From the NCBI RefSeq assembly GCF_900108295.1, contig NZ_FNWK01000001.1, positions 1,302,001 to 1,366,000 of the forward strand: DNA of 64,000 nt. Reading direction: 5' to 3'. The notes below the pieces were generated by a model. That model was not told the DNA's origin. It saw nothing but the letters and a program-made list of their open reading frames with translations, and did no database searches. Shown piece after piece: positions 1 to 64,000 of this stretch. Both the position numbers and the translations under genes were made by a program. The first letter of the stretch is position 1, and each line of letters starts with the position of its first letter. This stretch comes from Sphingopyxis sp. YR583 (GTDB taxonomy: Bacteria > Pseudomonadota > Alphaproteobacteria > Sphingomonadales > Sphingomonadaceae).

Positions 1-2
1 AG

Positions 3-30
3 GTGAACCCCGGCGAAAGCCGGGGCCCAG
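3..30 (+). repeat. REP-like palindrome, copy 1
   Basis: A 28-bp element whose core CCCCGGCGAAAGCCGGGG folds into a perfect 7-bp stem closed by a GAAA tetraloop. It lies just upstream of the GIY-YIG gene and is identical to copy 3 (385-412) and inverted relative to copy 2 (339-366). The outer bases GTGAA and CCCAG are also conserved among the three copies, so the unit is larger than the hairpin. Confidence 0.85.
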
Positions 31-43
31 TATACCTTGCATC

Positions 44-334
44 ATGAAGCAAGGCTGGATTTACATTCTCACCAACAAGTGCAACGGGACACTCTACATC
101 GGCGTCACCAGCGACCTCCCGCAGCGCATTGGGCAACATCGCCAAGGGATAATCGGAGGCTTTACGAAGAAATATGGCCTCAAAATGCTCGTCTGGCACC
201 AGCATTTCGACAATCTCCACGATGCCCGCCGCCGCGAGGTCCAGATGAAGGAGTGGAAACGCGCGTGGAAGATCGAGCTGATCGAGGCGGTGAACCCAGA
301 CTGGCGCGATCTCTATTTCGAGCTTCTGCGCTGA
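44..334 (+). CDS. GIY-YIG nuclease family protein
   Basis: This 96-residue protein is a single GIY-YIG domain of the small UPF0213/YhbQ-like class. The N-terminal WIYILTN and, about ten residues on, TLYIGVTSDL correspond to the paired GIY and YIG strands; the following R and H (QRIGQH) and the glutamate in RRREVQMKEW fit the catalytic and metal-binding positions of the fold. There is no added DNA-binding domain. The gene is bracketed by palindromic repeats, one immediately upstream and an inverted pair immediately downstream, so it resembles a passenger or partner of the repeat. Family membership is clear; the substrate is unknown, and a role in mobilising the repeat is only a hypothesis. Confidence 0.85.
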   Translation: MKQGWIYILTNKCNGTLYIGVTSDLPQRIGQHRQGIIGGFTKKYGLKMLVWHQHFDNLHDARRREVQMKEWKRAWKIELIEAVNPDWRDLYFELLR

Positions 335-338
335 CCGT

Positions 339-366
339 CTGGGCCCCGGCTTTCGCCGGGGTTCAC
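339..366 (-). repeat. REP-like palindrome, copy 2 (inverted)
   Basis: This is the reverse complement of the 28-bp element at 3-30. It starts five bases after the GIY-YIG stop codon, so it could also act as a weak terminator hairpin for that gene. With copy 3 it forms an inverted doublet separated by 18 bp, the arrangement typical of REP doublets. Confidence 0.85.
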
Positions 367-384
367 AGACTACCAGCCCCTCTT

Positions 385-412
385 GTGAACCCCGGCGAAA
401 GCCGGGGCCCAG
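385..412 (+). repeat. REP-like palindrome, copy 3
   Basis: Third copy of the 28-bp element, direct relative to copy 1. It lies about 75 bp before the ileS start and may therefore sit in the ileS promoter or leader region. Confidence 0.85.
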
Positions 413-487
413 CGCGACACCGAACCGTGAGCGGGAATATCAACTTAAACGTGACTATTCGGCACTACTTGCGCTAAGCGGCCGCGC

Positions 488-3433
488 ATGACTGATACGC
501 CCTCCGCCGCCGAACAGCGCGATTATCGCGACACCGTCTTTCTGCCCAAGACCGACTTTCCGATGAAGGCCGGTCTGCCGCAGAAGGAGCCGGCGATTCT
601 GGCGAAATGGATCGAGGGCAACCTCGAAGGGCAGATTCGCGAGAGCCGCAAGGGCCGCGACCAGTTCATCCTCCACGACGGCCCGCCCTATGCCAATGGC
701 GACATGCACATCGGCCATGCGCTCAACCATATCCTGAAGGACATGGTCGTCCGCACCCAGACGCTGAAGGGCAAGGATTCGCCCTACGTCCCCGGCTGGG
801 ACTGCCACGGCCTGCCGATCGAGTGGAAGGTCGAGGAGCAGTATCGCAAGAAAAAGCTCAACAAGGACGAGGTTCCGGTCGAGGAATTCCGCGCCGAATG
901 CCGCGCCTATGCACAGCATTGGGTCGACACCCAGCGCGAGCAGTTGAAGCGCCTCGGCATCGGCGGCGACTGGGACCATCCCTACCTCACGATGGATTAT
1001 GAGGCCGAGGCCACCATCGTGCGTGAGCTGCTCAAATTCGCCGCGAACGACATGCTCTATCGCGGCGCCAAGCCGGTGATGTGGTCGCCGGTCGAAAAGA
1101 CCGCGCTCGCCGAGGCCGAGATCGAATATGAGGATATCGTCTCGACGCAGATCGATGTCGCGTTCGAGATCACCAAAGCTGCGTATGTGAATTCGGGCCA
1201 CGAGAGCATCGAGGGCGGATTTGATCACGACAAGTCAGCCCGCGTTGCGGCTTGGTTGGTGGGTGCAAAAGCCGTCATCTGGACGACCACGCCTTGGACC
1301 ATTCCAGTTAACCAAGCGATCGCTTTCGGACCGATCGAATATGCCTTGGTCGAGTCTGACGGCGAAAAGCTTTTGGTAGCCAAAGAGCTGGTCGATTCTT
1401 TCCTGAATCGAATTGGTCGTTCTGGCGAGGTCGTTGAAACGATCCTCGGTCATGGCTTGGTCGGCGTCGAAGCCCGCCACCCGATGCACGCGCTCGGCGG
1501 CTTCTTCGCGCGCCCACGCCCCTTCCTGCCCGGCGATTTCGTCACCACCGACAGCGGCACCGGCCTCGTCCATATGTCGCCCGACCATGGCGAGGACGAT
1601 TTCGACCTCTGCAAGGCGAACGGCATCGACCCCGTGTTCGCGGTCGAGGGCGACGGCAAATATCGCGAGGATTGGGGCTGGCTCGCCGGCCAGGGCAGCG
1701 TCATCAACGCCAAGTTCAACGCCCCCGACGGCCCGATCTGTTCGGACCTGCGCGAAGCCGGCGCGCTGCTCGCCGCTTCGGCCGACTACAAGCACAGCTA
1801 TCCGCACAGCTGGCGCTCGAAGGCCAAGGTCATCTATCGCTGCACCCCGCAATGGTTCGTGCCGATGGACAAGGTGATGACGCATATCGAGCCCAAGACC
1901 CCGCGCGAAAAGCGCTGGGAGAATGAGGGCGGCGCGATCAACCCGCACGAAGAGGACCTCTGCGACGCGCCGACGCTGCGGCAGGCGGCGATGCAGGCGA
2001 TCGACGACACGCGCTTCGTCCCCGCCAAGGGCCGCAACCGCATCGGGTCGATGGTCGAAGGGCGCCCTGACTGGGTGCTCAGCCGTCAGCGCGCGTGGGG
2101 CGTGCCGATCACGCTCTTCGTCGACCGCAAGACCGGCCATTATCTGAACGACCCGGTCGTCAACGACCGCATCGTCGCGGCCGTCCGCGAGGGCGGCGTC
2201 GACGCATGGAACGATGCGCGCGCGCAGGAATATCTCGGCGACGCATACGACGCAGCGAACTACGAACGCATCGTCGACATTCTCGACGTCTGGTTCGATT
2301 CGGGCTGCACCCACGCCTTCGTGCTGGAGAGCGGTAGGTGGCCCGCGCTCGTCCGCCACGACGGCGGCACGCACAGCGCCGACCTCTATCTCGAGGGCAG
2401 CGACCAGCATCGCGGCTGGTTCCAGTCGTCGCTGCTCGAAAGCTGCGGCACACGCGGACAGGCGCCGTACAAGGCGGTGCTGACGCACGGCTTCACGATG
2501 GACAGCAAGGGCTTCAAACAGTCGAAGTCGCTCGGCAACACGACCGATCCCGTCAAGGTGATGGAAACCAACGGCGCCGACATCATCCGCCTGTGGGCGC
2601 TGAGCGTCGATTTCACCGAGGATCACCGCATCGGCGACGAAATCCTGAAGGGCGTCGCCGACCAGTATCGCAAGCTGCGCAACACCTTCCGCTACCTGCT
2701 CGGCGCGCTCGACGGGTTCAGCGAGGAGGAACGTGTCAGCGACGTCGCCGCGATGCCCGAGCTTGAGCGTTATATGCTCAGCTTGCTCGCCGACCTCGAC
2801 GCGAAGATGGCGCGCGCCGTCGATGATTTCGACTTCAACGGATACACGCGCCTGCTCGCCGATTTCTGCAACGAAGATCTGTCGGCCTTCTATTTCGACA
2901 TCCGCAAGGACGTCCTCTACTGCGATCTCGGCCCCGCCGCGCCGCTCGGCACCGACACGCGCCGCGCATACCGCAGCGTGCTCGACATCCTGTTCCACGC
3001 GCTCGTCCGTTACGCGACGCCGGTGCTGGTGTTCACCGCCGAGGAAGTGTGGGGCACGCGCTATCCCGATGCGGGCAGCGTGCATCTGCTTGAATGGCCC
3101 ACTGTCGACTCCGCGTGGAACGACGCCGCGCTCGCCGCGAAATGGGCGGGCGTCCGCACCCAGCGCGAAGCCGTGACCGAAGCGATCGAGCCCTATCGCC
3201 GCGAAAAGACGATCCGCTCGAGCCTTGAGGCCGAAGTCACGATCCCCGACCCGACGCTCGATCCGGCGGCGCTGGAGGAAATCTTCATCGTGTCGGTCGC
3301 GCGCGCCGGTGACGACCTCACCGTCACCCGCACCGAAAACCACAAATGCGGTCGCTGCTGGCGCCACCTGCCCGAAGTCGTCGAGGACGGCAGCTTGTGC
3401 AATCGCTGCGACACGGTATTGACCGCGGCATGA
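488..3433 (+). CDS. ileS: Isoleucyl-tRNA synthetase
   Basis: A 981-residue class I aminoacyl-tRNA synthetase that charges tRNA-Ile in the cytoplasm. Visible marks are the HIGH motif at residues 74-77, the WTTTPWT editing-domain motif near residue 264, the second ATP signature as KQSKS at 677-681 (most relatives read KMSKS), and a C-terminal zinc-binding cluster C954/C957/C971/C974. Length is normal for the family. The start ATG follows the upstream repeat doublet, and the stop overlaps the lspA start by four bases (ATGA). A segment of about 290 bp (roughly 1175-1465), within the editing-domain region, uses many T- and A-ending codons and is visibly less GC-rich than the rest, suggesting a recombined patch. 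Confidence 0.98.
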   Translation: MTDTPSAAEQRDYRDTVFLPKTDFPMKAGLPQKEPAILAKWIEGNLEGQIRESRKGRDQFILHDGPPYANGDMHIGHALNHILKDMVVRTQTLKGKDSPYVPGWDCHGLPIEWKVEEQYRKKKLNKDEVPVEEFRAECRAYAQHWVDTQREQLKRLGIGGDWDHPYLTMDYEAEATIVRELLKFAANDMLYRGAKPVMWSPVEKTALAEAEIEYEDIVSTQIDVAFEITKAAYVNSGHESIEGGFDHDKSARVAAWLVGAKAVIWTTTPWTIPVNQAIAFGPIEYALVESDGEKLLVAKELVDSFLNRIGRSGEVVETILGHGLVGVEARHPMHALGGFFARPRPFLPGDFVTTDSGTGLVHMSPDHGEDDFDLCKANGIDPVFAVEGDGKYREDWGWLAGQGSVINAKFNAPDGPICSDLREAGALLAASADYKHSYPHSWRSKAKVIYRCTPQWFVPMDKVMTHIEPKTPREKRWENEGGAINPHEEDLCDAPTLRQAAMQAIDDTRFVPAKGRNRIGSMVEGRPDWVLSRQRAWGVPITLFVDRKTGHYLNDPVVNDRIVAAVREGGVDAWNDARAQEYLGDAYDAANYERIVDILDVWFDSGCTHAFVLESGRWPALVRHDGGTHSADLYLEGSDQHRGWFQSSLLESCGTRGQAPYKAVLTHGFTMDSKGFKQSKSLGNTTDPVKVMETNGADIIRLWALSVDFTEDHRIGDEILKGVADQYRKLRNTFRYLLGALDGFSEEERVSDVAAMPELERYMLSLLADLDAKMARAVDDFDFNGYTRLLADFCNEDLSAFYFDIRKDVLYCDLGPAAPLGTDTRRAYRSVLDILFHALVRYATPVLVFTAEEVWGTRYPDAGSVHLLEWPTVDSAWNDAALAAKWAGVRTQREAVTEAIEPYRREKTIRSSLEAEVTIPDPTLDPAALEEIFIVSVARAGDDLTVTRTENHKCGRCWRHLPEVVEDGSLCNRCDTVLTAA

Positions 3434-3951
3434 GCAGAACCCGGTCCCCCTATCTGCGCTTCGGCCTGATTTTCGCAGCCGTCGCCTTCATCCTCGACCA
3501 GATCACCAAATGGGTCGTCACCGTTCCGCTGTCGCTGGAACCCAAGGGGATGATCGAGATCACGAGCTTCTTCAACCTGACCTGGGCGGAGAATTGCGGG
3601 ATTTCGCTGTCGATGTTCGCGAGCTGCACCGACACGACGCGCTGGACGCTCGTCGCGGTGACCGGGATCGTCGCTGCCGCGGTCGCGATCTGGATGACGC
3701 GCGAACAGGCGAAGGGCGATGTGATCGCGCTCGCGATGATCCTCGGCGGCGCGCTCGGCAATATCGTCGATCGCGTGCGCTTCGGCTATGTCGTCGACTT
3801 CGCCGACCTCCATATCGGCGATTTTCGCCCCTTCATGATCTTCAACGTCGCCGATGCGTGCATCACGCTCGGCGTGCTTTTGCTGGTTGCGCGCGCGCTG
3901 CTCTTGGGCGAAAAGGCCGAGAGCGCGGGCGCCAAGCCGTCCGCCGACTAA
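3430..3951 (+). CDS. lspA: Lipoprotein signal peptidase (signal peptidase II)
   Basis: A 173-residue inner-membrane aspartic protease that removes signal peptides from diacylglyceryl-modified prolipoproteins. Hydrophobic segments occur at about residues 12-30, 70-88, 94-110 and 145-160. The two catalytic aspartates lie in GNIVDR (D114) and NVADA (D142), both at the expected family positions. The start chosen is the ATG overlapping the ileS stop; longer readings would extend into ileS. Coupling to ileS is the usual bacterial arrangement, and the next gene encodes a lipoprotein, a substrate of this enzyme. Confidence 0.96.
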   Translation: MSRTRSPYLRFGLIFAAVAFILDQITKWVVTVPLSLEPKGMIEITSFFNLTWAENCGISLSMFASCTDTTRWTLVAVTGIVAAAVAIWMTREQAKGDVIALAMILGGALGNIVDRVRFGYVVDFADLHIGDFRPFMIFNVADACITLGVLLLVARALLLGEKAESAGAKPSAD

Positions 3952-3969
3952 AAGGGGCGCATTGGGAGT

Positions 3970-4398
3970 ATGTTTAAAGTGAACCGGACCACCGCCATCC
4001 TGGCCGCCTCGATTCTTGCCACGACACTGTCGGCCTGCGGGTCGAACAGCCTGTTCAGCCGCGACCGTCCCGACGAAATGATGGTGTCGCGTCAGGCACC
4101 GCTCGTCGTGCCGCCCGATTTCGCGCTGACCCCGCCCGCACCCGGCACCGCACGCCCCGGCGGCGAATCGACCGCCGAACAGACGCTCCGCGCGCTCTTC
4201 GGCGGCCCGTCGGCGCGCAGCGCGAGCGAAACGCAGGTCATCGGCAGCGCCGACGGCGCGCGCGCCGACCCGGGCATCCGCAGCCAGATCGGCAGCCCCG
4301 ACACGCAGGTCGTCGACAAGGGCCTCGTCGTCCGCGACATCCTCGCCGCCCCCGAAGGCGACGGCCGCGAAGCATCGGCGGCGATCCCGACCGCCTAA
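3970..4398 (+). CDS. DUF3035 family lipoprotein, BamF-like
   Basis: A 142-residue predicted outer-membrane lipoprotein. A lysine-containing N-terminus, a hydrophobic stretch and the lipobox LSAC (cysteine near residue 18) are visible. The body carries the family motif RPDEMMVSRQAPLVVPPDF and is otherwise rich in Pro, Ala, Gly and Asp. Alphaproteobacterial proteins with this motif have been proposed as BamF, an accessory subunit of the beta-barrel assembly machine; I recall that assignment rather than show it here. The gene lies 18 bp after lspA with a GGGAG ribosome site and is followed by a hairpin terminator. Confidence 0.8.
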   Translation: MFKVNRTTAILAASILATTLSACGSNSLFSRDRPDEMMVSRQAPLVVPPDFALTPPAPGTARPGGESTAEQTLRALFGGPSARSASETQVIGSADGARADPGIRSQIGSPDTQVVDKGLVVRDILAAPEGDGREASAAIPTA

Positions 4399-4422
4399 GA
4401 CGCGCATGACAGGATAAAGATG

Positions 4423-4450
4423 ACGGCCTGGCTTTCCGGGCCGTTTTCTT
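4423..4450 (+). terminator. Rho-independent terminator after the DUF3035 gene
   Basis: ACGGCCTGG, a CTTT loop and CCGGGCCGT form a 9-bp stem with one G-T pair, followed by TTTCTTTT. It ends the ileS-lspA-DUF3035 transcript and lies in the gap before a convergent gene. Confidence 0.85.
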
Positions 4451-4458
4451 TTGGGCGC

Positions 4459-5127
4459 CTAGCTGAACAGGCTCGACAGCAGGAACATCGCGGCCAGGCT
4501 CTCGACCATCGCGCGCGACGCGTGGCCGAAAGCGCGGAGCCGGCCGCATATTAGATGCTGGTTGAACCAAGCGGTCTGCAGGAAACCGAACCACAAAAGC
4601 CCGAAGAGCGCGAGGCTCGCGCCCGCGAGCACCGACCAGTCGTGCCCCAGCTTGATCAATATCACCCCGCCGCCCAGCAGCATCGCGAGCACCGCTGCGG
4701 CATAGCATTGACTGTAAAAAGGCGCGCGCAGCGTGTCGCGGTTTACCTGCAGCCCCTGCGCGCGGACCATCCGCGTTGCCATCATCACCGGAAACAGGCT
4801 GTAAGTCACGATACGCAAAATGATCAGGTCGGTGTTGTTGCTGACCAGCGCCGACAGTCCGATCTTGCTCGCCACCACCGCGTCATTGCCGACCAGCGCG
4901 ATCTCGGCGGCGTGGACGATGATCAGCGACAAGAGCAGGAACAGCGGCGGGCTCAGCGTATCGGTATATTGCTGGTCGCTGGCATCGCCCTGCTCGCTAT
5001 CCGAATAATCCATCATCTGCAGCGGCCGCACGAGCGTGCGCCACAGCGTGATCGGATAGAAGACCAGCCACGACATCACCTCGTAGAGCAATTCGTCTAG
5101 CGATTGCAGGAGGTTGAAGAAATTCAT
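4459..5127 (-). CDS. Multi-pass membrane protein of unknown function
   Basis: A 222-residue protein starting MNFFNLLQSLDELLYEVMSW. After an amphipathic N-terminus it has about five hydrophobic segments (roughly residues 62-80, 100-120, 135-155, 162-182 and 200-220). It loosely resembles conserved permease-like proteins of sphingomonads, but I recognise no catalytic or transport motif. The start is the ATG that overlaps, as ATGA, the end of the preceding broken gene; a longer reading would only run through that gene's coding sequence. It is probably the last gene of the dxs transcript. Confidence 0.7.
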   Translation of the reverse strand: MNFFNLLQSLDELLYEVMSWLVFYPITLWRTLVRPLQMMDYSDSEQGDASDQQYTDTLSPPLFLLLSLIIVHAAEIALVGNDAVVASKIGLSALVSNNTDLIILRIVTYSLFPVMMATRMVRAQGLQVNRDTLRAPFYSQCYAAAVLAMLLGGGVILIKLGHDWSVLAGASLALFGLLWFGFLQTAWFNQHLICGRLRAFGHASRAMVESLAAMFLLSSLFS

Positions 5128-5548
5128 GTGGCCACGTCCGCCGCAGGCGGCAGTCCGGCCTCCAGCCAGCGCGCGAAATTGCGAACCGTGCCCTCCCACT
5201 CGTCGGGCCATTGCGGCCAATGCATGGCGTTCACGCCATGCTGCTCGGCAAATTCGGGCATCCAGTCCATCGCTGGCTCATCCGGGTCTATCGGCAAATC
5301 GTCCGCAAGATGGTCGTCGGGTGCGGCGTCAACCTTGGCGCCACGAGGCAGGCGATCGAATCCCAGAGAAACTCGGCAGTCTCGGGACGAACATCGTCGC
5401 TCAGCATGGCAACAAATTCATGCCTTGTCGGGTTGGGTCGCCGTGCGAGCGTCGTGTCGATCATTCGCCGCGTGTTTCGGATCGCGACGAGTATCACGCC
5501 GCCCATGATGGCAATCACGCCGACCGCAGGGATCAGCCAATCCGGCAC
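5124..5548 (-). pseudogene. Small membrane-anchored hypothetical, apparently frameshifted
   Basis: A GTG start with a good GAGGGCG ribosome site lies ten bases after dxs. The first frame encodes a membrane anchor (PDWLIPAVGVIAIMGGVILV) and a soluble part up to about residue 64, then runs on to a stop at 5288. From about 5350-5362 a different frame carries a coherent acidic and tryptophan-rich continuation (DDLPIDPDEPAMDWMPEF, then MHWPQWPDEWEG) that ends exactly at the ATGA overlap with the next gene. The total span, 425 bp, is not a multiple of three. One missing base would restore a protein of about 141 residues. It may be a true pseudogene, a recoding site or a sequencing error; the function is unknown. 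Confidence 0.65.
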
Positions 5549-5558
5549 ATCGCCCTCT

Positions 5559-7487
5559 TCAGGCCCTCGCGCCCGCTTCCTCGACGCCCGCGCTGTTATG
5601 CCGCAGCGCCTTCAGCACCGTGTCGACGATCTGCGGCGCATTGAGGCCAGCCTGGTCATATTGCAGCTCGGGCTTGTCCTGATCCTGGAAGACATCGGGC
5701 AGGCGCATCGTGCGCAGCTTGAGCCCGGCATCGATCAACCCCTCGTCGCTCGCGAGCGTCAGCACATGCGCGCCGAGCCCGCCAACGCTATTCTCCTCGA
5801 TCGTCACGCAGACCTCATGGGCGGCGAGGGTCTTGCGGATCAGTTCCTCGTCGAGCGGCTTGGCAAAGCGCAGGTCGATCACGCTGGTCGACAGCCCGCG
5901 CGCTTCCAGCGTATCGGCCGCCTTCAGCGCCTCGGCCAAACGCGTGCCGAGCGACAGGATCGCCACCGTCTTGCCGCTGCGCACGACGCGCCCCTTGCCG
6001 ATCGGCAGCTTCTCGGGAACCGTGGGCAGCGCGACCCCGGTACCGTTACCGCGCGGATAGCGGAAGGCGATCGGACCGTCATCATATTCGGCCGCGGTAT
6101 AAGTCATATGGACCAGCTCGGCCTCGTCCGCCGCTGCCATCACCACCATATTGGGCAAGGTCGCGAGATAGGTGACATCGAACGACCCCGCATGCGTTGA
6201 CCCGTCGGCGCCGACGAGCCCCGCGCGGTCGATCGCGAAACGCACCGGCAGATTCTGGATCGCGACGTCATGCACGACTTGGTCGTAGGCGCGCTGCAGG
6301 AAGGTCGAATAGATCGCCGCGAACGGCCGCATCCCCTGCGCCGCGAGCCCCGCCGCGAACGTCACCGCATGCTGCTCGGCAATGCCGACGTCGAACGTCC
6401 GCGTCGGGTGCGCCTTGGCGAATTTGTCGACGCCCGTCCCCGACGGCATCGCGGCGGTGATCGCGACGATGCGCGGATCGGTGTCGGCGAGCTTGGCCAG
6501 CGTTTCACCGAAAACATTCTGATACTGCGGCGGTCCGGGCGGCGCCTTTGCCTGCTCGCCGGTGATGACGTCGAATTTCTGGACGCCATGATATTTGTCG
6601 GCGGCGGCTTCAGCGGGCGCATAGCCCTTGCCCTTCACCGTCACCGCATGGATCAGCACCGGACCATGGTCGCTGTCGCGCACATTCTCCAGCACGGGGA
6701 TCAGATGCTCGAGATTATGCCCATCGATCGGCCCGACATAGTAGAAACCGAGTTCCTCGAACAAAGTCCCGCCCATCGCCATGCCGCGCGCGAACTCGTC
6801 GGTCTTTTTCGCCGCCTTGTGCAGCGGCTCGGGCAGCTTGCGCGCAAAGCGCCGCGCGATCTCGCGCAGTTCGACGAACGGCCGCGACGAAACCAGCTTG
6901 GCGAGATAGGCCGAAAGCCCGCCGACGGGCGGCGCGATCGACATGTCGTTGTCGTTGAGGATGACGATCAGCCGGTTGCCCGCCGCGGCGGCATTGTTCA
7001 TCGCTTCATAGGCCATGCCCGCCGACATCGAGCCGTCGCCGATCACCGCGATCGCGCGGCCGGGCTGGTCCTTCAGCTTGTTGGCAATCGCAAAGCCCAG
7101 CGCCGCACTGATCGAGGTCGACGAGTGCGCCGCGCCGAACGGATCATATTCGCTCTCGCTGCGCTTGGTGAAGCCCGACAGCCCGCCGCCGGTCCGCAGC
7201 GTCCGGATCCGGTCGCGGCGTCCCGTAATAATCTTGTGCGGATAGCATTGGTGCCCGACGTCCCACACGATCTTGTCGCGCGGCGTGTCGAATACATAAT
7301 GGAGTGCGGTCGTGAGCTCGACGACGCCCAGCCCCGAGCCGAGGTGCCCGCCGGTTGTGCCGACGGCCGAAATCATCTCGGCGCGCAGCTCGTCGGCGAA
7401 CTGGCGGAGGTCTTCGGGCTTCAGCTTGCGGAGGTCGGCGGGGACATCCACCGTGTCGAGCAGCGGCGTATGCGGACGATCAGTCAT
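5559..7487 (-). CDS. dxs: 1-Deoxy-D-xylulose-5-phosphate synthase
   Basis: A 642-residue thiamine-diphosphate enzyme that condenses pyruvate and glyceraldehyde 3-phosphate, the first step of the MEP isoprenoid pathway. The TPP site is shown by [10 protein letters not shown] near residue 75, [16 protein letters not shown] near 150 and NDNDMSI. The transketolase-type central domain has [13 protein letters not shown] with the catalytic glutamate, and the C-terminal transketolase domain ends near residue 625. Length is standard. Two small genes lie upstream and two downstream on the same strand. An isoprenoid role for these neighbours is not evident from sequence. Confidence 0.98.
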
Positions 7488-7542
7488 GCCGCCGTCATAC
7501 TGCCAAGCACATGGGGTGTCGAACGAAAAGGGATCGGGCCGG

Positions 7543-8118
7543 TCAGCCGCCAGCCTCGGGATTTCGTATATCCTCGACCAATTGCCAGCAATCGGCGACG
7601 CGGCGGAAATGCAGATGTCCGCCCGCCCCCGTTTTTTCGATCAGCGTCCCGGGCCCGTCGCCTTCGCCGGGCTCGAAGCGGCCCGGCATCCAATCGACGC
7701 GTTCAACGCCTTCCGACGGCGTGCTGAAATCCACCTGCACATATACCAGCTCATGGGGGTCGCCGCCGCCCGGCGCATCGAACCGGCGCGCCGATGCGCC
7801 GGTGACATAGCTGTAATCGATCATCACCACCGGAAAATCGTCGGCCGCCAGATAGCGATTGGCGGGAAGCTCGCGTGCGGTGGTCGGAGCACCCGACCGG
7901 ATCGCCGGCGCACTATAGCGCTCGCGCACCGCACGACTGTTGGCAAAGGGCCACAAAAAAGCAGGAAAATCGCCATTTCGGCACGCGCCCTCGGCCTCGG
8001 CCATAAAGAAACGGTCGCTCTCGCCGGCCGTGTCGTCGGTCGCCCCCGCAACAGCGGGCACGAGAAGCGCGAACGCTGCGGCGATCGTCCAGCCTGCCCG
8101 CGTGTCACTCTTTCCCAT
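7543..8118 (-). CDS. Secreted hypothetical protein
   Basis: A 191-residue protein with an N-terminal signal peptide ([17 protein letters not shown], cleavage expected after AGA) and a mature acidic, aromatic-rich domain containing paired cysteines (EGACRNG near residue 45 and [10 protein letters not shown] near 180). I do not recognise the family. The start chosen is the ATG overlapping the end of the upstream small membrane gene by 14 bp; the longer reading would precede the signal peptide. It lies 55 bp before dxs and may be cotranscribed. Confidence 0.7.
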
Positions 8119-8353
8119 TATCCACTTTCTCCTTTTCGTCTGCAGCGGCCTTGGCGACGTCGACCTGCGCATAAAGTCCGCGCACCATCAGGTCGGTAAA
8201 GACCAGCATCACCCCGACCATGCCAAGAAACAGTGCGACCGCGACGGCCGGGAGCGGGCCGACATTTTCGACCCCTTCCTTTTTCATCACCGCTGCGAGC
8301 ATTGCCGCCGCGGCCATGAACGCATAGCCGATAAAGCGCGGCAGTCGGCTCAC
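8105..8353 (-). CDS. Small two-helix membrane protein
   Basis: An 82-residue protein starting at a GTG preceded by GAGGAT at a good distance. It has two hydrophobic helices (about residues 6-22 and 31-51) and a lysine/glutamate-rich C-terminal tail. Earlier in-frame starts would add a charged, histidine-rich stretch lacking a ribosome site and are not favoured. It overlaps the next gene. Function unknown; it is not xseB, which often lies beside dxs in alphaproteobacteria. Confidence 0.65.
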   Translation of the reverse strand: MSRLPRFIGYAFMAAAAMLAAVMKKEGVENVGPLPAVAVALFLGMVGVMLVFTDLMVRGLYAQVDVAKAAADEKEKVDNGKE

Positions 8354-8534
8354 GAAGCATCCTCGGTCCGGGAACCAATAGCGACGCGGGGGAATATGAA
8401 AGCGGTGAAGGCGCGTTGATGCATGAACGTCACATGCGGCCAAATGCATCCTTCGGCAAGACAAGCCGTTGCAATGGCGGATTGTTTACTTACACCCCCG
8501 TAAAGAGGGGCAATGTCACAGGATGTTTGAGCGG

Positions 8535-9557
8535 ATGACCATGCCCAATTTGACCAACTTCTTCCGCGTCCCCCGCCCTGTGCACCTCCTCCCGCTTTTC
8601 GCCGCCTTCGCGTTCACCGCGCCCGCGGCCGCCGAGGATGCACCACTGCCTTATGAAATCACAGTGACCACCCCCGACGCCGGGCTCGCAACCGGGATCG
8701 ACGAGGAACCCGCGCGCTACCTCCAGAACACCGATATCGACGAGAATATCCTGCTTCCCGGCGCGCGCACCGACGATGATGACAGCGAACGCAAATGGTC
8801 GCGCGACTATATCGCGGTTGCCGCGGGCGTGCTCAACACGCCCGATTACAACGGCTCCGACGACCGCCGCTTCCTGCCCGCCTTTTACTTGCGTGGGCGG
8901 ATCAGCGGCTTTTCCTTCTCGACGCGCGGCACCAACTTCCAGGTCGACCTGATCCGCCATCGCCGCGGTCAAAAGGTCGACTGGAAATTCGGTCCGATCA
9001 TCAGCCTGCGCGGCGACCGCTCCGGCAGCGTCAAGAATCCGCAGGTCGACGCGCTACCCGACCGCAAGATGGCGGTCGAAGCCGGCTTCTTCACTGGCGT
9101 CACCAAGACGGGTGTCGTTACCAGCGCCTATGACCAGATCGGCTTCCGCTTCGTCGCGACCAAGGATGTTTCGGGCCGTCACGGCAGCTGGACCGCCTCG
9201 CCGACGATCGATTACGGTACCCCGCTGTCGAAACGCGCCTATATCGGCGTGTCGGCGTCGGTGAATTTCTACGGGAAGGGTTTCGGCCGCTATTATTACG
9301 ACATCGACCCGATCGGCAGCGCCGCGAGCGGGCTTCCCGTCTATACCGGCGCTGGAACGAAGGCGACTGCAGGCAAATATACGCTCGGCATGGCAGGCGC
9401 CTATGCGTTGTCGGGCGACCTTCGCAAAGGCTTCGTACTGATCGGCGGCGCCCAATATGGCCGCCTCCTTTCGCGCTTCGCCGATTCGCCGATCGTCAAG
9501 GACGCGGGCAGCGCCGACCAATGGCTCTTTGGCGGCGGGCTGGCCTACCAGTTCTGA
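8535..9557 (+). CDS. MipA/OmpV family outer-membrane protein
   Basis: About 340 residues, with a signal peptide ending near APAAAED and an outer-membrane beta-barrel of the MipA/OmpV type. Alternating hydrophobic strands are visible, with family-like features such as AAGVLNTPDYNGSDDRRFLP, YDQIGFRFVATKDVSGRHG and a C-terminus ending in YQF, the usual barrel signature with terminal phenylalanine. MipA in E. coli scaffolds peptidoglycan enzymes, while OmpV-type relatives act as porin-like proteins; which applies here is open. In-frame ATGs at 8523, 8535 and 8541 are all possible starts; 8535 has AGGA and GAGCGG upstream. Confidence 0.85.
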   Translation: MTMPNLTNFFRVPRPVHLLPLFAAFAFTAPAAAEDAPLPYEITVTTPDAGLATGIDEEPARYLQNTDIDENILLPGARTDDDDSERKWSRDYIAVAAGVLNTPDYNGSDDRRFLPAFYLRGRISGFSFSTRGTNFQVDLIRHRRGQKVDWKFGPIISLRGDRSGSVKNPQVDALPDRKMAVEAGFFTGVTKTGVVTSAYDQIGFRFVATKDVSGRHGSWTASPTIDYGTPLSKRAYIGVSASVNFYGKGFGRYYYDIDPIGSAASGLPVYTGAGTKATAGKYTLGMAGAYALSGDLRKGFVLIGGAQYGRLLSRFADSPIVKDAGSADQWLFGGGLAYQF

Positions 9558-9606
9558 TCGGAAGCGGATGAACGAACGGACGCTCGCCTCCTGAACGGCT
9601 CAGCCT

Positions 9607-10497
9607 TCAGACCAGCCCTGCCATCCGCATTCTGACTTTCATCGCGGCAATGAACAGCCGCACCGCCGGCAATCCCGCACGCGACGGCTCGAACAGCAAA
9701 TGCACCGGCAACGGTGGCGGCTGCTCGTTAGCCAGAAGCGAAATCAGCCGCCCCGCATCGACCGCCTCGATGACCTGATAGCTCAGCAGATTGGCGATCC
9801 CCAGCCCTGCCTCGGCGGCCGCCAAAATCCCGTCGACGGTATTGAGCACCAGCCGCGGGCGCGGATCGAGACGCCACCGGCCCGACGCGAACTGCCACTC
9901 GCCCACCGCGCGGGGCCCCATCGCCGCGATCAGGTCATGCCCCGCCAGGTCCGCCACGCGCGCGGGCGCCCCGCTTCGTGCCAGATAGGCGGGGCTCGCG
10001 ACGAGCATCTGCCGCACCCAGCCGATCCGCACCGCCTTCAGCCCCGAATCGGCGAGCGGCCCGATACGCACCGCGATGTCGATTCCTTCCTCGACGATAC
10101 GCACATTGCGGTCGATCAGCATCATCCGTACCGCCAGTTCGCTGTGCTGCGCCATCAACCCGCCGACAACGGGTAGCACGTGCAGCCGCCCGAACATCAC
10201 CGGCGCGGTCAGGTGCAGCTGCCCGCGTGGTTCGGCCTCGGCGCCGCGCAGTTCGCGTTCGGCGCCCGCCAGGTCGGCGAGGATGCGCCGCGCCTGCTCC
10301 AGAAACGCCGCGCCCGCATCGGTCAGCGCGACCGCGCGCGTGGATCGATGGAACAGGCTCGTCCCCAGCCGCGCCTCGAGCGCCGCAATTCCGCGCGTAA
10401 CCGCGGGCGGCGAGCTGCCGAGCTTGCGCGCGGCGGCGGCGAAACCGCCCTCGCTTGCGACGGCAACGAACATTTCGAGGGTAAGCAACCGGTCCAT
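9607..10497 (-). CDS. LysR family transcriptional regulator
   Basis: A 296-residue regulator with an N-terminal winged helix-turn-helix (residues 1-60, including FVAVASEGGFAAAARKLG and RGIAALEARLGTSLFHRSTR) and a C-terminal substrate-binding-like effector domain from about residue 90. Length and layout are standard. It is divergent from the operon at 10635-12630, with an ATTCC-N7-GGAAT palindrome in the intergenic gap, so it very probably controls that operon and itself. The inducer cannot be read from the sequence. Confidence 0.95.
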   Translation of the reverse strand: MDRLLTLEMFVAVASEGGFAAAARKLGSSPPAVTRGIAALEARLGTSLFHRSTRAVALTDAGAAFLEQARRILADLAGAERELRGAEAEPRGQLHLTAPVMFGRLHVLPVVGGLMAQHSELAVRMMLIDRNVRIVEEGIDIAVRIGPLADSGLKAVRIGWVRQMLVASPAYLARSGAPARVADLAGHDLIAAMGPRAVGEWQFASGRWRLDPRPRLVLNTVDGILAAAEAGLGIANLLSYQVIEAVDAGRLISLLANEQPPPLPVHLLFEPSRAGLPAVRLFIAAMKVRMRMAGLV

Positions 10498-10501
10498 GAT
10501 T

Positions 10502-10518
10502 ATTCCACTTACCGGAAT
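10502..10518. promoter_or_regulatory. Candidate LysR operator palindrome
   Basis: ATTCCACTTACCGGAAT is an interrupted palindrome (ATTCC-N7-GGAAT) matching the T-N11-A pattern of LysR-type sites. It lies five bases upstream of the LysR start codon and between the two divergent transcription units. Confidence 0.55.
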
Positions 10519-10634
10519 TAACTTGTGCGATCACTCCGGATTATCATTGCCCACGCAATGGCGTAAATCAGTGCTGCGGACGGAGGCCCGCCCCTCCCCC
10601 GGCCTTCGTTCGCTTCCTATCGAAAGACAGTCCG

Positions 10635-11261
10635 ATGGCTCAAAATTACCGGCACATATTGTTCGACGATGCGGTAAAATCCGAACAGGAGCGCCATGGC
10701 TCGCGCGCCTCCTATGCCAAAATGGATGCCAGCGCCGACGGCACCCCCGACACGCTGACGCCTCGCGAAATAGCCTTCATCGAGGAACGCGACAGCTTTT
10801 ATATGGCGAGCGTCAATCCCGAGGGCTGGCCCTATATGCAGCATCGCGGCGGCCCCGCGGGTTTCCTCCGCCATATCGCTGGCAACCGCATCGGCTTCGC
10901 TGACTATCGCGGCAACAAGCAATATATCAGTACCGCCAATTTGAAGGGCAATGACCGCGTCTCGCTGTTTCTGATGGACTATCCGAACAAGGAGCGGCTG
11001 AAACTCGTCGGGCACGCGCACAGCGTCGAGCTTGCCGACGATCCTGCCGCGGTCACCGCACTGATGCCCGACGGTTATCGCGCGACCCCCGAGCGCGCTT
11101 TCTTCATCGATGTGATCGGCTGGGAATGGAATTGCTCGCAGCACATCACCCCGCGCTTCACCGAGGCCGAAATTTCCGCCGCGATCCGCCCGATGGCGGA
11201 CGAACTCAACCAGCTGCGCGCCGAAATCGCCGCGCTTCGAGCAGAGAAGGATGCAAAATGA
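10635..11261 (+). CDS. Pyridoxamine 5'-phosphate oxidase-like (FMN-binding split barrel) protein
   Basis: A 208-residue protein with the split-barrel core of PNPOx-like flavoproteins: FIEERDSFYMASVNPEGWPY, then GNRIGFADYRGNKQYIS and RVSLFLMDYPNKERLKLVG. A C-terminal extension ends in a short coiled-coil-like helix (LNQLRAEIAALRAEKDAK). Such proteins bind FMN, F420 or haem and often act on reactive electrophiles; the exact substrate is unknown. It is the first gene of a four-gene unit divergent from the LysR gene, and its stop overlaps the next start as ATGA. Confidence 0.85.
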   Translation: MAQNYRHILFDDAVKSEQERHGSRASYAKMDASADGTPDTLTPREIAFIEERDSFYMASVNPEGWPYMQHRGGPAGFLRHIAGNRIGFADYRGNKQYISTANLKGNDRVSLFLMDYPNKERLKLVGHAHSVELADDPAAVTALMPDGYRATPERAFFIDVIGWEWNCSQHITPRFTEAEISAAIRPMADELNQLRAEIAALRAEKDAK

Positions 11262-11668
11262 CCAATGCCATGACCCAAGGGGCGCATCACATCGGATTGG
11301 CCGTCCGCGACGTGGCCGAAGCCCGCGACTTTTTCGTCGAAGCCATCGGTTTTACCGTCGCTGCCGAACGCCCCGACTATCCCGCGATCTTCGTCTCCGA
11401 TGGCACCACCTTGCTCACCCTTTGGCAGGTCGCCGACCCAGCCAGCGCGACTCCGTTCGACCGCCGCGCCAATATCGGCCTCCATCACCTCGCGCTCCGC
11501 GTCGCTGACCTCGACGCGCTGCGCACCGTCTTCGCGCGTGTGCAGGGTCATCCCGGCGCCGTGATCGAGTTCGACCCCGAACCGATCCGCGAAGGCGCGA
11601 CGACGCATCATTTCATCTGCGCGATGCCCGGTGGCATCCGCATCGAATTCGCGACTCCCTTCGCCTGA
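11258..11668 (+). CDS. VOC (glyoxalase/dioxygenase) family protein
   Basis: A 136-residue protein with two beta-alpha-beta-beta-beta modules of the vicinal-oxygen-chelate fold. Metal-ligand candidates are the histidine pair in GAHHIGLAV at the start, the histidines in GLHHLALRV in the middle, and the glutamate of GIRIEFATP at the end, as in glyoxalase I-like enzymes. The start is the ATG overlapping the previous stop (ATGA). Operon context with a flavoprotein-like gene suggests detoxification or modification of a small electrophile, which is inference. Confidence 0.85.
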   Translation: MTNAMTQGAHHIGLAVRDVAEARDFFVEAIGFTVAAERPDYPAIFVSDGTTLLTLWQVADPASATPFDRRANIGLHHLALRVADLDALRTVFARVQGHPGAVIEFDPEPIREGATTHHFICAMPGGIRIEFATPFA

Positions 11669-11680
11669 GAGGAAAAGCCG

Positions 11681-12157
11681 ATGGCCCGTCCCCCGCTCCC
11701 GCCCTTCGATCATGACAGCGCGCTGCTCAAAGTCCGCCTTGCCGAGGATGGCTGGAACAGCCGCGACCCCGAACGCGTCGCGCTCGCCTATACGCCGGAC
11801 AGCATCTGGCGGAATCGCTCGACCTTCGTCACCGGCCGCGCCGCGATCGTCGACTTCCTGACCGCCAAATGGCAGCGCGAGCACGACTATAGGCTCGTCA
11901 AGGGGCTATGGGCCTTCACCGGCAATCGCATCGCGGTACGTTTCGCCTATGAATGGCACGATGACGATGGCCAGTGGTGGCGCTCCTATGGCAATGAGAA
12001 TTGGGAGTTCGCGCACGACGGCGAGATGCAGCGGCGGATCGCCAGCATCAACGACGTCGCGATCACCGCCGGCGACCGCTTGCTGCACTGGCCACGCGAC
12101 GGCGCAGGAGACCGCCGCCCCGACGATCATCCGGGGCTCGAAGAACTGGGCCTGTAA
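11681..12157 (+). CDS. DUF1348 (SnoaL/NTF2-like) family protein
   Basis: A 158-residue protein matching the DUF1348 family. The N-terminal [20 protein letters not shown] and central [20 protein letters not shown] blocks are characteristic, and the fold is the cone-shaped NTF2/SnoaL type that forms a small ligand pocket. No catalytic activity is established for the family. Position 12 bp after the VOC gene, with GAGAGGAAAAGCCG as ribosome site, places it in the same operon. Confidence 0.88.
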
Positions 12158-12174
12158 CGAAGGGACGCGACCAT

Positions 12175-12630
12175 ATGACCGCCAACAATGCGCCGGCCTT
12201 TGCCGCGATCATGCTGCTCACGGGCATCGGCATCCCGGTCCTCGCCGCACTCAATGCCGGGCTCGGGCTCCGGCTCGGCCACCCGATGGCGGCTTCGGTG
12301 ATCCTGTTCAGCGTCGCATTGCTAATCGCCATTGGCGGTGCGATCTGGACCGGGTCGATGGGGCAGGTGCGCCTGTCAGCCGAGACGCCTTTCCACTTTC
12401 ACCTCGGCGGCGTCTTCGTTGCTTTCTATGTCATCGCAGTGACCTTTATCGCGCCGCGCTTCGGGGTCGGCAATGCGATCTTCTTCGTGCTCGTCGGCCA
12501 GTTGATCAGCGCCGCGACGATCGACCATTTCGGCCTGTTCGGCGCGATGCGATCGGCGATCGACGCCAAACGCATCGCGGGGATCTCGCTGATGATCGCC
12601 GGTGTGTACCTCGCGCGGCGAACAAGCTGA
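12175..12630 (+). CDS. DMT-superfamily membrane protein (YdcZ/DUF606-like)
   Basis: A 151-residue integral membrane protein with about five helices (roughly residues 8-28, 38-58, 72-92, 97-116 and 129-147), matching the short DUF606/EamA-like family whose members resemble half-size drug/metabolite transporters. The start follows an AGGGACG ribosome site 17 bp after the DUF1348 gene. It is the last gene of the LysR-linked unit and could export the small molecule that the other genes handle; that role is speculative. Confidence 0.8.
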   Translation: MTANNAPAFAAIMLLTGIGIPVLAALNAGLGLRLGHPMAASVILFSVALLIAIGGAIWTGSMGQVRLSAETPFHFHLGGVFVAFYVIAVTFIAPRFGVGNAIFFVLVGQLISAATIDHFGLFGAMRSAIDAKRIAGISLMIAGVYLARRTS

Positions 12631-12671
12631 GGGCGGGTTTCAGCCGGACGCTGCCCCACCCTTCGACGCAA

Positions 12672-13139
12672 TCAGGGAATCCGCGTCGTCGGATAGGGCG
12701 TGCCGTCCTTGTGGAAATAGCCGTCGGGGCCGAACAGCATGTCGATGTCCGAATAGCCGCCGCCGGTGTCATATTTCTTGCCGCCGCCGAGCGCGACGAA
12801 AACGCAGTCGGCGTCCGATTCGTTGACGAGGTGATGGCCGTTGGTGCTGCCCTTCGGCCACACCGCGATGTCGCCCGGTCGCATCGGCCAGCGCCCGTCG
12901 TCCTCGATCAGCACCGCCTCGCCCAAAATCATCACCAGCATCTCGTCCTCGCCATCGTGCCAATGACGCTGCGACGACCAGGCACCGGGTTTGAGCACGA
13001 CGTGGCTCGCCGCGAAATCGCTGAGCCCCGTAGCGGGGGCGAGGCGGCGGTACCAGCGGCCCTGTACGGGCTCGCTGTAGGGCGCCGGATAGCCGGTGGA
13101 ATTGGTTTGCGGGATCGCATCGAGATCGAGCTTGGGCAT
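12672..13139 (-). CDS. Cupin-domain protein
   Basis: A 155-residue single-cupin protein. The first cupin motif is seen as SQRHWHDGEDEMLVMILGE (metal-ligand H-x-H-x4-E spacing) and the second as PGDIAVWPKGSTNGHHLVN. The C-terminal tail is rich in glycine and aspartate. The start is the ATG with GAGGA upstream; a longer reading has no support. It is convergent with the preceding operon and divergent from dapE. Substrate unknown. Confidence 0.85.
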   Translation of the reverse strand: MPKLDLDAIPQTNSTGYPAPYSEPVQGRWYRRLAPATGLSDFAASHVVLKPGAWSSQRHWHDGEDEMLVMILGEAVLIEDDGRWPMRPGDIAVWPKGSTNGHHLVNESDADCVFVALGGGKKYDTGGGYSDIDMLFGPDGYFHKDGTPYPTTRIP

Positions 13140-13236
13140 GGCAGTCCTCGTGGAGTTTGTTCTATCTTTGTTTCGCATAAAGGCGGTGCGATGCAAAGCC
13201 TCGACTTGGGCGGCGGCGAGGGGGTAAGGGAGCGGC

Positions 13237-14370
13237 ATGAGCATCACCGTCGATCCCGTAGAGTTGGCCAAGGCGTTGATCGCCGCGCCGAGCGTCACCC
13301 CCGCCATGGGCGCCGTGTTCGACGCGCTGGAGGCGGCGCTGACGCCGCTCGGCTTCACCGTCGAGCGCTTTATCGACGGGATCGAGCCCGACGGGCCGGT
13401 CGAGAATCTGCTCGCGGTGCGGACGGGCAAGGGGCCGAAACATTTTGGCTTTGCGGGGCATCTCGACGTCGTGCCGCCGGGGGTGGGCTGGACCGGCGAC
13501 GCCTTTGCCCCCGAAATCCGCGGCGATTTGCTCTATGGGCGCGGCGCGGTCGACATGAAGGGGTCGATCGCTGCCTTTGTCGCGGCGGCGGCGGCGACGC
13601 CGGCCGAGGCGGGGACGATCAGCCTGATCATCACCGGCGACGAGGAAGGCCCCGCAATCTTCGGCACGCGGGCGTTGATGGAACATATGGACGCGCGCGG
13701 GGTGAAGCCCGACATGATCGTCGTCGGCGAACCGACTTCGGTGAACCGGCTCGGCGACATGGTGAAGATCGGGCGGCGCGGGTCGGTCAATATCTGGATC
13801 GACGTTCCGGGGACGCAGGGGCATGTCGCTTACCCGCACCTTGCCGACAATCCGATCCCCAAGCTGGTGCGAATCATGGCGGCGATCGACGCGGTGGCGC
13901 TCGACGAGGGCAATAACTGGTTCCAGCCATCGAACATCGAATTCACCGATGTCGAGGTCGGCAATGGCGCGACCAATGTCATCCCGGCGTCGGCGCGCGC
14001 GCGGCTGTCGATCCGCTTCAACGACCAGCAGAAGGGCGCCGATCTCGTCGCAATGATCGAGCGGATCGCGCATGAGGTCGAACCGAACGCGAAAGTTCTG
14101 GGCAAGATTTCGGGCGAGGCGTTCCTCACCCCGCCGGGCGATTTGTCGGGGCTGGTCGCCGAAGCGATCCATGCCGAAACCGACATCACGCCCGAAATGT
14201 CGACGACGGGCGGGACCTCCGACGCACGCTTCCTGCACGCGCTTTGCCCGGTGGTCGAATTCGGGCTGACCAATGCGACGATGCACAAGCTCGACGAGGC
14301 GGTGGCGGTGGAGGATCTCCACACGCTGACCGCCATCTATCGCGGCATATTGATGCGCGTTTTCCTCTAG
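13237..14370 (+). CDS. dapE: Succinyl-diaminopimelate desuccinylase
   Basis: A 377-residue di-zinc M20 peptidase-family enzyme that hydrolyses N-succinyl-LL-diaminopimelate in lysine and peptidoglycan precursor synthesis. Metal and catalytic motifs are FAGHLDVVPPG (His, Asp), GRGAVDMKGS (bridging Asp) and ITGDEEGPA (catalytic Glu), with a dimerisation lid domain in the middle and STTGGTSDARF near the end. Length is standard. A GGGAGCGGC ribosome site precedes the ATG. dapB lies 8 kb away in the same window, but not in the same operon. Confidence 0.96.
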   Translation: MSITVDPVELAKALIAAPSVTPAMGAVFDALEAALTPLGFTVERFIDGIEPDGPVENLLAVRTGKGPKHFGFAGHLDVVPPGVGWTGDAFAPEIRGDLLYGRGAVDMKGSIAAFVAAAAATPAEAGTISLIITGDEEGPAIFGTRALMEHMDARGVKPDMIVVGEPTSVNRLGDMVKIGRRGSVNIWIDVPGTQGHVAYPHLADNPIPKLVRIMAAIDAVALDEGNNWFQPSNIEFTDVEVGNGATNVIPASARARLSIRFNDQQKGADLVAMIERIAHEVEPNAKVLGKISGEAFLTPPGDLSGLVAEAIHAETDITPEMSTTGGTSDARFLHALCPVVEFGLTNATMHKLDEAVAVEDLHTLTAIYRGILMRVFL

Positions 14371-14379
14371 TCCTCGCGA

Positions 14380-14955
14380 CTAATCTTCTCGAGCGCGCCG
14401 CAGTATCACATAAACCGCCCCTGCCCCGCCATGGCTGATATGCGCGGGGCGGAGCGCGACGATCTGGTCGGCGTAGGGCGAGTAAGCGAGCCAGTCGGGG
14501 AGCGAGGCGCGGATCGCGCCGCGCGGGCGCGGATCGCCGTGCATCTGCGGCAGCCGGTCGGCACCGGGGCGGAGGCGCCCCGCGACCACGAGCAACACGC
14601 GCGCGCCGCGCATCAGCCCGCGGCCGATCGCCTCGTCGAGCAAGGCCTGCGCCGAGGCGAGCGTATGACCGTGGAGGTCGATGCTGAGATCGGGGCGGAC
14701 GAGCCCATTGCGCAGACGGCGGTCCCAATGGCCGTCGAGGGTTGCGGCTTGGTGCGTGCGGCGTGGGGGCGGAAGTTTTGCGGGCGGGAGCGGCGTAGCG
14801 GCGGGCGCGGCGGTGCTGCGCGGGGTCAGTTTGGGTGGGCTAACGGTCGGCGGCGCGACGGGCGCAAGTGGCGCCTTCGCCTTGGGCAGCGGCTTTACGG
14901 TCGCTGCGACCTTTTTCCACAGCGCGCTTTCCTCGGGAGCAAGGCGGCGCGGCAC
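14380..14955 (-). CDS. Smr/MutS2-type domain protein
   Basis: A 191-residue protein with a proline- and alanine-rich N-terminal linker (residues 20-70) and a C-terminal Smr domain shown by LSIDLHGHTLASAQALLDEA and HGGAGAVYVILRR. Smr domains bind or nick nucleic acid. It lies one base after mltA and forms the tail of the tim44-mltA-smr unit, a common order in alphaproteobacteria. It is convergent with dapE, with only nine bases between the stop codons. Confidence 0.88.
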   Translation of the reverse strand: MPRRLAPEESALWKKVAATVKPLPKAKAPLAPVAPPTVSPPKLTPRSTAAPAATPLPPAKLPPPRRTHQAATLDGHWDRRLRNGLVRPDLSIDLHGHTLASAQALLDEAIGRGLMRGARVLLVVAGRLRPGADRLPQMHGDPRPRGAIRASLPDWLAYSPYADQIVALRPAHISHGGAGAVYVILRRARED

Positions 14956-14956
14956 G

Positions 14957-16279
14957 TCAAGGCGCCGGGATCAGCCGCACGATGCTGGCGCGCGGCAGCA
15001 GCAGCAGCGCCGAGCCGCGCCCCGACATGCCACCCGCGATCGCGCGCGCCTCGTCGCCCGCGCCCCAGAAACTGTCGAAGCGGTTCGCGCCCTTGATCGC
15101 GCCGCCGGTGTCCTGCGCCACCCACAGCCCATTGGGTTCGGCGCGGTCGAGTGAGAGGAAGATAGGCGCACCGAGCGGCACATATTTGGGGTCGGCGGCG
15201 ACGCTCGCGCGGCCGGTCACGGGCACGCCCAGGGCGCCGAGCGGGCCAGGGCCGGTGAGTTCGCGGAAAAAGACCCAGCTTGGATTCTCGTTCATCACCG
15301 CCGCGCCGCGCACCGGGTCGGCGCGGAGATAATCGAGGATGCCCTGCATCGACGCCTGTCCGCGCTGCAGTTCGCCGCGGTCGAGCAAAAGCTTGCCGAT
15401 ACCGACATAGCCGCGGCCGTTCTGCGTATCGTAGCCGATGCGCATGATACCGCCGCCCGGCAAGCGAAGGCGGCCCGAGCCCTGCACCTGCAGGAAGAAG
15501 AATTCGGCGGCGTCGGCGGCATAAGCGATTTCGAGACCGCGCCCGTCGAGCGCGCCGCTCTCGATCGCCGTGCGGTCGTAATAAGGCGCAAAATTACTGC
15601 CATCGACGCGGCCGCGAAGCTTGCGGCCCTTCAGATCGTCGGCGAACTGGCCGAGGTCGACATCGACTAGGTCGGCGGGGCGGCGATAGATGGGCACGTC
15701 ATAGCCGGGCTGCTTCGTGCGCGATCCGGCGATTTCGGGTTCGTAATAGCCGGTGACGAAGGCGGTCCCCGTGCCGACCTGCACTGTACCGAAATAGCGC
15801 GCGAAGAAAGCGAGCGCGTCGTCATCCTTCCAGCTTTTCGCCGCGGTGCAGCTTTCGGCCCAGTCGGCGCCCTGCGTCAGGCCGCTGGTGTCGGTGCGGC
15901 GCTGGACCGACGGACAGCTGATGCGGAAGGCGGCAAGCGCGGTGGTCGCCTGCTCGGCGGTCACGCCGAGGGTCGATACATCGGGGCCCGCTACAACGCC
16001 GCTGGCGGCAGCGGTCGTCGCATCGGCGGGGACGGCCGGCGCGGAAAGCGCCGCGCGCGGGGTGGCTGCTATTGGCTGAGCGGCGGCGCCAGTGCCTTCG
16101 GAGGGACGCGGGATATAGGGGCGCGGCGTGCCGAGCGGGCGCGATGGCGCGGGAGTAACAGTCGTGGGGCGGCTATCCGCGTCGGGGATGACCGAAGCGC
16201 AACCGGAAAGCAGCGGGAGGACGGCGAGCAGCGCGAATCCGAATGCTCGTGCGCGCGGCGCCCCCACCGACAGGATCAT
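14957..16279 (-). CDS. mltA: Membrane-bound lytic murein transglycosylase A
   Basis: A 440-residue outer-membrane lipoprotein (lipobox LLSGC, cysteine 27) that cleaves peptidoglycan glycan strands with formation of 1,6-anhydromuramic acid. A Pro/Ala/Thr-rich linker of about 90 residues precedes the MltA domain (FVTGYYEPEIAGSR; FFLQVQGSGRLRLPGG) and the C-terminal 3D domain with its three aspartates (AQDTGGAIKG, RFDSFWG and GDEA). It lies four bases downstream of the Tim44-like gene. Confidence 0.95.
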   Translation of the reverse strand: MILSVGAPRARAFGFALLAVLPLLSGCASVIPDADSRPTTVTPAPSRPLGTPRPYIPRPSEGTGAAAQPIAATPRAALSAPAVPADATTAAASGVVAGPDVSTLGVTAEQATTALAAFRISCPSVQRRTDTSGLTQGADWAESCTAAKSWKDDDALAFFARYFGTVQVGTGTAFVTGYYEPEIAGSRTKQPGYDVPIYRRPADLVDVDLGQFADDLKGRKLRGRVDGSNFAPYYDRTAIESGALDGRGLEIAYAADAAEFFFLQVQGSGRLRLPGGGIMRIGYDTQNGRGYVGIGKLLLDRGELQRGQASMQGILDYLRADPVRGAAVMNENPSWVFFRELTGPGPLGALGVPVTGRASVAADPKYVPLGAPIFLSLDRAEPNGLWVAQDTGGAIKGANRFDSFWGAGDEARAIAGGMSGRGSALLLLPRASIVRLIPAP

Positions 16280-16283
16280 GGGA

Positions 16284-16952
16284 TCAGGCCGATTCGGCTT
16301 CGTCGAGCACCCAATTGGGGTCGTTGCTGCCGATCTGGCGGCGGAAGGTCCACAGATCGTCGGTCTGCGACGCGTCGCTCATCGATCCGGCGATCAGCTT
16401 GCCATCGGCGTCGCGCGTGACCGCGCTGATATCGGCATGGTAGCGCACGGTGACGCGCGCTTCGCTGCGGCTCATCTCGACCGCGGTGATCTTTGCCGAA
16501 TCGATGCCGATCAGGCGATTGTCGAGCGTCTCCCCGCGGCTCTCGCGCGCGGCGATCGCATCGGCAAACGCTTCATAGCTGTCGTCGTCGCAGAGATCGC
16601 GGAGCGTATCGCGATCGCCTTTCCAATATGCTTCGAGGATCATGCGATACGCCGCTTCTGCGCCCTCCATGAAACGGCCCGCGTCGAAATTGCGGTCGGT
16701 CGCGAGCAGTTGGCGCAGCCCGGCCTCGGCGGCAGGCTCATAGACCAGTCCTGCAGTATCGGCGGACGCGGGCGCGAGAGCCGTCGATCCATCCTTGTCA
16801 TCGAGCCGGACCGGCGACGCGGTGGCGCGTTCGCGCGGCAACACGGGCTCTTGCTCATGCCCCGTGCGCTTGCCGAGCACCGAATAGAGCCGCATGCCGA
16901 GGAAAGCGGCAATCATGGCGAGCAGGACGATAGCAAAAGAGGTCACGGGCAA
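16284..16952 (-). CDS. Tim44/TimA domain protein
   Basis: A 222-residue protein with one N-terminal membrane helix (residues 3-22), a variable linker, and a C-terminal Tim44-like domain from about residue 80 (FMEGAEAAYRMILEAYWKGD; WTFRRQIGSNDPNWVLDEAE). Bacterial relatives are inner-membrane proteins related to the mitochondrial import factor Tim44; their role is poorly defined. It heads the tim44-mltA-smr unit and is divergent from secB, with 246 bp between the two starts. Confidence 0.9.
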   Translation of the reverse strand: MPVTSFAIVLLAMIAAFLGMRLYSVLGKRTGHEQEPVLPRERATASPVRLDDKDGSTALAPASADTAGLVYEPAAEAGLRQLLATDRNFDAGRFMEGAEAAYRMILEAYWKGDRDTLRDLCDDDSYEAFADAIAARESRGETLDNRLIGIDSAKITAVEMSRSEARVTVRYHADISAVTRDADGKLIAGSMSDASQTDDLWTFRRQIGSNDPNWVLDEAESA

Positions 16953-17198
16953 AAGTCCAATGCGGGCAATGGCAACATCATGGTTGATACATAGGCGATA
17001 AGCGCCCCGGTTTCAAATGACCATGGCCGCTGGCGACCGGCGGGTCAACGATTCAACCTTAACTATAGCACGGCAAAGGGCGCCCATTGTGCTCGCTGCC
17101 GGGCGCTGCTAAGCGCCGCGACAACCGTCCGCCGCAGTCCCGACACGGCCTGCGGACGCGGATATTGTTTCCTTCTTTTCAGTGAAAGCTTCATCATC

Positions 17199-17714
17199 AT
17201 GGCTGACGAGACCAGCGCCGACCTCAACAACCCCGCCCTGCAGCCGAACGGCGAAGACACAAGCCCGGCGATCGGCCTGATTTCGCAATATGTGAAGGAT
17301 CTGTCGTTCGAAAACCCGAACGCACCCGCCGTCTATCAGTGGCAGGACGCCCCGCAGGTCGATGTCCAGTTCAACATCGCCGCCGACAGCGTCGGCGAGA
17401 ATCTGTACGAAGTAACGCTGAAGATCGACGTGACCTCGAAGACCGATCAGGGCACGAGCTTCGTGATCGACCTGAAATATGCCGGCCTGTTCGGCGTCCG
17501 CAACGTCCCCGACGACCAGCTTCAGCCCTTCTTCCTTGCCGAAGCGCCGCGCATCCTCTTCCCCTTCGCGCGCCGCGTCGTTGCCGATGCGGTGCAGGAT
17601 GGCGGTTTCCCGCCGCTGTTGCTCGAACCGATCGACTTCCACGGCCTGTTTGCGCAGCAGCTCCAGGCGGCGCAGGCCGAAGCGGCGGGCGAAGTTGCGG
17701 TCGGCCAGGCCTGA
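17199..17714 (+). CDS. secB: Protein-export chaperone SecB
   Basis: A 171-residue tetrameric cytosolic chaperone that keeps preproteins unfolded and delivers them to SecA. Family marks are QYVKDLSFENPNAP near residue 30, the beta-strand block YEVTLKIDVTSKTDQGTSFV, and CP-less ILFPFARRVVADAV followed by GGFPPLLLEPIDF. The C-terminus is longer and more Ala/Gln-rich than in E. coli, as is usual in alphaproteobacteria. It would serve outer-membrane clients, including the giant autotransporter in this window, though that link is inference. Confidence 0.97.
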   Translation: MADETSADLNNPALQPNGEDTSPAIGLISQYVKDLSFENPNAPAVYQWQDAPQVDVQFNIAADSVGENLYEVTLKIDVTSKTDQGTSFVIDLKYAGLFGVRNVPDDQLQPFFLAEAPRILFPFARRVVADAVQDGGFPPLLLEPIDFHGLFAQQLQAAQAEAAGEVAVGQA

Positions 17715-17741
17715 AACCCGTAACGGGGGCGAGCTGAGGGC

Positions 17742-19334
17742 TTGAGCAGCCTCGTCAAAAGCGTGGGGACGATCGGCGGCCTGACGATGGTCAGCCGCAT
17801 TTTCGGCTTCGCGCGCGACATGCTGCTCGCCCGCGTGCTCGGCGCCGGCTTGGCCGCCGACGCCTTCCAACTCGCCTTCACGCTTCCCAACACCTTTCGC
17901 CGGCTGTTCGCGGAGGGCGCCTTCTCGGTCGCCTTCGTGCCGATGTACAGCCGCGCGCTGCACGGCGAGGGCGGCGAGGAAGCGGCCGCGAAATTCGCCG
18001 ACGACGTGCTGTCGGTCTTCCTCTGGGCGCTATTCGCTTTCTCCGCGATCATGATGATCGCGATGCCCGGGATCGTCTGGCTGCTCGCGCGCGATTTCCA
18101 GGAGGTGCCGGGCAAGTTCGACTTCGCGGTGCTCCTGAGCCGCGTGACCTTTCCCTATCTCGCGCTCGTCAGTCTCGTCGCAATGCTATCGGGCCTGCTC
18201 AACGCGCGCTCGCGCTTTGCACCGGGTGCGTTCGTGCCCGTGCTGCTCAACATCGTGCTGATCGGCGGGATCGTCACCGGCTGGTGGCTGCGCGGTCCGG
18301 GTGGTGACGACCGTATCGTGGCCGAGGCGCTGGCGGTATCGGTCAGCATCGCGGGCGTGGTCCAGCTCGCCTATATGGCGTGGGCGGTGCGCCGCGCGGG
18401 GCTCAAGCTCCGCTGGAGCTTCCCCAAATTCACCCCCGAAGTGAAGAAGCTCGGCATGCTGATCCTGCCCGCGACCTTCGGCGCCGGCATCTATCAGGTC
18501 AGCCAGTTCGTCGACACCTTCTTCGCAACTTCGCTTCCGCAAGGGTCGCTGACCTTGCTGAAGCTCGCCGACCGGCTGAACCAGCTGCCGCTCGGCATCG
18601 TCGGCATCGCATTGGGCACCGCGATCCTGCCGATGCTGTCGCGCCATATCCACAGCGGCGACGCGGCCGAAGCACAGCGATTGCAAAGCAACGCGTTCGA
18701 GATCGCGACCTTGCTCACCCTGCCCGCCGCCGCCGCACTCGCGATCTGCGCTCCCGCTTTCACCGCCGCCTTCTTCGTCGGCGGGAAATTCACCGCTGCC
18801 GACGGGACGATCATGGCGCATATCGTGATGGCGCTGGTCGCAGGACTGCCCGCTTATGTCGTGATCAAGATATTGAACCCCGGCTTTTTCGCGCGCGAGG
18901 ATATGCGCACCCCCGTATGGACCGCCTTTGCGTCGCTGATCATCAACATCGCGATCAACCTCTATGTCGTCGAACATTATGGCATCGTCGGACTAGCGGG
19001 CGCGACCGCGGCGTCGGCCTCGATCAACTGCATCCTGCTCTACACCATCCTCCATCGCCGCGGCTGGTTCCACTTCACCGCGAAGCTCGCCGGCCGGATC
19101 GCGCGCCAGATCGTCGCGGTCGCGGCGATGTCGGCGCTGCTATGGTGGATGATGCCGATGATGACGCCCTATTACAGCGGCGGTGTATTCGACCGCATCT
19201 GGTCGCTCGCCGCGCTCTGCGCCGCGGGCGGCGCGGCCTTTTTCGCCGTCGCCTTCCTCGTCGGCGCGCTTGACAAGGATCTGGTTCGCATGCTCACGCG
19301 GCGGCGCGCGAAACCTGCGCCAACCCAGGAGTAA
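17742..19334 (+). CDS. murJ: Lipid II flippase MurJ
   Basis: A 530-residue polytopic membrane protein (about 14 helices) of the MOP superfamily that moves lipid II across the inner membrane for peptidoglycan synthesis. The N-terminal VGTIGGLTMVSRIFGFARDM and the PNTFRRLFAEGAFSVAFVP block are hallmarks. The best start is a TTG just after GAGGG; no ATG is available nearby. It lies 27 bp after secB and three bases before trpS, so the three are probably cotranscribed. Confidence 0.95.
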   Translation: MSSLVKSVGTIGGLTMVSRIFGFARDMLLARVLGAGLAADAFQLAFTLPNTFRRLFAEGAFSVAFVPMYSRALHGEGGEEAAAKFADDVLSVFLWALFAFSAIMMIAMPGIVWLLARDFQEVPGKFDFAVLLSRVTFPYLALVSLVAMLSGLLNARSRFAPGAFVPVLLNIVLIGGIVTGWWLRGPGGDDRIVAEALAVSVSIAGVVQLAYMAWAVRRAGLKLRWSFPKFTPEVKKLGMLILPATFGAGIYQVSQFVDTFFATSLPQGSLTLLKLADRLNQLPLGIVGIALGTAILPMLSRHIHSGDAAEAQRLQSNAFEIATLLTLPAAAALAICAPAFTAAFFVGGKFTAADGTIMAHIVMALVAGLPAYVVIKILNPGFFAREDMRTPVWTAFASLIINIAINLYVVEHYGIVGLAGATAASASINCILLYTILHRRGWFHFTAKLAGRIARQIVAVAAMSALLWWMMPMMTPYYSGGVFDRIWSLAALCAAGGAAFFAVAFLVGALDKDLVRMLTRRRAKPAPTQE

Positions 19335-19337
19335 GAC

Positions 19338-20336
19338 ATGCGGACGCTATCGGGCATCCAGCCCACCGGAAATTTGCACCTCGGCAATTATCTGGGCGCG
19401 ATCCGCAACTGGGTGCGTATGCAGGACGAGATGCCGGGCGAGAAGCTCTATTTCCTCGCCGATCTGCACGCGATCACCGTCTATAACGACCCCGCCGAGC
19501 TGACCGCGAACACGCGCGAAATGGCGGCGGCGCTGATGGCGGCGGGGATCGATCCCGAAAAGGCGATATTGTTCAACCAGGCACGCGTCCCTGCGCATGC
19601 CCAGCTTTGCTGGTTGCTCAACGGAACCGCACGCATCGGCTGGCTGAACCGCATGACGCAGTTCAAGGAGAAATCGGGCAAGAACCGCGAGGGCGCGAGC
19701 GTCGGCCTCTTCGCCTATCCGGTGCTGCAGGCGGCCGACGTGCTGCTCTATCAGACGACGCACGTCCCCGTCGGCGACGACCAGAAACAGCATCTCGAAC
19801 TCGCGCGCGACATCGCCACCAAGTTCAATCTCGACACGGGGACCGAGACCTTCACCCTGCCCGAACCGACGATCCCACCCGCCGCGGCGCGGATCATGAG
19901 CCTGCGCGACGGAACCGCGAAAATGTCGAAATCGGACCCGAGCGATGCGAGCCGCATTAACCTGGTCGACGATCCCGACACGATCATGGCGAAGATCCGC
20001 AAGGCGAAGACCGACGCCGAACCGCTCCCGGCGGAGGTTGCGGGACTTGAAGGGCGACCCGAGGCGAAGAATCTCGTCTCCATCTATGCCGCGATGGCCG
20101 ACGAGAGCGTCGATCAGGTGCTCGCGCGCTTTGCCGGACAGGGTTTCGGCGCGTTCAAGCCCGCCCTCGGCGAGTTGCTGGTCGAGACGCTGCGCCCGAT
20201 CGCGACGCGCCTCACCGAGCTCAAGGCCGACCCTGCGGCGATCGACGCCGCGCTCGAAGCCGGCGCGGCCCGCGCATCGGCGCTTGCGAGGCCGACGCTC
20301 GACGCGGCCTATGCCGCGCTGGGGCTCTGCCGCTAA
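19338..20336 (+). CDS. trpS: Tryptophanyl-tRNA synthetase
   Basis: A 332-residue class I synthetase that charges tRNA-Trp. The first ATP signature is [11 protein letters not shown] (residues 12-22), the second is AKMSKSDPS near residue 195, and the tryptophan-pocket region [19 protein letters not shown] is intact. Length is standard. A CAGGAG ribosome site overlaps the end of murJ. Confidence 0.98.
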
Positions 20337-20371
20337 ACCTTCGTCTTGGTACGAAAAATCTTGTTAAGCGC

Positions 20372-20400
20372 TTCCACCTCCCCATATTGGGGAGGTGGAA
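20372..20400. repeat. Perfect hairpin after trpS
   Basis: TTCCACCTCCCCA and TGGGGAGGTGGAA form a perfect 13-bp stem around a 3-nt loop. No T-run follows, so it is a poor classical terminator and more like one of the short mobile palindromes common in these genomes. Confidence 0.75.
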
Positions 20401-20502
20401 CGGCGGTGCGACGAACCGGGTTCAACCAAGGTTAAGTCGCGCCGACATAGTCTATGGTATGAAAGCGCGGTTTATGTGCGCCCGAATCACGGAGCCAGGA
20501 CG

Positions 20503-21207
20503 ATGAGCAAGATGAATTTCCGGCGGTTGAGCCTTGCCGCCATGACAGGCGCGGCGCTGGCGCTGGCCGGCTGCGCGACCCCCTTCAAGGCCAATGTCGC
20601 GCGCTTCCAGACGCAGCTTCCCGCGCCGCAGGGCCAAAGCTTCGTCGTCGAGGCCAACGATCCTGCGCTGCAGGGCGGCATCGAATTCGGCCAATATGCG
20701 AATCTCGTCGCCGGCGAACTGACGCGTTACGGCTATCGCCCCGCGGCGAACGGCGAACGCGCCGACCTGGTTGTCCGCATGGATTATGGCGTCGACAAGG
20801 GCCGCGAACGCGTCGTGTCGAGCCCCGGCTTCGGCGACCCCTGGTACGGCGGTTATGGTAGCTTTTACGGCCGCGGCTTCTATCGCCCGGTGATCGTGAC
20901 CGGCCGCGGCGGACGCCGTTATGTCTATGGCTATCGCGACCCGTTCCTGTGGGGCGGCTTCGGTCCCGGCTGGGGCGGCGGCTATAACGATGTGTCGAGC
21001 TACACCGTCTACACCAGCGGCCTGAACCTGCAGATCAACCGCGCCGCCGACGGTTCGCGCCTGTTCGAGGGCCATGCAGAGGCGCAGTCCCGCGACAATA
21101 ATCTGCAAGCGCTGGTCCCGAACCTCGTCGAGGCGATGTTTACCGGCTTTCCCGGCAATTCGGGCGAACGGGTCCGCATCACGGTTGCACCACCCGAAAA
21201 GGGCTGA
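20503..21207 (+). CDS. DUF4136-type lipoprotein
   Basis: A 234-residue lipoprotein with the lipobox LAGCAT (cysteine near residue 25), an N-terminal DUF4136-like region (FQTQLPAPQGQSFVVEANDP; YGYRPAANGERADLVVRMDY) and a middle section rich in Gly, Tyr, Arg and Phe. The family is widespread in outer membranes without an assigned function. The start is the ATG after GGAGCCAGGACG; an upstream in-frame start adds sequence ahead of the signal peptide. A strong terminator follows. Confidence 0.82.
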   Translation: MSKMNFRRLSLAAMTGAALALAGCATPFKANVARFQTQLPAPQGQSFVVEANDPALQGGIEFGQYANLVAGELTRYGYRPAANGERADLVVRMDYGVDKGRERVVSSPGFGDPWYGGYGSFYGRGFYRPVIVTGRGGRRYVYGYRDPFLWGGFGPGWGGGYNDVSSYTVYTSGLNLQINRAADGSRLFEGHAEAQSRDNNLQALVPNLVEAMFTGFPGNSGERVRITVAPPEKG

Positions 21208-21220
21208 ACGCGCCAAGGCC

Positions 21221-21262
21221 AAAAAAGGGCCCGCCATCCACAAGGACGGCGGGCCCTTTTTG
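21221..21262. terminator. Strong, probably bidirectional terminator
   Basis: A run of A, then GGGCCCGCC, a short loop region and GGCGGGCCC, then TTTTT. The A-run on one side and T-run on the other allow termination in both directions, for the lipoprotein gene and possibly for nth from the opposite strand. Confidence 0.92.
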
Positions 21263-21323
21263 CGTAGATGGAGATGTCGGCTTTCGACCGGAAGCGGACA
21301 TCACCTCAAACCGGTCATTCCCG

Positions 21324-21980
21324 TCACGCCGCCTTTTTCGTCTTCGGCGCCGGGGTCTTGGGCTTGTAGCGGCAGAGGTCGTCGACCGGGCAGCGCCAGC
21401 ATTCGGGGGTACGCGCCTTGCAGATATAGCGGCCGTGGAGGATCAGCCAGTGATGCGCCCCGACGCGGAAGGGGGCCGGCGTATGCTTTTCGAGCTGCTT
21501 TTCGACCGCGAGCACCGTCTTGCCCGGCGCGAGTCCGGTGCGATTGCCGACACGGAAGATATGCGTGTCGACCGCGAAGGTCTCGGCCCCGAACGCGCAG
21601 TTCATCACGACATTGGCGGTCTTGCGCCCCACTCCCGGCAGTTCGACGAGCGTATCGCGATCGGCGGGCACCTCGCCGCCGAAATCGCGCACGAGGATTT
21701 CGGAGAGGGCGATGACATTTTTCGCCTTGCCGTTAAACAGCCCGATCGTCTTGATGTGCTGTTTGAGCCCGTCTTCGCCGAGATCGAGCATCTGCTGCGG
21801 GGTCTTCACATCCTGAAACAGCCGCCGCGTCGCCTTGTTCACCCCGACGTCGGTCGCCTGCGCCGACAGCACGACCGCGACGAGCAATTGATAGGTGTTG
21901 CCGAACTCCAGCTCGGTCTCCGGGCTGGGGTTCAGCTCGGCAAGGCGCCGATAGAATTCGAAGATGTCGGCCTTTTTCAT
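21324..21980 (-). CDS. nth: Endonuclease III
   Basis: A 218-residue bifunctional DNA glycosylase/AP lyase that removes oxidised pyrimidines. The helix-hairpin-helix with catalytic lysine (LPGVGRKTANVV), the catalytic aspartate in AVDTHIFRV, and the C-terminal 4Fe-4S cluster cysteines (CKARTPECWRCPVDDLC, C-x6-C-x2-C-x5-C) are all present. A Lys/Pro/Thr-rich tail follows. It lies five bases downstream of dapB on the same strand. Confidence 0.97.
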   Translation of the reverse strand: MKKADIFEFYRRLAELNPSPETELEFGNTYQLLVAVVLSAQATDVGVNKATRRLFQDVKTPQQMLDLGEDGLKQHIKTIGLFNGKAKNVIALSEILVRDFGGEVPADRDTLVELPGVGRKTANVVMNCAFGAETFAVDTHIFRVGNRTGLAPGKTVLAVEKQLEKHTPAPFRVGAHHWLILHGRYICKARTPECWRCPVDDLCRYKPKTPAPKTKKAA

Positions 21981-21985
21981 GGCCT

Positions 21986-22714
21986 TTACGAAAGCCCCAG
22001 CACCTGCGGCATCGTATAGCGTTCGGGTTTCTGGTTCATCAGCCAGAGCGCCGCGCGCACCGCACCCCGCGCAAAGATCATGCGGTTTTCGGCGCGATGC
22101 GACAAGGTGATCATTTCCTCAGCGCCGGCGAAGATCACATCATGGTCACCCGCGACGGTGCCGCCGCGCAGGCTCGCGAAACCGATGTTGCCGCGCCCAC
22201 GCGCGCCAGTGACGCCGTCACGGCCCCGTTCGGATCGGGTGTCGAGATCGATCCCGCGCCCTTCGGCGGCGGCCTGCCCCAGAAGCAGCGCGGTGCCGCT
22301 CGGTGCATCGACCTTCTTGCCGTGGTGCATCTCCACGACCTCGATATCCCAGTCGGCATCGAGCCGGGTCGCCGCCTCGCGCACCAGATGCGCAAGCAAG
22401 GTCACGCCGAGCGACGTGTTGCCCGTCTGGAGCACCGCAATATCCTTTGCGGCATCGTCGATCAGATAATGATGGCGCTCCTCGAGCCCGGTCGTGCCGA
22501 TCACGATCGGGGTCCGCGCAGCCACACACGCATCGAGCGTCGCCTCGAGCGCGGCGGGCGACGAGAAATCGACGAGCACGTCGGCATCGCTGGCGAGCTT
22601 CAGGGCATTGCCGCCCTTGTCGATACCGAGATGCTGCTGCCCCGCCTCGGCTATCGCGGCGGCAAGCGCGACGCCCATCCGCCCTTCGCTGCCGATAATC
22701 CCGATGCTCGTCAT
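21986..22714 (-). CDS. dapB: 4-Hydroxy-tetrahydrodipicolinate reductase
   Basis: A 242-residue NAD(P)H-dependent reductase of the lysine/diaminopimelate pathway. The nucleotide-binding start is IGIIGSEGRMGVALA; the catalytic and substrate-binding motif is EMHHGKKVDAPSGTA, with the His pair and Lys. The start chosen is the MTSIGIIG methionine; a longer reading would run through the inverted-repeat element upstream, where no protein is expected. Divergent from the sirtuin gene. Confidence 0.96.
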   Translation of the reverse strand: MTSIGIIGSEGRMGVALAAAIAEAGQQHLGIDKGGNALKLASDADVLVDFSSPAALEATLDACVAARTPIVIGTTGLEERHHYLIDDAAKDIAVLQTGNTSLGVTLLAHLVREAATRLDADWDIEVVEMHHGKKVDAPSGTALLLGQAAAEGRGIDLDTRSERGRDGVTGARGRGNIGFASLRGGTVAGDHDVIFAGAEEMITLSHRAENRMIFARGAVRAALWLMNQKPERYTMPQVLGLS

Positions 22715-22731
22715 AATGCACAATCCCCATT

Positions 22732-22815
22732 CGCCCTGAGCTTGTCGAAGGGCCGCACTTGTTTCATCACCGCCATAAGAGGAAGGACGGTCCTTCGACA
22801 AGCTCAGGACGAACG
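22732..22815. repeat. Inverted repeat pair, CCCTGAGCTTGTCGAAGG type
   Basis: The left arm (22732-22753) reads CCCTGAGCTTGTCGAAGGG in its core and the right arm (22790-22815) carries the inverse, CCTTCGACAAGCTCAGG, with about 36 bp between them. This is a widely dispersed intergenic repeat type in proteobacteria. It fills the gap between the divergent dapB and sirtuin genes, and its right arm ends about eight bases before the sirtuin start. Confidence 0.88.
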
Positions 22816-22823
22816 GAGTTAAT

Positions 22824-23525
22824 GTGTCCCCGATCCAGAATATCGTCATCCTGACCGGCGCCGGCGTGTCGGCCGAGAGCGGCATCGATACGTTTCGCGA
22901 CGGCGGCGGACTGTGGGAACAGCATCGCGTGGAGGATGTCGCGACGCCCGAAGCCTTTGCCCGCGACCCCGATCTGGTGCTGCGATTCTATGATATGCGG
23001 CGCGAAGCGATCCAGACGAAGGAACCCAATGCCGCGCACAGGGCGCTCGCGCGTCTCGACGCCGAATGGCCGGGCGAGTTGCTGATCGTCACGCAGAATG
23101 TCGACGATCTGCACGAGCGCGCGGGTGCGAAGCGGTTGATCCATATGCATGGCGAGCATCTGAACGCCTGGTGCACCGGCTGCGATACGCGGGTGCCGTG
23201 GACGGGGCCACTACTCGACCGGCCAGCCTGCCCGGCGTGCGGGGTGGCGGGCCTGCTCCGCCCCGACATCGTCTGGTTCGGTGAAATGCCGTACCGGATG
23301 GAGGACATCTATCACGCGTTGAACCGCGCCGACCTGTTCGTGTCGATCGGTACATCGGGTGCGGTCTACCCCGCCGCGGGCTTCGTCCGCGAGGCGCGTG
23401 CGGCAGGTGCAATGACGCTCGAACTCAATATGGAGCCAAGCCAGGGCAGTTACTGGTTCGACGAAGCACGCCACGGGCCGGCAACCGGGCTGGTACCCGA
23501 ATGGGTCGAACAGATGCTCGGCTAG
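22824..23525 (+). CDS. cobB: NAD-dependent protein deacylase (sirtuin, CobB-type)
   Basis: A 233-residue class III sirtuin that removes acyl groups from protein lysines using NAD. Visible motifs are GAGVSAESGIDTFRDGGGLW, TQNVDDLHERAG with the NAD-binding residues, the catalytic histidine in HMHGE, and the zinc cysteines CTGC and CPAC. FYDMRRE supplies the Tyr-x-x-Arg pair that marks sirtuins with desuccinylase or demalonylase activity. The start is a GTG preceded by GGAG. The gene is unrelated to the B12 enzyme sometimes also written cobB. Its 3' end overlaps tadA by four bases. Confidence 0.93.
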   Translation: MSPIQNIVILTGAGVSAESGIDTFRDGGGLWEQHRVEDVATPEAFARDPDLVLRFYDMRREAIQTKEPNAAHRALARLDAEWPGELLIVTQNVDDLHERAGAKRLIHMHGEHLNAWCTGCDTRVPWTGPLLDRPACPACGVAGLLRPDIVWFGEMPYRMEDIYHALNRADLFVSIGTSGAVYPAAGFVREARAAGAMTLELNMEPSQGSYWFDEARHGPATGLVPEWVEQMLG

Positions 23526-23977
23526 CGTCGCGCGGCAAAGAAATCCCTGAGCAGCGCCGCCGCTTCGTCTTCCCCGATCCCGTCATAGATGTCGGGCCGA
23601 TGGTGGATCGTCGGCTGCGCAAAGGTCCGCGGACCGTGGACGACGGCGCCGCCCTTCGGATCGTCGGCGCCATAATAGAGCCGCGCGATTCGGGCGTGCG
23701 CGATCGCCCCGGCACACATCGCACAGGGTTCGAGCGTTACATACAGGTCGCAGCCGTCGAGCCGCTCATTGCCGAGTTTCGCCGCCGCCGCGCGAATCGC
23801 GACGATTTCGGCATGCGCGGTCGGGTCGTGCGATTCGCGCGGGCAGTTGTGCCCCTCGGCGATGATCGTGCCGTCCTTGACGATCACTGCGCCGACGGGC
23901 ACTTCGCCCCATTCTGCGGCGATACGGGCCAGATCGAGCGCGCGGCGCATGGGTTCAGGGAGCGGAAACAGGGCCAT
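23522..23977 (-). CDS. tadA: tRNA adenosine(34) deaminase
   Basis: A 151-residue zinc-dependent deaminase that converts A34 to inosine in tRNA-Arg(ACG). The zinc and catalytic motif HAEIVAIRAA and the paired cysteines in PCAMCAGAI are present, with the deaminase fold extending over the whole protein. Length is normal. It converges on the sirtuin gene, the two stop codons overlapping. Confidence 0.93.
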   Translation of the reverse strand: MALFPLPEPMRRALDLARIAAEWGEVPVGAVIVKDGTIIAEGHNCPRESHDPTAHAEIVAIRAAAAKLGNERLDGCDLYVTLEPCAMCAGAIAHARIARLYYGADDPKGGAVVHGPRTFAQPTIHHRPDIYDGIGEDEAAALLRDFFAARR

Positions 23978-24117
23978 AAAAGCGGCCTATGCGCTTGACG
24001 AATCTCCTGCAAGCCGATAAGCGCGCGCCTTTCCCGGCTCACTCCGGTCTTGTACTCCCCGTTTTGCGGGAAGTGCGCGGACGCCGATCCGAAATTTTTT
24101 TGACGAGGACGAAGACC

Positions 24118-24411
24118 ATGTCGCGCATCTGCGAACTGACCGGCAAGGGCCGCCAGGTTGGCCACAATGTCAGCCACGCCAACAACAAGACCAAGCGCAC
24201 CTTCCTGCCCAACCTGCAGAATGTGACGCTGCTGTCGGACGCGCTCGGCAAGGGCGTGAAGCTGCGCGTGTCGACCCACGGCCTGCGCACGGTCGAGCAT
24301 AACGGCGGTCTCGACAACTGGCTGCTGAAGGCCGGAGACGATCAGCTGTCGGCTGGCGCTCGCAAGGTGAAGAAGGAAGTCGCGAAGAAGCTGGCCGAAA
24401 AGGCCGCCTGA
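24118..24411 (+). CDS. rpmB: 50S ribosomal protein L28
   Basis: A 97-residue L28 with the conserved start [19 protein letters not shown] and the motif [13 protein letters not shown]. Length matches alphaproteobacterial L28. An ACGAGGACGAAGACC leader provides the ribosome site. It stands alone with its own promoter region (23978-24117, containing a poly-T tract) and terminator. Confidence 0.97.
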
Positions 24412-24435
24412 GCGACCAACTCTTTCGAATTGCAG

Positions 24436-24465
24436 AAGGCCGCCGGACTACCGCGCGGCCTTTTT
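24436..24465. terminator. rpmB terminator
   Basis: AAGGCCGC, a short loop and GCGGCC followed by TTTTT. It ends rpmB, and its T-run lies inside the 3' end of the convergent phytase-like gene, so both units end here. Confidence 0.9.
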
Positions 24466-25446
24466 GCTGTCCGGCGTCTTTTTGGGCGGCAGGTCGACAA
24501 GTTCGAACTGCAGCAACAGGCTGCGCTGCCAGACATTGAAATTATTGTCGGCGACAAGCCACAGCCAGGTCCGCCCCTTCTCGACCGAAATCGCCGCACC
24601 TTCGTAATTTTCGGCGAGCGGCCGGGGTACACGCCCGATCGTCCGTGACCGGACGACGGCGTCCTTCTTGATGTCAGCTGGATCGACGATGGCGATGATC
24701 GTCGTGAAGACCGGGTCGAAGCCGAGTCGCCGATGCACGAGCAGGATCCGCCCGTCGGGGAGCGCTGCCGCGTCGCTGATCAGTCCGCGCCCACCCGAAT
24801 CGTAAAAGAAGCGGACCGGCGCCGGACCGGGCGCCGCCGGATCGCCGGTGTAGATCAGCGCCTCGCGCCCGCGCGGGTCATCATCGGCATCCTCCGAAAA
24901 AACGACCGTCCGCCCATCGGCGAGGCGCGCCATCGCTTCCGGACCGCGATTGGTTGGCCAGCGCGGCTCCGGCAGCTTGCGGCGCGCCTCGATCTTCGAA
25001 AGATCGGCATCGAGTCGCCAGATCTGGTTTACCCCTTCAAGTGCGAGCCAGACCTTTCCGCTTGCCGCGTCGACGAACATCGCCTCGGTATCTGCCATCG
25101 ATTTGCGTGCCGGGCGGCCATCGACCGTCGGCAGCGCACGAATCCGGACCGACGACACGGCGCCGCGCGAATCGAGCGACAGGCGTGTCGAATAGCCATT
25201 GTCGCCGACCAGCAGAAACTGCCCCTGCCCGATATGCGCCAGCGCGGAAAAGCCGCCGAAACGGCTATGCGGACTGACAAGACGCCAACCGCGCACGAAT
25301 CGCATCGCACCACGCGAGGCGGGCGGAAAAGCCAGCGGGTGCGCCGACGCCTCTTGCGTCAGGTCGGTCTCGGGAAAGCGCATGACAGTCCCCGGCACGG
25401 GGCCGACGGCAAGGAAGATCAAGGCAGCGGGAAGCAAACGGCGCAT
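24448..25446 (-). CDS. Esterase-like activity of phytase family protein
   Basis: A 332-residue exported protein: an N-terminal hydrophobic signal (LLPAALIFLAVGPVPG) and a beta-propeller-like body typical of the phytase-esterase-like family (GGFSALAHIGQGQFLLVGDNG; PRWPTNRGPEAMARL; ENYEGAAISVEKGRTWLWLV; NFNVWQRSLLLQFEL). Members are periplasmic or surface proteins often described as esterase-like; the substrate is unknown. The gene ends within the rpmB terminator and is divergent from the glycine-zipper gene. Confidence 0.85.
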   Translation of the reverse strand: MRRLLPAALIFLAVGPVPGTVMRFPETDLTQEASAHPLAFPPASRGAMRFVRGWRLVSPHSRFGGFSALAHIGQGQFLLVGDNGYSTRLSLDSRGAVSSVRIRALPTVDGRPARKSMADTEAMFVDAASGKVWLALEGVNQIWRLDADLSKIEARRKLPEPRWPTNRGPEAMARLADGRTVVFSEDADDDPRGREALIYTGDPAAPGPAPVRFFYDSGGRGLISDAAALPDGRILLVHRRLGFDPVFTTIIAIVDPADIKKDAVVRSRTIGRVPRPLAENYEGAAISVEKGRTWLWLVADNNFNVWQRSLLLQFELVDLPPKKTPDSKKAAR

Positions 25447-25609
25447 TGCCGCGCGGGGTTAGGACGGCGGCCTGCGAAAGAAAAGCGTTTCGCCGCAGAA
25501 AGCTGAACGCCAGCCAACAGCCGCGTTCAGGCTTCGCTCAATGCGAATCGGGCAAAACATGATCATCGACAAAGCCCAGACGGGCCCACGACGACGAAGG
25601 AGAACGACA

Positions 25610-26011
25610 ATGAAAAAGATGGTGACCCTCTCGATCGCCGCCCTGATGTCCACCGCGACGCTGGGCATGGCGGCTCCCGCCGCAGCGCAGAACGGTTATT
25701 ACGACCGCGACGGCTATTCGAGCTATTACAGCGGCTATGACCGCGACGACCGTCGCTATGACCGTCGCGACTATCGCCGGGACAACCGCCGCGATTACCG
25801 CAACGACCGTCGCTATTACCGCGGTGACCGCCGCAATTATCGCCAGTGCGACAATGGCACCGGCGGCACCGTGATCGGTGCGATCGCAGGCGGCCTTGCC
25901 GGTCATGAAATCGCCGGTCGCGGCGACCGCACGGTCGGCACGATCATCGGCGGCGCCGTCGGCGCCCTCGCCGGCCGCGCGATCGACAAGGGGAATGACG
26001 GCTGCCGTTAA
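25610..26011 (+). CDS. Glycine-zipper 2TM domain outer-membrane protein
   Basis: A 133-residue protein with a signal peptide (cleavage near APAAAQN), a central section extremely rich in Tyr, Asp and Arg (repeated DRRYDRRDYRRDNRR-like units, about residues 28-80), and a C-terminal glycine-zipper segment (GTVIGAIAGGLAGHEIAG and TVGTIIGGAVGALAG). Such proteins insert short helical hairpins into the outer membrane and are often linked to envelope stress. An AGGAG ribosome site precedes the ATG, and a terminator follows. Confidence 0.85.
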   Translation: MKKMVTLSIAALMSTATLGMAAPAAAQNGYYDRDGYSSYYSGYDRDDRRYDRRDYRRDNRRDYRNDRRYYRGDRRNYRQCDNGTGGTVIGAIAGGLAGHEIAGRGDRTVGTIIGGAVGALAGRAIDKGNDGCR

Positions 26012-26050
26012 GAGGCAGTCCCGACCCCAATAATTTCCTCTTCCCTTGCA

Positions 26051-26084
26051 CCCCGTCCGGCCCACGCCGGGCGGGGTTTTCTTT
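26051..26084 (+). terminator. Terminator after the glycine-zipper gene
   Basis: CCCCGTCCGGC, loop CCAC, then GCCGGGCGGGG form an 11-bp stem with a single mismatch or wobble pair, followed by TTTTCTTT. Confidence 0.92.
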
Positions 26085-26201
26085 GCGCGATCGACAGCGC
26101 GGGAGCGGAAGCTTGCCATTGGAGCGGCGTAAGCCTAATCTCGCCACCAAGTGCACGTTCGCGGTTTTGCGGACGCGTGAGCAGAACAGGTTATACTAGC
26201 C

Positions 26202-27305
26202 ATGCGGCAAATGGCAGCGCCATCAGGGCGACCGCCGCGGCCGGGTTCAAGAACGGGGCCGGCGGCGAAGGGACGAAACAAGGCAGGTGGCGATGCACGC
26301 CCGATGCCGATCACGCGGCCGCGCAGCTATGCCGCCATCGACCTTGGCACCAACAATTGCCGACTGCTGATCGCGCGCCCACAAAATGGCGAGCTCGTCG
26401 TCATCGACGCTTTTTCGCGTATTGTCCGGCTGGGCGAGGGACTCCACGGCAGCGGGAAAATCAGCGAAGCCGCAATGGATCGCACCGTCGCGGCGCTGTC
26501 GATCTGTGCCGACAAGCTCCGCCGCCGCCATGTCACGCTGTCGCGCGCGGTCGCGACCGAGGCTTGCCGCCGTGCAAGCAATGGCGAAGAGCTCGCCGAG
26601 CGCGTCCGCCGCGAGACGGGCATCGTCCTCGATATCATCTCGGCTGCCGAAGAAGCGCGACTCGCAGTCCTCGGTTGCCACAATTTGATGGAGCCCGGCG
26701 AAGGACCGGCGCTGATCTTCGACATCGGCGGCGGCTCGACCGAGCTGATGCACGTCGACGTGTCGGACCATGACGTCAAGATACACGACTGGATCAGCGT
26801 GCCGTGGGGCGTCGTCTCGCTGACCGAACATGCTCCGCTGCCCGAAGACAGCCTTGCCGGTCGGCAAGCCGCCTATGCGCATATGCGCGAAGTGACCCGC
26901 ACCGCTTTTTCCGCCTTCGCCGATCGCGCCGAACGTTTTGCGGGGCAGCCGCTGCGCCTGCTCGGCACCAGCGGCACCGTCACGACGCTCGCCAGCGTCT
27001 TCCTCGACCTGCCGCGATACGACCGGCGTGCGGTCGACGGACTGGTCGTCCCGACGGATGCGATGCGCGATATCAGCCGCCGCCTCGCCGACGCGAGCAT
27101 CGCCGACCGCGCCGAAATTGCATGTATCGGCCGCGAGCGCGCCGATCTGGTCGTCGCTGGCTGCGCGATCCTGGAGAGCATTATCGACCTGTGGCCCGCG
27201 GTCCGCGTCGGCGTTGCCGATCGCGGTATCCGCGAAGGGATCTTGCGCTGCCTTGCGATGCAGGGCCGCGATATACCCGTCACCCGCCGCGAGTATCGCA
27301 AATGA
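26202..27305 (+). CDS. Ppx/GppA family phosphatase
   Basis: A 367-residue member of the ASKHA phosphotransferase fold that hydrolyses polyphosphate or pppGpp. The phosphate-1 motif is AAIDLGTNNCRLLIARP and the phosphate-2 motif is LIFDIGGGSTELM; GTSGTVTTLASVF and the C-terminal VGVADRGIREGIL are also diagnostic. About 40 unusual basic and proline-rich residues precede the domain; an internal start at 26304 is possible but has no ribosome site. Whether it acts as Ppx or GppA cannot be told. Its stop overlaps the rlmE start. Confidence 0.92.
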   Translation: MRQMAAPSGRPPRPGSRTGPAAKGRNKAGGDARPMPITRPRSYAAIDLGTNNCRLLIARPQNGELVVIDAFSRIVRLGEGLHGSGKISEAAMDRTVAALSICADKLRRRHVTLSRAVATEACRRASNGEELAERVRRETGIVLDIISAAEEARLAVLGCHNLMEPGEGPALIFDIGGGSTELMHVDVSDHDVKIHDWISVPWGVVSLTEHAPLPEDSLAGRQAAYAHMREVTRTAFSAFADRAERFAGQPLRLLGTSGTVTTLASVFLDLPRYDRRAVDGLVVPTDAMRDISRRLADASIADRAEIACIGRERADLVVAGCAILESIIDLWPAVRVGVADRGIREGILRCLAMQGRDIPVTRREYRK

Positions 27306-28006
27306 GCGGCGCGGGCGGAAAGGGCGGCAGCGGCAGAGGCGGGCTGCACGTGCGCGTCAAGACCGCACGCAAGCGCAGCGTCTCGTCGACGCGCTGGCTG
27401 CAACGCCAGCTCAACGATCCCTATGTTCGCCGCGCGCAGGCCGAGGGATATCGCTCGCGCGCCGCATATAAGCTGATCGAACTCGACGAAAAATTCGGAT
27501 TCCTCAAGAAATCGCGCGCGGTCGTCGATCTCGGCATCACACCGGGCGGCTGGTCGCAGGTCGTGCGCAAGGCGAACCCCCGCGCGCGCGTCGCGGGGAT
27601 CGACCTTCTCCATTGCGAACCGATCGAGGGCGTCGAAATCCTCGAGATGGATTTCATGGACGATGCCGCGCCCGACGCGCTGATCGAAGCGCTGGGCAGC
27701 GCGCCCGATCTCGTCATTTCGGACATGGCCGCGAATACCGTAGGCCATCCCCAGACCGATCACCTACGCACCATCGGCCTCGCCGAGACCGCAGCCGATT
27801 TCGCGGTGCAGAATCTGCTGCCCGGCGGCGCGTTCGTCGCGAAAGTCTTTGCCGGCGGCGCCGACCGCGAGTTGCTGACGATCTTGAAGCAGAATTTCAC
27901 GACGGTGAAGCACGCCAAACCGCCGGCCAGCCGCAAGGGGTCGCCGGAACTTTATGTCATCGCGCAGGGCTTCAAGGGCCGGAGCCGCAACGCGGGCGCA
28001 GAATAA
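27302..28006 (+). CDS. rlmE: 23S rRNA 2'-O-methyltransferase RlmE (RrmJ/FtsJ)
   Basis: A 234-residue SAM-dependent methyltransferase for U2552 of 23S rRNA. The catalytic K-D-K-E tetrad is visible as YRSRAAYKLIELDEKF, DLVISDMAANTVGH, GAFVAKVF and SRKGSPELYVIAQGF. The SAM motif reads VVDLGITPGGWSQ, with IT where most relatives have AA or CA. A glycine- and basic-rich N-terminal tail is usual for alphaproteobacteria. It is translationally coupled to the upstream phosphatase gene (ATGA). Confidence 0.96.
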   Translation: MSGAGGKGGSGRGGLHVRVKTARKRSVSSTRWLQRQLNDPYVRRAQAEGYRSRAAYKLIELDEKFGFLKKSRAVVDLGITPGGWSQVVRKANPRARVAGIDLLHCEPIEGVEILEMDFMDDAAPDALIEALGSAPDLVISDMAANTVGHPQTDHLRTIGLAETAADFAVQNLLPGGAFVAKVFAGGADRELLTILKQNFTTVKHAKPPASRKGSPELYVIAQGFKGRSRNAGAE

Positions 28007-28040
28007 TCGGACGATGAACCGAACCGGGGGAGAATTTTCG

Positions 28041-29501
28041 ATGGGCAAATCGGCACGGTCGGTCGCGGCTGTGACACTCGCAGCGCTGATGCTGGCATCG
28101 TGCGGTGGCGGGGGTGAAGGCAGCTTGGGCAGCGGCGGACCCGTCACGGTCACCCCGACGCCGACCCCGACCCCCACGCCAACCCCTACCTGCGCCCTCG
28201 CGTCGCGTCAGGCCTTTGCCAAGGCCGTGATCGACGAATGGTATCTGTTCCCGAGCGACGTCGCGAGCGTCAGCGCCGCGAGCCACGGCAATGTCCAGTC
28301 CTACATCGACGCGCTCGTCGCACCCGCACGCGCACTGAACAAGGACCGCTTCTTCACCTACATCACCTCGATCGTCGAAGAGAACGCCTTCTACGCCAGC
28401 GGATCAAGCGCGGGCTTTGGCGCTCGTCTGGCCTATGATGCGGTGAACCAGCGCATCCTTATCGCCGAAGCCTATGAAGGCGCTCCGGCCTTTGCCGCCG
28501 GGATCGACCGCGGGACGGCAATTGTCGCGATCGGGACGAACAGCGGCAATTTGCGCACCGTTGCCAGCATCGTGAACGCCGAAGGCACGGCGGGGCTGAC
28601 CAATGCGCTCGGCCCCAACGATCCGGGGGTCAGCCGGGTGCTACGCATCACCGACGCCAGCGGCACGCGCGACGTCACGGTGGCGAAAGCCGACTATTCG
28701 CTCGACCCGGTTTCGGATCGCTATGGCGCCAAGATCATTGCGGAGGGAGGCCGCAGCTACGGCTATATCAACCTGCGCACCTTCATCTCGTCGGCCGACG
28801 ACCAGCTGAAGGCGGCCTTTGCCGATTTTCGCGCGCGCGGCGTCACCGATATCATCGTCGATTTCCGCTATAATGGCGGCGGGCTCGTTTCGACCGCCAA
28901 TCTGATGGGCGATCTGATGGGCGCCGGGCGCGCCGGGCAGATTTTCTCGCAGACGCAGTTCCGCGCCAGCAAATCGGCCGAGAATGACGAGCATCGCTTC
29001 AATCCGTTGAGCCAATCGATCGCACCGACACGGATAGCCTTCATCGGGACAGGGTCGACCGCGTCGGCGAGCGAGCTTGTGATCAATTCGATGCTGCCCT
29101 GGCTCGGTACCGATATGACACTCGTCGGCAGCAACACCTATGGCAAGCCCGTCGGCCAGATCGCCCTCGACAAGGCCGAGTGCGACGACCGCATGCGTGT
29201 TGTCGCCTTTGCAACGGCCAATGCGAATGGACAGCGCGATTATTATGACGGGCTCGCGCCCAAGATAGGCAATAGCTGCGCGGCGAACGACGATCTCAGC
29301 GTGCCGCTCGGCGATCCGCGCGAAGCATCGATCCGCGCCGCGATCAACTTCCTGTCGGGCACAGCCTGCACGGCGCGGATCGCCGACGCGAGCGCGGGCG
29401 CGGCGGCGATGCGTCGCAGCGCGCCGATCGTGGCCGAACGCGCGATGTTGACCCCCGACCGCCCGAGCGCAGCGCAGCGCGAACTGCCGGGCCTCTTCTG
29501 A
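28041..29501 (+). CDS. Secreted S41 (C-terminal processing type) peptidase, lipoprotein
   Basis: A 486-residue exported serine peptidase. The lipobox LASCGG is followed by a Gly/Ser stretch and a TPTPTPTPTPT linker, then an N-terminal helical region, a PDZ-like domain (EGAPAFAAGIDRGTAIVAI) and the S41 tail-protease domain (YGYINLRTFISS; IVDFRYNGGG). The catalytic serine and lysine are in STASASELVIN and NTYGKPVGQ. The start is the ATG with GGGGGAG upstream; an ATG 27 bp earlier is also in frame. It ends shortly before the cobalamin riboswitch; a link to B12 is not suggested by sequence. Confidence 0.9.
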   Translation: MGKSARSVAAVTLAALMLASCGGGGEGSLGSGGPVTVTPTPTPTPTPTPTCALASRQAFAKAVIDEWYLFPSDVASVSAASHGNVQSYIDALVAPARALNKDRFFTYITSIVEENAFYASGSSAGFGARLAYDAVNQRILIAEAYEGAPAFAAGIDRGTAIVAIGTNSGNLRTVASIVNAEGTAGLTNALGPNDPGVSRVLRITDASGTRDVTVAKADYSLDPVSDRYGAKIIAEGGRSYGYINLRTFISSADDQLKAAFADFRARGVTDIIVDFRYNGGGLVSTANLMGDLMGAGRAGQIFSQTQFRASKSAENDEHRFNPLSQSIAPTRIAFIGTGSTASASELVINSMLPWLGTDMTLVGSNTYGKPVGQIALDKAECDDRMRVVAFATANANGQRDYYDGLAPKIGNSCAANDDLSVPLGDPREASIRAAINFLSGTACTARIADASAGAAAMRRSAPIVAERAMLTPDRPSAAQRELPGLF

Positions 29502-29554
29502 TCGCTGCTGCATCGCAGCAATTGACCGCAGCCGGGAAATGCGGCTAACGGCCA

Positions 29555-29723
29555 CGGCAAGCGACAGGTTCCCCGGCGACGGGGACTAAGAGGGAACGGG
29601 AAAACCCCGGCTGCCCCTGCAACTGTACGCGGCGAGCCATCGGCCACACGCCATTGGGACTTCGGTCCCGAGAAGGCGGCCGACCGGCGCTGACCCGCAA
29701 GCCAGGAGACCTGCCCGTCGCCG
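29555..29723 (+). promoter_or_regulatory. Cobalamin riboswitch
   Basis: The order of conserved blocks matches the AdoCbl riboswitch: ACAGGTTCCCC with the GGGACTAAGAGGGAA segment, CCTGCAACTGTACGCGGC, and the B12 box GCCAGGAGACCTGCC at 29701-29715. A closing P1 helix can be drawn between CGG/CGAC near 29555-29565 and GTCG/CCG at 29717-29723. It precedes btuB by about 150 nt and should repress the downstream operon when cobalamin is plentiful. Whether control is over transcription or translation is unclear, because no obvious terminator hairpin with a T-run is seen. Confidence 0.95.
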
Positions 29724-29876
29724 TCGTCTTTCGCGCGGACAGGGTGTGCCGGGCGGACGGGGGTGAACCCGCATGACGACAAAGCTGGCTGCGCGTGAGC
29801 GCGGGCGATGTCGTGCGTCCCCAAAGGGCGACCGCATCGACCGCGCGCATGGGCGGCCTTGTCGATGGGGTACCCA

Positions 29877-31829
29877 ATGTTGAAATTTGCTTTCCGAAGT
29901 TCGATCTGCCTTGCCGCCTTCGCGGCCTCCTCCGCCGCGTCGGCCGAAGACGCGTCCACCGCGCATGCCGCCGACGGCGACAGCATCATCGTCACCGCGA
30001 CACGCGCACCGCTGACGCTCGACGAGATACCCTCGTCGGTCGCGGTGCTCGATAAGGCGGCGATCGACCGCGCGCAGGATATCGGCGTCACCGAATTGCT
30101 GCTCCGCACACCGGGGATCAGCATCTCGCGCAACGGTGGTTACGGCACCTCGACCTCACTCCGCATCCGCGGCGCCGAATCCGACCATAGCGTCGTCGTT
30201 ATCGACGGGGTGAAGCTCAACGATCCGTCGTCGACCGGCGGCGGCTTCAACTTCACCAACCTGCTCGCCGGCGATATTTCACGGATCGAGGTACTGCGCG
30301 GGCCGCAGTCGATCCTGTGGGGCAGCCAGGCGATCGGCGGCGTCGTGAATGTCGTCACCGCATCGCCCGAAAAGACCCTTGAGGGCAGCTTCGACCTTGA
30401 GGCCGGATCGCGTCAGACCGTGAGCGCGCGCGCTGCGGTCGGCGGACGCACCGGCCCCTTGAACTGGCGCATCGGCGGCCAGCGCTTCACCACCGACGGC
30501 ATCTCATCACACGCCAAGGCGTTCGGCGGGGTTGAGCGCGACGGCTATCGCAACACCAATCTTTCGGGCCGCGCCGAACTGGCGCTCGCCGAGAATCTCA
30601 GCGCCGAGGTCCGTGGCTATTATTCGAGCGGCCGCGTCGAATTCGACGGCTTTAATGTCGACAGCAACGATTATGGGTTGAACAAGGAGTTCGTCGGCTA
30701 TGCGGGGCTAAATGTCGACCTCGTCGACGGGCGCTTCCGCAACCGCGTCGCTTATGCCTATACCGACACCAACCGCGACAATTTCAACCCCGACCGCGCG
30801 CGCCCGCAAAGCTTCGAAGCCGACGGAAAGAACAAGCGCTGGGAATATCAGGGCAGCTTCGACGTCACCAATCGCATCACCGCGATCTTCGGGGTCGAGA
30901 ATGAACGATCGGATTTCCGCAGCCGATCGCCGTCCGCATCGCTCGCCACGCCGCTCCCGGCATTTGCGCGCGGCAAGGCCGAACTGACCAGCGTTTACGG
31001 CCAGCTCAGCGTCGAGCCGCTGGACGGGCTGACGCTCAACGGCGGCGTGCGCTATGACGATCATGATGGTTATGGCGGGCAAACGCTGTTCGCCGCGGGC
31101 GGCGTGTGGCGCCTGTCGACCGGCACCGTGCTCCGCGCGAGCTATGGCGAAGGTTTCAAGGCGCCGTCGCTCTATCAGCAGTATAGCGAATATGGGAACC
31201 TCGCGCTGAATCCCGAGGAAGCGCATGGCTGGGAAGCCGGCATCGAACAGCAATTGTTCGACCGCAAGCTGGTGTTCGGCGCGGCCTGGTTCGAGCGCAC
31301 GACGACGAACCAGATCATCTACAACAGCTGTTCGTCGACCACCACGAACCCGATGTGCTTTGTACCGGGCGACCCGACGACGCGGCGCTTCGGCTATTAT
31401 TCGAACGTCGCGCGGAGCGAAGCCCACGGCGTCGAAGCCACCGCAGCGCTTTCCCTCGGCGGATTGAAGCTCGACGGAAATTATAGCTGGATCGTCGCCG
31501 AGGATCGGTCCGAAGGCACCGCCAATTTCGGCAAATGGCTGCCGCGCCGCCCGCGCAATACCGCCAATGCGTCGGCCAGCTATGCCTTCGGCTTCGGGCT
31601 CGAACTGGGTACCGCGGTGCGCTGGTCGGGCAAAAGCTATGACAATGCGAGCAATGCGCAGCGGCTCGACGATTATACCCTCGTCGACCTGCGCGCCGAA
31701 TATGCGCTGTCGGATGCGGTGAAGCTGTTCGCGCGCGCCGAAAATATCTTCGATGAGCAATATATGACCGCCTTCCGCTATGGCTCGCTCGGCCGCAGCG
31801 TCTACGCCGGCATAAGGGGCCGCTTCTGA
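29877..31829 (+). CDS. btuB: TonB-dependent vitamin B12 receptor BtuB
   Basis: A 650-residue outer-membrane transporter. A signal peptide (cleavage near SAASAED) is followed by a TonB-box-like stretch DSIIVTATRAPL, a plug domain (LLLRTPGISISRNGGYGTST; RIEVLRGPQSILWGSQAIGG) and a 22-strand barrel ending GIRGRF. The size matches BtuB, and the upstream cobalamin riboswitch settles the likely ligand as cobalamin or other corrinoids. The start is the ATG just before the signal peptide; in-frame starts upstream lie in the leader. First gene of the operon ending with cobU at 38932. Confidence 0.95.
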   Translation: MLKFAFRSSICLAAFAASSAASAEDASTAHAADGDSIIVTATRAPLTLDEIPSSVAVLDKAAIDRAQDIGVTELLLRTPGISISRNGGYGTSTSLRIRGAESDHSVVVIDGVKLNDPSSTGGGFNFTNLLAGDISRIEVLRGPQSILWGSQAIGGVVNVVTASPEKTLEGSFDLEAGSRQTVSARAAVGGRTGPLNWRIGGQRFTTDGISSHAKAFGGVERDGYRNTNLSGRAELALAENLSAEVRGYYSSGRVEFDGFNVDSNDYGLNKEFVGYAGLNVDLVDGRFRNRVAYAYTDTNRDNFNPDRARPQSFEADGKNKRWEYQGSFDVTNRITAIFGVENERSDFRSRSPSASLATPLPAFARGKAELTSVYGQLSVEPLDGLTLNGGVRYDDHDGYGGQTLFAAGGVWRLSTGTVLRASYGEGFKAPSLYQQYSEYGNLALNPEEAHGWEAGIEQQLFDRKLVFGAAWFERTTTNQIIYNSCSSTTTNPMCFVPGDPTTRRFGYYSNVARSEAHGVEATAALSLGGLKLDGNYSWIVAEDRSEGTANFGKWLPRRPRNTANASASYAFGFGLELGTAVRWSGKSYDNASNAQRLDDYTLVDLRAEYALSDAVKLFARAENIFDEQYMTAFRYGSLGRSVYAGIRGRF

Positions 31830-32371
31830 TGGTCGCGCTCCGGACAAGCAGCGCATCGGCGCTGTGGGTGGGATTGCTCACCGCGGCGAGCAGCGTGACG
31901 ACGCTCGCGCTCGGCTGTGCGACGCCCTTCCCTTCGCTCGCGGCGCTCGCGGCGGTGCATATGCGCCGCCGCGACGGCATCGCATTGATGGTGCTCGCAT
32001 GGGCCGTCAGCCAGTTCGTCGGCTTCTTCCTGCTCGGCTATCCGCGCGACGGAAGCACACTGGCGTGGGGCGTCGGACTGGGCACAGCAGCCGTCGGATC
32101 CGCGCTCGCCAGCTATATGGCGCTGGGGGCGCTCCGCTACCGTGCGGTCGCGGCGCAGCTCGGCCTCGCTTATGCTGCGGGGTTCACCGCGTTCAAGGCT
32201 ATCATCCTCTGCTGGGCGCTCGTCCTCGGCGGTTTGCACACCGCGATGGCGCCCGACCTGCTCGCCGAGCAGTTTGTGCGCAACGCGGCGATCCTGATCG
32301 GGCTTTATGCGCTCTATCGCGGGCTCGTCGCGATCGGCCTTCCGGTGCCTCCGAAAGCTGCGGAGGCCTGA
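31829..32371 (+). CDS. B12-regulated membrane protein, candidate cobalt or corrinoid transporter
   Basis: A 180-residue integral membrane protein with five or six predicted helices (roughly residues 10-30, 34-45, 52-72, 80-103, 112-138 and 150-172). There are no recognisable ATP-binding or substrate-binding motifs. It is translationally coupled to btuB (TGATG) and to the next gene (TGATG) within the riboswitch-controlled operon, so a role in cobalt or corrinoid passage across the inner membrane is the best guess. It does not resemble BtuC or a classical NiCoT protein. Function is inferred from context only. Confidence 0.72.
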   Translation: MVALRTSSASALWVGLLTAASSVTTLALGCATPFPSLAALAAVHMRRRDGIALMVLAWAVSQFVGFFLLGYPRDGSTLAWGVGLGTAAVGSALASYMALGALRYRAVAAQLGLAYAAGFTAFKAIILCWALVLGGLHTAMAPDLLAEQFVRNAAILIGLYALYRGLVAIGLPVPPKAAEA

Positions 32372-32778
32372 TGCTGACGCGCGTCGACCCGGGGCCCGCG
32401 GTGGTGGTATGCAACACATGCCGCCACAGCCGCGAGGCACAGGTCGACGCCGCTGGCGTGCGCGGCGGCGCGCGGCTCGTCGAGGCGATGCGGCGACTGA
32501 AGGAAGAGGGGCCGCGCTACGCCGGGATCGCGGTGCAGGAAATGGCGTGCCTCTTCGCTTGTCAGGATCATTGCACCGTCCACCTGCGCGCGCCGGACAA
32601 AGTGGGTTATGTACTCGGCCGCTTTCAGGGTGACGAGGAATCGGCGCGTGCGATCCTCGACTATGCGGTCCATTATGCCGCAAGCGAGCACGGCCGTGTC
32701 GCCTATTCGCTGTGGCCCGATGGCGTCAAAGGCCATTTCGTCACCCGCACTCCGCCCCCAGGATTTGTCGCCGAATGA
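32371..32778 (+). CDS. DUF1636 metal-binding protein
   Basis: A 135-residue soluble protein of the DUF1636 family. It has cysteine-rich ends to its thioredoxin-like fold: VCNTCRHS near residue 14 and ACLFACQDHCTVHL near residue 60, suggesting an iron-sulfur cluster or another metal site. DUF1636 genes recur next to B12-regulated uptake genes, as here between the membrane protein and cobT. A cobalt-handling role is plausible but unproven. It shares TGATG with the upstream gene and ATGA with cobT. Confidence 0.82.
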   Translation: MLTRVDPGPAVVVCNTCRHSREAQVDAAGVRGGARLVEAMRRLKEEGPRYAGIAVQEMACLFACQDHCTVHLRAPDKVGYVLGRFQGDEESARAILDYAVHYAASEHGRVAYSLWPDGVKGHFVTRTPPPGFVAE

Positions 32779-33791
32779 CCAGCTTTCCTTCCGTTCAGGT
32801 GTTTGAAGCCGCGCTCGCCGAGCTGCGCGAGCCCGACGCCGATGCCAAAGCCGACGCGCGGATCCGGCAGGGCGAACTGACCAAACCCGCCGGATCGCTC
32901 GGGCGGCTCGAGGATATGGCGATCTTTTTCGCAGGCTGGCAGGGCAAGGCGCGACCAGGGATTGGCCGCGCCCGCGCTGCTATCTTTGCGGGCAACCATG
33001 GCGTCACCGTCCATGGCGTCAGCGCCTTCCCGCCCAGCGTGACGGCACAGATGGTCGCAAATTTCGCAAGCGGCGGCGCCGCGATCAATGCCCTGTCCGA
33101 CGCGGCAGGGCTTGAACTCACCGTCGTCGCGCTCGACCTCGACCGGCCAACCGCCGATTTCACCGCCGCCCCCGCGATGAGCACGCCCGAATGCCTCGAC
33201 GCGCTCAACCAAGGCGCGGCCGTGGTCGACACCGACCTCGACCTCCTCATCCTCGGCGAAATGGGCATCGGCAATTCGACCGCCGCCGCTGCGCTGTGCG
33301 CGCGCAGCTTCGCCGGCGGCGTCGCGGGATGGGTCGGTCCCGGTACCGGTGTCGACGGCCACGGCGTCGCACGCAAGGCCGAGGTGATCGAACGCGCGCT
33401 CGCTTTTCATGCGGACGCGCCGCGTTCGGCGTTCGAGACGTTACGACGGGTCGGTGGGCGCGAGATCGTCGCGATCGCCGGCGCAATATTGCGCGCGCGC
33501 CAACTCGGCGTGCCGGTGCTGCTCGACGGTTTTATCTGCACCTCGGCGATCGCGCCGCTTGCGTCGGACAATCCCGCCATCGTCGGCCATTGCATCGCGG
33601 GCCATTGTTCGGCCGAACCGGGACACAAACGCCTGCTCGCATTGCTGGGGCTCGACCCACTCCTGTCGCTCGACATGCGGCTGGGCGAGGGCAGCGGCGC
33701 CGCGGTCGCGGCAAACATCGTCCGCAGCGCGCTCGCGGCGCATGATGGAATGGCGACCTTTGCCGAGGCGGCGGTTTCGGCATCGCTGTGA
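32775..33791 (+). CDS. cobT: Nicotinate-nucleotide--dimethylbenzimidazole phosphoribosyltransferase
   Basis: A 338-residue enzyme that activates the lower-ligand base to alpha-ribazole phosphate. Family signatures are TKPAGSLGRLEDMA near residue 35, FAGNHGVTVHGVSAFP near 73, EMGIGNSTAAAAL near 158, and MRLGEGSGAA near the C-terminus, which holds the catalytic glutamate. Length is normal. Overlaps upstream and downstream genes by four bases each. Confidence 0.96.
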   Translation: MTSFPSVQVFEAALAELREPDADAKADARIRQGELTKPAGSLGRLEDMAIFFAGWQGKARPGIGRARAAIFAGNHGVTVHGVSAFPPSVTAQMVANFASGGAAINALSDAAGLELTVVALDLDRPTADFTAAPAMSTPECLDALNQGAAVVDTDLDLLILGEMGIGNSTAAAALCARSFAGGVAGWVGPGTGVDGHGVARKAEVIERALAFHADAPRSAFETLRRVGGREIVAIAGAILRARQLGVPVLLDGFICTSAIAPLASDNPAIVGHCIAGHCSAEPGHKRLLALLGLDPLLSLDMRLGEGSGAAVAANIVRSALAAHDGMATFAEAAVSASL

Positions 33792-34357
33792 CCGGCTTCG
33801 CGCTCCATCTGCTGCGCCACGGCGCGCCCGAAACACCGGGACTGCTGATGGGACGCACCGATGGCGTGCCGACAAGCGAGGGGATTGCCGCATGCGCCGC
33901 GCAAGCGAAAGGCCTTGGCATCGAGCGCCTGATCGCATCCGACCTTTGCCGCAGCCGCGCAGCGGGCGAAGCAATCAGTGAGGCGTCGGGCATATCGCTC
34001 GTCGTCGATCCGCGCTGGCGCGAACTCGACTTCGGCGAATGGGACGGCAAGGCAAGCAGCGCCATCGCCGCCGATGCGCTCAATCGCTTCTATGACGACC
34101 CCGACGCCAGCCCGCCGCCTGGCGGCGAACGCTGGCCGGCACTGGTGGCGCGTGTCTCGACCGCTATCGCCGACCTGCCCCCCGTCGCGACATTGATCGT
34201 CACCCATGGCGGCGCCATGCGCGCCGCGCTTCACACGCTGTGCGGTTTCGACCAGCGCCAGCTGTGGGCATTCGACCTTCCCTATGCTTCGCGCCTCTCC
34301 CTCCGTATCTGGCGGGGCGAACATCCAGGCGCGCAGATCGCGGGACTGTATCCATGA
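33788..34357 (+). CDS. cobC: Alpha-ribazole-5'-phosphate phosphatase (histidine phosphatase)
   Basis: A 189-residue phosphoglycerate-mutase-like phosphatase. The RHG motif LLRHGAPE carries the phosphorylated histidine; ELDFGEWDG and VTHGGAMRA complete the active site. In the B12 pathway it removes the phosphate of alpha-ribazole phosphate (or of adenosylcobalamin phosphate). The start is GTG, overlapping the cobT stop. Placement between cobT and cobS supports the B12 role over a general phosphatase. Confidence 0.88.
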   Translation: MTGFALHLLRHGAPETPGLLMGRTDGVPTSEGIAACAAQAKGLGIERLIASDLCRSRAAGEAISEASGISLVVDPRWRELDFGEWDGKASSAIAADALNRFYDDPDASPPPGGERWPALVARVSTAIADLPPVATLIVTHGGAMRAALHTLCGFDQRQLWAFDLPYASRLSLRIWRGEHPGAQIAGLYP

Positions 34358-35073
34358 AGGGCCTGATCGTCGCGATCCAGTTTCTGACGAGGCTGCCGAC
34401 GCCGCGCATCGCCGTGTCGAGTGACGAATTCGCGGCGTCGATGCGCTGGTTTCCCGCGGTCGGGCTGATCGTCGGCGCATTCGTTGCCGGCGCCGGTTGG
34501 GCGGGTGGACAGATCGACCCGTGGACGGGCGCCCTGTCCGCCCTCCTTATCTGGGTCGCGGTCACCGGCGCGCTGCACCTCGACGGGCTCGGCGATATCG
34601 CCGACGCAAGCGGCGCGGCGCACAAGGACCGCGAACGGTTGATCGCCGTGCTTGGCGATCCGCATGTCGGCAGTTTCGCGGTGGTCGCCATCGCACTGCA
34701 ACTGATCGCCAAGCTGGTGCTCCTTCATGCCCTGCTCGACCGCCACGCTTTCGCCGCGATCGCGCTGATTCCTTTCGCCGCGCGGGTCGGCCCGCTCGTC
34801 TGGTCGCGCGCGCTGCCCGACCTGCACGCGGGGCTCGGGTCGCGCTTCCGCAATGCGGTGCGCCCGGTCGATTTCCTGATATGGAGTTTGGCCTTCATCG
34901 CTGCCGTGTGGATATCGCCCTCGCTATTGATCGCACCGCTGGCCTTCGTCCTCTGGGGCTGGTGGCTGCTGCGCAGGATCGGCGGCATTTCGGGCGATGG
35001 GCATGGCGCGGGGATCGAGATCGGCGAAAGCCTCCTCCTCGCCGCCGCGCTGCTGCTGGCGCACGCCACATGA
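34354..35073 (+). CDS. cobS: Adenosylcobinamide-GDP ribazoletransferase (cobalamin synthase)
   Basis: A 239-residue inner-membrane enzyme that joins adenosylcobinamide-GDP with alpha-ribazole. The N-terminal IVAIQFLTRLPTP and the catalytic-region motif HLDGLGDIADASG are diagnostic, and GGISGDGHGAGIEIGE lies near the C-terminus. About six to seven hydrophobic segments are visible. ATGA overlaps join it to the genes on both sides. Confidence 0.96.
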   Translation: MKGLIVAIQFLTRLPTPRIAVSSDEFAASMRWFPAVGLIVGAFVAGAGWAGGQIDPWTGALSALLIWVAVTGALHLDGLGDIADASGAAHKDRERLIAVLGDPHVGSFAVVAIALQLIAKLVLLHALLDRHAFAAIALIPFAARVGPLVWSRALPDLHAGLGSRFRNAVRPVDFLIWSLAFIAAVWISPSLLIAPLAFVLWGWWLLRRIGGISGDGHGAGIEIGESLLLAAALLLAHAT

Positions 35074-36035
35074 CCGGTGCATGGACCTGGCACGGCGGCG
35101 GCCTCGAAGCCGCCAAACGCCGCTTCGGCGGCGACGACTGGATCGACCTGTCGACCGGCATCAACCCGCACGCTTGGCCCACGGGCGCGATGGCGTTCGA
35201 CTGGCAGCGCTTGCCCGACACGAACGCGCTGGCACGGCTCGAGGTCGTCGCGGCGAGCTATTTCGGCTTGGCCGCACAGCATGTCTGCGCGGTCCCGGGC
35301 ACCGAAATCGGGCTGCGCCTGGTCGGGTCGCTGATCGGTGGCCCCGCGCAGCACATCGCCCCCAGTTATCGCACCCATGGCGATATGATCCACGACACTT
35401 CGGCCATTGAAGCCTCGGCTGCGCAAAATTCGACCGGTAACCTGATCCTCGCCAACCCCAATAACCCAGACGGGCGCACCGTGGGCGCCGAACGGGTTCG
35501 GACGTTGCTCGACGGCCGGGATGGCTGGCTCCTCGTCGACGAAGCCTTCGCCGACGTCGACCCGGCGCATAGCGTCGCACCTTCGATCGACGACGCACGG
35601 CGACTGATCGTCTTTCGTTCGTTCGGAAAATTCTTCGGCCTTGCCGGCCTCCGGCTCGGCTTCGTGCTCGCACCGCAAGCCATTGTCGCGGCGCTGCGCG
35701 AACGGCTCGGCGCATGGCCGCTGTCGGCGGCGGCAATCGCGATCGGCACCGCGGCCTATGCCGATGCCGACTGGATCGCGGCCACGCGGCAGCGCCTGCC
35801 CGAGGAAGCGGCAGCACTTGACGCGGTGCTGGTACGGAGCGGATTCCAGCCCATCGGCGCCTGCCCGCTCTTTCGCCTGATCGAGACGGGCGACGCGCAC
35901 GCACTGTTCGAACGGCTCGCGGCGCGCGCAATCCTGGCCCGCCCCTTCGCAGACCAACCGCACTGGCTGCGCATCGGTCTCCCCGCCGACGCCAACGCGC
36001 TCGCCCGGCTCGAAGCGGCGCTGACCGATGGCTGA
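35070..36035 (+). CDS. Threonine-phosphate decarboxylase-type aminotransferase fold protein
   Basis: A 321-residue class I/II PLP enzyme. The N-terminal WHGGGLEAAKRRFGGDDWIDLSTGI region is typical of CobD/CobC proteins of B12 synthesis, NPNNPDGR and the PLP lysine in FRSFGKFFGLAGLRLGF are intact. It should supply (R)-1-amino-2-propanol phosphate for the nucleotide loop. In Salmonella naming it is cobD, in Pseudomonas naming cobC, so no symbol is assigned. It overlaps cobS by four bases and cbiB by eight. Confidence 0.9.
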   Translation: MTGAWTWHGGGLEAAKRRFGGDDWIDLSTGINPHAWPTGAMAFDWQRLPDTNALARLEVVAASYFGLAAQHVCAVPGTEIGLRLVGSLIGGPAQHIAPSYRTHGDMIHDTSAIEASAAQNSTGNLILANPNNPDGRTVGAERVRTLLDGRDGWLLVDEAFADVDPAHSVAPSIDDARRLIVFRSFGKFFGLAGLRLGFVLAPQAIVAALRERLGAWPLSAAAIAIGTAAYADADWIAATRQRLPEEAAALDAVLVRSGFQPIGACPLFRLIETGDAHALFERLAARAILARPFADQPHWLRIGLPADANALARLEAALTDG

Positions 36036-36966
36036 GCCGGTCGCGCTAACCGCGCTTGCGCTCGACGCCGCGTTCGGCTGGCCGCGCGCGCTCTATCGCT
36101 GCATCGGCCACCCGGTCGGGCTGTTCGCGCATATCATCGATGGATGTGAGGCGCACTGGAACCGCCCCGAAAGCAGCTTTACGAGGCGGCGGATGCTCGG
36201 CGCGCTGACGCTGGCCCTGCTGCTGCTGGTCACCGCCGGCATCGGCTGGACGGCACAGCAAGGACTGCTTCGCATCTTTGGCGGCTGGGGCTGGATCGGC
36301 GTCGCGATCCTCACCTGGCCCGCACTCGCGCAGCGCAGCCTGTTCGACCATGTCCGCGCGGTCGGCGAGCGGATCGACGCGGGCGACCTTGCCGGCGCGC
36401 GCGATGCCGTCGGCATGATCGTCGGCCGCGACACCGCAGCGCTCGACGAAAGCGGCATTGCCCGCGCCGCTATCGAAAGCCTCGCCGAAAGCTTTTGCGA
36501 CGGCGTGGCGGCGCCGCTCTTCTGGCTGCTGCTGCTCGGCCTGCCCGGCATATGGGCGTATAAGGCGGCGAACACCGCCGACAGCCTGATCGGCCACCGC
36601 GAGGAACGCTGGCGCGCCTTCGGCTGGGCGGCGGCGCGGTTCGACGATCTTACGAACTGGATTCCGGCGCGGCTGTCGGGATTGCTTCTGTGCCTCGCGG
36701 GCGGCGGCGGATGGCGCATAATGAAGCGCGACGCCCGCAAACATGCCTCGCCCAACGCCGGCTGGCCCGAAGCGGCGATGGCGGGCGCACTGGGGCTTCG
36801 GCTCGCGGGGCCGATCGCCTATGACGGCGTCATGCACGACAAACCATGGATCGGCGACGGAGCAGAGGGCGCGGGCGGCGAAGAGATCGATCGCGCGCTC
36901 GCCATCTATCTGCGCGCCTGCCTGTTCCTCTGGCTGATCGCAGGGGGTGCATTATGGCTGCGCTGA
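36028..36966 (+). CDS. cbiB: Adenosylcobinamide-phosphate synthase CbiB
   Basis: A 312-residue membrane enzyme that attaches the aminopropanol arm to adenosylcobyric acid. Marks include RDTAALDESGIARAAIESLA, SFCDGVAAPLFW and the conserved KAANTADSLIGHREERW and DARKHASPNAGWPEAAMAG blocks. Four to five helices are visible. It overlaps the preceding gene by eight bases and cobQ by thirteen. Confidence 0.95.
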   Translation: MAEPVALTALALDAAFGWPRALYRCIGHPVGLFAHIIDGCEAHWNRPESSFTRRRMLGALTLALLLLVTAGIGWTAQQGLLRIFGGWGWIGVAILTWPALAQRSLFDHVRAVGERIDAGDLAGARDAVGMIVGRDTAALDESGIARAAIESLAESFCDGVAAPLFWLLLLGLPGIWAYKAANTADSLIGHREERWRAFGWAAARFDDLTNWIPARLSGLLLCLAGGGGWRIMKRDARKHASPNAGWPEAAMAGALGLRLAGPIAYDGVMHDKPWIGDGAEGAGGEEIDRALAIYLRACLFLWLIAGGALWLR

Positions 36967-38411
36967 TGCTGCAGGGCACCGGGTCCGACGTCGGCAAGTC
37001 GGTGCTCGTCGCTGCGCTGTGCCGCGCCCTGACCAACCGCGGCCTCACCGTCCGGCCATTCAAGCCGCAGAATATGTCGAACAATGCCGCGGTCACCGCC
37101 GACGGCGGGGAGATGGGCCGCGCGCAGGCGCTTCAGGCGATTGCGTGCCGCGCCGAACCGCACAGCGACATGAATCCGGTGCTGCTGAAACCGCAAGCCG
37201 ACCGCACCTCGCAACTGATCGTCCACGGGCGCGTCCGCGGGACGCTGGGCAGCGGCAATTTCCGCGAAGCGCGCGGCGCGCTGATGACCGAAGTGCTGGA
37301 AAGCTATGAGCGGCTGCAGAGTCAGTGCGATATCGTGATCGTCGAGGGTGCAGGGTCGCCCGCCGAGATCAATTTGCGCCAGGGCGACATCGCGAACATG
37401 GGCTTCGCGCGCGCCGCCGACGTGCCCGTCATACTGATCGGCGATATCGATCGCGGCGGGGTGATCGCGTCGATCGTCGGGACACGCATGGTGATCGAGC
37501 CCGAAGACGCGGCAATGATCCGCGGCTTCCTGATCAACAAGTTCCGCGGCGACCCCGCGCTATTCGATGATGGGTATCGCGAGATCGAGCGGCGAAGCGG
37601 CTGGGCGGCCCTTGGCGTCATCCCCTGGCTGAGCGCGGCCGCGCGACTGCCGAGCGAGGATGCGGTGATCCTCGAACGCCCAGCCGACCCGCGCGAAGGC
37701 CGCAAGCTGATCGCCTGCCCGATCCTGCCGCGCATCTCGAATTTCGACGATCTCGATCCACTGAAGCTCGAGCCGGGGGTCGAGATCGTCATGGTCCCGC
37801 CGGGCCGGCCGATTCCAGCGGAGACAGCCGTCATCATACTGCCCGGATCGAAGGCGACGATCGCCGACCTCGCCGCGCTGCGGGCCGAGGGGTGGGACAT
37901 CGACATCATGGCGCACCATCGCCGTGGCCGCCTGATCGTCGGGCTGTGCGGCGGATATCAGATGCTCGGCCATCGCATCGCCGACCCCTTGGGGATCGAG
38001 GGCGCTGCGGGAGACGTCGAAGGGCTCGGCCTGCTCGATGTCGAAACGACCCTTTCTCCCGCGAAGAGGTTGCGCCATGTGGACGGAACGGCGCTGGGGG
38101 CGCCGGTCGCAGGCTATGAAATGCACATGGGGGAAACGCGCGGACCCGGCACCGAAAGGCCCTTTGCCTTTCTCGAAGGCGCTGCCCGCGACGGCGCGAT
38201 CAATGCCGAAGGCAATGTGATCGGCTCCTATCTCCACGGCGTTTTCACCTCACCCGAACTGCGTCGGGCGCTACTCTCTCGAATCGGCGTCGCGGGTGGT
38301 GGGCGTGACTATGCGACCGACGTCGATGCCGCGCTCGACGACATTGCGGCCGAGTTTGCGGCACACGCCGATATCGATGCCATGCTGCGGATCGCGGGAG
38401 TCGGCGCATGA
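36954..38411 (+). CDS. cobQ: Cobyric acid synthase
   Basis: A 485-residue glutamine amidotransferase that amidates four carboxyl groups of adenosylcobyrinic acid a,c-diamide. The N-terminal dethiobiotin-synthetase-like P-loop is GTGSDVGKSVLVAAL, followed by FKPQNMSNNAAVT. The C-terminal amidotransferase domain shows LCGGYQMLGHRI with the nucleophilic cysteine and SYLHGVFTSPE with the catalytic histidine. Start is the ATG inside cbiB. Its substrate comes from the corrin-ring pathway, whose genes are not in this window. Confidence 0.95.
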   Translation: MAALMLQGTGSDVGKSVLVAALCRALTNRGLTVRPFKPQNMSNNAAVTADGGEMGRAQALQAIACRAEPHSDMNPVLLKPQADRTSQLIVHGRVRGTLGSGNFREARGALMTEVLESYERLQSQCDIVIVEGAGSPAEINLRQGDIANMGFARAADVPVILIGDIDRGGVIASIVGTRMVIEPEDAAMIRGFLINKFRGDPALFDDGYREIERRSGWAALGVIPWLSAAARLPSEDAVILERPADPREGRKLIACPILPRISNFDDLDPLKLEPGVEIVMVPPGRPIPAETAVIILPGSKATIADLAALRAEGWDIDIMAHHRRGRLIVGLCGGYQMLGHRIADPLGIEGAAGDVEGLGLLDVETTLSPAKRLRHVDGTALGAPVAGYEMHMGETRGPGTERPFAFLEGAARDGAINAEGNVIGSYLHGVFTSPELRRALLSRIGVAGGGRDYATDVDAALDDIAAEFAAHADIDAMLRIAGVGA

Positions 38412-38932
38412 GCCGGTCGTCGCTGTTCGTTCTCGGCGGCGCGCGGTCGGGCAAGAGTCGTTATGGACAGGGGCGCGCCGAAGCTGCGGGCAACGGTCTC
38501 ATCTTTGTCGCGACCGCCGAAGCCTTTGACGAGGAGATGCGCGAGCGAATCGCGCGCCACCGGGCCGACCGCGATGCGCGATGGACCACCGTCGAAGCAC
38601 CGCGCGACCTCCCCGCGGCAATCGATGCGCTGAATGAGAAGGACGCGATCGTCCTCGTCGATTGCCTGACGCTCTGGGTCTCGAATCTGCTGCTCGCCGA
38701 TGCCGACATCGCGCTCGCCAGCCGCCTATTATGTCAAACAATCAGCCGCTTCGAAGGAACGCTGATCCTTGTCGCCAACGAAGTCGGCCTTGGTATCGTG
38801 CCCGACAATGCGCTCGCGCGCGCATTCCGCGACGCAGCGGGACAACTCAACCAGTTAGTCGCGGCGACGGCGGACGAAGTGGTATTGCTCACCGCCGGAC
38901 TGCCCCTGACACTCAAGCCACGCGGGGGTTAA
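38408..38932 (+). CDS. cobU: Bifunctional adenosylcobinamide kinase/guanylyltransferase
   Basis: A 174-residue enzyme that phosphorylates and then guanylylates adenosylcobinamide. The P-loop is GGARSGKSRYGQ, the guanylylated histidine is in ARHRADRDARW, and VDCLTLWVSNLL and NEVGLGIVPDNALARAFRD are diagnostic. Also written cobP. It is the last gene of the riboswitch operon; the next start is 86 bp away. Confidence 0.96.
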   Translation: MSRSSLFVLGGARSGKSRYGQGRAEAAGNGLIFVATAEAFDEEMRERIARHRADRDARWTTVEAPRDLPAAIDALNEKDAIVLVDCLTLWVSNLLLADADIALASRLLCQTISRFEGTLILVANEVGLGIVPDNALARAFRDAAGQLNQLVAATADEVVLLTAGLPLTLKPRGG

Positions 38933-39018
38933 AGCGCCAATTTCCCCAAATGTGCTGAATCGTGCGTTTACTATCGTCATGAAGCATATCCTCACGCCGC
39001 CACGTCAAATCGGGCCGC

Positions 39019-40092
39019 ATGAGAAAGCATGCCCATCTTGTCGTTGGCGAGTCGCGGTGGTTTCCTGTTTCCGCCGTCCTTGCCGCTGCTGCGCTGACAC
39101 CGTCGGCCGCCCACGCCTCATCGAAGCTGTTGAACGACAAGTCGTTGGCGGACAGCAAGGCGGCGTGTCCTGTCGCCGCGAGCTTTGCGCCGGCCGCGCG
39201 GGCGGACATCTCACGCGCCATATTGGGCGGCGCACCGAGCGCGCTCGACCGCATCCGCGCCGACCAGCAGGCCATTGCGGCGCCCGCGGTCACCCCGGCA
39301 TCGCCGATCACGGCCGGATTGGACGCTTTCCCCGTTCGCCATACGCTCGAACCCGCAAGCCGAACCCCGATCTCCTTTGCGCCTGCACCAAGCTGCGGGA
39401 CGCCGTCGAGTTTCGCGCCGCTGACCGAAACCGCCGAATATGACCCAAGCGCCGAGCTTGGCACCCGCGCGATCCCGGTCAAGCGCACACGCTTCGACGA
39501 TCGCTGGGATCATGTGCGCCGCGCGGCGCCCGCCGGACTGATGCAGAGCAAGCTGCGCAGCGCGAACGCCTCGTCGGGACTGGCAGAGCAGGATCTGCTC
39601 GCGCGCGTCAACCAGTGGGTCAATCGCGAGATCGCCTATGTGAACGACGACCGCAATTACCGTCAGCGTGATTTCTGGGCGACCGCCGAACAGACGCTCG
39701 GGCGCGGCAAGGGCGATTGCGAGGATTTCGCGATCCTGAAGATGCAGATGCTGCGCGCCGCCGGAATCGATGCCGACCGGATGAAGCTGGTGCTGCTCCG
39801 CGATCTTGCCGCAAACGCCGATCATGCCTTTCTGCTCGTCCAGACCGATGCCGGAAAGGTCGTGCTCGATAATGTGACCGACCGGCTATACGACGGCAGC
39901 CAGTCCAATTCGGTGCGCCCGGTGCTGTCGTTCAGCGAGAACCGACGCTGGGTCCACGCCTATCGCGGCACCCAGTCATCGCCAAATCTCACCGCAATTC
40001 CGGCGTCGCAAAAATCCTATACGCTGGCGCTCAACAATCAGCGTTCGGTGAGCGCCGATCCGCTGACCTTCAAGACCGGCTTCAGCAAGTAA
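39019..40092 (+). CDS. lapG: LapG-like periplasmic transglutaminase-type cysteine protease
   Basis: A 357-residue exported protein of the bacterial transglutaminase-like cysteine proteinase family. After a hydrophobic signal region (FPVSAVLAAAALTPSAAHA) there is about 100 residues of variable sequence, then the protease domain with catalytic triad C234 (GKGDCEDFAILK), H269 (ADHAFLLV) and D284 (VLDNVTDRL). LapG releases LapA-type adhesins from the surface when c-di-GMP falls. The last 55 bp overlap the 3' end of the convergent chimeric gene. No lapD-like c-di-GMP receptor is seen in the window. Intact by sequence; its present substrate is unclear. Confidence 0.88.
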   Translation: MRKHAHLVVGESRWFPVSAVLAAAALTPSAAHASSKLLNDKSLADSKAACPVAASFAPAARADISRAILGGAPSALDRIRADQQAIAAPAVTPASPITAGLDAFPVRHTLEPASRTPISFAPAPSCGTPSSFAPLTETAEYDPSAELGTRAIPVKRTRFDDRWDHVRRAAPAGLMQSKLRSANASSGLAEQDLLARVNQWVNREIAYVNDDRNYRQRDFWATAEQTLGRGKGDCEDFAILKMQMLRAAGIDADRMKLVLLRDLAANADHAFLLVQTDAGKVVLDNVTDRLYDGSQSNSVRPVLSFSENRRWVHAYRGTQSSPNLTAIPASQKSYTLALNNQRSVSADPLTFKTGFSK

Positions 40093-41321
40093 CTCAGCAC
40101 CGATTTCTTGCCGGTCACGATTTCGACATCGCATAGCATGCCCGGGGTGATCGGCAGCCGCCGCCCGTTCGAGGTAAGATAGCTGTTCGTCGTTTCGACA
40201 ACGACGGTGAAATAGGCCTGCCGCTCGACCTCGTCATAGATGCTGTCGGCCGACACGCGCACGACCTTGCCCTTGAGCCCACCATAGATCGAGAAATCAT
40301 AGGCGGTGACCTTGACGTTCGCAGGGTCGCCGACCTTGATGAAGGCGATATCGCGGGGCGTAACGCGCGTTTCGATCAGCAATTTATCGCCGAGCGGCAC
40401 GATCTGCATGATCTTTTCGCCCGCATTCACATTGTCGGTGACGACGACGGTGAAGGGATCGGTCAGATTGTTGTTCGCATTGGTGTTGTCGGTCAGCGTG
40501 TAGCTGTAACCGATATTGCCGGGCGTCAGGCTGGTGATCGTCAGCTGGCCGAGCGGCGTCGTGATGACCTGACCAACCGCCGTGATGGCGGTGCCGTTGA
40601 TCGTCAGCGTGTCGAGCCCGTCGCCAGCGTCATAGACGATCGAGCCGGTCGTGGTTTCGCTGTTCGCGGCGCTGTTGCTGCCGGCAGGCTCGTTGCCGCG
40701 CGCCGGCAGGCCCGCTTCGTTGACGCTTGCGGTCGCGGCGGCGACCCCCGCCGGCTGGTCGGGGGTGACGATGACGATCGTCGGTTCTTCATCGGGAACG
40801 TCGGGCAGCAGCTCGCGTTCTTCGGGCTGCGGAAAGGCAAGCTGCGTGTAGGGCAGCAGGTCGCCCAGCGCATAGGCATCCTGGATCGGGCCTTCGGGGT
40901 CGGCGAAATTGCCGCCCGAGCTGCGGACGCCGGCTTCGGGGTTCAATTCGCCGAGATTTTCCAGCAGCTGTGCGACCGTGCTCGCCGGCACGGTATCGCC
41001 ATCGACGACGATTGCCGGAACATCGACCGCGCCGCCGGGAATGATGAATACCTGTCCGTTCGGCAGCGTGATGACAAGGTCGGTGCCCGATATGGTGATG
41101 TCGTCGATCGACGCACCCGCGGGCAACACGATCCGGCCGCTGGCATCGGGAACGAGGATCGCCTGGATCGCCAGCGGCATGGCCGTGGCGGCGGCGGTGA
41201 CATTCGCTGCGGCGGTCAGAAACTCGCCGCCCGCGACGGCCCGGTTCGACGGCTCGCTCGATGCGCTGTCGCGCTCGGGACCGGTCATTCCATTCCGCGC
41301 CGGATTGTCGAAAGCATCCAT
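40038..41321 (-). CDS. Chimeric protein: LapA-type adhesin N-terminus fused to T1SS membrane-fusion-protein C-terminus
   Basis: An open frame of 427 residues made from two unrelated parts. Residues 1-180 resemble the membrane-retention region of sphingomonad giant type I adhesins (VITLPNGQVFIIPGGAVDVP; GDTVPASTVAQLLENLGE; PEGPIQDAYALGDLLPYTQL), and 224-296 form one VCBS-like repeat (SIVYDAGDGLDTLTINGTA; GYSYTLTDNT). From about residue 297 the sequence becomes the C-terminal domain of a HlyD/LapC adaptor: GEKIMQIVPLGDKLLIETRV, TPRDIAFIKVGDPANVKVTA, YDFSIYGGLKGKVVRVSADS. The adaptor lacks its membrane helix, lipoyl and coiled-coil parts; the adhesin lacks its body and secretion signal. The join is near 40425-40440. 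The start has GAGGGAAATTGAC upstream. Probably a deletion relic, expression unknown. Confidence 0.85.
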   Translation of the reverse strand: MDAFDNPARNGMTGPERDSASSEPSNRAVAGGEFLTAAANVTAAATAMPLAIQAILVPDASGRIVLPAGASIDDITISGTDLVITLPNGQVFIIPGGAVDVPAIVVDGDTVPASTVAQLLENLGELNPEAGVRSSGGNFADPEGPIQDAYALGDLLPYTQLAFPQPEERELLPDVPDEEPTIVIVTPDQPAGVAAATASVNEAGLPARGNEPAGSNSAANSETTTGSIVYDAGDGLDTLTINGTAITAVGQVITTPLGQLTITSLTPGNIGYSYTLTDNTNANNNLTDPFTVVVTDNVNAGEKIMQIVPLGDKLLIETRVTPRDIAFIKVGDPANVKVTAYDFSIYGGLKGKVVRVSADSIYDEVERQAYFTVVVETTNSYLTSNGRRLPITPGMLCDVEIVTGKKSVLSYLLKPVLKVSGSALTER

Positions 41322-41813
41322 GTCAATTTCCCTCGAACGCACCTCGCCCTGCCGCAAAAGCGGCACAGCAAAATTGTCACCAATGTCAGTGCGACCCACT
41401 GTCCGAGCGACTCGGACCTTCCCCACCCATTAGGAAGCATGGATTCTCGAGACTCCGCAAGCGCGTTAACACATTTTTAGCAATGGCTAATTTGTGCCGA
41501 ACGGCTGCACATCGAGGTCCAGCTGAAAAAATGAAATACGATGCTTATTCAATGCTATAAAATTGAGCAGAGAAGCTGATCATGGGGTGAGGCAATTCAA
41601 GACGCGTCCCAATTCGAACCATAACTTAACGCGGCTCGTCGCAAACATTTGCCGCACATCGTGGCCGATTGGCCCGATTCTTTGCGCCCTGCCAACTTAG
41701 CGAAACGCAGCGGGGCACGAGTAAGACGCCCCGCTTGCACCACTGAAAATCGCTTGGGAAAAAATGCAATATTAAAGGTTCTGCGCGATGACTGTTCGCT
41801 TGAGGAGGTGTTG
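41322..41813. other. AT-richer intergenic region between the chimera and the PilZ gene
   Basis: About 490 bp without a convincing gene. The stretch 41440-41660 is clearly richer in A and T than the surroundings (for example TTAACACATTTTTAGCAATGG and ATAAAATTGAG), as expected for promoters of the divergent chimera and PilZ genes. Short open frames here lack ribosome sites and family resemblance. Confidence 0.6.
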
Positions 41814-42302
41814 GTGAGATCCTTGCTGGCCCATATCGCGGCTCCGGTCGAAACGCCCGATCGTCGGCGGACCGAGCGGCGGACGCTTCGGCTCGATGTC
41901 GCCGCGCGTTCCGCGACCGACGAGGCGGCCGTGGTCATCCGCAACCTGTCGCGAACCGGTCTGCTGATCGAGACCGACGCCGCCTTTTCCATCGGTGAGA
42001 CATTCCTGCTGGTCCTGCCCGAACTGGGTGCCGCGCCAGCGCGCGTCGTCCGCAACGACGGCCGGCTCTTTGGCTGCGAGTTTCTGACGCCCGTCCCGGC
42101 GAGCGCGATCAGCGCAGCCCTGCTCCGAGCACCGCATGACGGCGAAGCGGACGATGTCGCCGAGGGCATGCCGGCGGGCGACACCGAGGGACTCTATGCG
42201 CGGCGGCCAAGTGCGATCCTGCTTACCGCGTTGACGGCTCTGTTTACCGGCGTGGTCCTTCTTTTCATCTTTGCGTTAGTCTCGCTGAACTTCGCCGACT
42301 GA
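41814..42302 (+). CDS. PilZ domain protein with C-terminal membrane helix
   Basis: A 162-residue protein starting at a GTG six bases after GAGGAG. The PilZ c-di-GMP-binding signature is present in both parts: RRTERR (residues 18-23) and NLSRTG (44-49), followed by the beta-barrel core (LIETDAAFSIGETFLLVLPE; FGCEF). A single hydrophobic helix occurs near the C-terminus (about 135-157, LTALTALFTGVVLLFIFALV). A tail-anchored PilZ protein between two adhesin-related genes suggests local c-di-GMP sensing; no partner can be named. The stop lies inside a 17-bp palindrome shared with the convergent autotransporter gene. Confidence 0.85.
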   Translation: MRSLLAHIAAPVETPDRRRTERRTLRLDVAARSATDEAAVVIRNLSRTGLLIETDAAFSIGETFLLVLPELGAAPARVVRNDGRLFGCEFLTPVPASAISAALLRAPHDGEADDVAEGMPAGDTEGLYARRPSAILLTALTALFTGVVLLFIFALVSLNFAD

Positions 42303-42334
42303 GCCCCGCGCCGTCGTCGGCGCGGGGCTCAGTC
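42297..42334. terminator. Perfect 17-bp palindrome between convergent genes
   Basis: GACTGAGCCCCGCGCCG, loop TCGT, then CGGCGCGGGGCTCAGTC is a perfect stem of 17 bp. It includes the PilZ stop codon and ends four bases before the autotransporter stop. It probably ends transcription of both genes, although it lacks T-runs. Confidence 0.75.
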
Positions 42335-42337
42335 GCA

Positions 42338-45300
42338 TCAGAAGCGCACCCGGAACCCGGCGCTACCCTTCAGATTATATCCCGCGCCAAAGTCGGCCAT
42401 CGCGGTATCGCCCGACACTTCGGTATAGAGGGTGAAGCGATCATCGCCCCAGCTATAGCTGCCGCCCAGCCCCAGTTCGCCCGACAGGCGGTGCTCGCGA
42501 TGGGCGATCGGCGTGCCCGATACGTCGGAGACCGCACCGTCGAGCCACTCATAGCCGAGGTTCAGGACGGTATAGAGACGCGTGCGGCGCGTATCGCCCG
42601 CGCGGCCCTTCCAACTCGCCTGATGATCGATCGCCAGACCCCAGCGGGTCTTCAGGCTTTCGCCCTTCGCGACCGAAACTGCGGCCATTGAAGGATCGGC
42701 GAACCGATCGAAATCGACCTTCGCATAGCTCATCTGGACCTGCGGCGTGATGCTGAGGTTGCGGCCGATTGCCGTCTGCTTGCCGAGTTCGAGGCTGAAG
42801 GCCTGGCCGTCGCCCTTGTTACCGCGGGCGAGCGATCCGAGGATATTGGATTCCAGATCGCTGTCGAACCAGCTGAGTTTGACCTGACCATCGGCATAAA
42901 AGCCCTGCGGCCCATACCAGGTCATCGTCGCACCGACGCCATAGCCCTGCGTGTCGATGGCGCCATTGCCAAAGATCGACGCGACGCTGCTGTCCGCCTT
43001 GCCATAATGTGCGGTCAGCCCGCCGACGAGCGCGGCGCCATCGCTGCGTTCTGCCAGCACCGCATCGAGCCCGAGCTGCGCCTGCCACTGGTCGACCTTG
43101 CGGTCGGTATCGCTTGTCGAGACGAGCGCGTCGGGACGCTGGCGTTCGGATTCGAACCGGCCCCACAGACCCGCACCGGCGATCGGTGATGCCGCCCATG
43201 AGCGGTTGCCGACACGCTGTTGCAGCGTCGGCAGACGATTGAGCGATTGCAGCGCGCCAACATAGGCCTCGTAAACCGGGACGCCCGGCTGATAGAGCGG
43301 GCCTTGCGGATTTTCGCCCGCGAGCAGCGCCGAGCGCAGATACCAGTCACCGTCCTGCGGCGTCGAAACGCCATTCTTGTACAAGCGATAGCCATAAGCG
43401 CCAACGACCACCGCCTGCTCGCCGTCGAACAGATAGTCGCCATCGAGCGTGAAGGTGCCGTTCGATGCACCCGCAACGTCGACGATCTTGATGCCGTCGA
43501 CCGTCGGGGCGCCGGCGCCGCCGCGATTGACAACGGTAACCCGCGTATTGCCCGAGGTCGCGCCGTTCACGATCAAGCGATCGGCCTGCGACATATCGCC
43601 GCCGAGCGCGGCCTCGATCTCGAGCACGCCGCCGTTGCCGGTATAGTCGCCCGCGACGGTCAGCGAACCGATACCTTCGCCCGGCGCAACGACGCCCGCG
43701 TTGACGAGGCTGCCGACGCGGCCCGCGCCTTCGAGGCGGCCCGCGGAGCCGACGGTGACCGCGCCGCCGAGGCTTCCCTGCACGGCGAGCGTGCCGCCGG
43801 CAACGGCCGTGCTGCCAGCAAAGCCGCTGTTATCGGCGGTAACGCGCAGCGTGCCCGCGCCATTTTTGGTCAACCCGCCCGTGCCCGAGAAGAGGCCGTT
43901 GTATGTGAAGACCGTGCCGGCCGCAGTCGCGATCGCACCGCCGCCTGCCACAACAAAACCGCGCGCACTGGTGAGGTCGGCGCTCGTTTCGAGCGTGCCG
44001 CCGTCGAGCGTCACCGCACCGCTAGCCGCGCCGAGATTGGCGTCGCGCGAGATACGAAGCGTGCCGCCGACGATCTGCGTGCCGCCGGTGTAGGCGTTGG
44101 CGCCGCCAAGGACGAGCGTTCCCGCGTCGGTCTTGACCAGCCCGGCCGCGCCGGTGAGCGCAGAATTGATCGTCGCGGTGAAACCCGCGCCCGCCGCGCT
44201 GCCGTCGCCAACGCGGACCGTCGCCGTGGCATCGGTCAAGGCGATGTCGCCACCGGTGATCACATAATTGTTCGCCGCGAACTGCATGCCCGCGACCGAC
44301 ACGGCGCCAAGGCTGTTGTCGACCGTGACTGTCCCGCCGGTGCCACCGAATATGGCAAAGCCCCCGTCGGTATAGCCAGCGTTTACGGCGCCATCTTCGC
44401 CGGTCCAATTGTCATTGCCGAAGCTTGCCTGCCAAACACCGTTTCCGCCGTTGATCGTGCCATTATTCTTGGGTCCGGCTGCGCCGTCCCAGAAATTGAG
44501 TGTCAGTCCCGCCGAATTGACGAGATTGACCTGGCCCGCGATCGACGTCTGGACATTGGCGTTGGCGCCCGCCGGCATGGTGCCGAGCGTGATGCCGTTG
44601 TTGGTAAGCGTGCCGCCATAGTTGAACATGCGATAGACGCCGACGTCGAATGCGCCGCCCGTCGGAACCCCCACGTTGAGCACGCCGTCGAGGACGAGGT
44701 TACCGCCGACGTTGACGAGGTCGTTAAGCGTACCGCCCACCGCGCCGGCCTCACCAAATTCGAAATCGAGCTGCGTCGTCGCCGACAGCGACAGATTGCC
44801 GCCGATCGTCAGCGTGCCCGCCGCTCCGGCGCCCGGAGCGAGCACGGCGCCGTTGGCCAGCGTGACGTTGCCACCGACCGTGCCGGTGCCGCCCAGTACA
44901 GCGCCGGCGAGGACATTGGTGGCGCCCGTCGCCGCGGCATAGTTGCCGTTGACGAACATCGTGCCGTTCGCGACCGTTGCGCCGCCGTAGGTACCGATGC
45001 CGTCCAATACCAGCGTACCGCTGCCGCTCTTGGTAAAGTTGCCAGTGCCCGAAAGCGGACCGGCAAGCGTCAGCGTCGTTCCCGCGCCGGTCTGGAACCC
45101 ACCGCTGCCGATCAGATCGATGCTACGAGCCAACGAGAGGGTCGCCGTCGTTTGCAACGTGCCGCCGTCGAAGCGAATCGCACCGCCGGCGGCGCCCAGA
45201 TTGGCGTCGGTGCCGATCTGTAACGTGCCGCCATTGATCGACGTCCCGCCCGCATAACTGTTGCTGCCAGCCAGGACGAGCGTGCCTGCGTCGGTTTTGA

Positions 45301-48300
45301 CCAGCCCGGCCGCGCCCGCGAGTTCGGCGTCGATCGTCGCGACATAGGCAGCACCCGCAGCAGTGCCGTCGCCGACGCGGATCACAGCCTGCGCGCCATC
45401 CAGCGTCAACGTGTCGCCGGTGATCAGGTAACCGTCGGTCGCGAATTGCAGGCCCGACGCCGACACCGCGCCAAGGCTGTTGTCGATTGTGACGGTTCCT
45501 GCGCTGCCCGAGAAGATGGCAAAGGCGCCATCGTCATAGCCCGCGTTGACCGCGCCGCTGATATCGGACCAATTGTTGTTGCCGCCGCTGTTCTGCCACA
45601 CGCCGTCACCACCGTTTACCGCATTGTCGAACTTCGGCCCGGCGGCGCCGTCCCAGAAGTTGAGCGTCGCGGCGCCGATGTTGATCAGGTTCACTTCACC
45701 CGCAATCGATGTCTGCACCTGCGCATTGGCGCCGGCTGGCAACGTACCGAGGGCCAGACCGTTGTCGGTGAGCGAACCGGCATAATTGGCGATGCGATAA
45801 AGGCCTATATCGAAGGCGCCGCCAACGGGCACCGTCACATCGAGCGTGCCGTCGAGCACAAGATCGCCGCCAATGTTGATCACATCATTAAGTGGGCCGC
45901 CTACGTCGTTCGCGCGGCCGAATTCGAAGCCGAGCGTCGCGCCCGCCGCGAGTGCGAGATTGCCGTTGATCGTGAGCGTGCCGGGCGCATTCGCGCCCGG
46001 GGCGAGCGTCGCGCCGGTGTCGACGAACACATTGCCGCCGATGATGCCCGATCCGCCCAGTGTCGCGCCTGCGCCCACGTTGGTTGCGCCCGTCGCGGCC
46101 GATTGGTCTCCATTCACGAGCAGGGTGCCCGCACTGACGCTCGTCGTCCCGGTATAGCTGTTGCTGCCGGTCAGGATCGTGGTGCCCGCGCCGTTCTGGT
46201 CGACCGAACCGCTGCCCGAAATCACGCCCGCGAAGGTCTGTGTGTCAGTACGGCTGAAGACGAACAGGCCATTGTTGACCACATCACCGGTGATCGAGCC
46301 CGAGGTGCCGCCGTCGCCGACTTGCAGCGTGCCGGCCGATATCGTCGTACCACCCGTGAAAAGATGGTCGCCGGTGAGGATCGTCCTTCCCGAACCCATC
46401 TGTTCGAGTGAACCGCCGCCGGTGATCAGGCCGGCAAAGACCCTGTCGTCCGACCGGTTGAACGCGAGAATGCCGTCGTTGACGATATCGCCCACGATCG
46501 CGCCACTCGTCCCGCCGCCACCGATCTCCAGCCGTCCGGCAAGGATCGACGTGCCGCCGGCATAATCATTGTCCACTGTCAGGGCGAGCGTGCCCGCGCC
46601 GTCCTTCGTCAGGTCGCCTGCGCCAGAGATCATACCCGCAAGCGTCAGGCCGGCGTCGGTCAGGAAGGTTCCGCTGCCGACGAGGTCGACCGCACGGCCC
46701 GACACGACATCGGCAGTCGTGTGCAGCGTACCGCCGCCGAATGCCAATCCCCCCGCCGTGTCACCAAGATTGGCGTCGGACGCAATTCGGAGTGTGCCGC
46801 CATTGATCGCCGTGCCGCCAGCATAGCTGTTGGTTCCCGACAGGACGAGCGTCCCCGCGTCGGTCTTGACCAGCATCGCCGTCCCGGTCAGGTCGGCGCC
46901 GATCGTCGCGGTATAGCCCGCACCCGCGGCACTGCTGTCGCCGACCTGGACGATCGCCTGCGCGCCGGTCAGCGTTAGTGCGTCCCCCGTCAGCACATAG
47001 CCGTCGGCTGCGAACTGCATGCCCGACGCCAGAACATTGCCGCCGCTGTTGTCGATCGTCACGGTGCCCGGTGCCGCCGCGAAGATCGCGAAGCTGTCCT
47101 GCGCATAATCGGCGTTGATCGTACCGTTGGCGTCGGTCCAATTGTTCGAGCCACCGGCGATGCGCCACACGCCGTCACCGCCGTCGAGCGTACCGTCATG
47201 CTTCGGCCCGGCCGCACCGTCCCAGAAGCTGAGCGTCAAGCCTTGCGAATTGACGAGGTTCACCTGTCCCGCGATCCCGGTCTGGACCGAAACGCCCGCA
47301 GCGCCGCCGGGGATCGTCCCCAGCGCCAGTCCGTTGTCGGTCAGCGCGCCGCCATAGTTGAAGACGCGGTAGATGCCGGGTCCGAAGGTGCCGCCCGCCG
47401 ATGTCGAAACATTGATCGTCCCGTCGAGGATCAGGTCGCCGCCGACATTGACCAGATCGTTGAGCGCGCCGCCCGCGACATTCGCCTGTCCGAACTCATA
47501 GTCGAGGATCGAACCGCCCGCGAGCGACAGGTTTCCGTTGATGGTCAGGGTTCCGGCGCTTTGGCCCGGCGCAAGGATCGCCCCGCCCTGCATGACGACA
47601 TCGCCGCCGATCGTGCCGGTCCCGCCAAGCGTCGCGCTCGAAAAGACCGTTGTGAGGCCGGTCGCGGCCGACTGGTCGCCGTTGACGAACAGGGTGCCCG
47701 CGTTGACGAGCGTCGCCCCCGCATAGCTGTTCCCGCCAGTCAGCGTCAGGGCGCCAAGGCCGTCCTTGGTCAGCCCGCCCGCGCCGGTGAAGCGCGGAGC
47801 GACGCCGATGTCGTGGCCGTCGGTGTCGATGATTCCGCCGTTTGCGCCGAGCGTGATGTCGTTCGCGCCGAAATCGACGAAAAATGCGGCTTCATCCTGC
47901 GTCGCGCGCAGCACGCCGCCATCGAGCGAGAAGTCGACGGTGCCAAGCCCGCCGCCGATCTGGCTGGTTTCGACGATGCCGCGGTTGCCCGCGGCACCGG
48001 TGACGGCGACGGTCCCGCTCGCGCCGGCCGCGAGGCCGAGTGCGAAGCCGCCTTCGGCGCGGACGAGCCCGCCATTCTCGACCAAAAGCGAACCGGTGCC
48101 GTCATTGCCGACGGTCATCGAGAAATCGGTGACCAGCCAGTTCGAGCCGGCCCCGGTCACCACGGCACTACCGACGGCATTGGCGCCGATATAGCCCTGG
48201 TTGCTCGATACGCTCGCACCGTTTTCGATGCGTAGCGAGCCGGCGCCGAAGCTGCCGATATTCAGTTGCTGGCTGTTGACCCAAGAAGTACCCGTACCGG

Positions 48301-51300
48301 AGACGACCGCGTCGCCCTGCGCTGAGCCGCCGACGATGCCGTCATTGCTTGTAACGCTGGCGCCACCTTCGATGCGCAGCGTTCCGGTGCCGAACAGGCC
48401 GACGTTGATCCGCCCGCTGTTGTCCCACGACGAGCCCGCGCCGCTGACAAGCACCTCGCCCAAGCTGTCGCTGTTGCCACCGACCTGGCCCCCGACGCTA
48501 ACGACCTTGCCGCCGTCGGTGATGTTCAACGTCCCGTTGCCGTCGTAACCGACAAACAGGTCGGCATTGTTCATCCAGGTCGAGGCGACGCCATTGGTAC
48601 CGACGCCCGAGACGTTGACGATGCCTTGCGCACCGGCATTCGACCCGATCCAGCCCGACTGGTTGCTGACCTGGCCGCCGGCGGTGATGTTCAGCGTACC
48701 GCTACCGAACTCGCCGATGACGATGTCGCTCGCCCCGGTCCATGTCGAGGCATTGCCGCTCGCACCCTGTCCCGAAACCGTGACCGTGCCCTGACCGCTT
48801 ATATCATCGCCGATATAAGCGATGTCAGCGACCGTCACGATGCCGCCGTCGAGGATGTTGAGTGTGCCGGTGCCGAGGCGGCCAACGCGGAGGATACCCG
48901 TGTTGGTCCATGTCGAAGCATTGCCGCCCGCGTCCGTCCCGGTGACGGTGACGATGCCCTGCTCACCGCCATCGCGGCCGATCATGCCCTCCGCGTTGGT
49001 CAGCGTGCCGCCATTTGCGAGCCGCAACTCGCCGCCGCGCACATTGGTCTCGCCGACGAAACTGCTGGTGCCGGTCAGCACCAGCGTGCCGAGATCGCTT
49101 TTGATGACATCGCCGATGCCCGAGAGGTTCGTCGCGATCGTCGCGATATAGGACGCGCCGCCGATCGAACCATCGCCGACGCGAATGACCGATTCCGGCG
49201 CAACGAGCGCGATGTCGTCGCCCGCGATGATATAGCCATCGCTGGCGAACTGCATGCCCGAAGCCGCGACAGCGCCGAGCGAGCCATCGACGGTCACCGT
49301 GCCGCCGACGCCCGAGAAGACCGCGAAGGCATCGTCGGTGAAGGGCGCGTTCGCCGAACCGTCATATTCGGTCCAGTTGTCGTTGCCGCCGCTGGCCTGC
49401 CACAAACCGTCGCCGCCGGTGATTACGCCGTCATTCTTGCCGCCGTTGACGCCGTCCCAGAAACGCATGGTGAGGCCAGTCGTGTTGACCAGATTGACCT
49501 GGTTCGCGACCGAGGTCTGGACGAAATAGCCCGAATCGGCGGTCAGACCGTTGTCGGTCAGCGACCCGCCATAGTTGATGATGCGATAGAGGCCCGGATC
49601 GAAGCTGCCGCCCGGGGGCACGGCAACATTGAGCGTGCCGTCGAGCGTCAGGTCGCCGCCGACCTCGATCAGGTCGTTGAGCGCGCCGCCGACGACGTTC
49701 GCCTGACCGAAATCGACGTTGAGTGTCGCAGCCGAAGCAAGGCTCAGGTTGCCGGCGATCGTCAGCCGTCCTGGAATCCCGCCGATATCACCCGGATTGA
49801 GGTTGCCGTCGAGGATCGCGACATTACCACCAATCGTCCCGGTACCGCCGAGCGTGCCGCCCGTTGCCACATTGATCAGGCTCGCCGCGCCGCCAAGCGT
49901 GCCGTCGACCAGCAGCGTGCCGCCCGCGACCGACGTCGTGCCGGTAAAGACCGAGCTGTCGCCGGTCAGGCGGGTGGTGCCCGCCGCATGGTTGATACTA
50001 CCCGCGCCTGAGATGGCGTTGGAGAAACCATAGTCGGTGCCGGTGTGATTGAAGTTCAGTTCGCCCGTGCCGGGTCCGAAGGCGATCGCGCCGGTGAGGA
50101 AGCCCGCGGCCGCCGCAGCGTCGCCCGCAACCCCGCCGATGTTGAGACTGCCCGCCGCCCCAGCGCTGTTCGCGAGAATCAATGTCCCACCCACATCGAC
50201 CCGCCCGCCGTCGGTTAGCGTCAGCACACCCGTGCCGTTCCCGCTGCCGATGACCAGATCGCCCGTCGTGGCGAAACGGGAAGTTGCTCCCGACACGGAC
50301 AGGCTTGCCGCTTGCGGTGCCGCCCCGAAGGTCGCCGACGTAAAGCTGGCCGCGCCGCCCTGATCGACACTGAAATTGCCCGCGGTCATCAGCAGCGAAC
50401 TGCCGCTCGTCCAATTGGAACCGGTGCCGGTGATCGTGACTGCAATGGGGTTGGTATTGCTGGTCGTCAAACCGATCTGGCTCGCACCCGCGGTTCGCAG
50501 CATGCCGCCGGCGCTGATCGTCGTACTGAACGGCGCGTTGAAGCTGGCGCTCCCCTGAACCCCGCCTGCAAGATCGGCCAGCGAGTTCGCGCCATCGACG
50601 TTGAACTGAACGGCGGCAGTCAGAGCTCTGAGGTTGAGATCGCCGGTCGTGGTCCGGAGCGTGCCGCCGTTCGTAACCAGCACGATGGTCGAGCCGTTGC
50701 CCGCTATATTCCCGCCAATCGCTGCAGTGCTGAACTCCGATCCCGCACCGTCGACGCTCAGCGTCGAGCGACCCATCGTTGTCGAGCCGCCCGAAGCGAC
50801 CTTTGCACCGCCGGCGATACGAAGCTCGCCGCCCACACCATTGACCCTCGTCCCACCGCCATAGTTGCTGTTGCCAGTCAGCGTCGTCACGCCTGTACCG
50901 ACGATGTCGAGGAAGCCGGTGCCGGTGATCGCCCCCGCATAGGTGTAGGCATCCGCACGGCCGAAGCGCAGCGTCCCGTTATTGACCACGTCGCCCACGA
51001 TCGAGGCGGTGGTGTTGCCGCTGAAGCTGCCGATGAAGAGTATGCCGTCCTGAATCGTCGTGCCGCCGGTGTAGCTGTTCGCTTGCCCAAGCTGGAGCGT
51101 ACCCGCGCCAAGCTTGGTCAGTCCGCCACTGCCCGTCACTCCATTGGAAAGGATGGCGGTCGTCGTGGGATTGGTGACCTCGATCGCGCCGCCGGCTGCG
51201 CCCAGATCGAACGCGCGCGCGCTGGAGAAGGTGAGGTCGGTCAGCCGCAACGTGCCGCCATCGAGCGTGACCCCGCCGGTGCCCAAGAAGCTGTCTGCGC

Positions 51301-54300
51301 CCACCGAAAGCACGCCGCCGTTGATCAGCGTGCCGCCGGTGTAGCTGTTTGCCGCGGCCAGCACCAACGTACCGGCGTCGGTCTTGACCAGTTGCGACGC
51401 ACCGCTGAGGTTGGCGGCGATCGTCGCGGTAAAGTCTGCGCCCGCCGCGGTGCCGTCGCCCACGCGGATCAGCGATTGCGGGCCTACAAGCGTCAGCGGC
51501 GCGCCGTTGATCGTATAGCCGTCGGTCGCGAACTGCATGCCCGTCGCGGTGACCGCGCCGCCGCCGTTATCGACCGTGACCGTGCCCGGAGCGCCCGCGA
51601 AAATGGCATAAGTGCCATCGGCATAAGCGGCGTTGATGCTGCCGTCCGCGCCCGTCCAGTTATTGTCGACGCCGCCGAGGTGCCAACTGCCGTTGCCGCC
51701 GTCGATCGCATTGTTGAACTTGGGGCCCCCGGTGCCGTCCCAGAAGCTGAGCGCCAAGCCATCGCTGTTGATCAGATTGACCTGACCCGCGACCGAGGTC
51801 TGGACGGTGACATTGCTGCCCGCAGGCATCGAACCCAGCGTCAGCCCGTTGTCGGTGAACGTGCCGCCATAGTTGAACACGCGATAAAGGCCGCCGCCGA
51901 AATTGCCCCCGGGCGACACACTGACGTTGATCGTGCCGTCGAGTGTCAGATTGCCGCCGACGTTGACGAGGTCGTTGAGCGGGCCGCCCGCAACATCGGC
52001 CTGCCCGAATTCGAAGTTGAGCACCGAACCGCCTGCAAGCGACAGGTCGCCATTGATATTGAGTGTGCCGGGGCTGTTGCCCGGCGCAAGGATGCCGCCG
52101 TTCAGCACATTGACGTTGCCGCCGATCGTCCCACTGCCCGCCAGCGTCGCCCCCGACGCCACGGTCACAAGACCCGTCGCCGCCGACTGGTTGCCGTTGA
52201 TACGCAGCGTACCGGCGTTCACATCGGTCGCGCCGGCATAGCTGTTGTTGCCGCCGAGCGTCAGAATGCCGGCGCCCGACTTCGTGAGGCCGCCCGCGCC
52301 CGAGATCAGTCCGTTCAACGCAAAGGTCGTTCCGGCGTCGGTGAGGATTGTTCCGGTACCGGTCAGGACACCGTTTCGTGCGCTTGCGAAGGATGCGGTG
52401 GTGCGCAGCGTGCCGTTCGAGAAGGCGAGGCCGCCCACCGCTGCGCCGAGATTGGCATCGGCCGACACCTGCAGAGTGCCGCCGAGGATCGATGTCCCGC
52501 CAACGTAGCTGTTGATACCCGACAGAACCGTCGTACCGCTGCCGATCTGCCGCACGACACCGCTGCCGGATATCGTCCCGGCAAAGTTGACGAGGTCGGA
52601 GCGGTTGAACACGAATGCGCCATTGTCGACGACGTCGCCGACGATGCTGCCCGTCGTCCCGCCATTGCCGAGTTGGAGCGTACCCGCATCGATCGTCGTG
52701 CCGCCGGTGTAGCTATTGGTGCCGGTGAGGACGGTCGTCCCCGTCCCCGCCTGACGCAGCGAGCCGGTGCCGACGATGTGTCCACCATAGGCGAGCAGAT
52801 CGCTGCGATTGAAACCGAGCGTGCCGAAATTGTTCACGAGCGCGCTGGCGATCGAACCGGTCGTGCCGCCGCCGCCGACGAACAGCGTGCCGCCGTTGAT
52901 GTTGGTCGAGCCGGTGTAGCTGTGGTTGCCGGTCAACACCCATGTGCCGCTGTCGTTCTTGGCCAGCGTCGTGACGCCCGTGCCGGCATTGCCGATCGAC
53001 CCCGCGAGCGTGTTGTTGCCGCCATTGGTGCCGCCGAGCGCGATCGTCCGCGCCTGGTTGTTGCTCGCCAGCGTTACCGGCCCGGTGTCGGTGAAGACGA
53101 TCGCGCCGGTGCCCGACGATTCGATGAAGGTCACGCCTGCCGACAGGGTGAACAGCCGGTTGGTCGTGTCGCCCGCGCCGGTATAACGCAGCGTCGATCC
53201 GTTACCGATCACAAGGTTCGCCGCGGCGCTGGAGGAAGCCCCGATGCTGCTGGCGAGTCCGCCGTTGGAAAGCTTGTCGACGCCGAGCACGCCGCCGCTG
53301 ATCGTGGTGATGCCGGTATAGGTGCTGCCCGGATTCGTCAGAATCCACGTGCCGGCGTCGGTCTTGGTCAGGCGTGTTACGCCGCTGCCATTGTTCGTGA
53401 TCTGCGCGGCAAGGATATTGTTCGCCGTACTTGTGCCACCCAGTGTCAGCGTCTGCGCGGTGTTCGCGCTGGCGAAGGTCAGCGGCCCGGCGTGGGTGAA
53501 GGCGATCGCGCCGGTACCGGACGCATCGAGCTTGCTCGCCGTCGAGGCGCCAAGGGTGAACTGGCGGTTCGTGCTTCCGCCGGACCCGACATATTGCAGC
53601 GTACCGCCGCTCAGCACGAGGTTGTTCGCCGCCGATGACGACGAACCGATCGAGCTGTTCGCACCCCCATCGTCGAGACAGGCTACCGCGAGAATGCCCT
53701 GATTGATGACGGTCGAGCCGCTATAGCTGCTCGAACAGTTCGACAGTTGCTGATAGCCGCCCCCGGTCTTGACCAAGCCGCCGCTGCCCGAAATGGCGCC
53801 GCCGAAAATGACCCCCGTGCTGCCGCCGTTGGTGATGGTCAGCGTCGCGTCGCCCAACGCGACCGCGCCGCCCTGCAAGCCGCCCGTCGTGAACAAAAAG
53901 GCGACGCTATTATCATATCCGTCGAGGTCGAGGGTCGTGCCCGGCGCATTTTCGAACTGAATCCCGCCGCTGCCGAGCGCGGTAGTCGATCCGGCGCGGA
54001 GCGTCCCGCCATAGATTCGCACCGACCCGGTCGAACTGTTGTTGCCGGACAGGAGAAGCGTGCCGGCCCCCGATTTCTGAAGCTGGCCGCCGCCGGTGAT
54101 GTTACCCGAAAATTCGAGCACGGTGCCGGCATTGACGATGTTGAGCCCGCCGTTTCCGTTCAAGGCGAAACCGCGATCGGTCGAAGCGCTGGCGCCGGTA
54201 TAGGCCAGCGACCCCGTCGCGAAAACGAGGTTCGATGCCGCCGCCGTCGACGCGCCGATACCGCTCGCCTGCCCGCCGTTTGCGATGCAATCGATCGCGA

Positions 54301-57300
54301 CATTGCCGCCGATCGTCGTCACGCCGGTGTAGTCGTTATTGCAGCCGCTGAACGTCTGAGTGAAGCTGCCGATGCGCGTATAGCCGCCGGTGCCAGAAAT
54401 GCGGCCCGTGAAAACGCCGCTGCCGCTGCCCGTGGTCAGCGTGCGTCCGCCAAGATCGATCTGCCCGCCGCCGATGACGGCGGCAAAGCCAAGATCGAAG
54501 CCCCCGAGATCCAGCGTTCCGCCGCTGTTGACGGTCATGTTGCGGCCGCCCGGACCAAATGCGCGCGCCGATCCGGCGCGCAGGACGCCGCCGTTCACGA
54601 TCGTGTCGCCGGTGTAGCTGTTGGTGCCGCTGAGGATGAGCGTGCCCGCGCCGTCCTTGAACAACGTCCCTGCGCCCGCGGCGACGCCGCCGATCGTCAG
54701 CGTTGTCGCCGCGTTGGCGACGTCGATACCGCCCTGCCCGGCCGCGAGCGTAAAGCCGCGGTCGATGGCGACCGTGCCGCCAGTATATTGCAGCTTCGCC
54801 CCGTTGCTGATGACGAGGTTTGCCGAATCGCTGCTTGCTGCGCCGATGCCACTTGCGATGCCACCGTCGGAAAGCGTGTTCACCGAAAGCGTGCTGTTGC
54901 CGGCCGACGTCTGGGTAATCGTGGTGACGCCGACATAATCATTGGCGGCATTCGACAGGACCAGCGTGCCCCAGCCGGTCTTGGTCAGTCCCGCGTCGTC
55001 GGGACTTGTGACCAGCCCCGAAAACTCGACCGTACGCCCGGTCTCGACCTGGATCGCGCGCTCGGCGCCACCGTTGACGAGCGTGATGCCGCGATCGGTG
55101 ACCGCGTCGACGCCGCCGGTATAAGCCAGCGTGCCGCTTTCGAGGACGAGATTTGCCGCGTCGGCGCTCGACGCGCCGATGCCGCTCGCGATACCCCCAT
55201 TGGCCAGTTGCGCGACCTCGAGGCGGCCGCCGCTCAGCGTCGTGCCGCCCGTATAGCTGTTGGCCGCACTCAGCCGGACGGTGCCACCGCCGCTCTTGGC
55301 AAAGCTTGTTGCACCGCCATTGTCGACGATCGTCGAGGCGATGGTCAGCGCGCCCGTGCCATTATGCTGAACGCCGAGCGTCCCGCCGCCGGCGCTGCCG
55401 GTCAGAGAGCCACCGGTAATGAGCTGATTGGTCGCCGCGGTGCTCGGCGCGACGATGATCGTGCCGTCGATGCCCAGCCTGTTGCCGGCGCCGATCGTCA
55501 CCGTCGATCCCGATGCGGCAGTGTAGCGCAGGCCGCCGAGTTGGACATCTCCGGTCACGGTGCCAAAGAAGGGTGAGTTCGCGGCGCCCGCAGTATCGCT
55601 GATGATATCGCCATCCGCCCAGGTGCCGGCATCGTCCTTCGCCGTGTAATCGCTGGCATCAAAGGCGAGGATGCCGCCGCCGACGACCTTCGCATAATCC
55701 GATCCGTTGATCGTCGCCCAGCCGCCGAGCACGCCGTCGGCATTGCTCGTCGTAATCGCGCCGCCCGTCGGCAGCACGAAATTGACCAGACCGCCCGCCC
55801 GGACGATCGCGCCGAGATTGAGGTTCACGATACCGCCCGCACCACTGACCGCGCGGACGGTGTTGCTGCCCGCGCTGACTGTCAGGCCGTTGAAACTCTG
55901 ATTGTTGGTCTCGCCCGCCGCACCGACCACCTCGAGCGTACCGCCCGTCAGGACGAGCGCCGAGGATGCCGACACGATGTTGTTGACCGGGCCGCCCGCG
56001 CCCGAGAAATCGAGCCCGAGCCGACCGCCGCCGACGGTCGTCGCGCCGGTGTAGCTGTTCGCGCCCGTCAGGGTCAGCGAGCCTGCCCCCGTTTTCCTGA
56101 GCCCGCCGCTGCCGATGATGCTGCCGCCAAAGACCTGCGCCGTCTTGGCATCGACCGTCAGCGTCTGCGCGCCGAGCGAAACCGTTCCGCCACTTCCCGT
56201 AAGCGACGGCGCGACGAGGTCGAATCCGCCCAAGTCGAGCGTACCGCCGTTGACGATGAAACCGGTCGCGGCACCGAATGCCCCCGCGATGCCCGCGCGC
56301 AATGTCCCGCCGTTCACGGTCACGGTGCCCCGCTGGACATTGGCGCCGCCCAGCACCCATGTGCCCGCGCCATCCGCAACGAGATTGCCGTTGCCCGACA
56401 TGACGCCGGAGAAGATGTTGGTGCCCGCAAAACTACCGCCGAGCGTCAGCGTGTCGGGGTTGGGGCTCGCCGCGTTGAAGACAAGCGCGCCCGACAGGTT
56501 CAGTGCGCCGCTGCCGTTGTTTTGAATTGCATTGGCGGGACCATTGACGAGCCATTCGCGATTGCTGGCATCGCCGGCGCCGCCATAGCTGAGCGTCCCG
56601 CTGATGAGACTGATGGTCGTGCCCGCGCCGAGCGAACTCTCGCTGCCAATATCAGCGAGCTTGCCGACGCGGATTTCGCCTGCGAGCGCCGCCACGCCAG
56701 TGAAGGTGTTTGCGTTACCCAGCTGAACATGGCGCCCGGCCGAGGCGTTGAAAGCATAATTGCCACCGCTCAATATTCCTAGCAGACGGAAATCTGCGTT
56801 CTCTGCGTAAAATCCGCCACCCGCCGAAATATCGATGTCGCCCGTGATTTCGAGCGTTCCCGTGCCCTGATTGCGGACGAGCCCCGCATCGCCGTTGATA
56901 TCCCAGTTGCGGTTCGAGCTGTCGCCGTCGCCGAGATAGATGATGCTGTCACTATACTGGCTGGACTGGTTGAAGATGATCGTTCCGTCGGCGACCGTCA
57001 CCGGCGCGCCGAGCGAACTCGCTTCACCTAGATTGCCGATCGAGGTGAATCGGGTCGAACATGTACCATTGCAGCCCTGAAAAACGGTGCGGCCCGTATA
57101 ATCGCTGAGATTGTTGCTCATCGTGATGCCGCTGGCGGCAAGCTGAACCGAACCATTGCCCCGGATGCGGGCGGCGCCCGATCCGGTTCCCTCAAGGATC
57201 AAATTGCCGCCGTTGCCGATCGTCACGATCCGCGACGTGCTCGCACCGGCAATCGACAATCGGACATTCGAGGCGGCCGCGGTGAAAATGCCGTTGCCCG

Positions 57301-57868
57301 ACGCGCCCAGCGCGCTGTCAGCCCCCGCATAAAGGCTGCCGGCATTTATATTGATATCGCCCGTGAAGCTGTTCGCGCCGTTCAGGACCAGCGCGCCATT
57401 GCCGGCCTTTATCAGACCGTTCGCCCCGGCGAGAACCGAATCGATCGTACTGATCCCCGTCGCGGTCGTGATCGTCGAGCCCGACGTCCCCAAGGTGATC
57501 GTGCCACCGCTCAGGACATAGCCCGCTGAACTGAAGGTAATATTGCCGATCGTCACCGGCGCGCCCACGGTCACGGTGCCCGCCGTGCCGCCGAACACCG
57601 CATTGTCGAGATCGCCATTGTTCCAGGGCTCAACGAAGGGGCCGCTGACCCCGTCGCCATTGGGGCTCCAGTTGAGGTTCGCGAGGTTCCATGTCCCGGT
57701 GCCACCCGCACCCACAGCGGTTCCATTGGCGTCCCAGTACCGGTCTTCGGCATGCGCAGCGATCGGCGCGCACGCGAGTACGGCCGCAAGCGAAGCGCCG
57801 CAGAGAAGGCGCCGCGAACGCACTTTCGCGTTCCGATCGTCGCGGCGGAGCATCCTCTTATCGGTCAT
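42338..57868 (-). CDS. Giant autotransporter (type V secretion) with beta-strand repeats, 5176 aa
   Basis: A single uninterrupted frame. Signal peptide at residues 1-41 (basic MLRRDDRNAKVRSRR, then LLCGASLAAVLACAP and AHAED). The passenger (about 42-4890) is built from autotransporter-associated beta-strand repeats of the form GAGGLTKSGAGTLTLTGANS/YTG, plus larger repeats: five or more GIASGIGASS-type units in the N-terminal third (about 53.1-55.2 kb), a block of about seven 47-residue GTLNITDGG-type units (47.98-49.0 kb), and five super-modules of about 265 residues carrying FWDG and YGG motifs. The C-terminal autotransporter barrel (about 4893-5176) begins near AGLWGRFESERQRP and ends AGFRVRF. 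The start has GAGGAT upstream. Probably a surface adhesin; ligand unknown. Cysteine is nearly absent from the passenger. Confidence 0.93.
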   Translation of the reverse strand: MTDKRMLRRDDRNAKVRSRRLLCGASLAAVLACAPIAAHAEDRYWDANGTAVGAGGTGTWNLANLNWSPNGDGVSGPFVEPWNNGDLDNAVFGGTAGTVTVGAPVTIGNITFSSAGYVLSGGTITLGTSGSTITTATGISTIDSVLAGANGLIKAGNGALVLNGANSFTGDININAGSLYAGADSALGASGNGIFTAAASNVRLSIAGASTSRIVTIGNGGNLILEGTGSGAARIRGNGSVQLAASGITMSNNLSDYTGRTVFQGCNGTCSTRFTSIGNLGEASSLGAPVTVADGTIIFNQSSQYSDSIIYLGDGDSSNRNWDINGDAGLVRNQGTGTLEITGDIDISAGGGFYAENADFRLLGILSGGNYAFNASAGRHVQLGNANTFTGVAALAGEIRVGKLADIGSESSLGAGTTISLISGTLSYGGAGDASNREWLVNGPANAIQNNGSGALNLSGALVFNAASPNPDTLTLGGSFAGTNIFSGVMSGNGNLVADGAGTWVLGGANVQRGTVTVNGGTLRAGIAGAFGAATGFIVNGGTLDLGGFDLVAPSLTGSGGTVSLGAQTLTVDAKTAQVFGGSIIGSGGLRKTGAGSLTLTGANSYTGATTVGGGRLGLDFSGAGGPVNNIVSASSALVLTGGTLEVVGAAGETNNQSFNGLTVSAGSNTVRAVSGAGGIVNLNLGAIVRAGGLVNFVLPTGGAITTSNADGVLGGWATINGSDYAKVVGGGILAFDASDYTAKDDAGTWADGDIISDTAGAANSPFFGTVTGDVQLGGLRYTAASGSTVTIGAGNRLGIDGTIIVAPSTAATNQLITGGSLTGSAGGGTLGVQHNGTGALTIASTIVDNGGATSFAKSGGGTVRLSAANSYTGGTTLSGGRLEVAQLANGGIASGIGASSADAANLVLESGTLAYTGGVDAVTDRGITLVNGGAERAIQVETGRTVEFSGLVTSPDDAGLTKTGWGTLVLSNAANDYVGVTTITQTSAGNSTLSVNTLSDGGIASGIGAASSDSANLVISNGAKLQYTGGTVAIDRGFTLAAGQGGIDVANAATTLTIGGVAAGAGTLFKDGAGTLILSGTNSYTGDTIVNGGVLRAGSARAFGPGGRNMTVNSGGTLDLGGFDLGFAAVIGGGQIDLGGRTLTTGSGSGVFTGRISGTGGYTRIGSFTQTFSGCNNDYTGVTTIGGNVAIDCIANGGQASGIGASTAAASNLVFATGSLAYTGASASTDRGFALNGNGGLNIVNAGTVLEFSGNITGGGQLQKSGAGTLLLSGNNSSTGSVRIYGGTLRAGSTTALGSGGIQFENAPGTTLDLDGYDNSVAFLFTTGGLQGGAVALGDATLTITNGGSTGVIFGGAISGSGGLVKTGGGYQQLSNCSSSYSGSTVINQGILAVACLDDGGANSSIGSSSSAANNLVLSGGTLQYVGSGGSTNRQFTLGASTASKLDASGTGAIAFTHAGPLTFASANTAQTLTLGGTSTANNILAAQITNNGSGVTRLTKTDAGTWILTNPGSTYTGITTISGGVLGVDKLSNGGLASSIGASSSAAANLVIGNGSTLRYTGAGDTTNRLFTLSAGVTFIESSGTGAIVFTDTGPVTLASNNQARTIALGGTNGGNNTLAGSIGNAGTGVTTLAKNDSGTWVLTGNHSYTGSTNINGGTLFVGGGGTTGSIASALVNNFGTLGFNRSDLLAYGGHIVGTGSLRQAGTGTTVLTGTNSYTGGTTIDAGTLQLGNGGTTGSIVGDVVDNGAFVFNRSDLVNFAGTISGSGVVRQIGSGTTVLSGINSYVGGTSILGGTLQVSADANLGAAVGGLAFSNGTLRTTASFASARNGVLTGTGTILTDAGTTFALNGLISGAGGLTKSGAGILTLGGNNSYAGATDVNAGTLRINGNQSAATGLVTVASGATLAGSGTIGGNVNVLNGGILAPGNSPGTLNINGDLSLAGGSVLNFEFGQADVAGGPLNDLVNVGGNLTLDGTINVSVSPGGNFGGGLYRVFNYGGTFTDNGLTLGSMPAGSNVTVQTSVAGQVNLINSDGLALSFWDGTGGPKFNNAIDGGNGSWHLGGVDNNWTGADGSINAAYADGTYAIFAGAPGTVTVDNGGGAVTATGMQFATDGYTINGAPLTLVGPQSLIRVGDGTAAGADFTATIAANLSGASQLVKTDAGTLVLAAANSYTGGTLINGGVLSVGADSFLGTGGVTLDGGTLRLTDLTFSSARAFDLGAAGGAIEVTNPTTTAILSNGVTGSGGLTKLGAGTLQLGQANSYTGGTTIQDGILFIGSFSGNTTASIVGDVVNNGTLRFGRADAYTYAGAITGTGFLDIVGTGVTTLTGNSNYGGGTRVNGVGGELRIAGGAKVASGGSTTMGRSTLSVDGAGSEFSTAAIGGNIAGNGSTIVLVTNGGTLRTTTGDLNLRALTAAVQFNVDGANSLADLAGGVQGSASFNAPFSTTISAGGMLRTAGASQIGLTTSNTNPIAVTITGTGSNWTSGSSLLMTAGNFSVDQGGAASFTSATFGAAPQAASLSVSGATSRFATTGDLVIGSGNGTGVLTLTDGGRVDVGGTLILANSAGAAGSLNIGGVAGDAAAAAGFLTGAIAFGPGTGELNFNHTGTDYGFSNAISGAGSINHAAGTTRLTGDSSVFTGTTSVAGGTLLVDGTLGGAASLINVATGGTLGGTGTIGGNVAILDGNLNPGDIGGIPGRLTIAGNLSLASAATLNVDFGQANVVGGALNDLIEVGGDLTLDGTLNVAVPPGGSFDPGLYRIINYGGSLTDNGLTADSGYFVQTSVANQVNLVNTTGLTMRFWDGVNGGKNDGVITGGDGLWQASGGNDNWTEYDGSANAPFTDDAFAVFSGVGGTVTVDGSLGAVAASGMQFASDGYIIAGDDIALVAPESVIRVGDGSIGGASYIATIATNLSGIGDVIKSDLGTLVLTGTSSFVGETNVRGGELRLANGGTLTNAEGMIGRDGGEQGIVTVTGTDAGGNASTWTNTGILRVGRLGTGTLNILDGGIVTVADIAYIGDDISGQGTVTVSGQGASGNASTWTGASDIVIGEFGSGTLNITAGGQVSNQSGWIGSNAGAQGIVNVSGVGTNGVASTWMNNADLFVGYDGNGTLNITDGGKVVSVGGQVGGNSDSLGEVLVSGAGSSWDNSGRINVGLFGTGTLRIEGGASVTSNDGIVGGSAQGDAVVSGTGTSWVNSQQLNIGSFGAGSLRIENGASVSSNQGYIGANAVGSAVVTGAGSNWLVTDFSMTVGNDGTGSLLVENGGLVRAEGGFALGLAAGASGTVAVTGAAGNRGIVETSQIGGGLGTVDFSLDGGVLRATQDEAAFFVDFGANDITLGANGGIIDTDGHDIGVAPRFTGAGGLTKDGLGALTLTGGNSYAGATLVNAGTLFVNGDQSAATGLTTVFSSATLGGTGTIGGDVVMQGGAILAPGQSAGTLTINGNLSLAGGSILDYEFGQANVAGGALNDLVNVGGDLILDGTINVSTSAGGTFGPGIYRVFNYGGALTDNGLALGTIPGGAAGVSVQTGIAGQVNLVNSQGLTLSFWDGAAGPKHDGTLDGGDGVWRIAGGSNNWTDANGTINADYAQDSFAIFAAAPGTVTIDNSGGNVLASGMQFAADGYVLTGDALTLTGAQAIVQVGDSSAAGAGYTATIGADLTGTAMLVKTDAGTLVLSGTNSYAGGTAINGGTLRIASDANLGDTAGGLAFGGGTLHTTADVVSGRAVDLVGSGTFLTDAGLTLAGMISGAGDLTKDGAGTLALTVDNDYAGGTSILAGRLEIGGGGTSGAIVGDIVNDGILAFNRSDDRVFAGLITGGGSLEQMGSGRTILTGDHLFTGGTTISAGTLQVGDGGTSGSITGDVVNNGLFVFSRTDTQTFAGVISGSGSVDQNGAGTTILTGSNSYTGTTSVSAGTLLVNGDQSAATGATNVGAGATLGGSGIIGGNVFVDTGATLAPGANAPGTLTINGNLALAAGATLGFEFGRANDVGGPLNDVINIGGDLVLDGTLDVTVPVGGAFDIGLYRIANYAGSLTDNGLALGTLPAGANAQVQTSIAGEVNLINIGAATLNFWDGAAGPKFDNAVNGGDGVWQNSGGNNNWSDISGAVNAGYDDGAFAIFSGSAGTVTIDNSLGAVSASGLQFATDGYLITGDTLTLDGAQAVIRVGDGTAAGAAYVATIDAELAGAAGLVKTDAGTLVLAGSNSYAGGTSINGGTLQIGTDANLGAAGGAIRFDGGTLQTTATLSLARSIDLIGSGGFQTGAGTTLTLAGPLSGTGNFTKSGSGTLVLDGIGTYGGATVANGTMFVNGNYAAATGATNVLAGAVLGGTGTVGGNVTLANGAVLAPGAGAAGTLTIGGNLSLSATTQLDFEFGEAGAVGGTLNDLVNVGGNLVLDGVLNVGVPTGGAFDVGVYRMFNYGGTLTNNGITLGTMPAGANANVQTSIAGQVNLVNSAGLTLNFWDGAAGPKNNGTINGGNGVWQASFGNDNWTGEDGAVNAGYTDGGFAIFGGTGGTVTVDNSLGAVSVAGMQFAANNYVITGGDIALTDATATVRVGDGSAAGAGFTATINSALTGAAGLVKTDAGTLVLGGANAYTGGTQIVGGTLRISRDANLGAASGAVTLDGGTLETSADLTSARGFVVAGGGAIATAAGTVFTYNGLFSGTGGLTKNGAGTLRVTADNSGFAGSTAVAGGTLAVQGSLGGAVTVGSAGRLEGAGRVGSLVNAGVVAPGEGIGSLTVAGDYTGNGGVLEIEAALGGDMSQADRLIVNGATSGNTRVTVVNRGGAGAPTVDGIKIVDVAGASNGTFTLDGDYLFDGEQAVVVGAYGYRLYKNGVSTPQDGDWYLRSALLAGENPQGPLYQPGVPVYEAYVGALQSLNRLPTLQQRVGNRSWAASPIAGAGLWGRFESERQRPDALVSTSDTDRKVDQWQAQLGLDAVLAERSDGAALVGGLTAHYGKADSSVASIFGNGAIDTQGYGVGATMTWYGPQGFYADGQVKLSWFDSDLESNILGSLARGNKGDGQAFSLELGKQTAIGRNLSITPQVQMSYAKVDFDRFADPSMAAVSVAKGESLKTRWGLAIDHQASWKGRAGDTRRTRLYTVLNLGYEWLDGAVSDVSGTPIAHREHRLSGELGLGGSYSWGDDRFTLYTEVSGDTAMADFGAGYNLKGSAGFRVRF
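44025..44843 (-). repeat. Autotransporter super-module, copy 5
   Basis: Runs from LAPGAGAAGTLTIGG to the TDAGTLVLGGANAYTGG unit. It contains FWDGAAGPKNNG and the AFDVGVYRMFNYGG block. Coordinates are approximate. Confidence 0.75.
45185..46010 (-). repeat. Autotransporter super-module, copy 4
   Basis: Starts at LAPGANAPGTLTING and includes AFDIGLYRIANYAGS, FWDGAAGPKFDN and LVKTDAGTLVLAGSNSYAGG. Coordinates are approximate. Confidence 0.75.
46750..47577 (-). repeat. Autotransporter super-module, copy 3
   Basis: Starts at LAPGQSAGTLTINGNLSLAG and includes TFGPGIYRVFNYGG, FWDGAAGPKHDG and LVKTDAGTLVLSGTNSYAGG. Coordinates are approximate. Confidence 0.75.
47980..49010 (-). repeat. Block of about seven 47-residue adhesin-like repeats
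   Basis: Each unit follows the plan VxGxG-x-STW/SW-x-N, then VGxxGxGTLNITDGGxVxS, then GxIGxxxxxxG. It lies between super-modules 2 and 3 and is absent elsewhere in the protein, so it appears as one inserted domain. Confidence 0.75.
49010..49800 (-). repeat. Autotransporter super-module, copy 2
   Basis: Starts near GIPGRLTIAGNLSLAS and includes SFDPGLYRIINYGGS, FWDGVNGGKNDG and VIKSDLGTLVLTGTSSFVG. It is the most divergent of the five copies. Coordinates are approximate. Confidence 0.72.
51300..52092 (-). repeat. Autotransporter super-module, copy 1
   Basis: Starts at LAPGNSPGTLNINGDLSLAG and includes NFGGGLYRVFNYGG, FWDGTGGPKFNN and LVKTDAGTLVLAAANSYTGG. Coordinates are approximate. Confidence 0.75.
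53170..55205 (-). repeat. IGASS-type repeats of the autotransporter N-terminal region
   Basis: At least five units share the pattern GGxASxIGASSxxAxNLVxxxGxLxYTGxxxxTxRxFTL, each about 90-200 residues apart and interleaved with ordinary beta-strand repeats. Two more degenerate units occur nearer the N-terminus (around 56.6 and 57.0 kb). Confidence 0.75.
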
Positions 57869-58416
57869 GGCATATCCTCGAACGCAAAAAACCCGCCGGG
57901 AGAGGCGAGGGGGACAATGGGCTGGCTGATTATTTGACGGCGACAGGGCGCAATTTTGAAATAGGAGCGCCGGGCGGGACGCCCCGACCGGGTATAGCGC
58001 GAGAAAACACGCGACCTCTGCTCATTCGACGACCCCCTGGCTCCGGCGCAGCCGCAAGAGAGCGGGCGGCACCGTTTCGATTGTCATGCGCCCCCTGAAG
58101 GCCGCCCAATCTGCCCAACCACACTGCCTCCGCCGCCGAAGCGGGTCATCGCGGAAAACAGCGCCAGATCGCCCCATCGGAACACCCGACAGAGAACAGC
58201 TGCGGGCTACAAAATAATGGTTTTCAATTAATTACCGACTCACCGTAAATCAGCGTATGTTACGGTATCCGCATCAAAGACTGAGGCCGGTGTCACGTCG
58301 TCAAATGCGTTGTGAAAAAGACGGCCGAAGTTGCCGGGACGTCATCGGCGGCCGTGCACGAACCTCACGCCTGCGTTGGCGAGCGAAAGCCGGTTCCATA
58401 TAAGTTTTCGGCAAGA
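57869..58416. other. Long leader/intergenic region upstream of the autotransporter
   Basis: About 550 bp with no convincing gene. The part 58205-58275 is AT-rich (for example TTTTCAATTAATTACC) and is the likeliest promoter zone for the minus-strand autotransporter gene, which would give a 5' leader of some 350 nt. A GC-rich stretch at 57965-58110 could fold. I see no known riboswitch. Confidence 0.5.
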
Positions 58417-58490
58417 TGGAGCGGGTGAAGGGAATCGAACCCTCGTCACTTGCTTGGGAAGCAAAAGCTCTACCATTGAGCTACACCCGC
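58417..58490 (-). tRNA. tRNA-Gly (anticodon CCC)
   Basis: A 74-nt cloverleaf on the minus strand: acceptor GCGGGTG pairs with CACCCGC, D-arm GCTCAATGGTAGAGC, anticodon stem TTTGC/GCAAG with loop TTCCCAA (anticodon CCC), and T-arm with GGTTCGATTCC. The 3' CCA is encoded. It reads GGG codons. Confidence 0.96.
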
Positions 58491-58562
58491 ACTCGGCAAC
58501 GGCCGATAGGCGGCCTTTGCCGCTATCCGCGCTGCGGGTCAATCCTTGCCGACGGTGAAAGT

Positions 58563-59033
58563 TCAGCGCGCCGTTTCGCAGATCGTTTCCATCGCGACGA
58601 AGGTCGAGGTGCTTGCGACATGCGGCAGACTCGAAATCTTTTCGCCCAAGACGATGCGATAGCGACGGATGTCGGGTGTGCGAACCTTGAGCAGATAATC
58701 GAAGCTGCTCGCGATCATGTGGCACTCCTCGACTTCGGGAATCTGCCGGACTGCGGTGTTGAACTGTTTGAGCGCCTCCTCGCGCGTGTCCGACAGCTTC
58801 ACCTCGGTAAACGCGACATGGTCGAGCCCGACCTTGGCGGGATCGACGATCGCGCGAAAGCCCACGATCAGCCCGCTGTCGACAAGTCGCCTCACGCGCT
58901 GCTGGCACGGTGTTTTCGACAGCCCGACCTGTAACGCGAGTTCGGTAAAGGTGATCCGCCCATCGCGGCCCAGAATCGCGAGGATCTTGCGGTCGAATTC
59001 ATCCAGTTCGACTGTGGAAGAGGAATTTTTCAT
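58563..59033 (-). CDS. Lrp/AsnC family regulator, probable proline-responsive PutR
   Basis: A 156-residue regulator with an N-terminal helix-turn-helix (LDEFDRKILAILGRDGR, then FTELALQVGLSKTPCQQRV) and a C-terminal RAM ligand-binding domain (VAFTEVKLSDTREEALKQF; VEECHMIASSFDYLLKVRT). It is divergent from putA, the arrangement of the alphaproteobacterial proline-responsive activator PutR. Length is standard. Control of putA is inferred from position and family. Confidence 0.92.
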   Translation of the reverse strand: MKNSSSTVELDEFDRKILAILGRDGRITFTELALQVGLSKTPCQQRVRRLVDSGLIVGFRAIVDPAKVGLDHVAFTEVKLSDTREEALKQFNTAVRQIPEVEECHMIASSFDYLLKVRTPDIRRYRIVLGEKISSLPHVASTSTFVAMETICETAR

Positions 59034-59130
59034 TCATATCGACTAGGATTGATCGCAAACTTGGTCAATTCATATATCAATCGCGCCAAAACAAGTCGGA
59101 TCGACTTGCGCCAATATGATATCAGGCGCC

Positions 59131-62100
59131 ATGACCCAAAGCCCCGACCGCGCGCCCATCCGCGCCCTCGCCCGCCGCAGCGAATCCGACATTGTCGCCG
59201 AGCTGCGTAGCGCTCTTGCCACCTCTTCGGCCAGCGTCGACGCCGTGACGCGGCGCGGGCTCGAACTGATTCGCAAGGCTAAGGCCGAGGGTGAGCGCGA
59301 GACGCTCGTCGCGCAACTGATGAACCGCTATCGTCTCTCGACCGAGGAAGGCGTCGTTCTGATGTGCCTCGCCGAGGCGCTGTTGCGCGTGCCGGACAAT
59401 GCGACCGCCAATGCGCTGATCCGCGACAAGATCGCCGGACGCCACTGGAAGGACGGTGAGGATGAGGACAGCCCGCTGATCGTCGCGCTGTCGTCGCGCG
59501 GCCTTTCGCTCGGCTCGGCGACGCTGATGCTCGACGCGATGGGCAGCCGGGCTAACCCGCTGACCTTGCTCAAGTCGATGGTCCGCCGCTCGGGCGAGCC
59601 GGTGATTCGCCAGGCGGCGCTCGCTGCGATGAAGATGCTGGGCCAGCAATTCGTGATGGGCGAGACGATCGACGCTGCGGTCAAGCGCGCCGACAAGGAG
59701 AAGTCCGAACTTGCGAGCTTTGACATGCTCGGCGAAGCCGCGCGCACCGCCGAGGACGCGCAGCGCTATTATGAAAGTTATGCCAATGCCATCGCGCGCA
59801 TCGGCAAGGCCGCGAAGCCGGGCGACCCGCACGCCAATCACGGCATTTCGATCAAGCTGTCGGCGCTTCACCCGCGCTATGAATATCTGCAGGCCGCGCG
59901 CGTTCGCGACGAGCTGATCCCGAATGTCATCGAACTCGCCAAGGCGGCGCGCGCGGTGAACATCCCGCTGATGATCGACGCCGAGGAAAGCGATCGGCTC
60001 GAGCCGCATATGGACGTGTTCGCCGCGTTGATCGACGCGGGCATCGCCGACAACTGGACCGGGCTCGGCATCGTGATCCAGGCGTATCAGAAGCGCGCGC
60101 CGGCGGTGATCGACTGGCTCGCGAACCGCGCGCGGGGGCGCGGGGTCAAGCTTTCGATGCGGCTCGTGAAGGGCGCCTATTGGGATACCGAGATCAAGCG
60201 CGCGCAGACGATGGGGCTCGGCGACTTTCCGGTGTTCACGGCAAAGCTCCACACCGATCTCAACTATATGCGCTGCGCCCAGCTGCTGCGCGATTGCCAG
60301 GATTGCATCTATCCGGCGTTCGCGAGTCATAATGCGATGACGCTCGCCTTTGTGTCCGAACTGTTCGCGGGCGCCGATTACGAGTTGCAACGGCTACATG
60401 GCATGGGCGAGGGCGCGCATGACGCGCTCGTTGCGCTGTTCCCGCCACCGCGCCCAGTGCGCGTCTATGCACCCGTCGGCACGCACCGCGACCTGCTCGC
60501 CTATCTCGTCCGCCGCCTGCTCGAAAATGGCGCGAACTCCAGCTTCGTGCATCAATTCTCCGACCCTGGCGTCACCGCCGAGCAGCTTGCGGTCGATCCG
60601 CGCAGCGTCGCGAGCGCCGCACCGTCGAATATCGCGACGGGCCTCGGACTCTTTAACCCCGTCCGGCGCAATTCGCGCGGCTATGATCTTGGCGAGCCGG
60701 GCGTGCCCGAAGCGCTCGTTTCGGCGATCGGCGCCGCGCGGCGGAGCGATCTTGTCGCGGCGCCGATCGTCGGCGGTGTTCCGCGACAGGGCAAGGTCGA
60801 GGCGGTACGCAATCCCGCAACCGGCGCCGTCGTCGGGCAGGTGATCGAGGCCGATGCCGCCACCGTTGCCGATGCCGTCGCGGCTGCCCGCAAAGCACAA
60901 GGCGACTGGAGCCTCGCTGGCGGCGCCTTCCGCGCCGAGCGGCTCGAACGCGCTGCCGACCTGCTCGAGGAGCATGACGCGCTTTTCCTCGGCCTCGCGA
61001 TCGACGAGGCGGGAAAGACGCTGGTCGATGCGGTTGCCGAGGTGCGCGAAGCGGTCGATTTCCTGCGCTATTATGCGGCGCAGGCGCGTGCCGATTTCAC
61101 CTATCCGGTGGCGCTCCCCGGCCCGACAGGCGAACGCAACGAGTTGATGCTTGAGGGCAAGGGCGTGTTCGTGTGCATCAGCCCGTGGAACTTCCCGCTC
61201 GCCATCTTCCTCGGACAGGTGTCGGCGGCGCTCGCCGCAGGCAACAGCGTCCTCGCAAAACCCGCCGAACAGACCCCGCTCATCGCGCACGCGGCGGTCG
61301 AACTGCTGCTCGAAGCTGGCATTCCCGGCGATGTGTTGCATTACCTCCCCGGCCGCGGCGAGACCGTCGGCGCGGCGCTGACGAGCAACAATGACATCAT
61401 CGGCGTCGCCTTCACCGGTTCGACCGAGGTCGCGCGGATGATCAACCGCAGCCTCGCCGGGCGCGACGGCCCGATCGCGACCTTGATCGCCGAAACGGGC
61501 GGCGCGAACGCGATGATCGTCGATTCGACCGCGCTGCCCGAACAGGTTGCGCGCGACGCTGTCGCCTCGGCTTTCCAGTCGGCGGGCCAGCGCTGTTCGG
61601 CGCTGCGCCTGCTGTGCGTGCAGGAAGATGTCGCCGACACGATGATCGAGATGGTCGCGGGCGCGATGGCCGAACTCAATGTCGGCGATCCTTCGATCCT
61701 CGCGACCGACGTGGGCCCGATCATCGACGACGAGGCGCAGGCGAACATCGCCGCCTATGTCGCCGAGGCGCGCGCCGCGGGCCGCGTAATTGCCGAGGCG
61801 GGCCGCACGAACTTGCCCGCCGCTGGCCATTTCGTTCCCCCGGTGGCGATCCGGCTCGATCATGTCACCGATCTGAAGCGCGAGATTTTCGGCCCCGTGC
61901 TTCACGTCGCGACATGGAAGGGCGGCGAACTCGATGCACTCATCGATGCGATCAACGCCTCGGGCTATGGCCTCACGCTCGGCGTCCACACGCGCATCGA
62001 CGGCGTTGCCGCGCATATCGCGGCGCGCGCGCAAGTCGGCAACGTCTATGTCAACCGCAACCAGATCGGCGCGATCGTCGGCTCGCAGCCGTTCGGCGGT

Positions 62101-62226
62101 CGCGGCCTGTCGGGCACCGGCCCCAAGGCTGGCGGTCCGCACTACCTGCATCGTTTTGCCGAGGAGAAGTCGATTTCGACCGACATCACCGCGGCGGGGG
62201 GCAATGCGGCGCTGATGGCAAGCTGA
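59131..62226 (+). CDS. putA: Bifunctional proline dehydrogenase / L-glutamate gamma-semialdehyde dehydrogenase
   Basis: About 1031 residues that oxidise proline to glutamate in two steps. The FAD-dependent proline dehydrogenase part shows GISIKLSALHPRYE, RLVKGAYWDTEIKRAQ and HNAMTLAFV; the NAD-dependent aldehyde dehydrogenase part shows ISPWNFPLAIFLGQ, GVAFTGSTEVA, the catalytic glutamate in IAETGGANAMIVDSTA, and the catalytic cysteine in SAGQRCSALRLL. There is no N-terminal ribbon-helix-helix domain, so it does not repress itself, consistent with the divergent Lrp-type gene. In-frame ATGs at 59116 and 59131 are both possible; the second has AGGCGCC upstream. Confidence 0.96.
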   Translation: MTQSPDRAPIRALARRSESDIVAELRSALATSSASVDAVTRRGLELIRKAKAEGERETLVAQLMNRYRLSTEEGVVLMCLAEALLRVPDNATANALIRDKIAGRHWKDGEDEDSPLIVALSSRGLSLGSATLMLDAMGSRANPLTLLKSMVRRSGEPVIRQAALAAMKMLGQQFVMGETIDAAVKRADKEKSELASFDMLGEAARTAEDAQRYYESYANAIARIGKAAKPGDPHANHGISIKLSALHPRYEYLQAARVRDELIPNVIELAKAARAVNIPLMIDAEESDRLEPHMDVFAALIDAGIADNWTGLGIVIQAYQKRAPAVIDWLANRARGRGVKLSMRLVKGAYWDTEIKRAQTMGLGDFPVFTAKLHTDLNYMRCAQLLRDCQDCIYPAFASHNAMTLAFVSELFAGADYELQRLHGMGEGAHDALVALFPPPRPVRVYAPVGTHRDLLAYLVRRLLENGANSSFVHQFSDPGVTAEQLAVDPRSVASAAPSNIATGLGLFNPVRRNSRGYDLGEPGVPEALVSAIGAARRSDLVAAPIVGGVPRQGKVEAVRNPATGAVVGQVIEADAATVADAVAAARKAQGDWSLAGGAFRAERLERAADLLEEHDALFLGLAIDEAGKTLVDAVAEVREAVDFLRYYAAQARADFTYPVALPGPTGERNELMLEGKGVFVCISPWNFPLAIFLGQVSAALAAGNSVLAKPAEQTPLIAHAAVELLLEAGIPGDVLHYLPGRGETVGAALTSNNDIIGVAFTGSTEVARMINRSLAGRDGPIATLIAETGGANAMIVDSTALPEQVARDAVASAFQSAGQRCSALRLLCVQEDVADTMIEMVAGAMAELNVGDPSILATDVGPIIDDEAQANIAAYVAEARAAGRVIAEAGRTNLPAAGHFVPPVAIRLDHVTDLKREIFGPVLHVATWKGGELDALIDAINASGYGLTLGVHTRIDGVAAHIAARAQVGNVYVNRNQIGAIVGSQPFGGRGLSGTGPKAGGPHYLHRFAEEKSISTDITAAGGNAALMAS

Positions 62227-62332
62227 GGCAGTTTTTCTGATGGACCGCGAGGCCTGATACAGAGTGGACGGCTGTCCCAGGCGATACGTCCGAAAGCGTC
62301 ACGCGGCTTTTACCGCGGCGACCTTATGTTCT

Positions 62333-62358
62333 GGTTGCCCCCCGCAGTGGGGGCAACC
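62333..62358. terminator. Hairpin after putA
   Basis: GGTTGCCCCC, loop CGCAGT, then GGGGGCAACC form a perfect 10-bp stem, followed by TATATTTTG. It lies in the convergent gap between putA and the TPR gene and probably ends one or both transcripts. Confidence 0.65.
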
Positions 62359-62421
62359 TATATTTTGCCATGCGATGTGCAACTGTTTTTAGCGGTTTTT
62401 AGCTCATCTACCCGTTCAAAA

Positions 62422-63372
62422 TCACGCCCCCGGCACACCCAGTAGCTGCGCCTGTGCCTTCAATCGCGCTGCCGCCGCCGGATTGGCGGCGATCCCGTCC
62501 TTCAGCGCTTGCGCAGCCTTCGCTGTTTCGCCCAGCGTCATCCGGCTGCGCATCAGCATGATCCAGCGGTCGACGTCGGCGGGATTGGCTTTCAGCTTGG
62601 CCTCGAGCCCGCTCACCATGCCCTCGATCATCTGGTCCTGCTGGCCTTTGGGGAGCTGCGATGCCGCCTCCATATCGGCTCGGCTAGGGCCGGGAATCGC
62701 GCGCGCCGCGACCGGCATCTCGTTGGCGGTCAGCGGCCGGGCCTGCGTACTCGCGAGCCGCTGAGCGACGTCGATCTTGTGAATCTGCCCGACCTGCTCG
62801 ATCGTGCGGCGCAGGTCCGCTTCCCACGGCGCGCCTTGCGGCGTGTCGGCGAGCAGCGCGAACCAGTCCTCGATCGCACCCTTGTGGTCGCCGCCAATAT
62901 CCTTTTTCACCGCGAGGAAATAGCGCGCGCGCGGATCCTTGGCGTCGAGCGCGATCGCCTTGTTGAAAGCTTCGAGAGCGGCAGAGGGCATCGGGTCGCT
63001 GTCGCTTCCCATCACCCGCGCCTCGCCCAGCGCCGACCAGAGGCCTGCCGATTCGAGTGAAAGGGCGACAGCTTTTTCATAGGCGGTGGCTGCACCGTCG
63101 AAATCGCTCATGTCGAATTTGGCCGCACCAAGCGCGGTCCATGCCTCGGCGCTGCCGGGTTCGCGCTTCGTGCGCGCTTCCAGTTCGGCGAGTTGATCGG
63201 TGGGCTCGGCGATGTTTGCGGCGGAAGTATTGGCGCCGGACGACGCGGAATCGCGCCAGATTGCATAGCCGATGGCGGCTGCCAACAGAATGAAAGCCGC
63301 GACCAATATCGCCCGGTTCGTACCTGTCATGCCGCGGCCCGTTCCCTTGGCCATCTCGTTGCTCTCGCTCAT
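62422..63372 (-). CDS. TPR protein, CcmI/CycH-like
   Basis: A 316-residue protein with one N-terminal membrane helix (about residues 20-40, ILVAAFILLAAAIGYAIW) and tetratricopeptide repeats on the periplasmic side (SAEAWTALGAAKFDMSDFDG; ESAGLWSALGEARVMG; ALEAFNKAIALDAKDPRARY). The layout resembles the C-terminal part of CcmI, the cytochrome c maturation chaperone that holds apocytochrome, but no other ccm gene is nearby, so this is tentative. The start is the ATG after AGGGGCAAAG. Divergent from gdhA. Confidence 0.72.
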   Translation of the reverse strand: MSESNEMAKGTGRGMTGTNRAILVAAFILLAAAIGYAIWRDSASSGANTSAANIAEPTDQLAELEARTKREPGSAEAWTALGAAKFDMSDFDGAATAYEKAVALSLESAGLWSALGEARVMGSDSDPMPSAALEAFNKAIALDAKDPRARYFLAVKKDIGGDHKGAIEDWFALLADTPQGAPWEADLRRTIEQVGQIHKIDVAQRLASTQARPLTANEMPVAARAIPGPSRADMEAASQLPKGQQDQMIEGMVSGLEAKLKANPADVDRWIMLMRSRMTLGETAKAAQALKDGIAANPAAAARLKAQAQLLGVPGA

Positions 63373-63530
63373 CTTTGCCCCTCTTTTGCGCCGCACGAAA
63401 AAATACGGACTGTGCGCGCTGTCATATTGCCTTTGCTTGGCGATGGTGTAGCCTTTGGCATATAAGGTCGGTCAACGATAAAATCGTCAGGGGTCGCACC
63501 GGCTTTCCCAGTCATACAGGGGAGGGGTGC

Positions 63531-64000
63531 ATGGCAGTTTCGGATCACGTCGACTTTTCGACGTTCATGGAAGGCGTGAAAAAGCGCAACCCGGGTCAGC
63601 CCGAGTTCGTGCAGGCGGTGCAGGAAGTGTCGGAAGACATCTTCGATTTCATCGCCGACAAGGAAGAATATCATGCGCAGCAGATCTTGCGGCGCATTGC
63701 CGAACCCGACCGGGTCGTGTCTTTCCGCGTCTGCTGGGAGGACGATAACGGCAATATCCGTGTCCAGCGTGGCTGGCGTGTCCAGAACAACAACGCGATC
63801 GGTCCGTACAAAGGCGGCATCCGCTTTCATCCGTCGGTGACCGAAAGCGTGCTGAAGTTCCTCGCGTTCGAACAAACGTTCAAGAACGCGCTGACCGGGC
63901 TGCCGATGGGCGGCGGCAAGGGTGGGTCGAACTTCAACCCCAAGGGCAAGAGTGTGCGCGAGATCATGCGCTTTTGCCAGAGCTTCATGACCGAACTTTA
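63531..64000 (+). CDS. gdhA: Glutamate dehydrogenase, partial (runs off the right edge)
   Basis: The first 156 codons are present and the frame is open to the edge. AVSDHVDFSTFMEGVKKRNP, then VQRGWRVQNNNAIGPYKGGI and RFHPSVTESVLKFLAFEQ, and the substrate loop GLPMGGGKGGSNFNPKGKS identify the hexameric NADP-type enzyme (about 450 residues when complete), which interconverts glutamate and 2-oxoglutarate plus ammonia. A strong GGGGAGGGG ribosome site precedes the ATG. Confidence 0.94.
   Translation, partial: MAVSDHVDFSTFMEGVKKRNPGQPEFVQAVQEVSEDIFDFIADKEEYHAQQILRRIAEPDRVVSFRVCWEDDNGNIRVQRGWRVQNNNAIGPYKGGIRFHPSVTESVLKFLAFEQTFKNALTGLPMGGGKGGSNFNPKGKSVREIMRFCQSFMTEL

Follow-up and report, generated by a model that had tools for sequence, protein, structure and literature searches.

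A giant-adhesin start and a LapC adaptor end share one in-frame join in four scattered Sphingopyxis genomes

How does a single open frame come to begin as a giant adhesin and end as a secretion adaptor, and what keeps it open? The question arises from a minus-strand gene in a 64,000-nucleotide stretch of Sphingopyxis sp. YR583 (contig NZ_FNWK01000001.1, positions 1,302,001 to 1,366,000; hereafter the window), which an earlier note had described as an in-frame adhesin/adaptor chimera of 427 codons with a change of identity near 40425-40440. ORF calls combined with TIGR01843 and HlyD_3 profile searches and matches to adhesin starts confirmed this description and placed the change at codon 297/298 (Table 1). 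Because full-length matches exist in three other genomes, chance can be ruled out as the source of the frame, and the gene is a real chimera of a LapA/BapA-like adhesin start and the C-terminal part of a HlyD/LapC adaptor.

Table 1 Features of the fused locus, with positions in the window
Feature	Position	Strand	Basis
cobU	38408..38932	+	ORF and profile searches
LapG-like protease gene, convergent, single copy in 12/12 genomes examined	39019..40092	+	Peptidase_C93, E 5.7e-21
Fused gene, 427 codons plus stop	40038..41321	-	ORF call; full-length matches in G048, G006 and G027
LapC/HlyD-derived part, codons 298-427	40038..40430	-	TIGR01843, HlyD_3
Join, codon 297/298	40429..40433 (about)	-	17.4-20.3 kb at this place in eight intact relatives
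Adhesin-derived part, codons 1-297 (N-terminus, weak BapA-prefix-like stretch, first repeat)	40431..41321	-	Match to adhesin starts
5' leader of the adhesin operon, conserved and retained in fused genomes	41322..41481	-	20 aligned leaders
PilZ-domain gene, divergent neighbour, predicted start codon	41649..42302	+	PF07238, E 5.4e-11; match in 12/12 loci

The fused gene and the operon it replaces

The ATG start of the fused ORF is preceded by GAGG, and the frame stays open for another 35 codons upstream, as far as a GTG at 41426. Residues 1-297 are 65-96% identical to the adhesin starts of 21 further genomes of the genus. In 18 of these the match lies within an open frame of 2919-5009 codons, and the remaining three frames (G069, G055 and G033; 759-1955 codons) reach contig ends. 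The BapA-prefix profile matched residues 71-94 weakly (14 bits, cut-off 35), and intact orthologs of this locus likewise scored below the cut-off. From codon 298 on the sequence is that of LapC, and the later repeats, the adhesin body and the C-terminal type I export end are missing. The LapC-derived part comprises the complete C-terminal 130 residues of the adaptor, with 96.9-99.2% identity to the intact LapC of eight relatives: residues 298-427 match positions 293-422 of the 422 positions of TIGR01843 (E 4.7e-44), and HlyD_3 matches residues 293-394 (E 8.3e-12), while the membrane anchor, hairpin and lipoyl parts (TIGR01843 positions 1-292) are absent. As the gene holds only part of an adaptor, its TIGR01843 score is expected to fall short of the curated cut-off for the whole protein (151 versus 208.65 bits). 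No signal peptide was apparent by eye. With neither an adhesin C-terminus nor an adaptor N-terminus, the product is unlikely to be secreted; judged from its sequence, it would stay in the cytoplasm and leave the cell adhesin-minus. The earlier suggestion of a periplasmic protein thus finds no support in either the start of the protein or the part of the adaptor that was kept.

The LapG-like protease, cobU and PilZ neighbours are as previously described. The lapG gene overlaps the tail of the fused gene by 55 bp, and its product scores above the Pfam cut-off for Peptidase_C93 but misses the NCBIfam LapG equivalog cut-off (86 versus 320 bits). At the 12 loci compared below, cobU and cobD were each matched in 11 and cobQ in all 12. 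A search for LapD (PF16448) gave no match in the 12 genomes, nor in any of 14 controls. The leader of the adhesin operon, about 160 bases before the start codon, has a mean column identity of 84% among the 20 aligned sequences; its predicted fold contains 31 pairs, six of them with two-sided changes, with a small covariation term (-1.05). It is possibly a regulatory leader RNA, and an Rfam search of 41322-41481 returned no match at E<=1. Farther along, a repetitive minus-strand frame of 5176 codons (42338-57868) looks autotransporter-like by eye, and a counterpart of it is found upstream of pilZ in G024.

Twelve loci were compared, namely those of the window (G000), three other fused genomes and eight genomes with an intact operon. 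In the intact loci a divergent PilZ gene is followed by genes for the adhesin, an OmpA-like protein, a TolC-like protein, an LssB-type ABC transporter, a cell-wall hydrolase and LapC, and then by the convergent lapG. These assignments come from domain searches with G024 proteins (G062 for OmpA alone), in which the ABC transporter matched TIGR03375 at 714 bits and LapC matched TIGR01843 at 354 bits. As the earlier note expected, the adhesin and LapC pieces lie on one strand in all eight intact relatives; they are 17.4-20.3 kb apart, and one deletion from this operon yields exactly the fused product. The block absent from the window holds the adhesin body and the OmpA-like, TolC-like, ABC and cell-wall-hydrolase genes. 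An ortholog of the ABC transporter (90-100% identity) was found in 8/8 intact and 0/4 fused genomes, the best matches in the latter being paralogs at 31-33%; a search of the source genome found no copy elsewhere, in line with the prediction that the transporter had gone with the deletion, and no second HlyD relative at E<=1. The ends of the missing block carry no repeats, and their microhomology is 1-3 bp. Local similarity of the ends was within background (200 windows per genome; lowest fraction 0.155 for direct and 0.045 for inverted similarity). A repeat-mediated deletion is therefore ruled out.

One join in several species

Among 80 genomes representing species of the genus, the full-length fusion is present in four, namely the source genome (G000), G048 (96%), G006 (94%) and G027 (94%). 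A protein search added a fifth fused protein, P0003, which has 428 aa and is 90% identical over residues 1-297, and placed the OAS728 protein in a cluster with 22 member sequences. The frame is open at 427-428 aa in all five fused sequences, and all five join identical codons: adhesin VVTD or VIVTD, then N or R, then LapC VNAGE, K or Q, and IMQ. In the four fused DNAs the breakpoint on the adhesin side follows the first G of the GAC GGC codons, and that on the LapC side follows TATG. Three fused genomes have AAT as the final adhesin codon and G006 has CGC, and the first LapC codon of G048 is GTC, as in the intact G040. Outside the genus, a survey of 397 genomes of the family, the source included, revealed no further full-length match (E<=1e-70; four candidates scored per genome). 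Of 72,556 plasmid records, 1413 matched, each at less than 60% identity, and in none did a single place cover 80% of the query. No adhesin-LapC fusion is described in the titles and abstract beginnings of the literature matches listed.

This distribution bears on two explanations raised in the earlier note. Collapse of a long repetitive gene during assembly would suit the length and repeats of the intact adhesin genes. However, the same join occurs in four assemblies, including that of G048, a single contig of 4,919,217 bp, all four genomes lack the ABC ortholog, and a collapse within repeats would not be expected to extend to LapC; we regard this explanation as hardly credible. A recent relic private to the source genome would fit the anatomy of the deletion itself, but is very improbable given the full-length gene in G048, G006 and G027 and in P0003; the four fused genomes do not form one clade. 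The same hybrid in separately placed species instead suggests an old adhesin-off allele that has been kept or exchanged, not a one-off accident.

In a tree of rpoB and gyrB (22 genomes, 6015 columns), the four fused genomes require four changes, and a single fused clade is rejected (p-AU 9.6e-63); G027, for instance, groups with the intact genomes G028 (93/92) and G062 (100/100). As strong support is limited to 7 of the 19 inner branches, and as gyrB itself may have been exchanged, we used the rejection of the clade and not the exact species tree. Trees of the 12 genomes also reject a single fused clade for the adhesin half (N, p-AU 0.0019), the LapC half (C, 0.0029) and lapG (0.0001), and one vertically inherited fused clade is thereby ruled out. 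G048 and G006 are sisters in the N (98/97) and lapG (93/99) trees, so the separate placements number at least three and not necessarily four. The C half of G048 groups with the intact G040 (95/93).

Sequences upstream of pilZ differ among the fused genomes, each being shared with an intact genome: G000 with G024 (75%, repetitive), G048 with G062 (88%), G027 with G028 and G043 (95%), and G006 with G040 (100% over 4.27 kb). Matches between fused genomes in this region are limited to 83-87 bases, in G048 and G006. The 4.27 kb shared by G006 and G040 (L022, L036), two otherwise divergent species, holds integrase-like frames by eye and is probably a mobile element acquired recently beside the locus. 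The G000 leader is mosaic, with both ends like G024 and a middle identical to that of G048 and G006. Left of the join, G000 and G048 differ at one of 60 and five of 120 bases, which makes them the one pair of six with a shared block, on this side only. Right of the join, each of the six fused pairs shows 4-8 differences in the first 60 bases and is no closer there than elsewhere. Near-identical flanks would be expected after a recent spread of one fused allele; as they are seen only to the left in G000-G048, and the right flanks are unlike, recent spread is disfavoured.

The adhesin system as a whole is patchy in the genus, as 33 of the 80 genomes have neither ABC nor lapG. lapG is present in 47 and the ABC transporter in 41 (14 candidates scored per genome for the latter), and all 41 ABC genomes have lapG. 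The six genomes with lapG and no ABC are the four fused ones, all with an intact lapG, plus G001 and G039. These two have a full-length open LapC (421 and 419 aa) and no match to residues 1-297, which rules them out as further fusions; such remnants can thus persist as open frames once the exporter is lost, and openness alone does not prove function. For the same genus-wide counts, the presence of lapG is little guide to what the chimera does. A single in-frame TAG interrupts the lapG matches of G078, G025 and G005. Among the 12 genomes, BapA-prefix adhesins above the cut-off occur in G048, G024, G043 and G040 and in none of G000, G006 and G027; G000 has one further match under the cut-off.

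Selection on the frame and origin of the allele

A branch codon model (own script) was applied to the four fused terminal branches, using trees disturbed by recombination. Omega was 0.050 for the adhesin half (G000 0.034, G048 0.026, G006 0.081, G027 0.042) and 0.014 for the LapC half, and fixing omega at 1 on these branches cost 129 and 37 lnL units, respectively. Intact sister branches gave practically the same values (N, 0.0501 fused versus 0.0500 intact; C, 0.014 versus 0.006, a difference of 0.4 lnL units), and lapG had an omega of 0.088 on fused branches and 0.147 elsewhere. Synonymous changes in N amount to 0.10-0.22 per codon on the fused branches, which makes a prolonged period of neutral evolution unlikely. 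Neither relaxed selection nor selection specific to the fusion is evident in the fused frame, a pattern compatible with selection on the chimera, with a very young deletion or with arms renewed from intact alleles.

The earlier note had named a conserved fused family under purifying selection as the finding that would speak against its view. Half of this held, as the same 427-residue gene recurs without relaxed selection, which may reflect a function of the chimera, a young deletion or renewal of its arms by recombination. The corresponding explanation, that the chimera has its own cytoplasmic or regulatory role and has been under purifying selection since one old fusion, draws on the five open frames, the rejection of neutrality and the retained leader. 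We nevertheless consider it rather improbable, because omega is the same on intact sister branches, LapC also stays open at full length without the ABC transporter in G001 and G039, no fused-specific residue is common to all four genomes, and the tree placements would need exchange with intact alleles anyway.

Another explanation is that a targeted or hot-spot process has recently deleted the operon again and again between one pair of bonds, leaving independent identical scars. It would explain why the fused genes are ungrouped in the species-marker, N, C and lapG trees, why the bases next to the join differ as they do in different intact parents (AAT or CGC; GTG or GTC) and why little flank is shared, and recency would account for the open frames, the equal omega and the intact lapG. 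On the other hand, the ends show neither a repeat nor long microhomology nor unusual similarity, no recombinase or mechanism was identified, and G048 and G006 group in N and lapG as they would under inheritance. With ends of this kind, repetition of an identical join by chance is not credible, and a targeted process strikes us as unlikely.

We therefore favour, at a probability of roughly one in two, a single old deletion allele, adhesin-null, that exchanges its arms with intact alleles by recombination. In this reading, a LapA-type adhesin operon would have lost about 17-20 kb in one illegitimate deletion that preserved the frame and took the adhesin body and C-terminal end, the OmpA-like, TolC-like, LssB-type ABC and cell-wall-hydrolase genes and the LapC N-terminus, and the resulting adhesin-minus allele would now be carried by several Sphingopyxis species. 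Its arms, one with 0.9 kb of adhesin and the other with 0.4 kb of LapC plus lapG, are still homologous to intact loci, such that ordinary homologous recombination could replace a deleted allele by an intact one or the reverse and refresh the arms, keeping the frame open and species-like and the join unchanged. The selected effect would most likely be the loss of a costly surface adhesin and not the chimera, which, without the adhesin export end and the membrane-anchoring half of the adaptor, presumably remains in the cytoplasm. The identical join in 4/80 genomes and P0003, amid upstream contexts that differ and are each common with an intact genome, speaks for a single origin, and the mosaicism of the G048 C half and the G000 leader is why we prefer exchanged arms to targeted deletion. 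The near-identical left flanks of G000 and G048 and the 4.27 kb common to G006 and G040 are further signs of exchange. Three observations count against the old allele. A shared block at the join is seen in one fused pair of six, and there on the left side alone. Exchange must reach within a few bases of the join, given the CGC codon of G006 and the G040-like GTC codon of G048, and an old loss of the presumed substrate would not predict an intact lapG in all four fused genomes.

More tentatively, an unrecognised targeted process may have cut out the operon repeatedly between one pair of bonds, or the adhesin-off allele may have been kept across species boundaries for the age of the group with its arms exchanged right up to the join; this broader proposal is a doubtful one. 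If either were true, surface attachment would be subject to a genus-wide on/off polymorphism that rests on a single fixed junction. The occurrence of the same exact in-frame scar of a giant-adhesin operon in four scattered species, beside intact relatives and without relaxed selection, offers a test case for whether populations switch attachment by trading deletion alleles, for the reach of homologous recombination in moving an indel from one species to another, and for the reasons why a chimeric gene may remain open without necessarily having a function.

Comparison with known systems

Like the giant adhesins of the LapA/BapA type, the fused gene has codons 1-297 colinear with the intact adhesin starts of the genus and the same leader, but it lacks the body, the later repeats and the C-terminus, and its BapA-prefix score stays below the cut-off. 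It shares with HlyD/LapC adaptors (TIGR01843) the complete C-terminal 130 residues and lacks their N-terminal and middle parts. The operon losses in G001 and G039 are similar in that the ABC ortholog is absent and the LapC C-terminus and lapG are kept, whereas their LapC is full length and no chimera is formed. LapG, LapD and LapA form an adhesin release circuit, as outlined in PMC6890996. As in that circuit, a LapG-like protease gene adjoins the locus in all 12 genomes; unlike LapA, the fused product would, from its predicted domains, have no export route.
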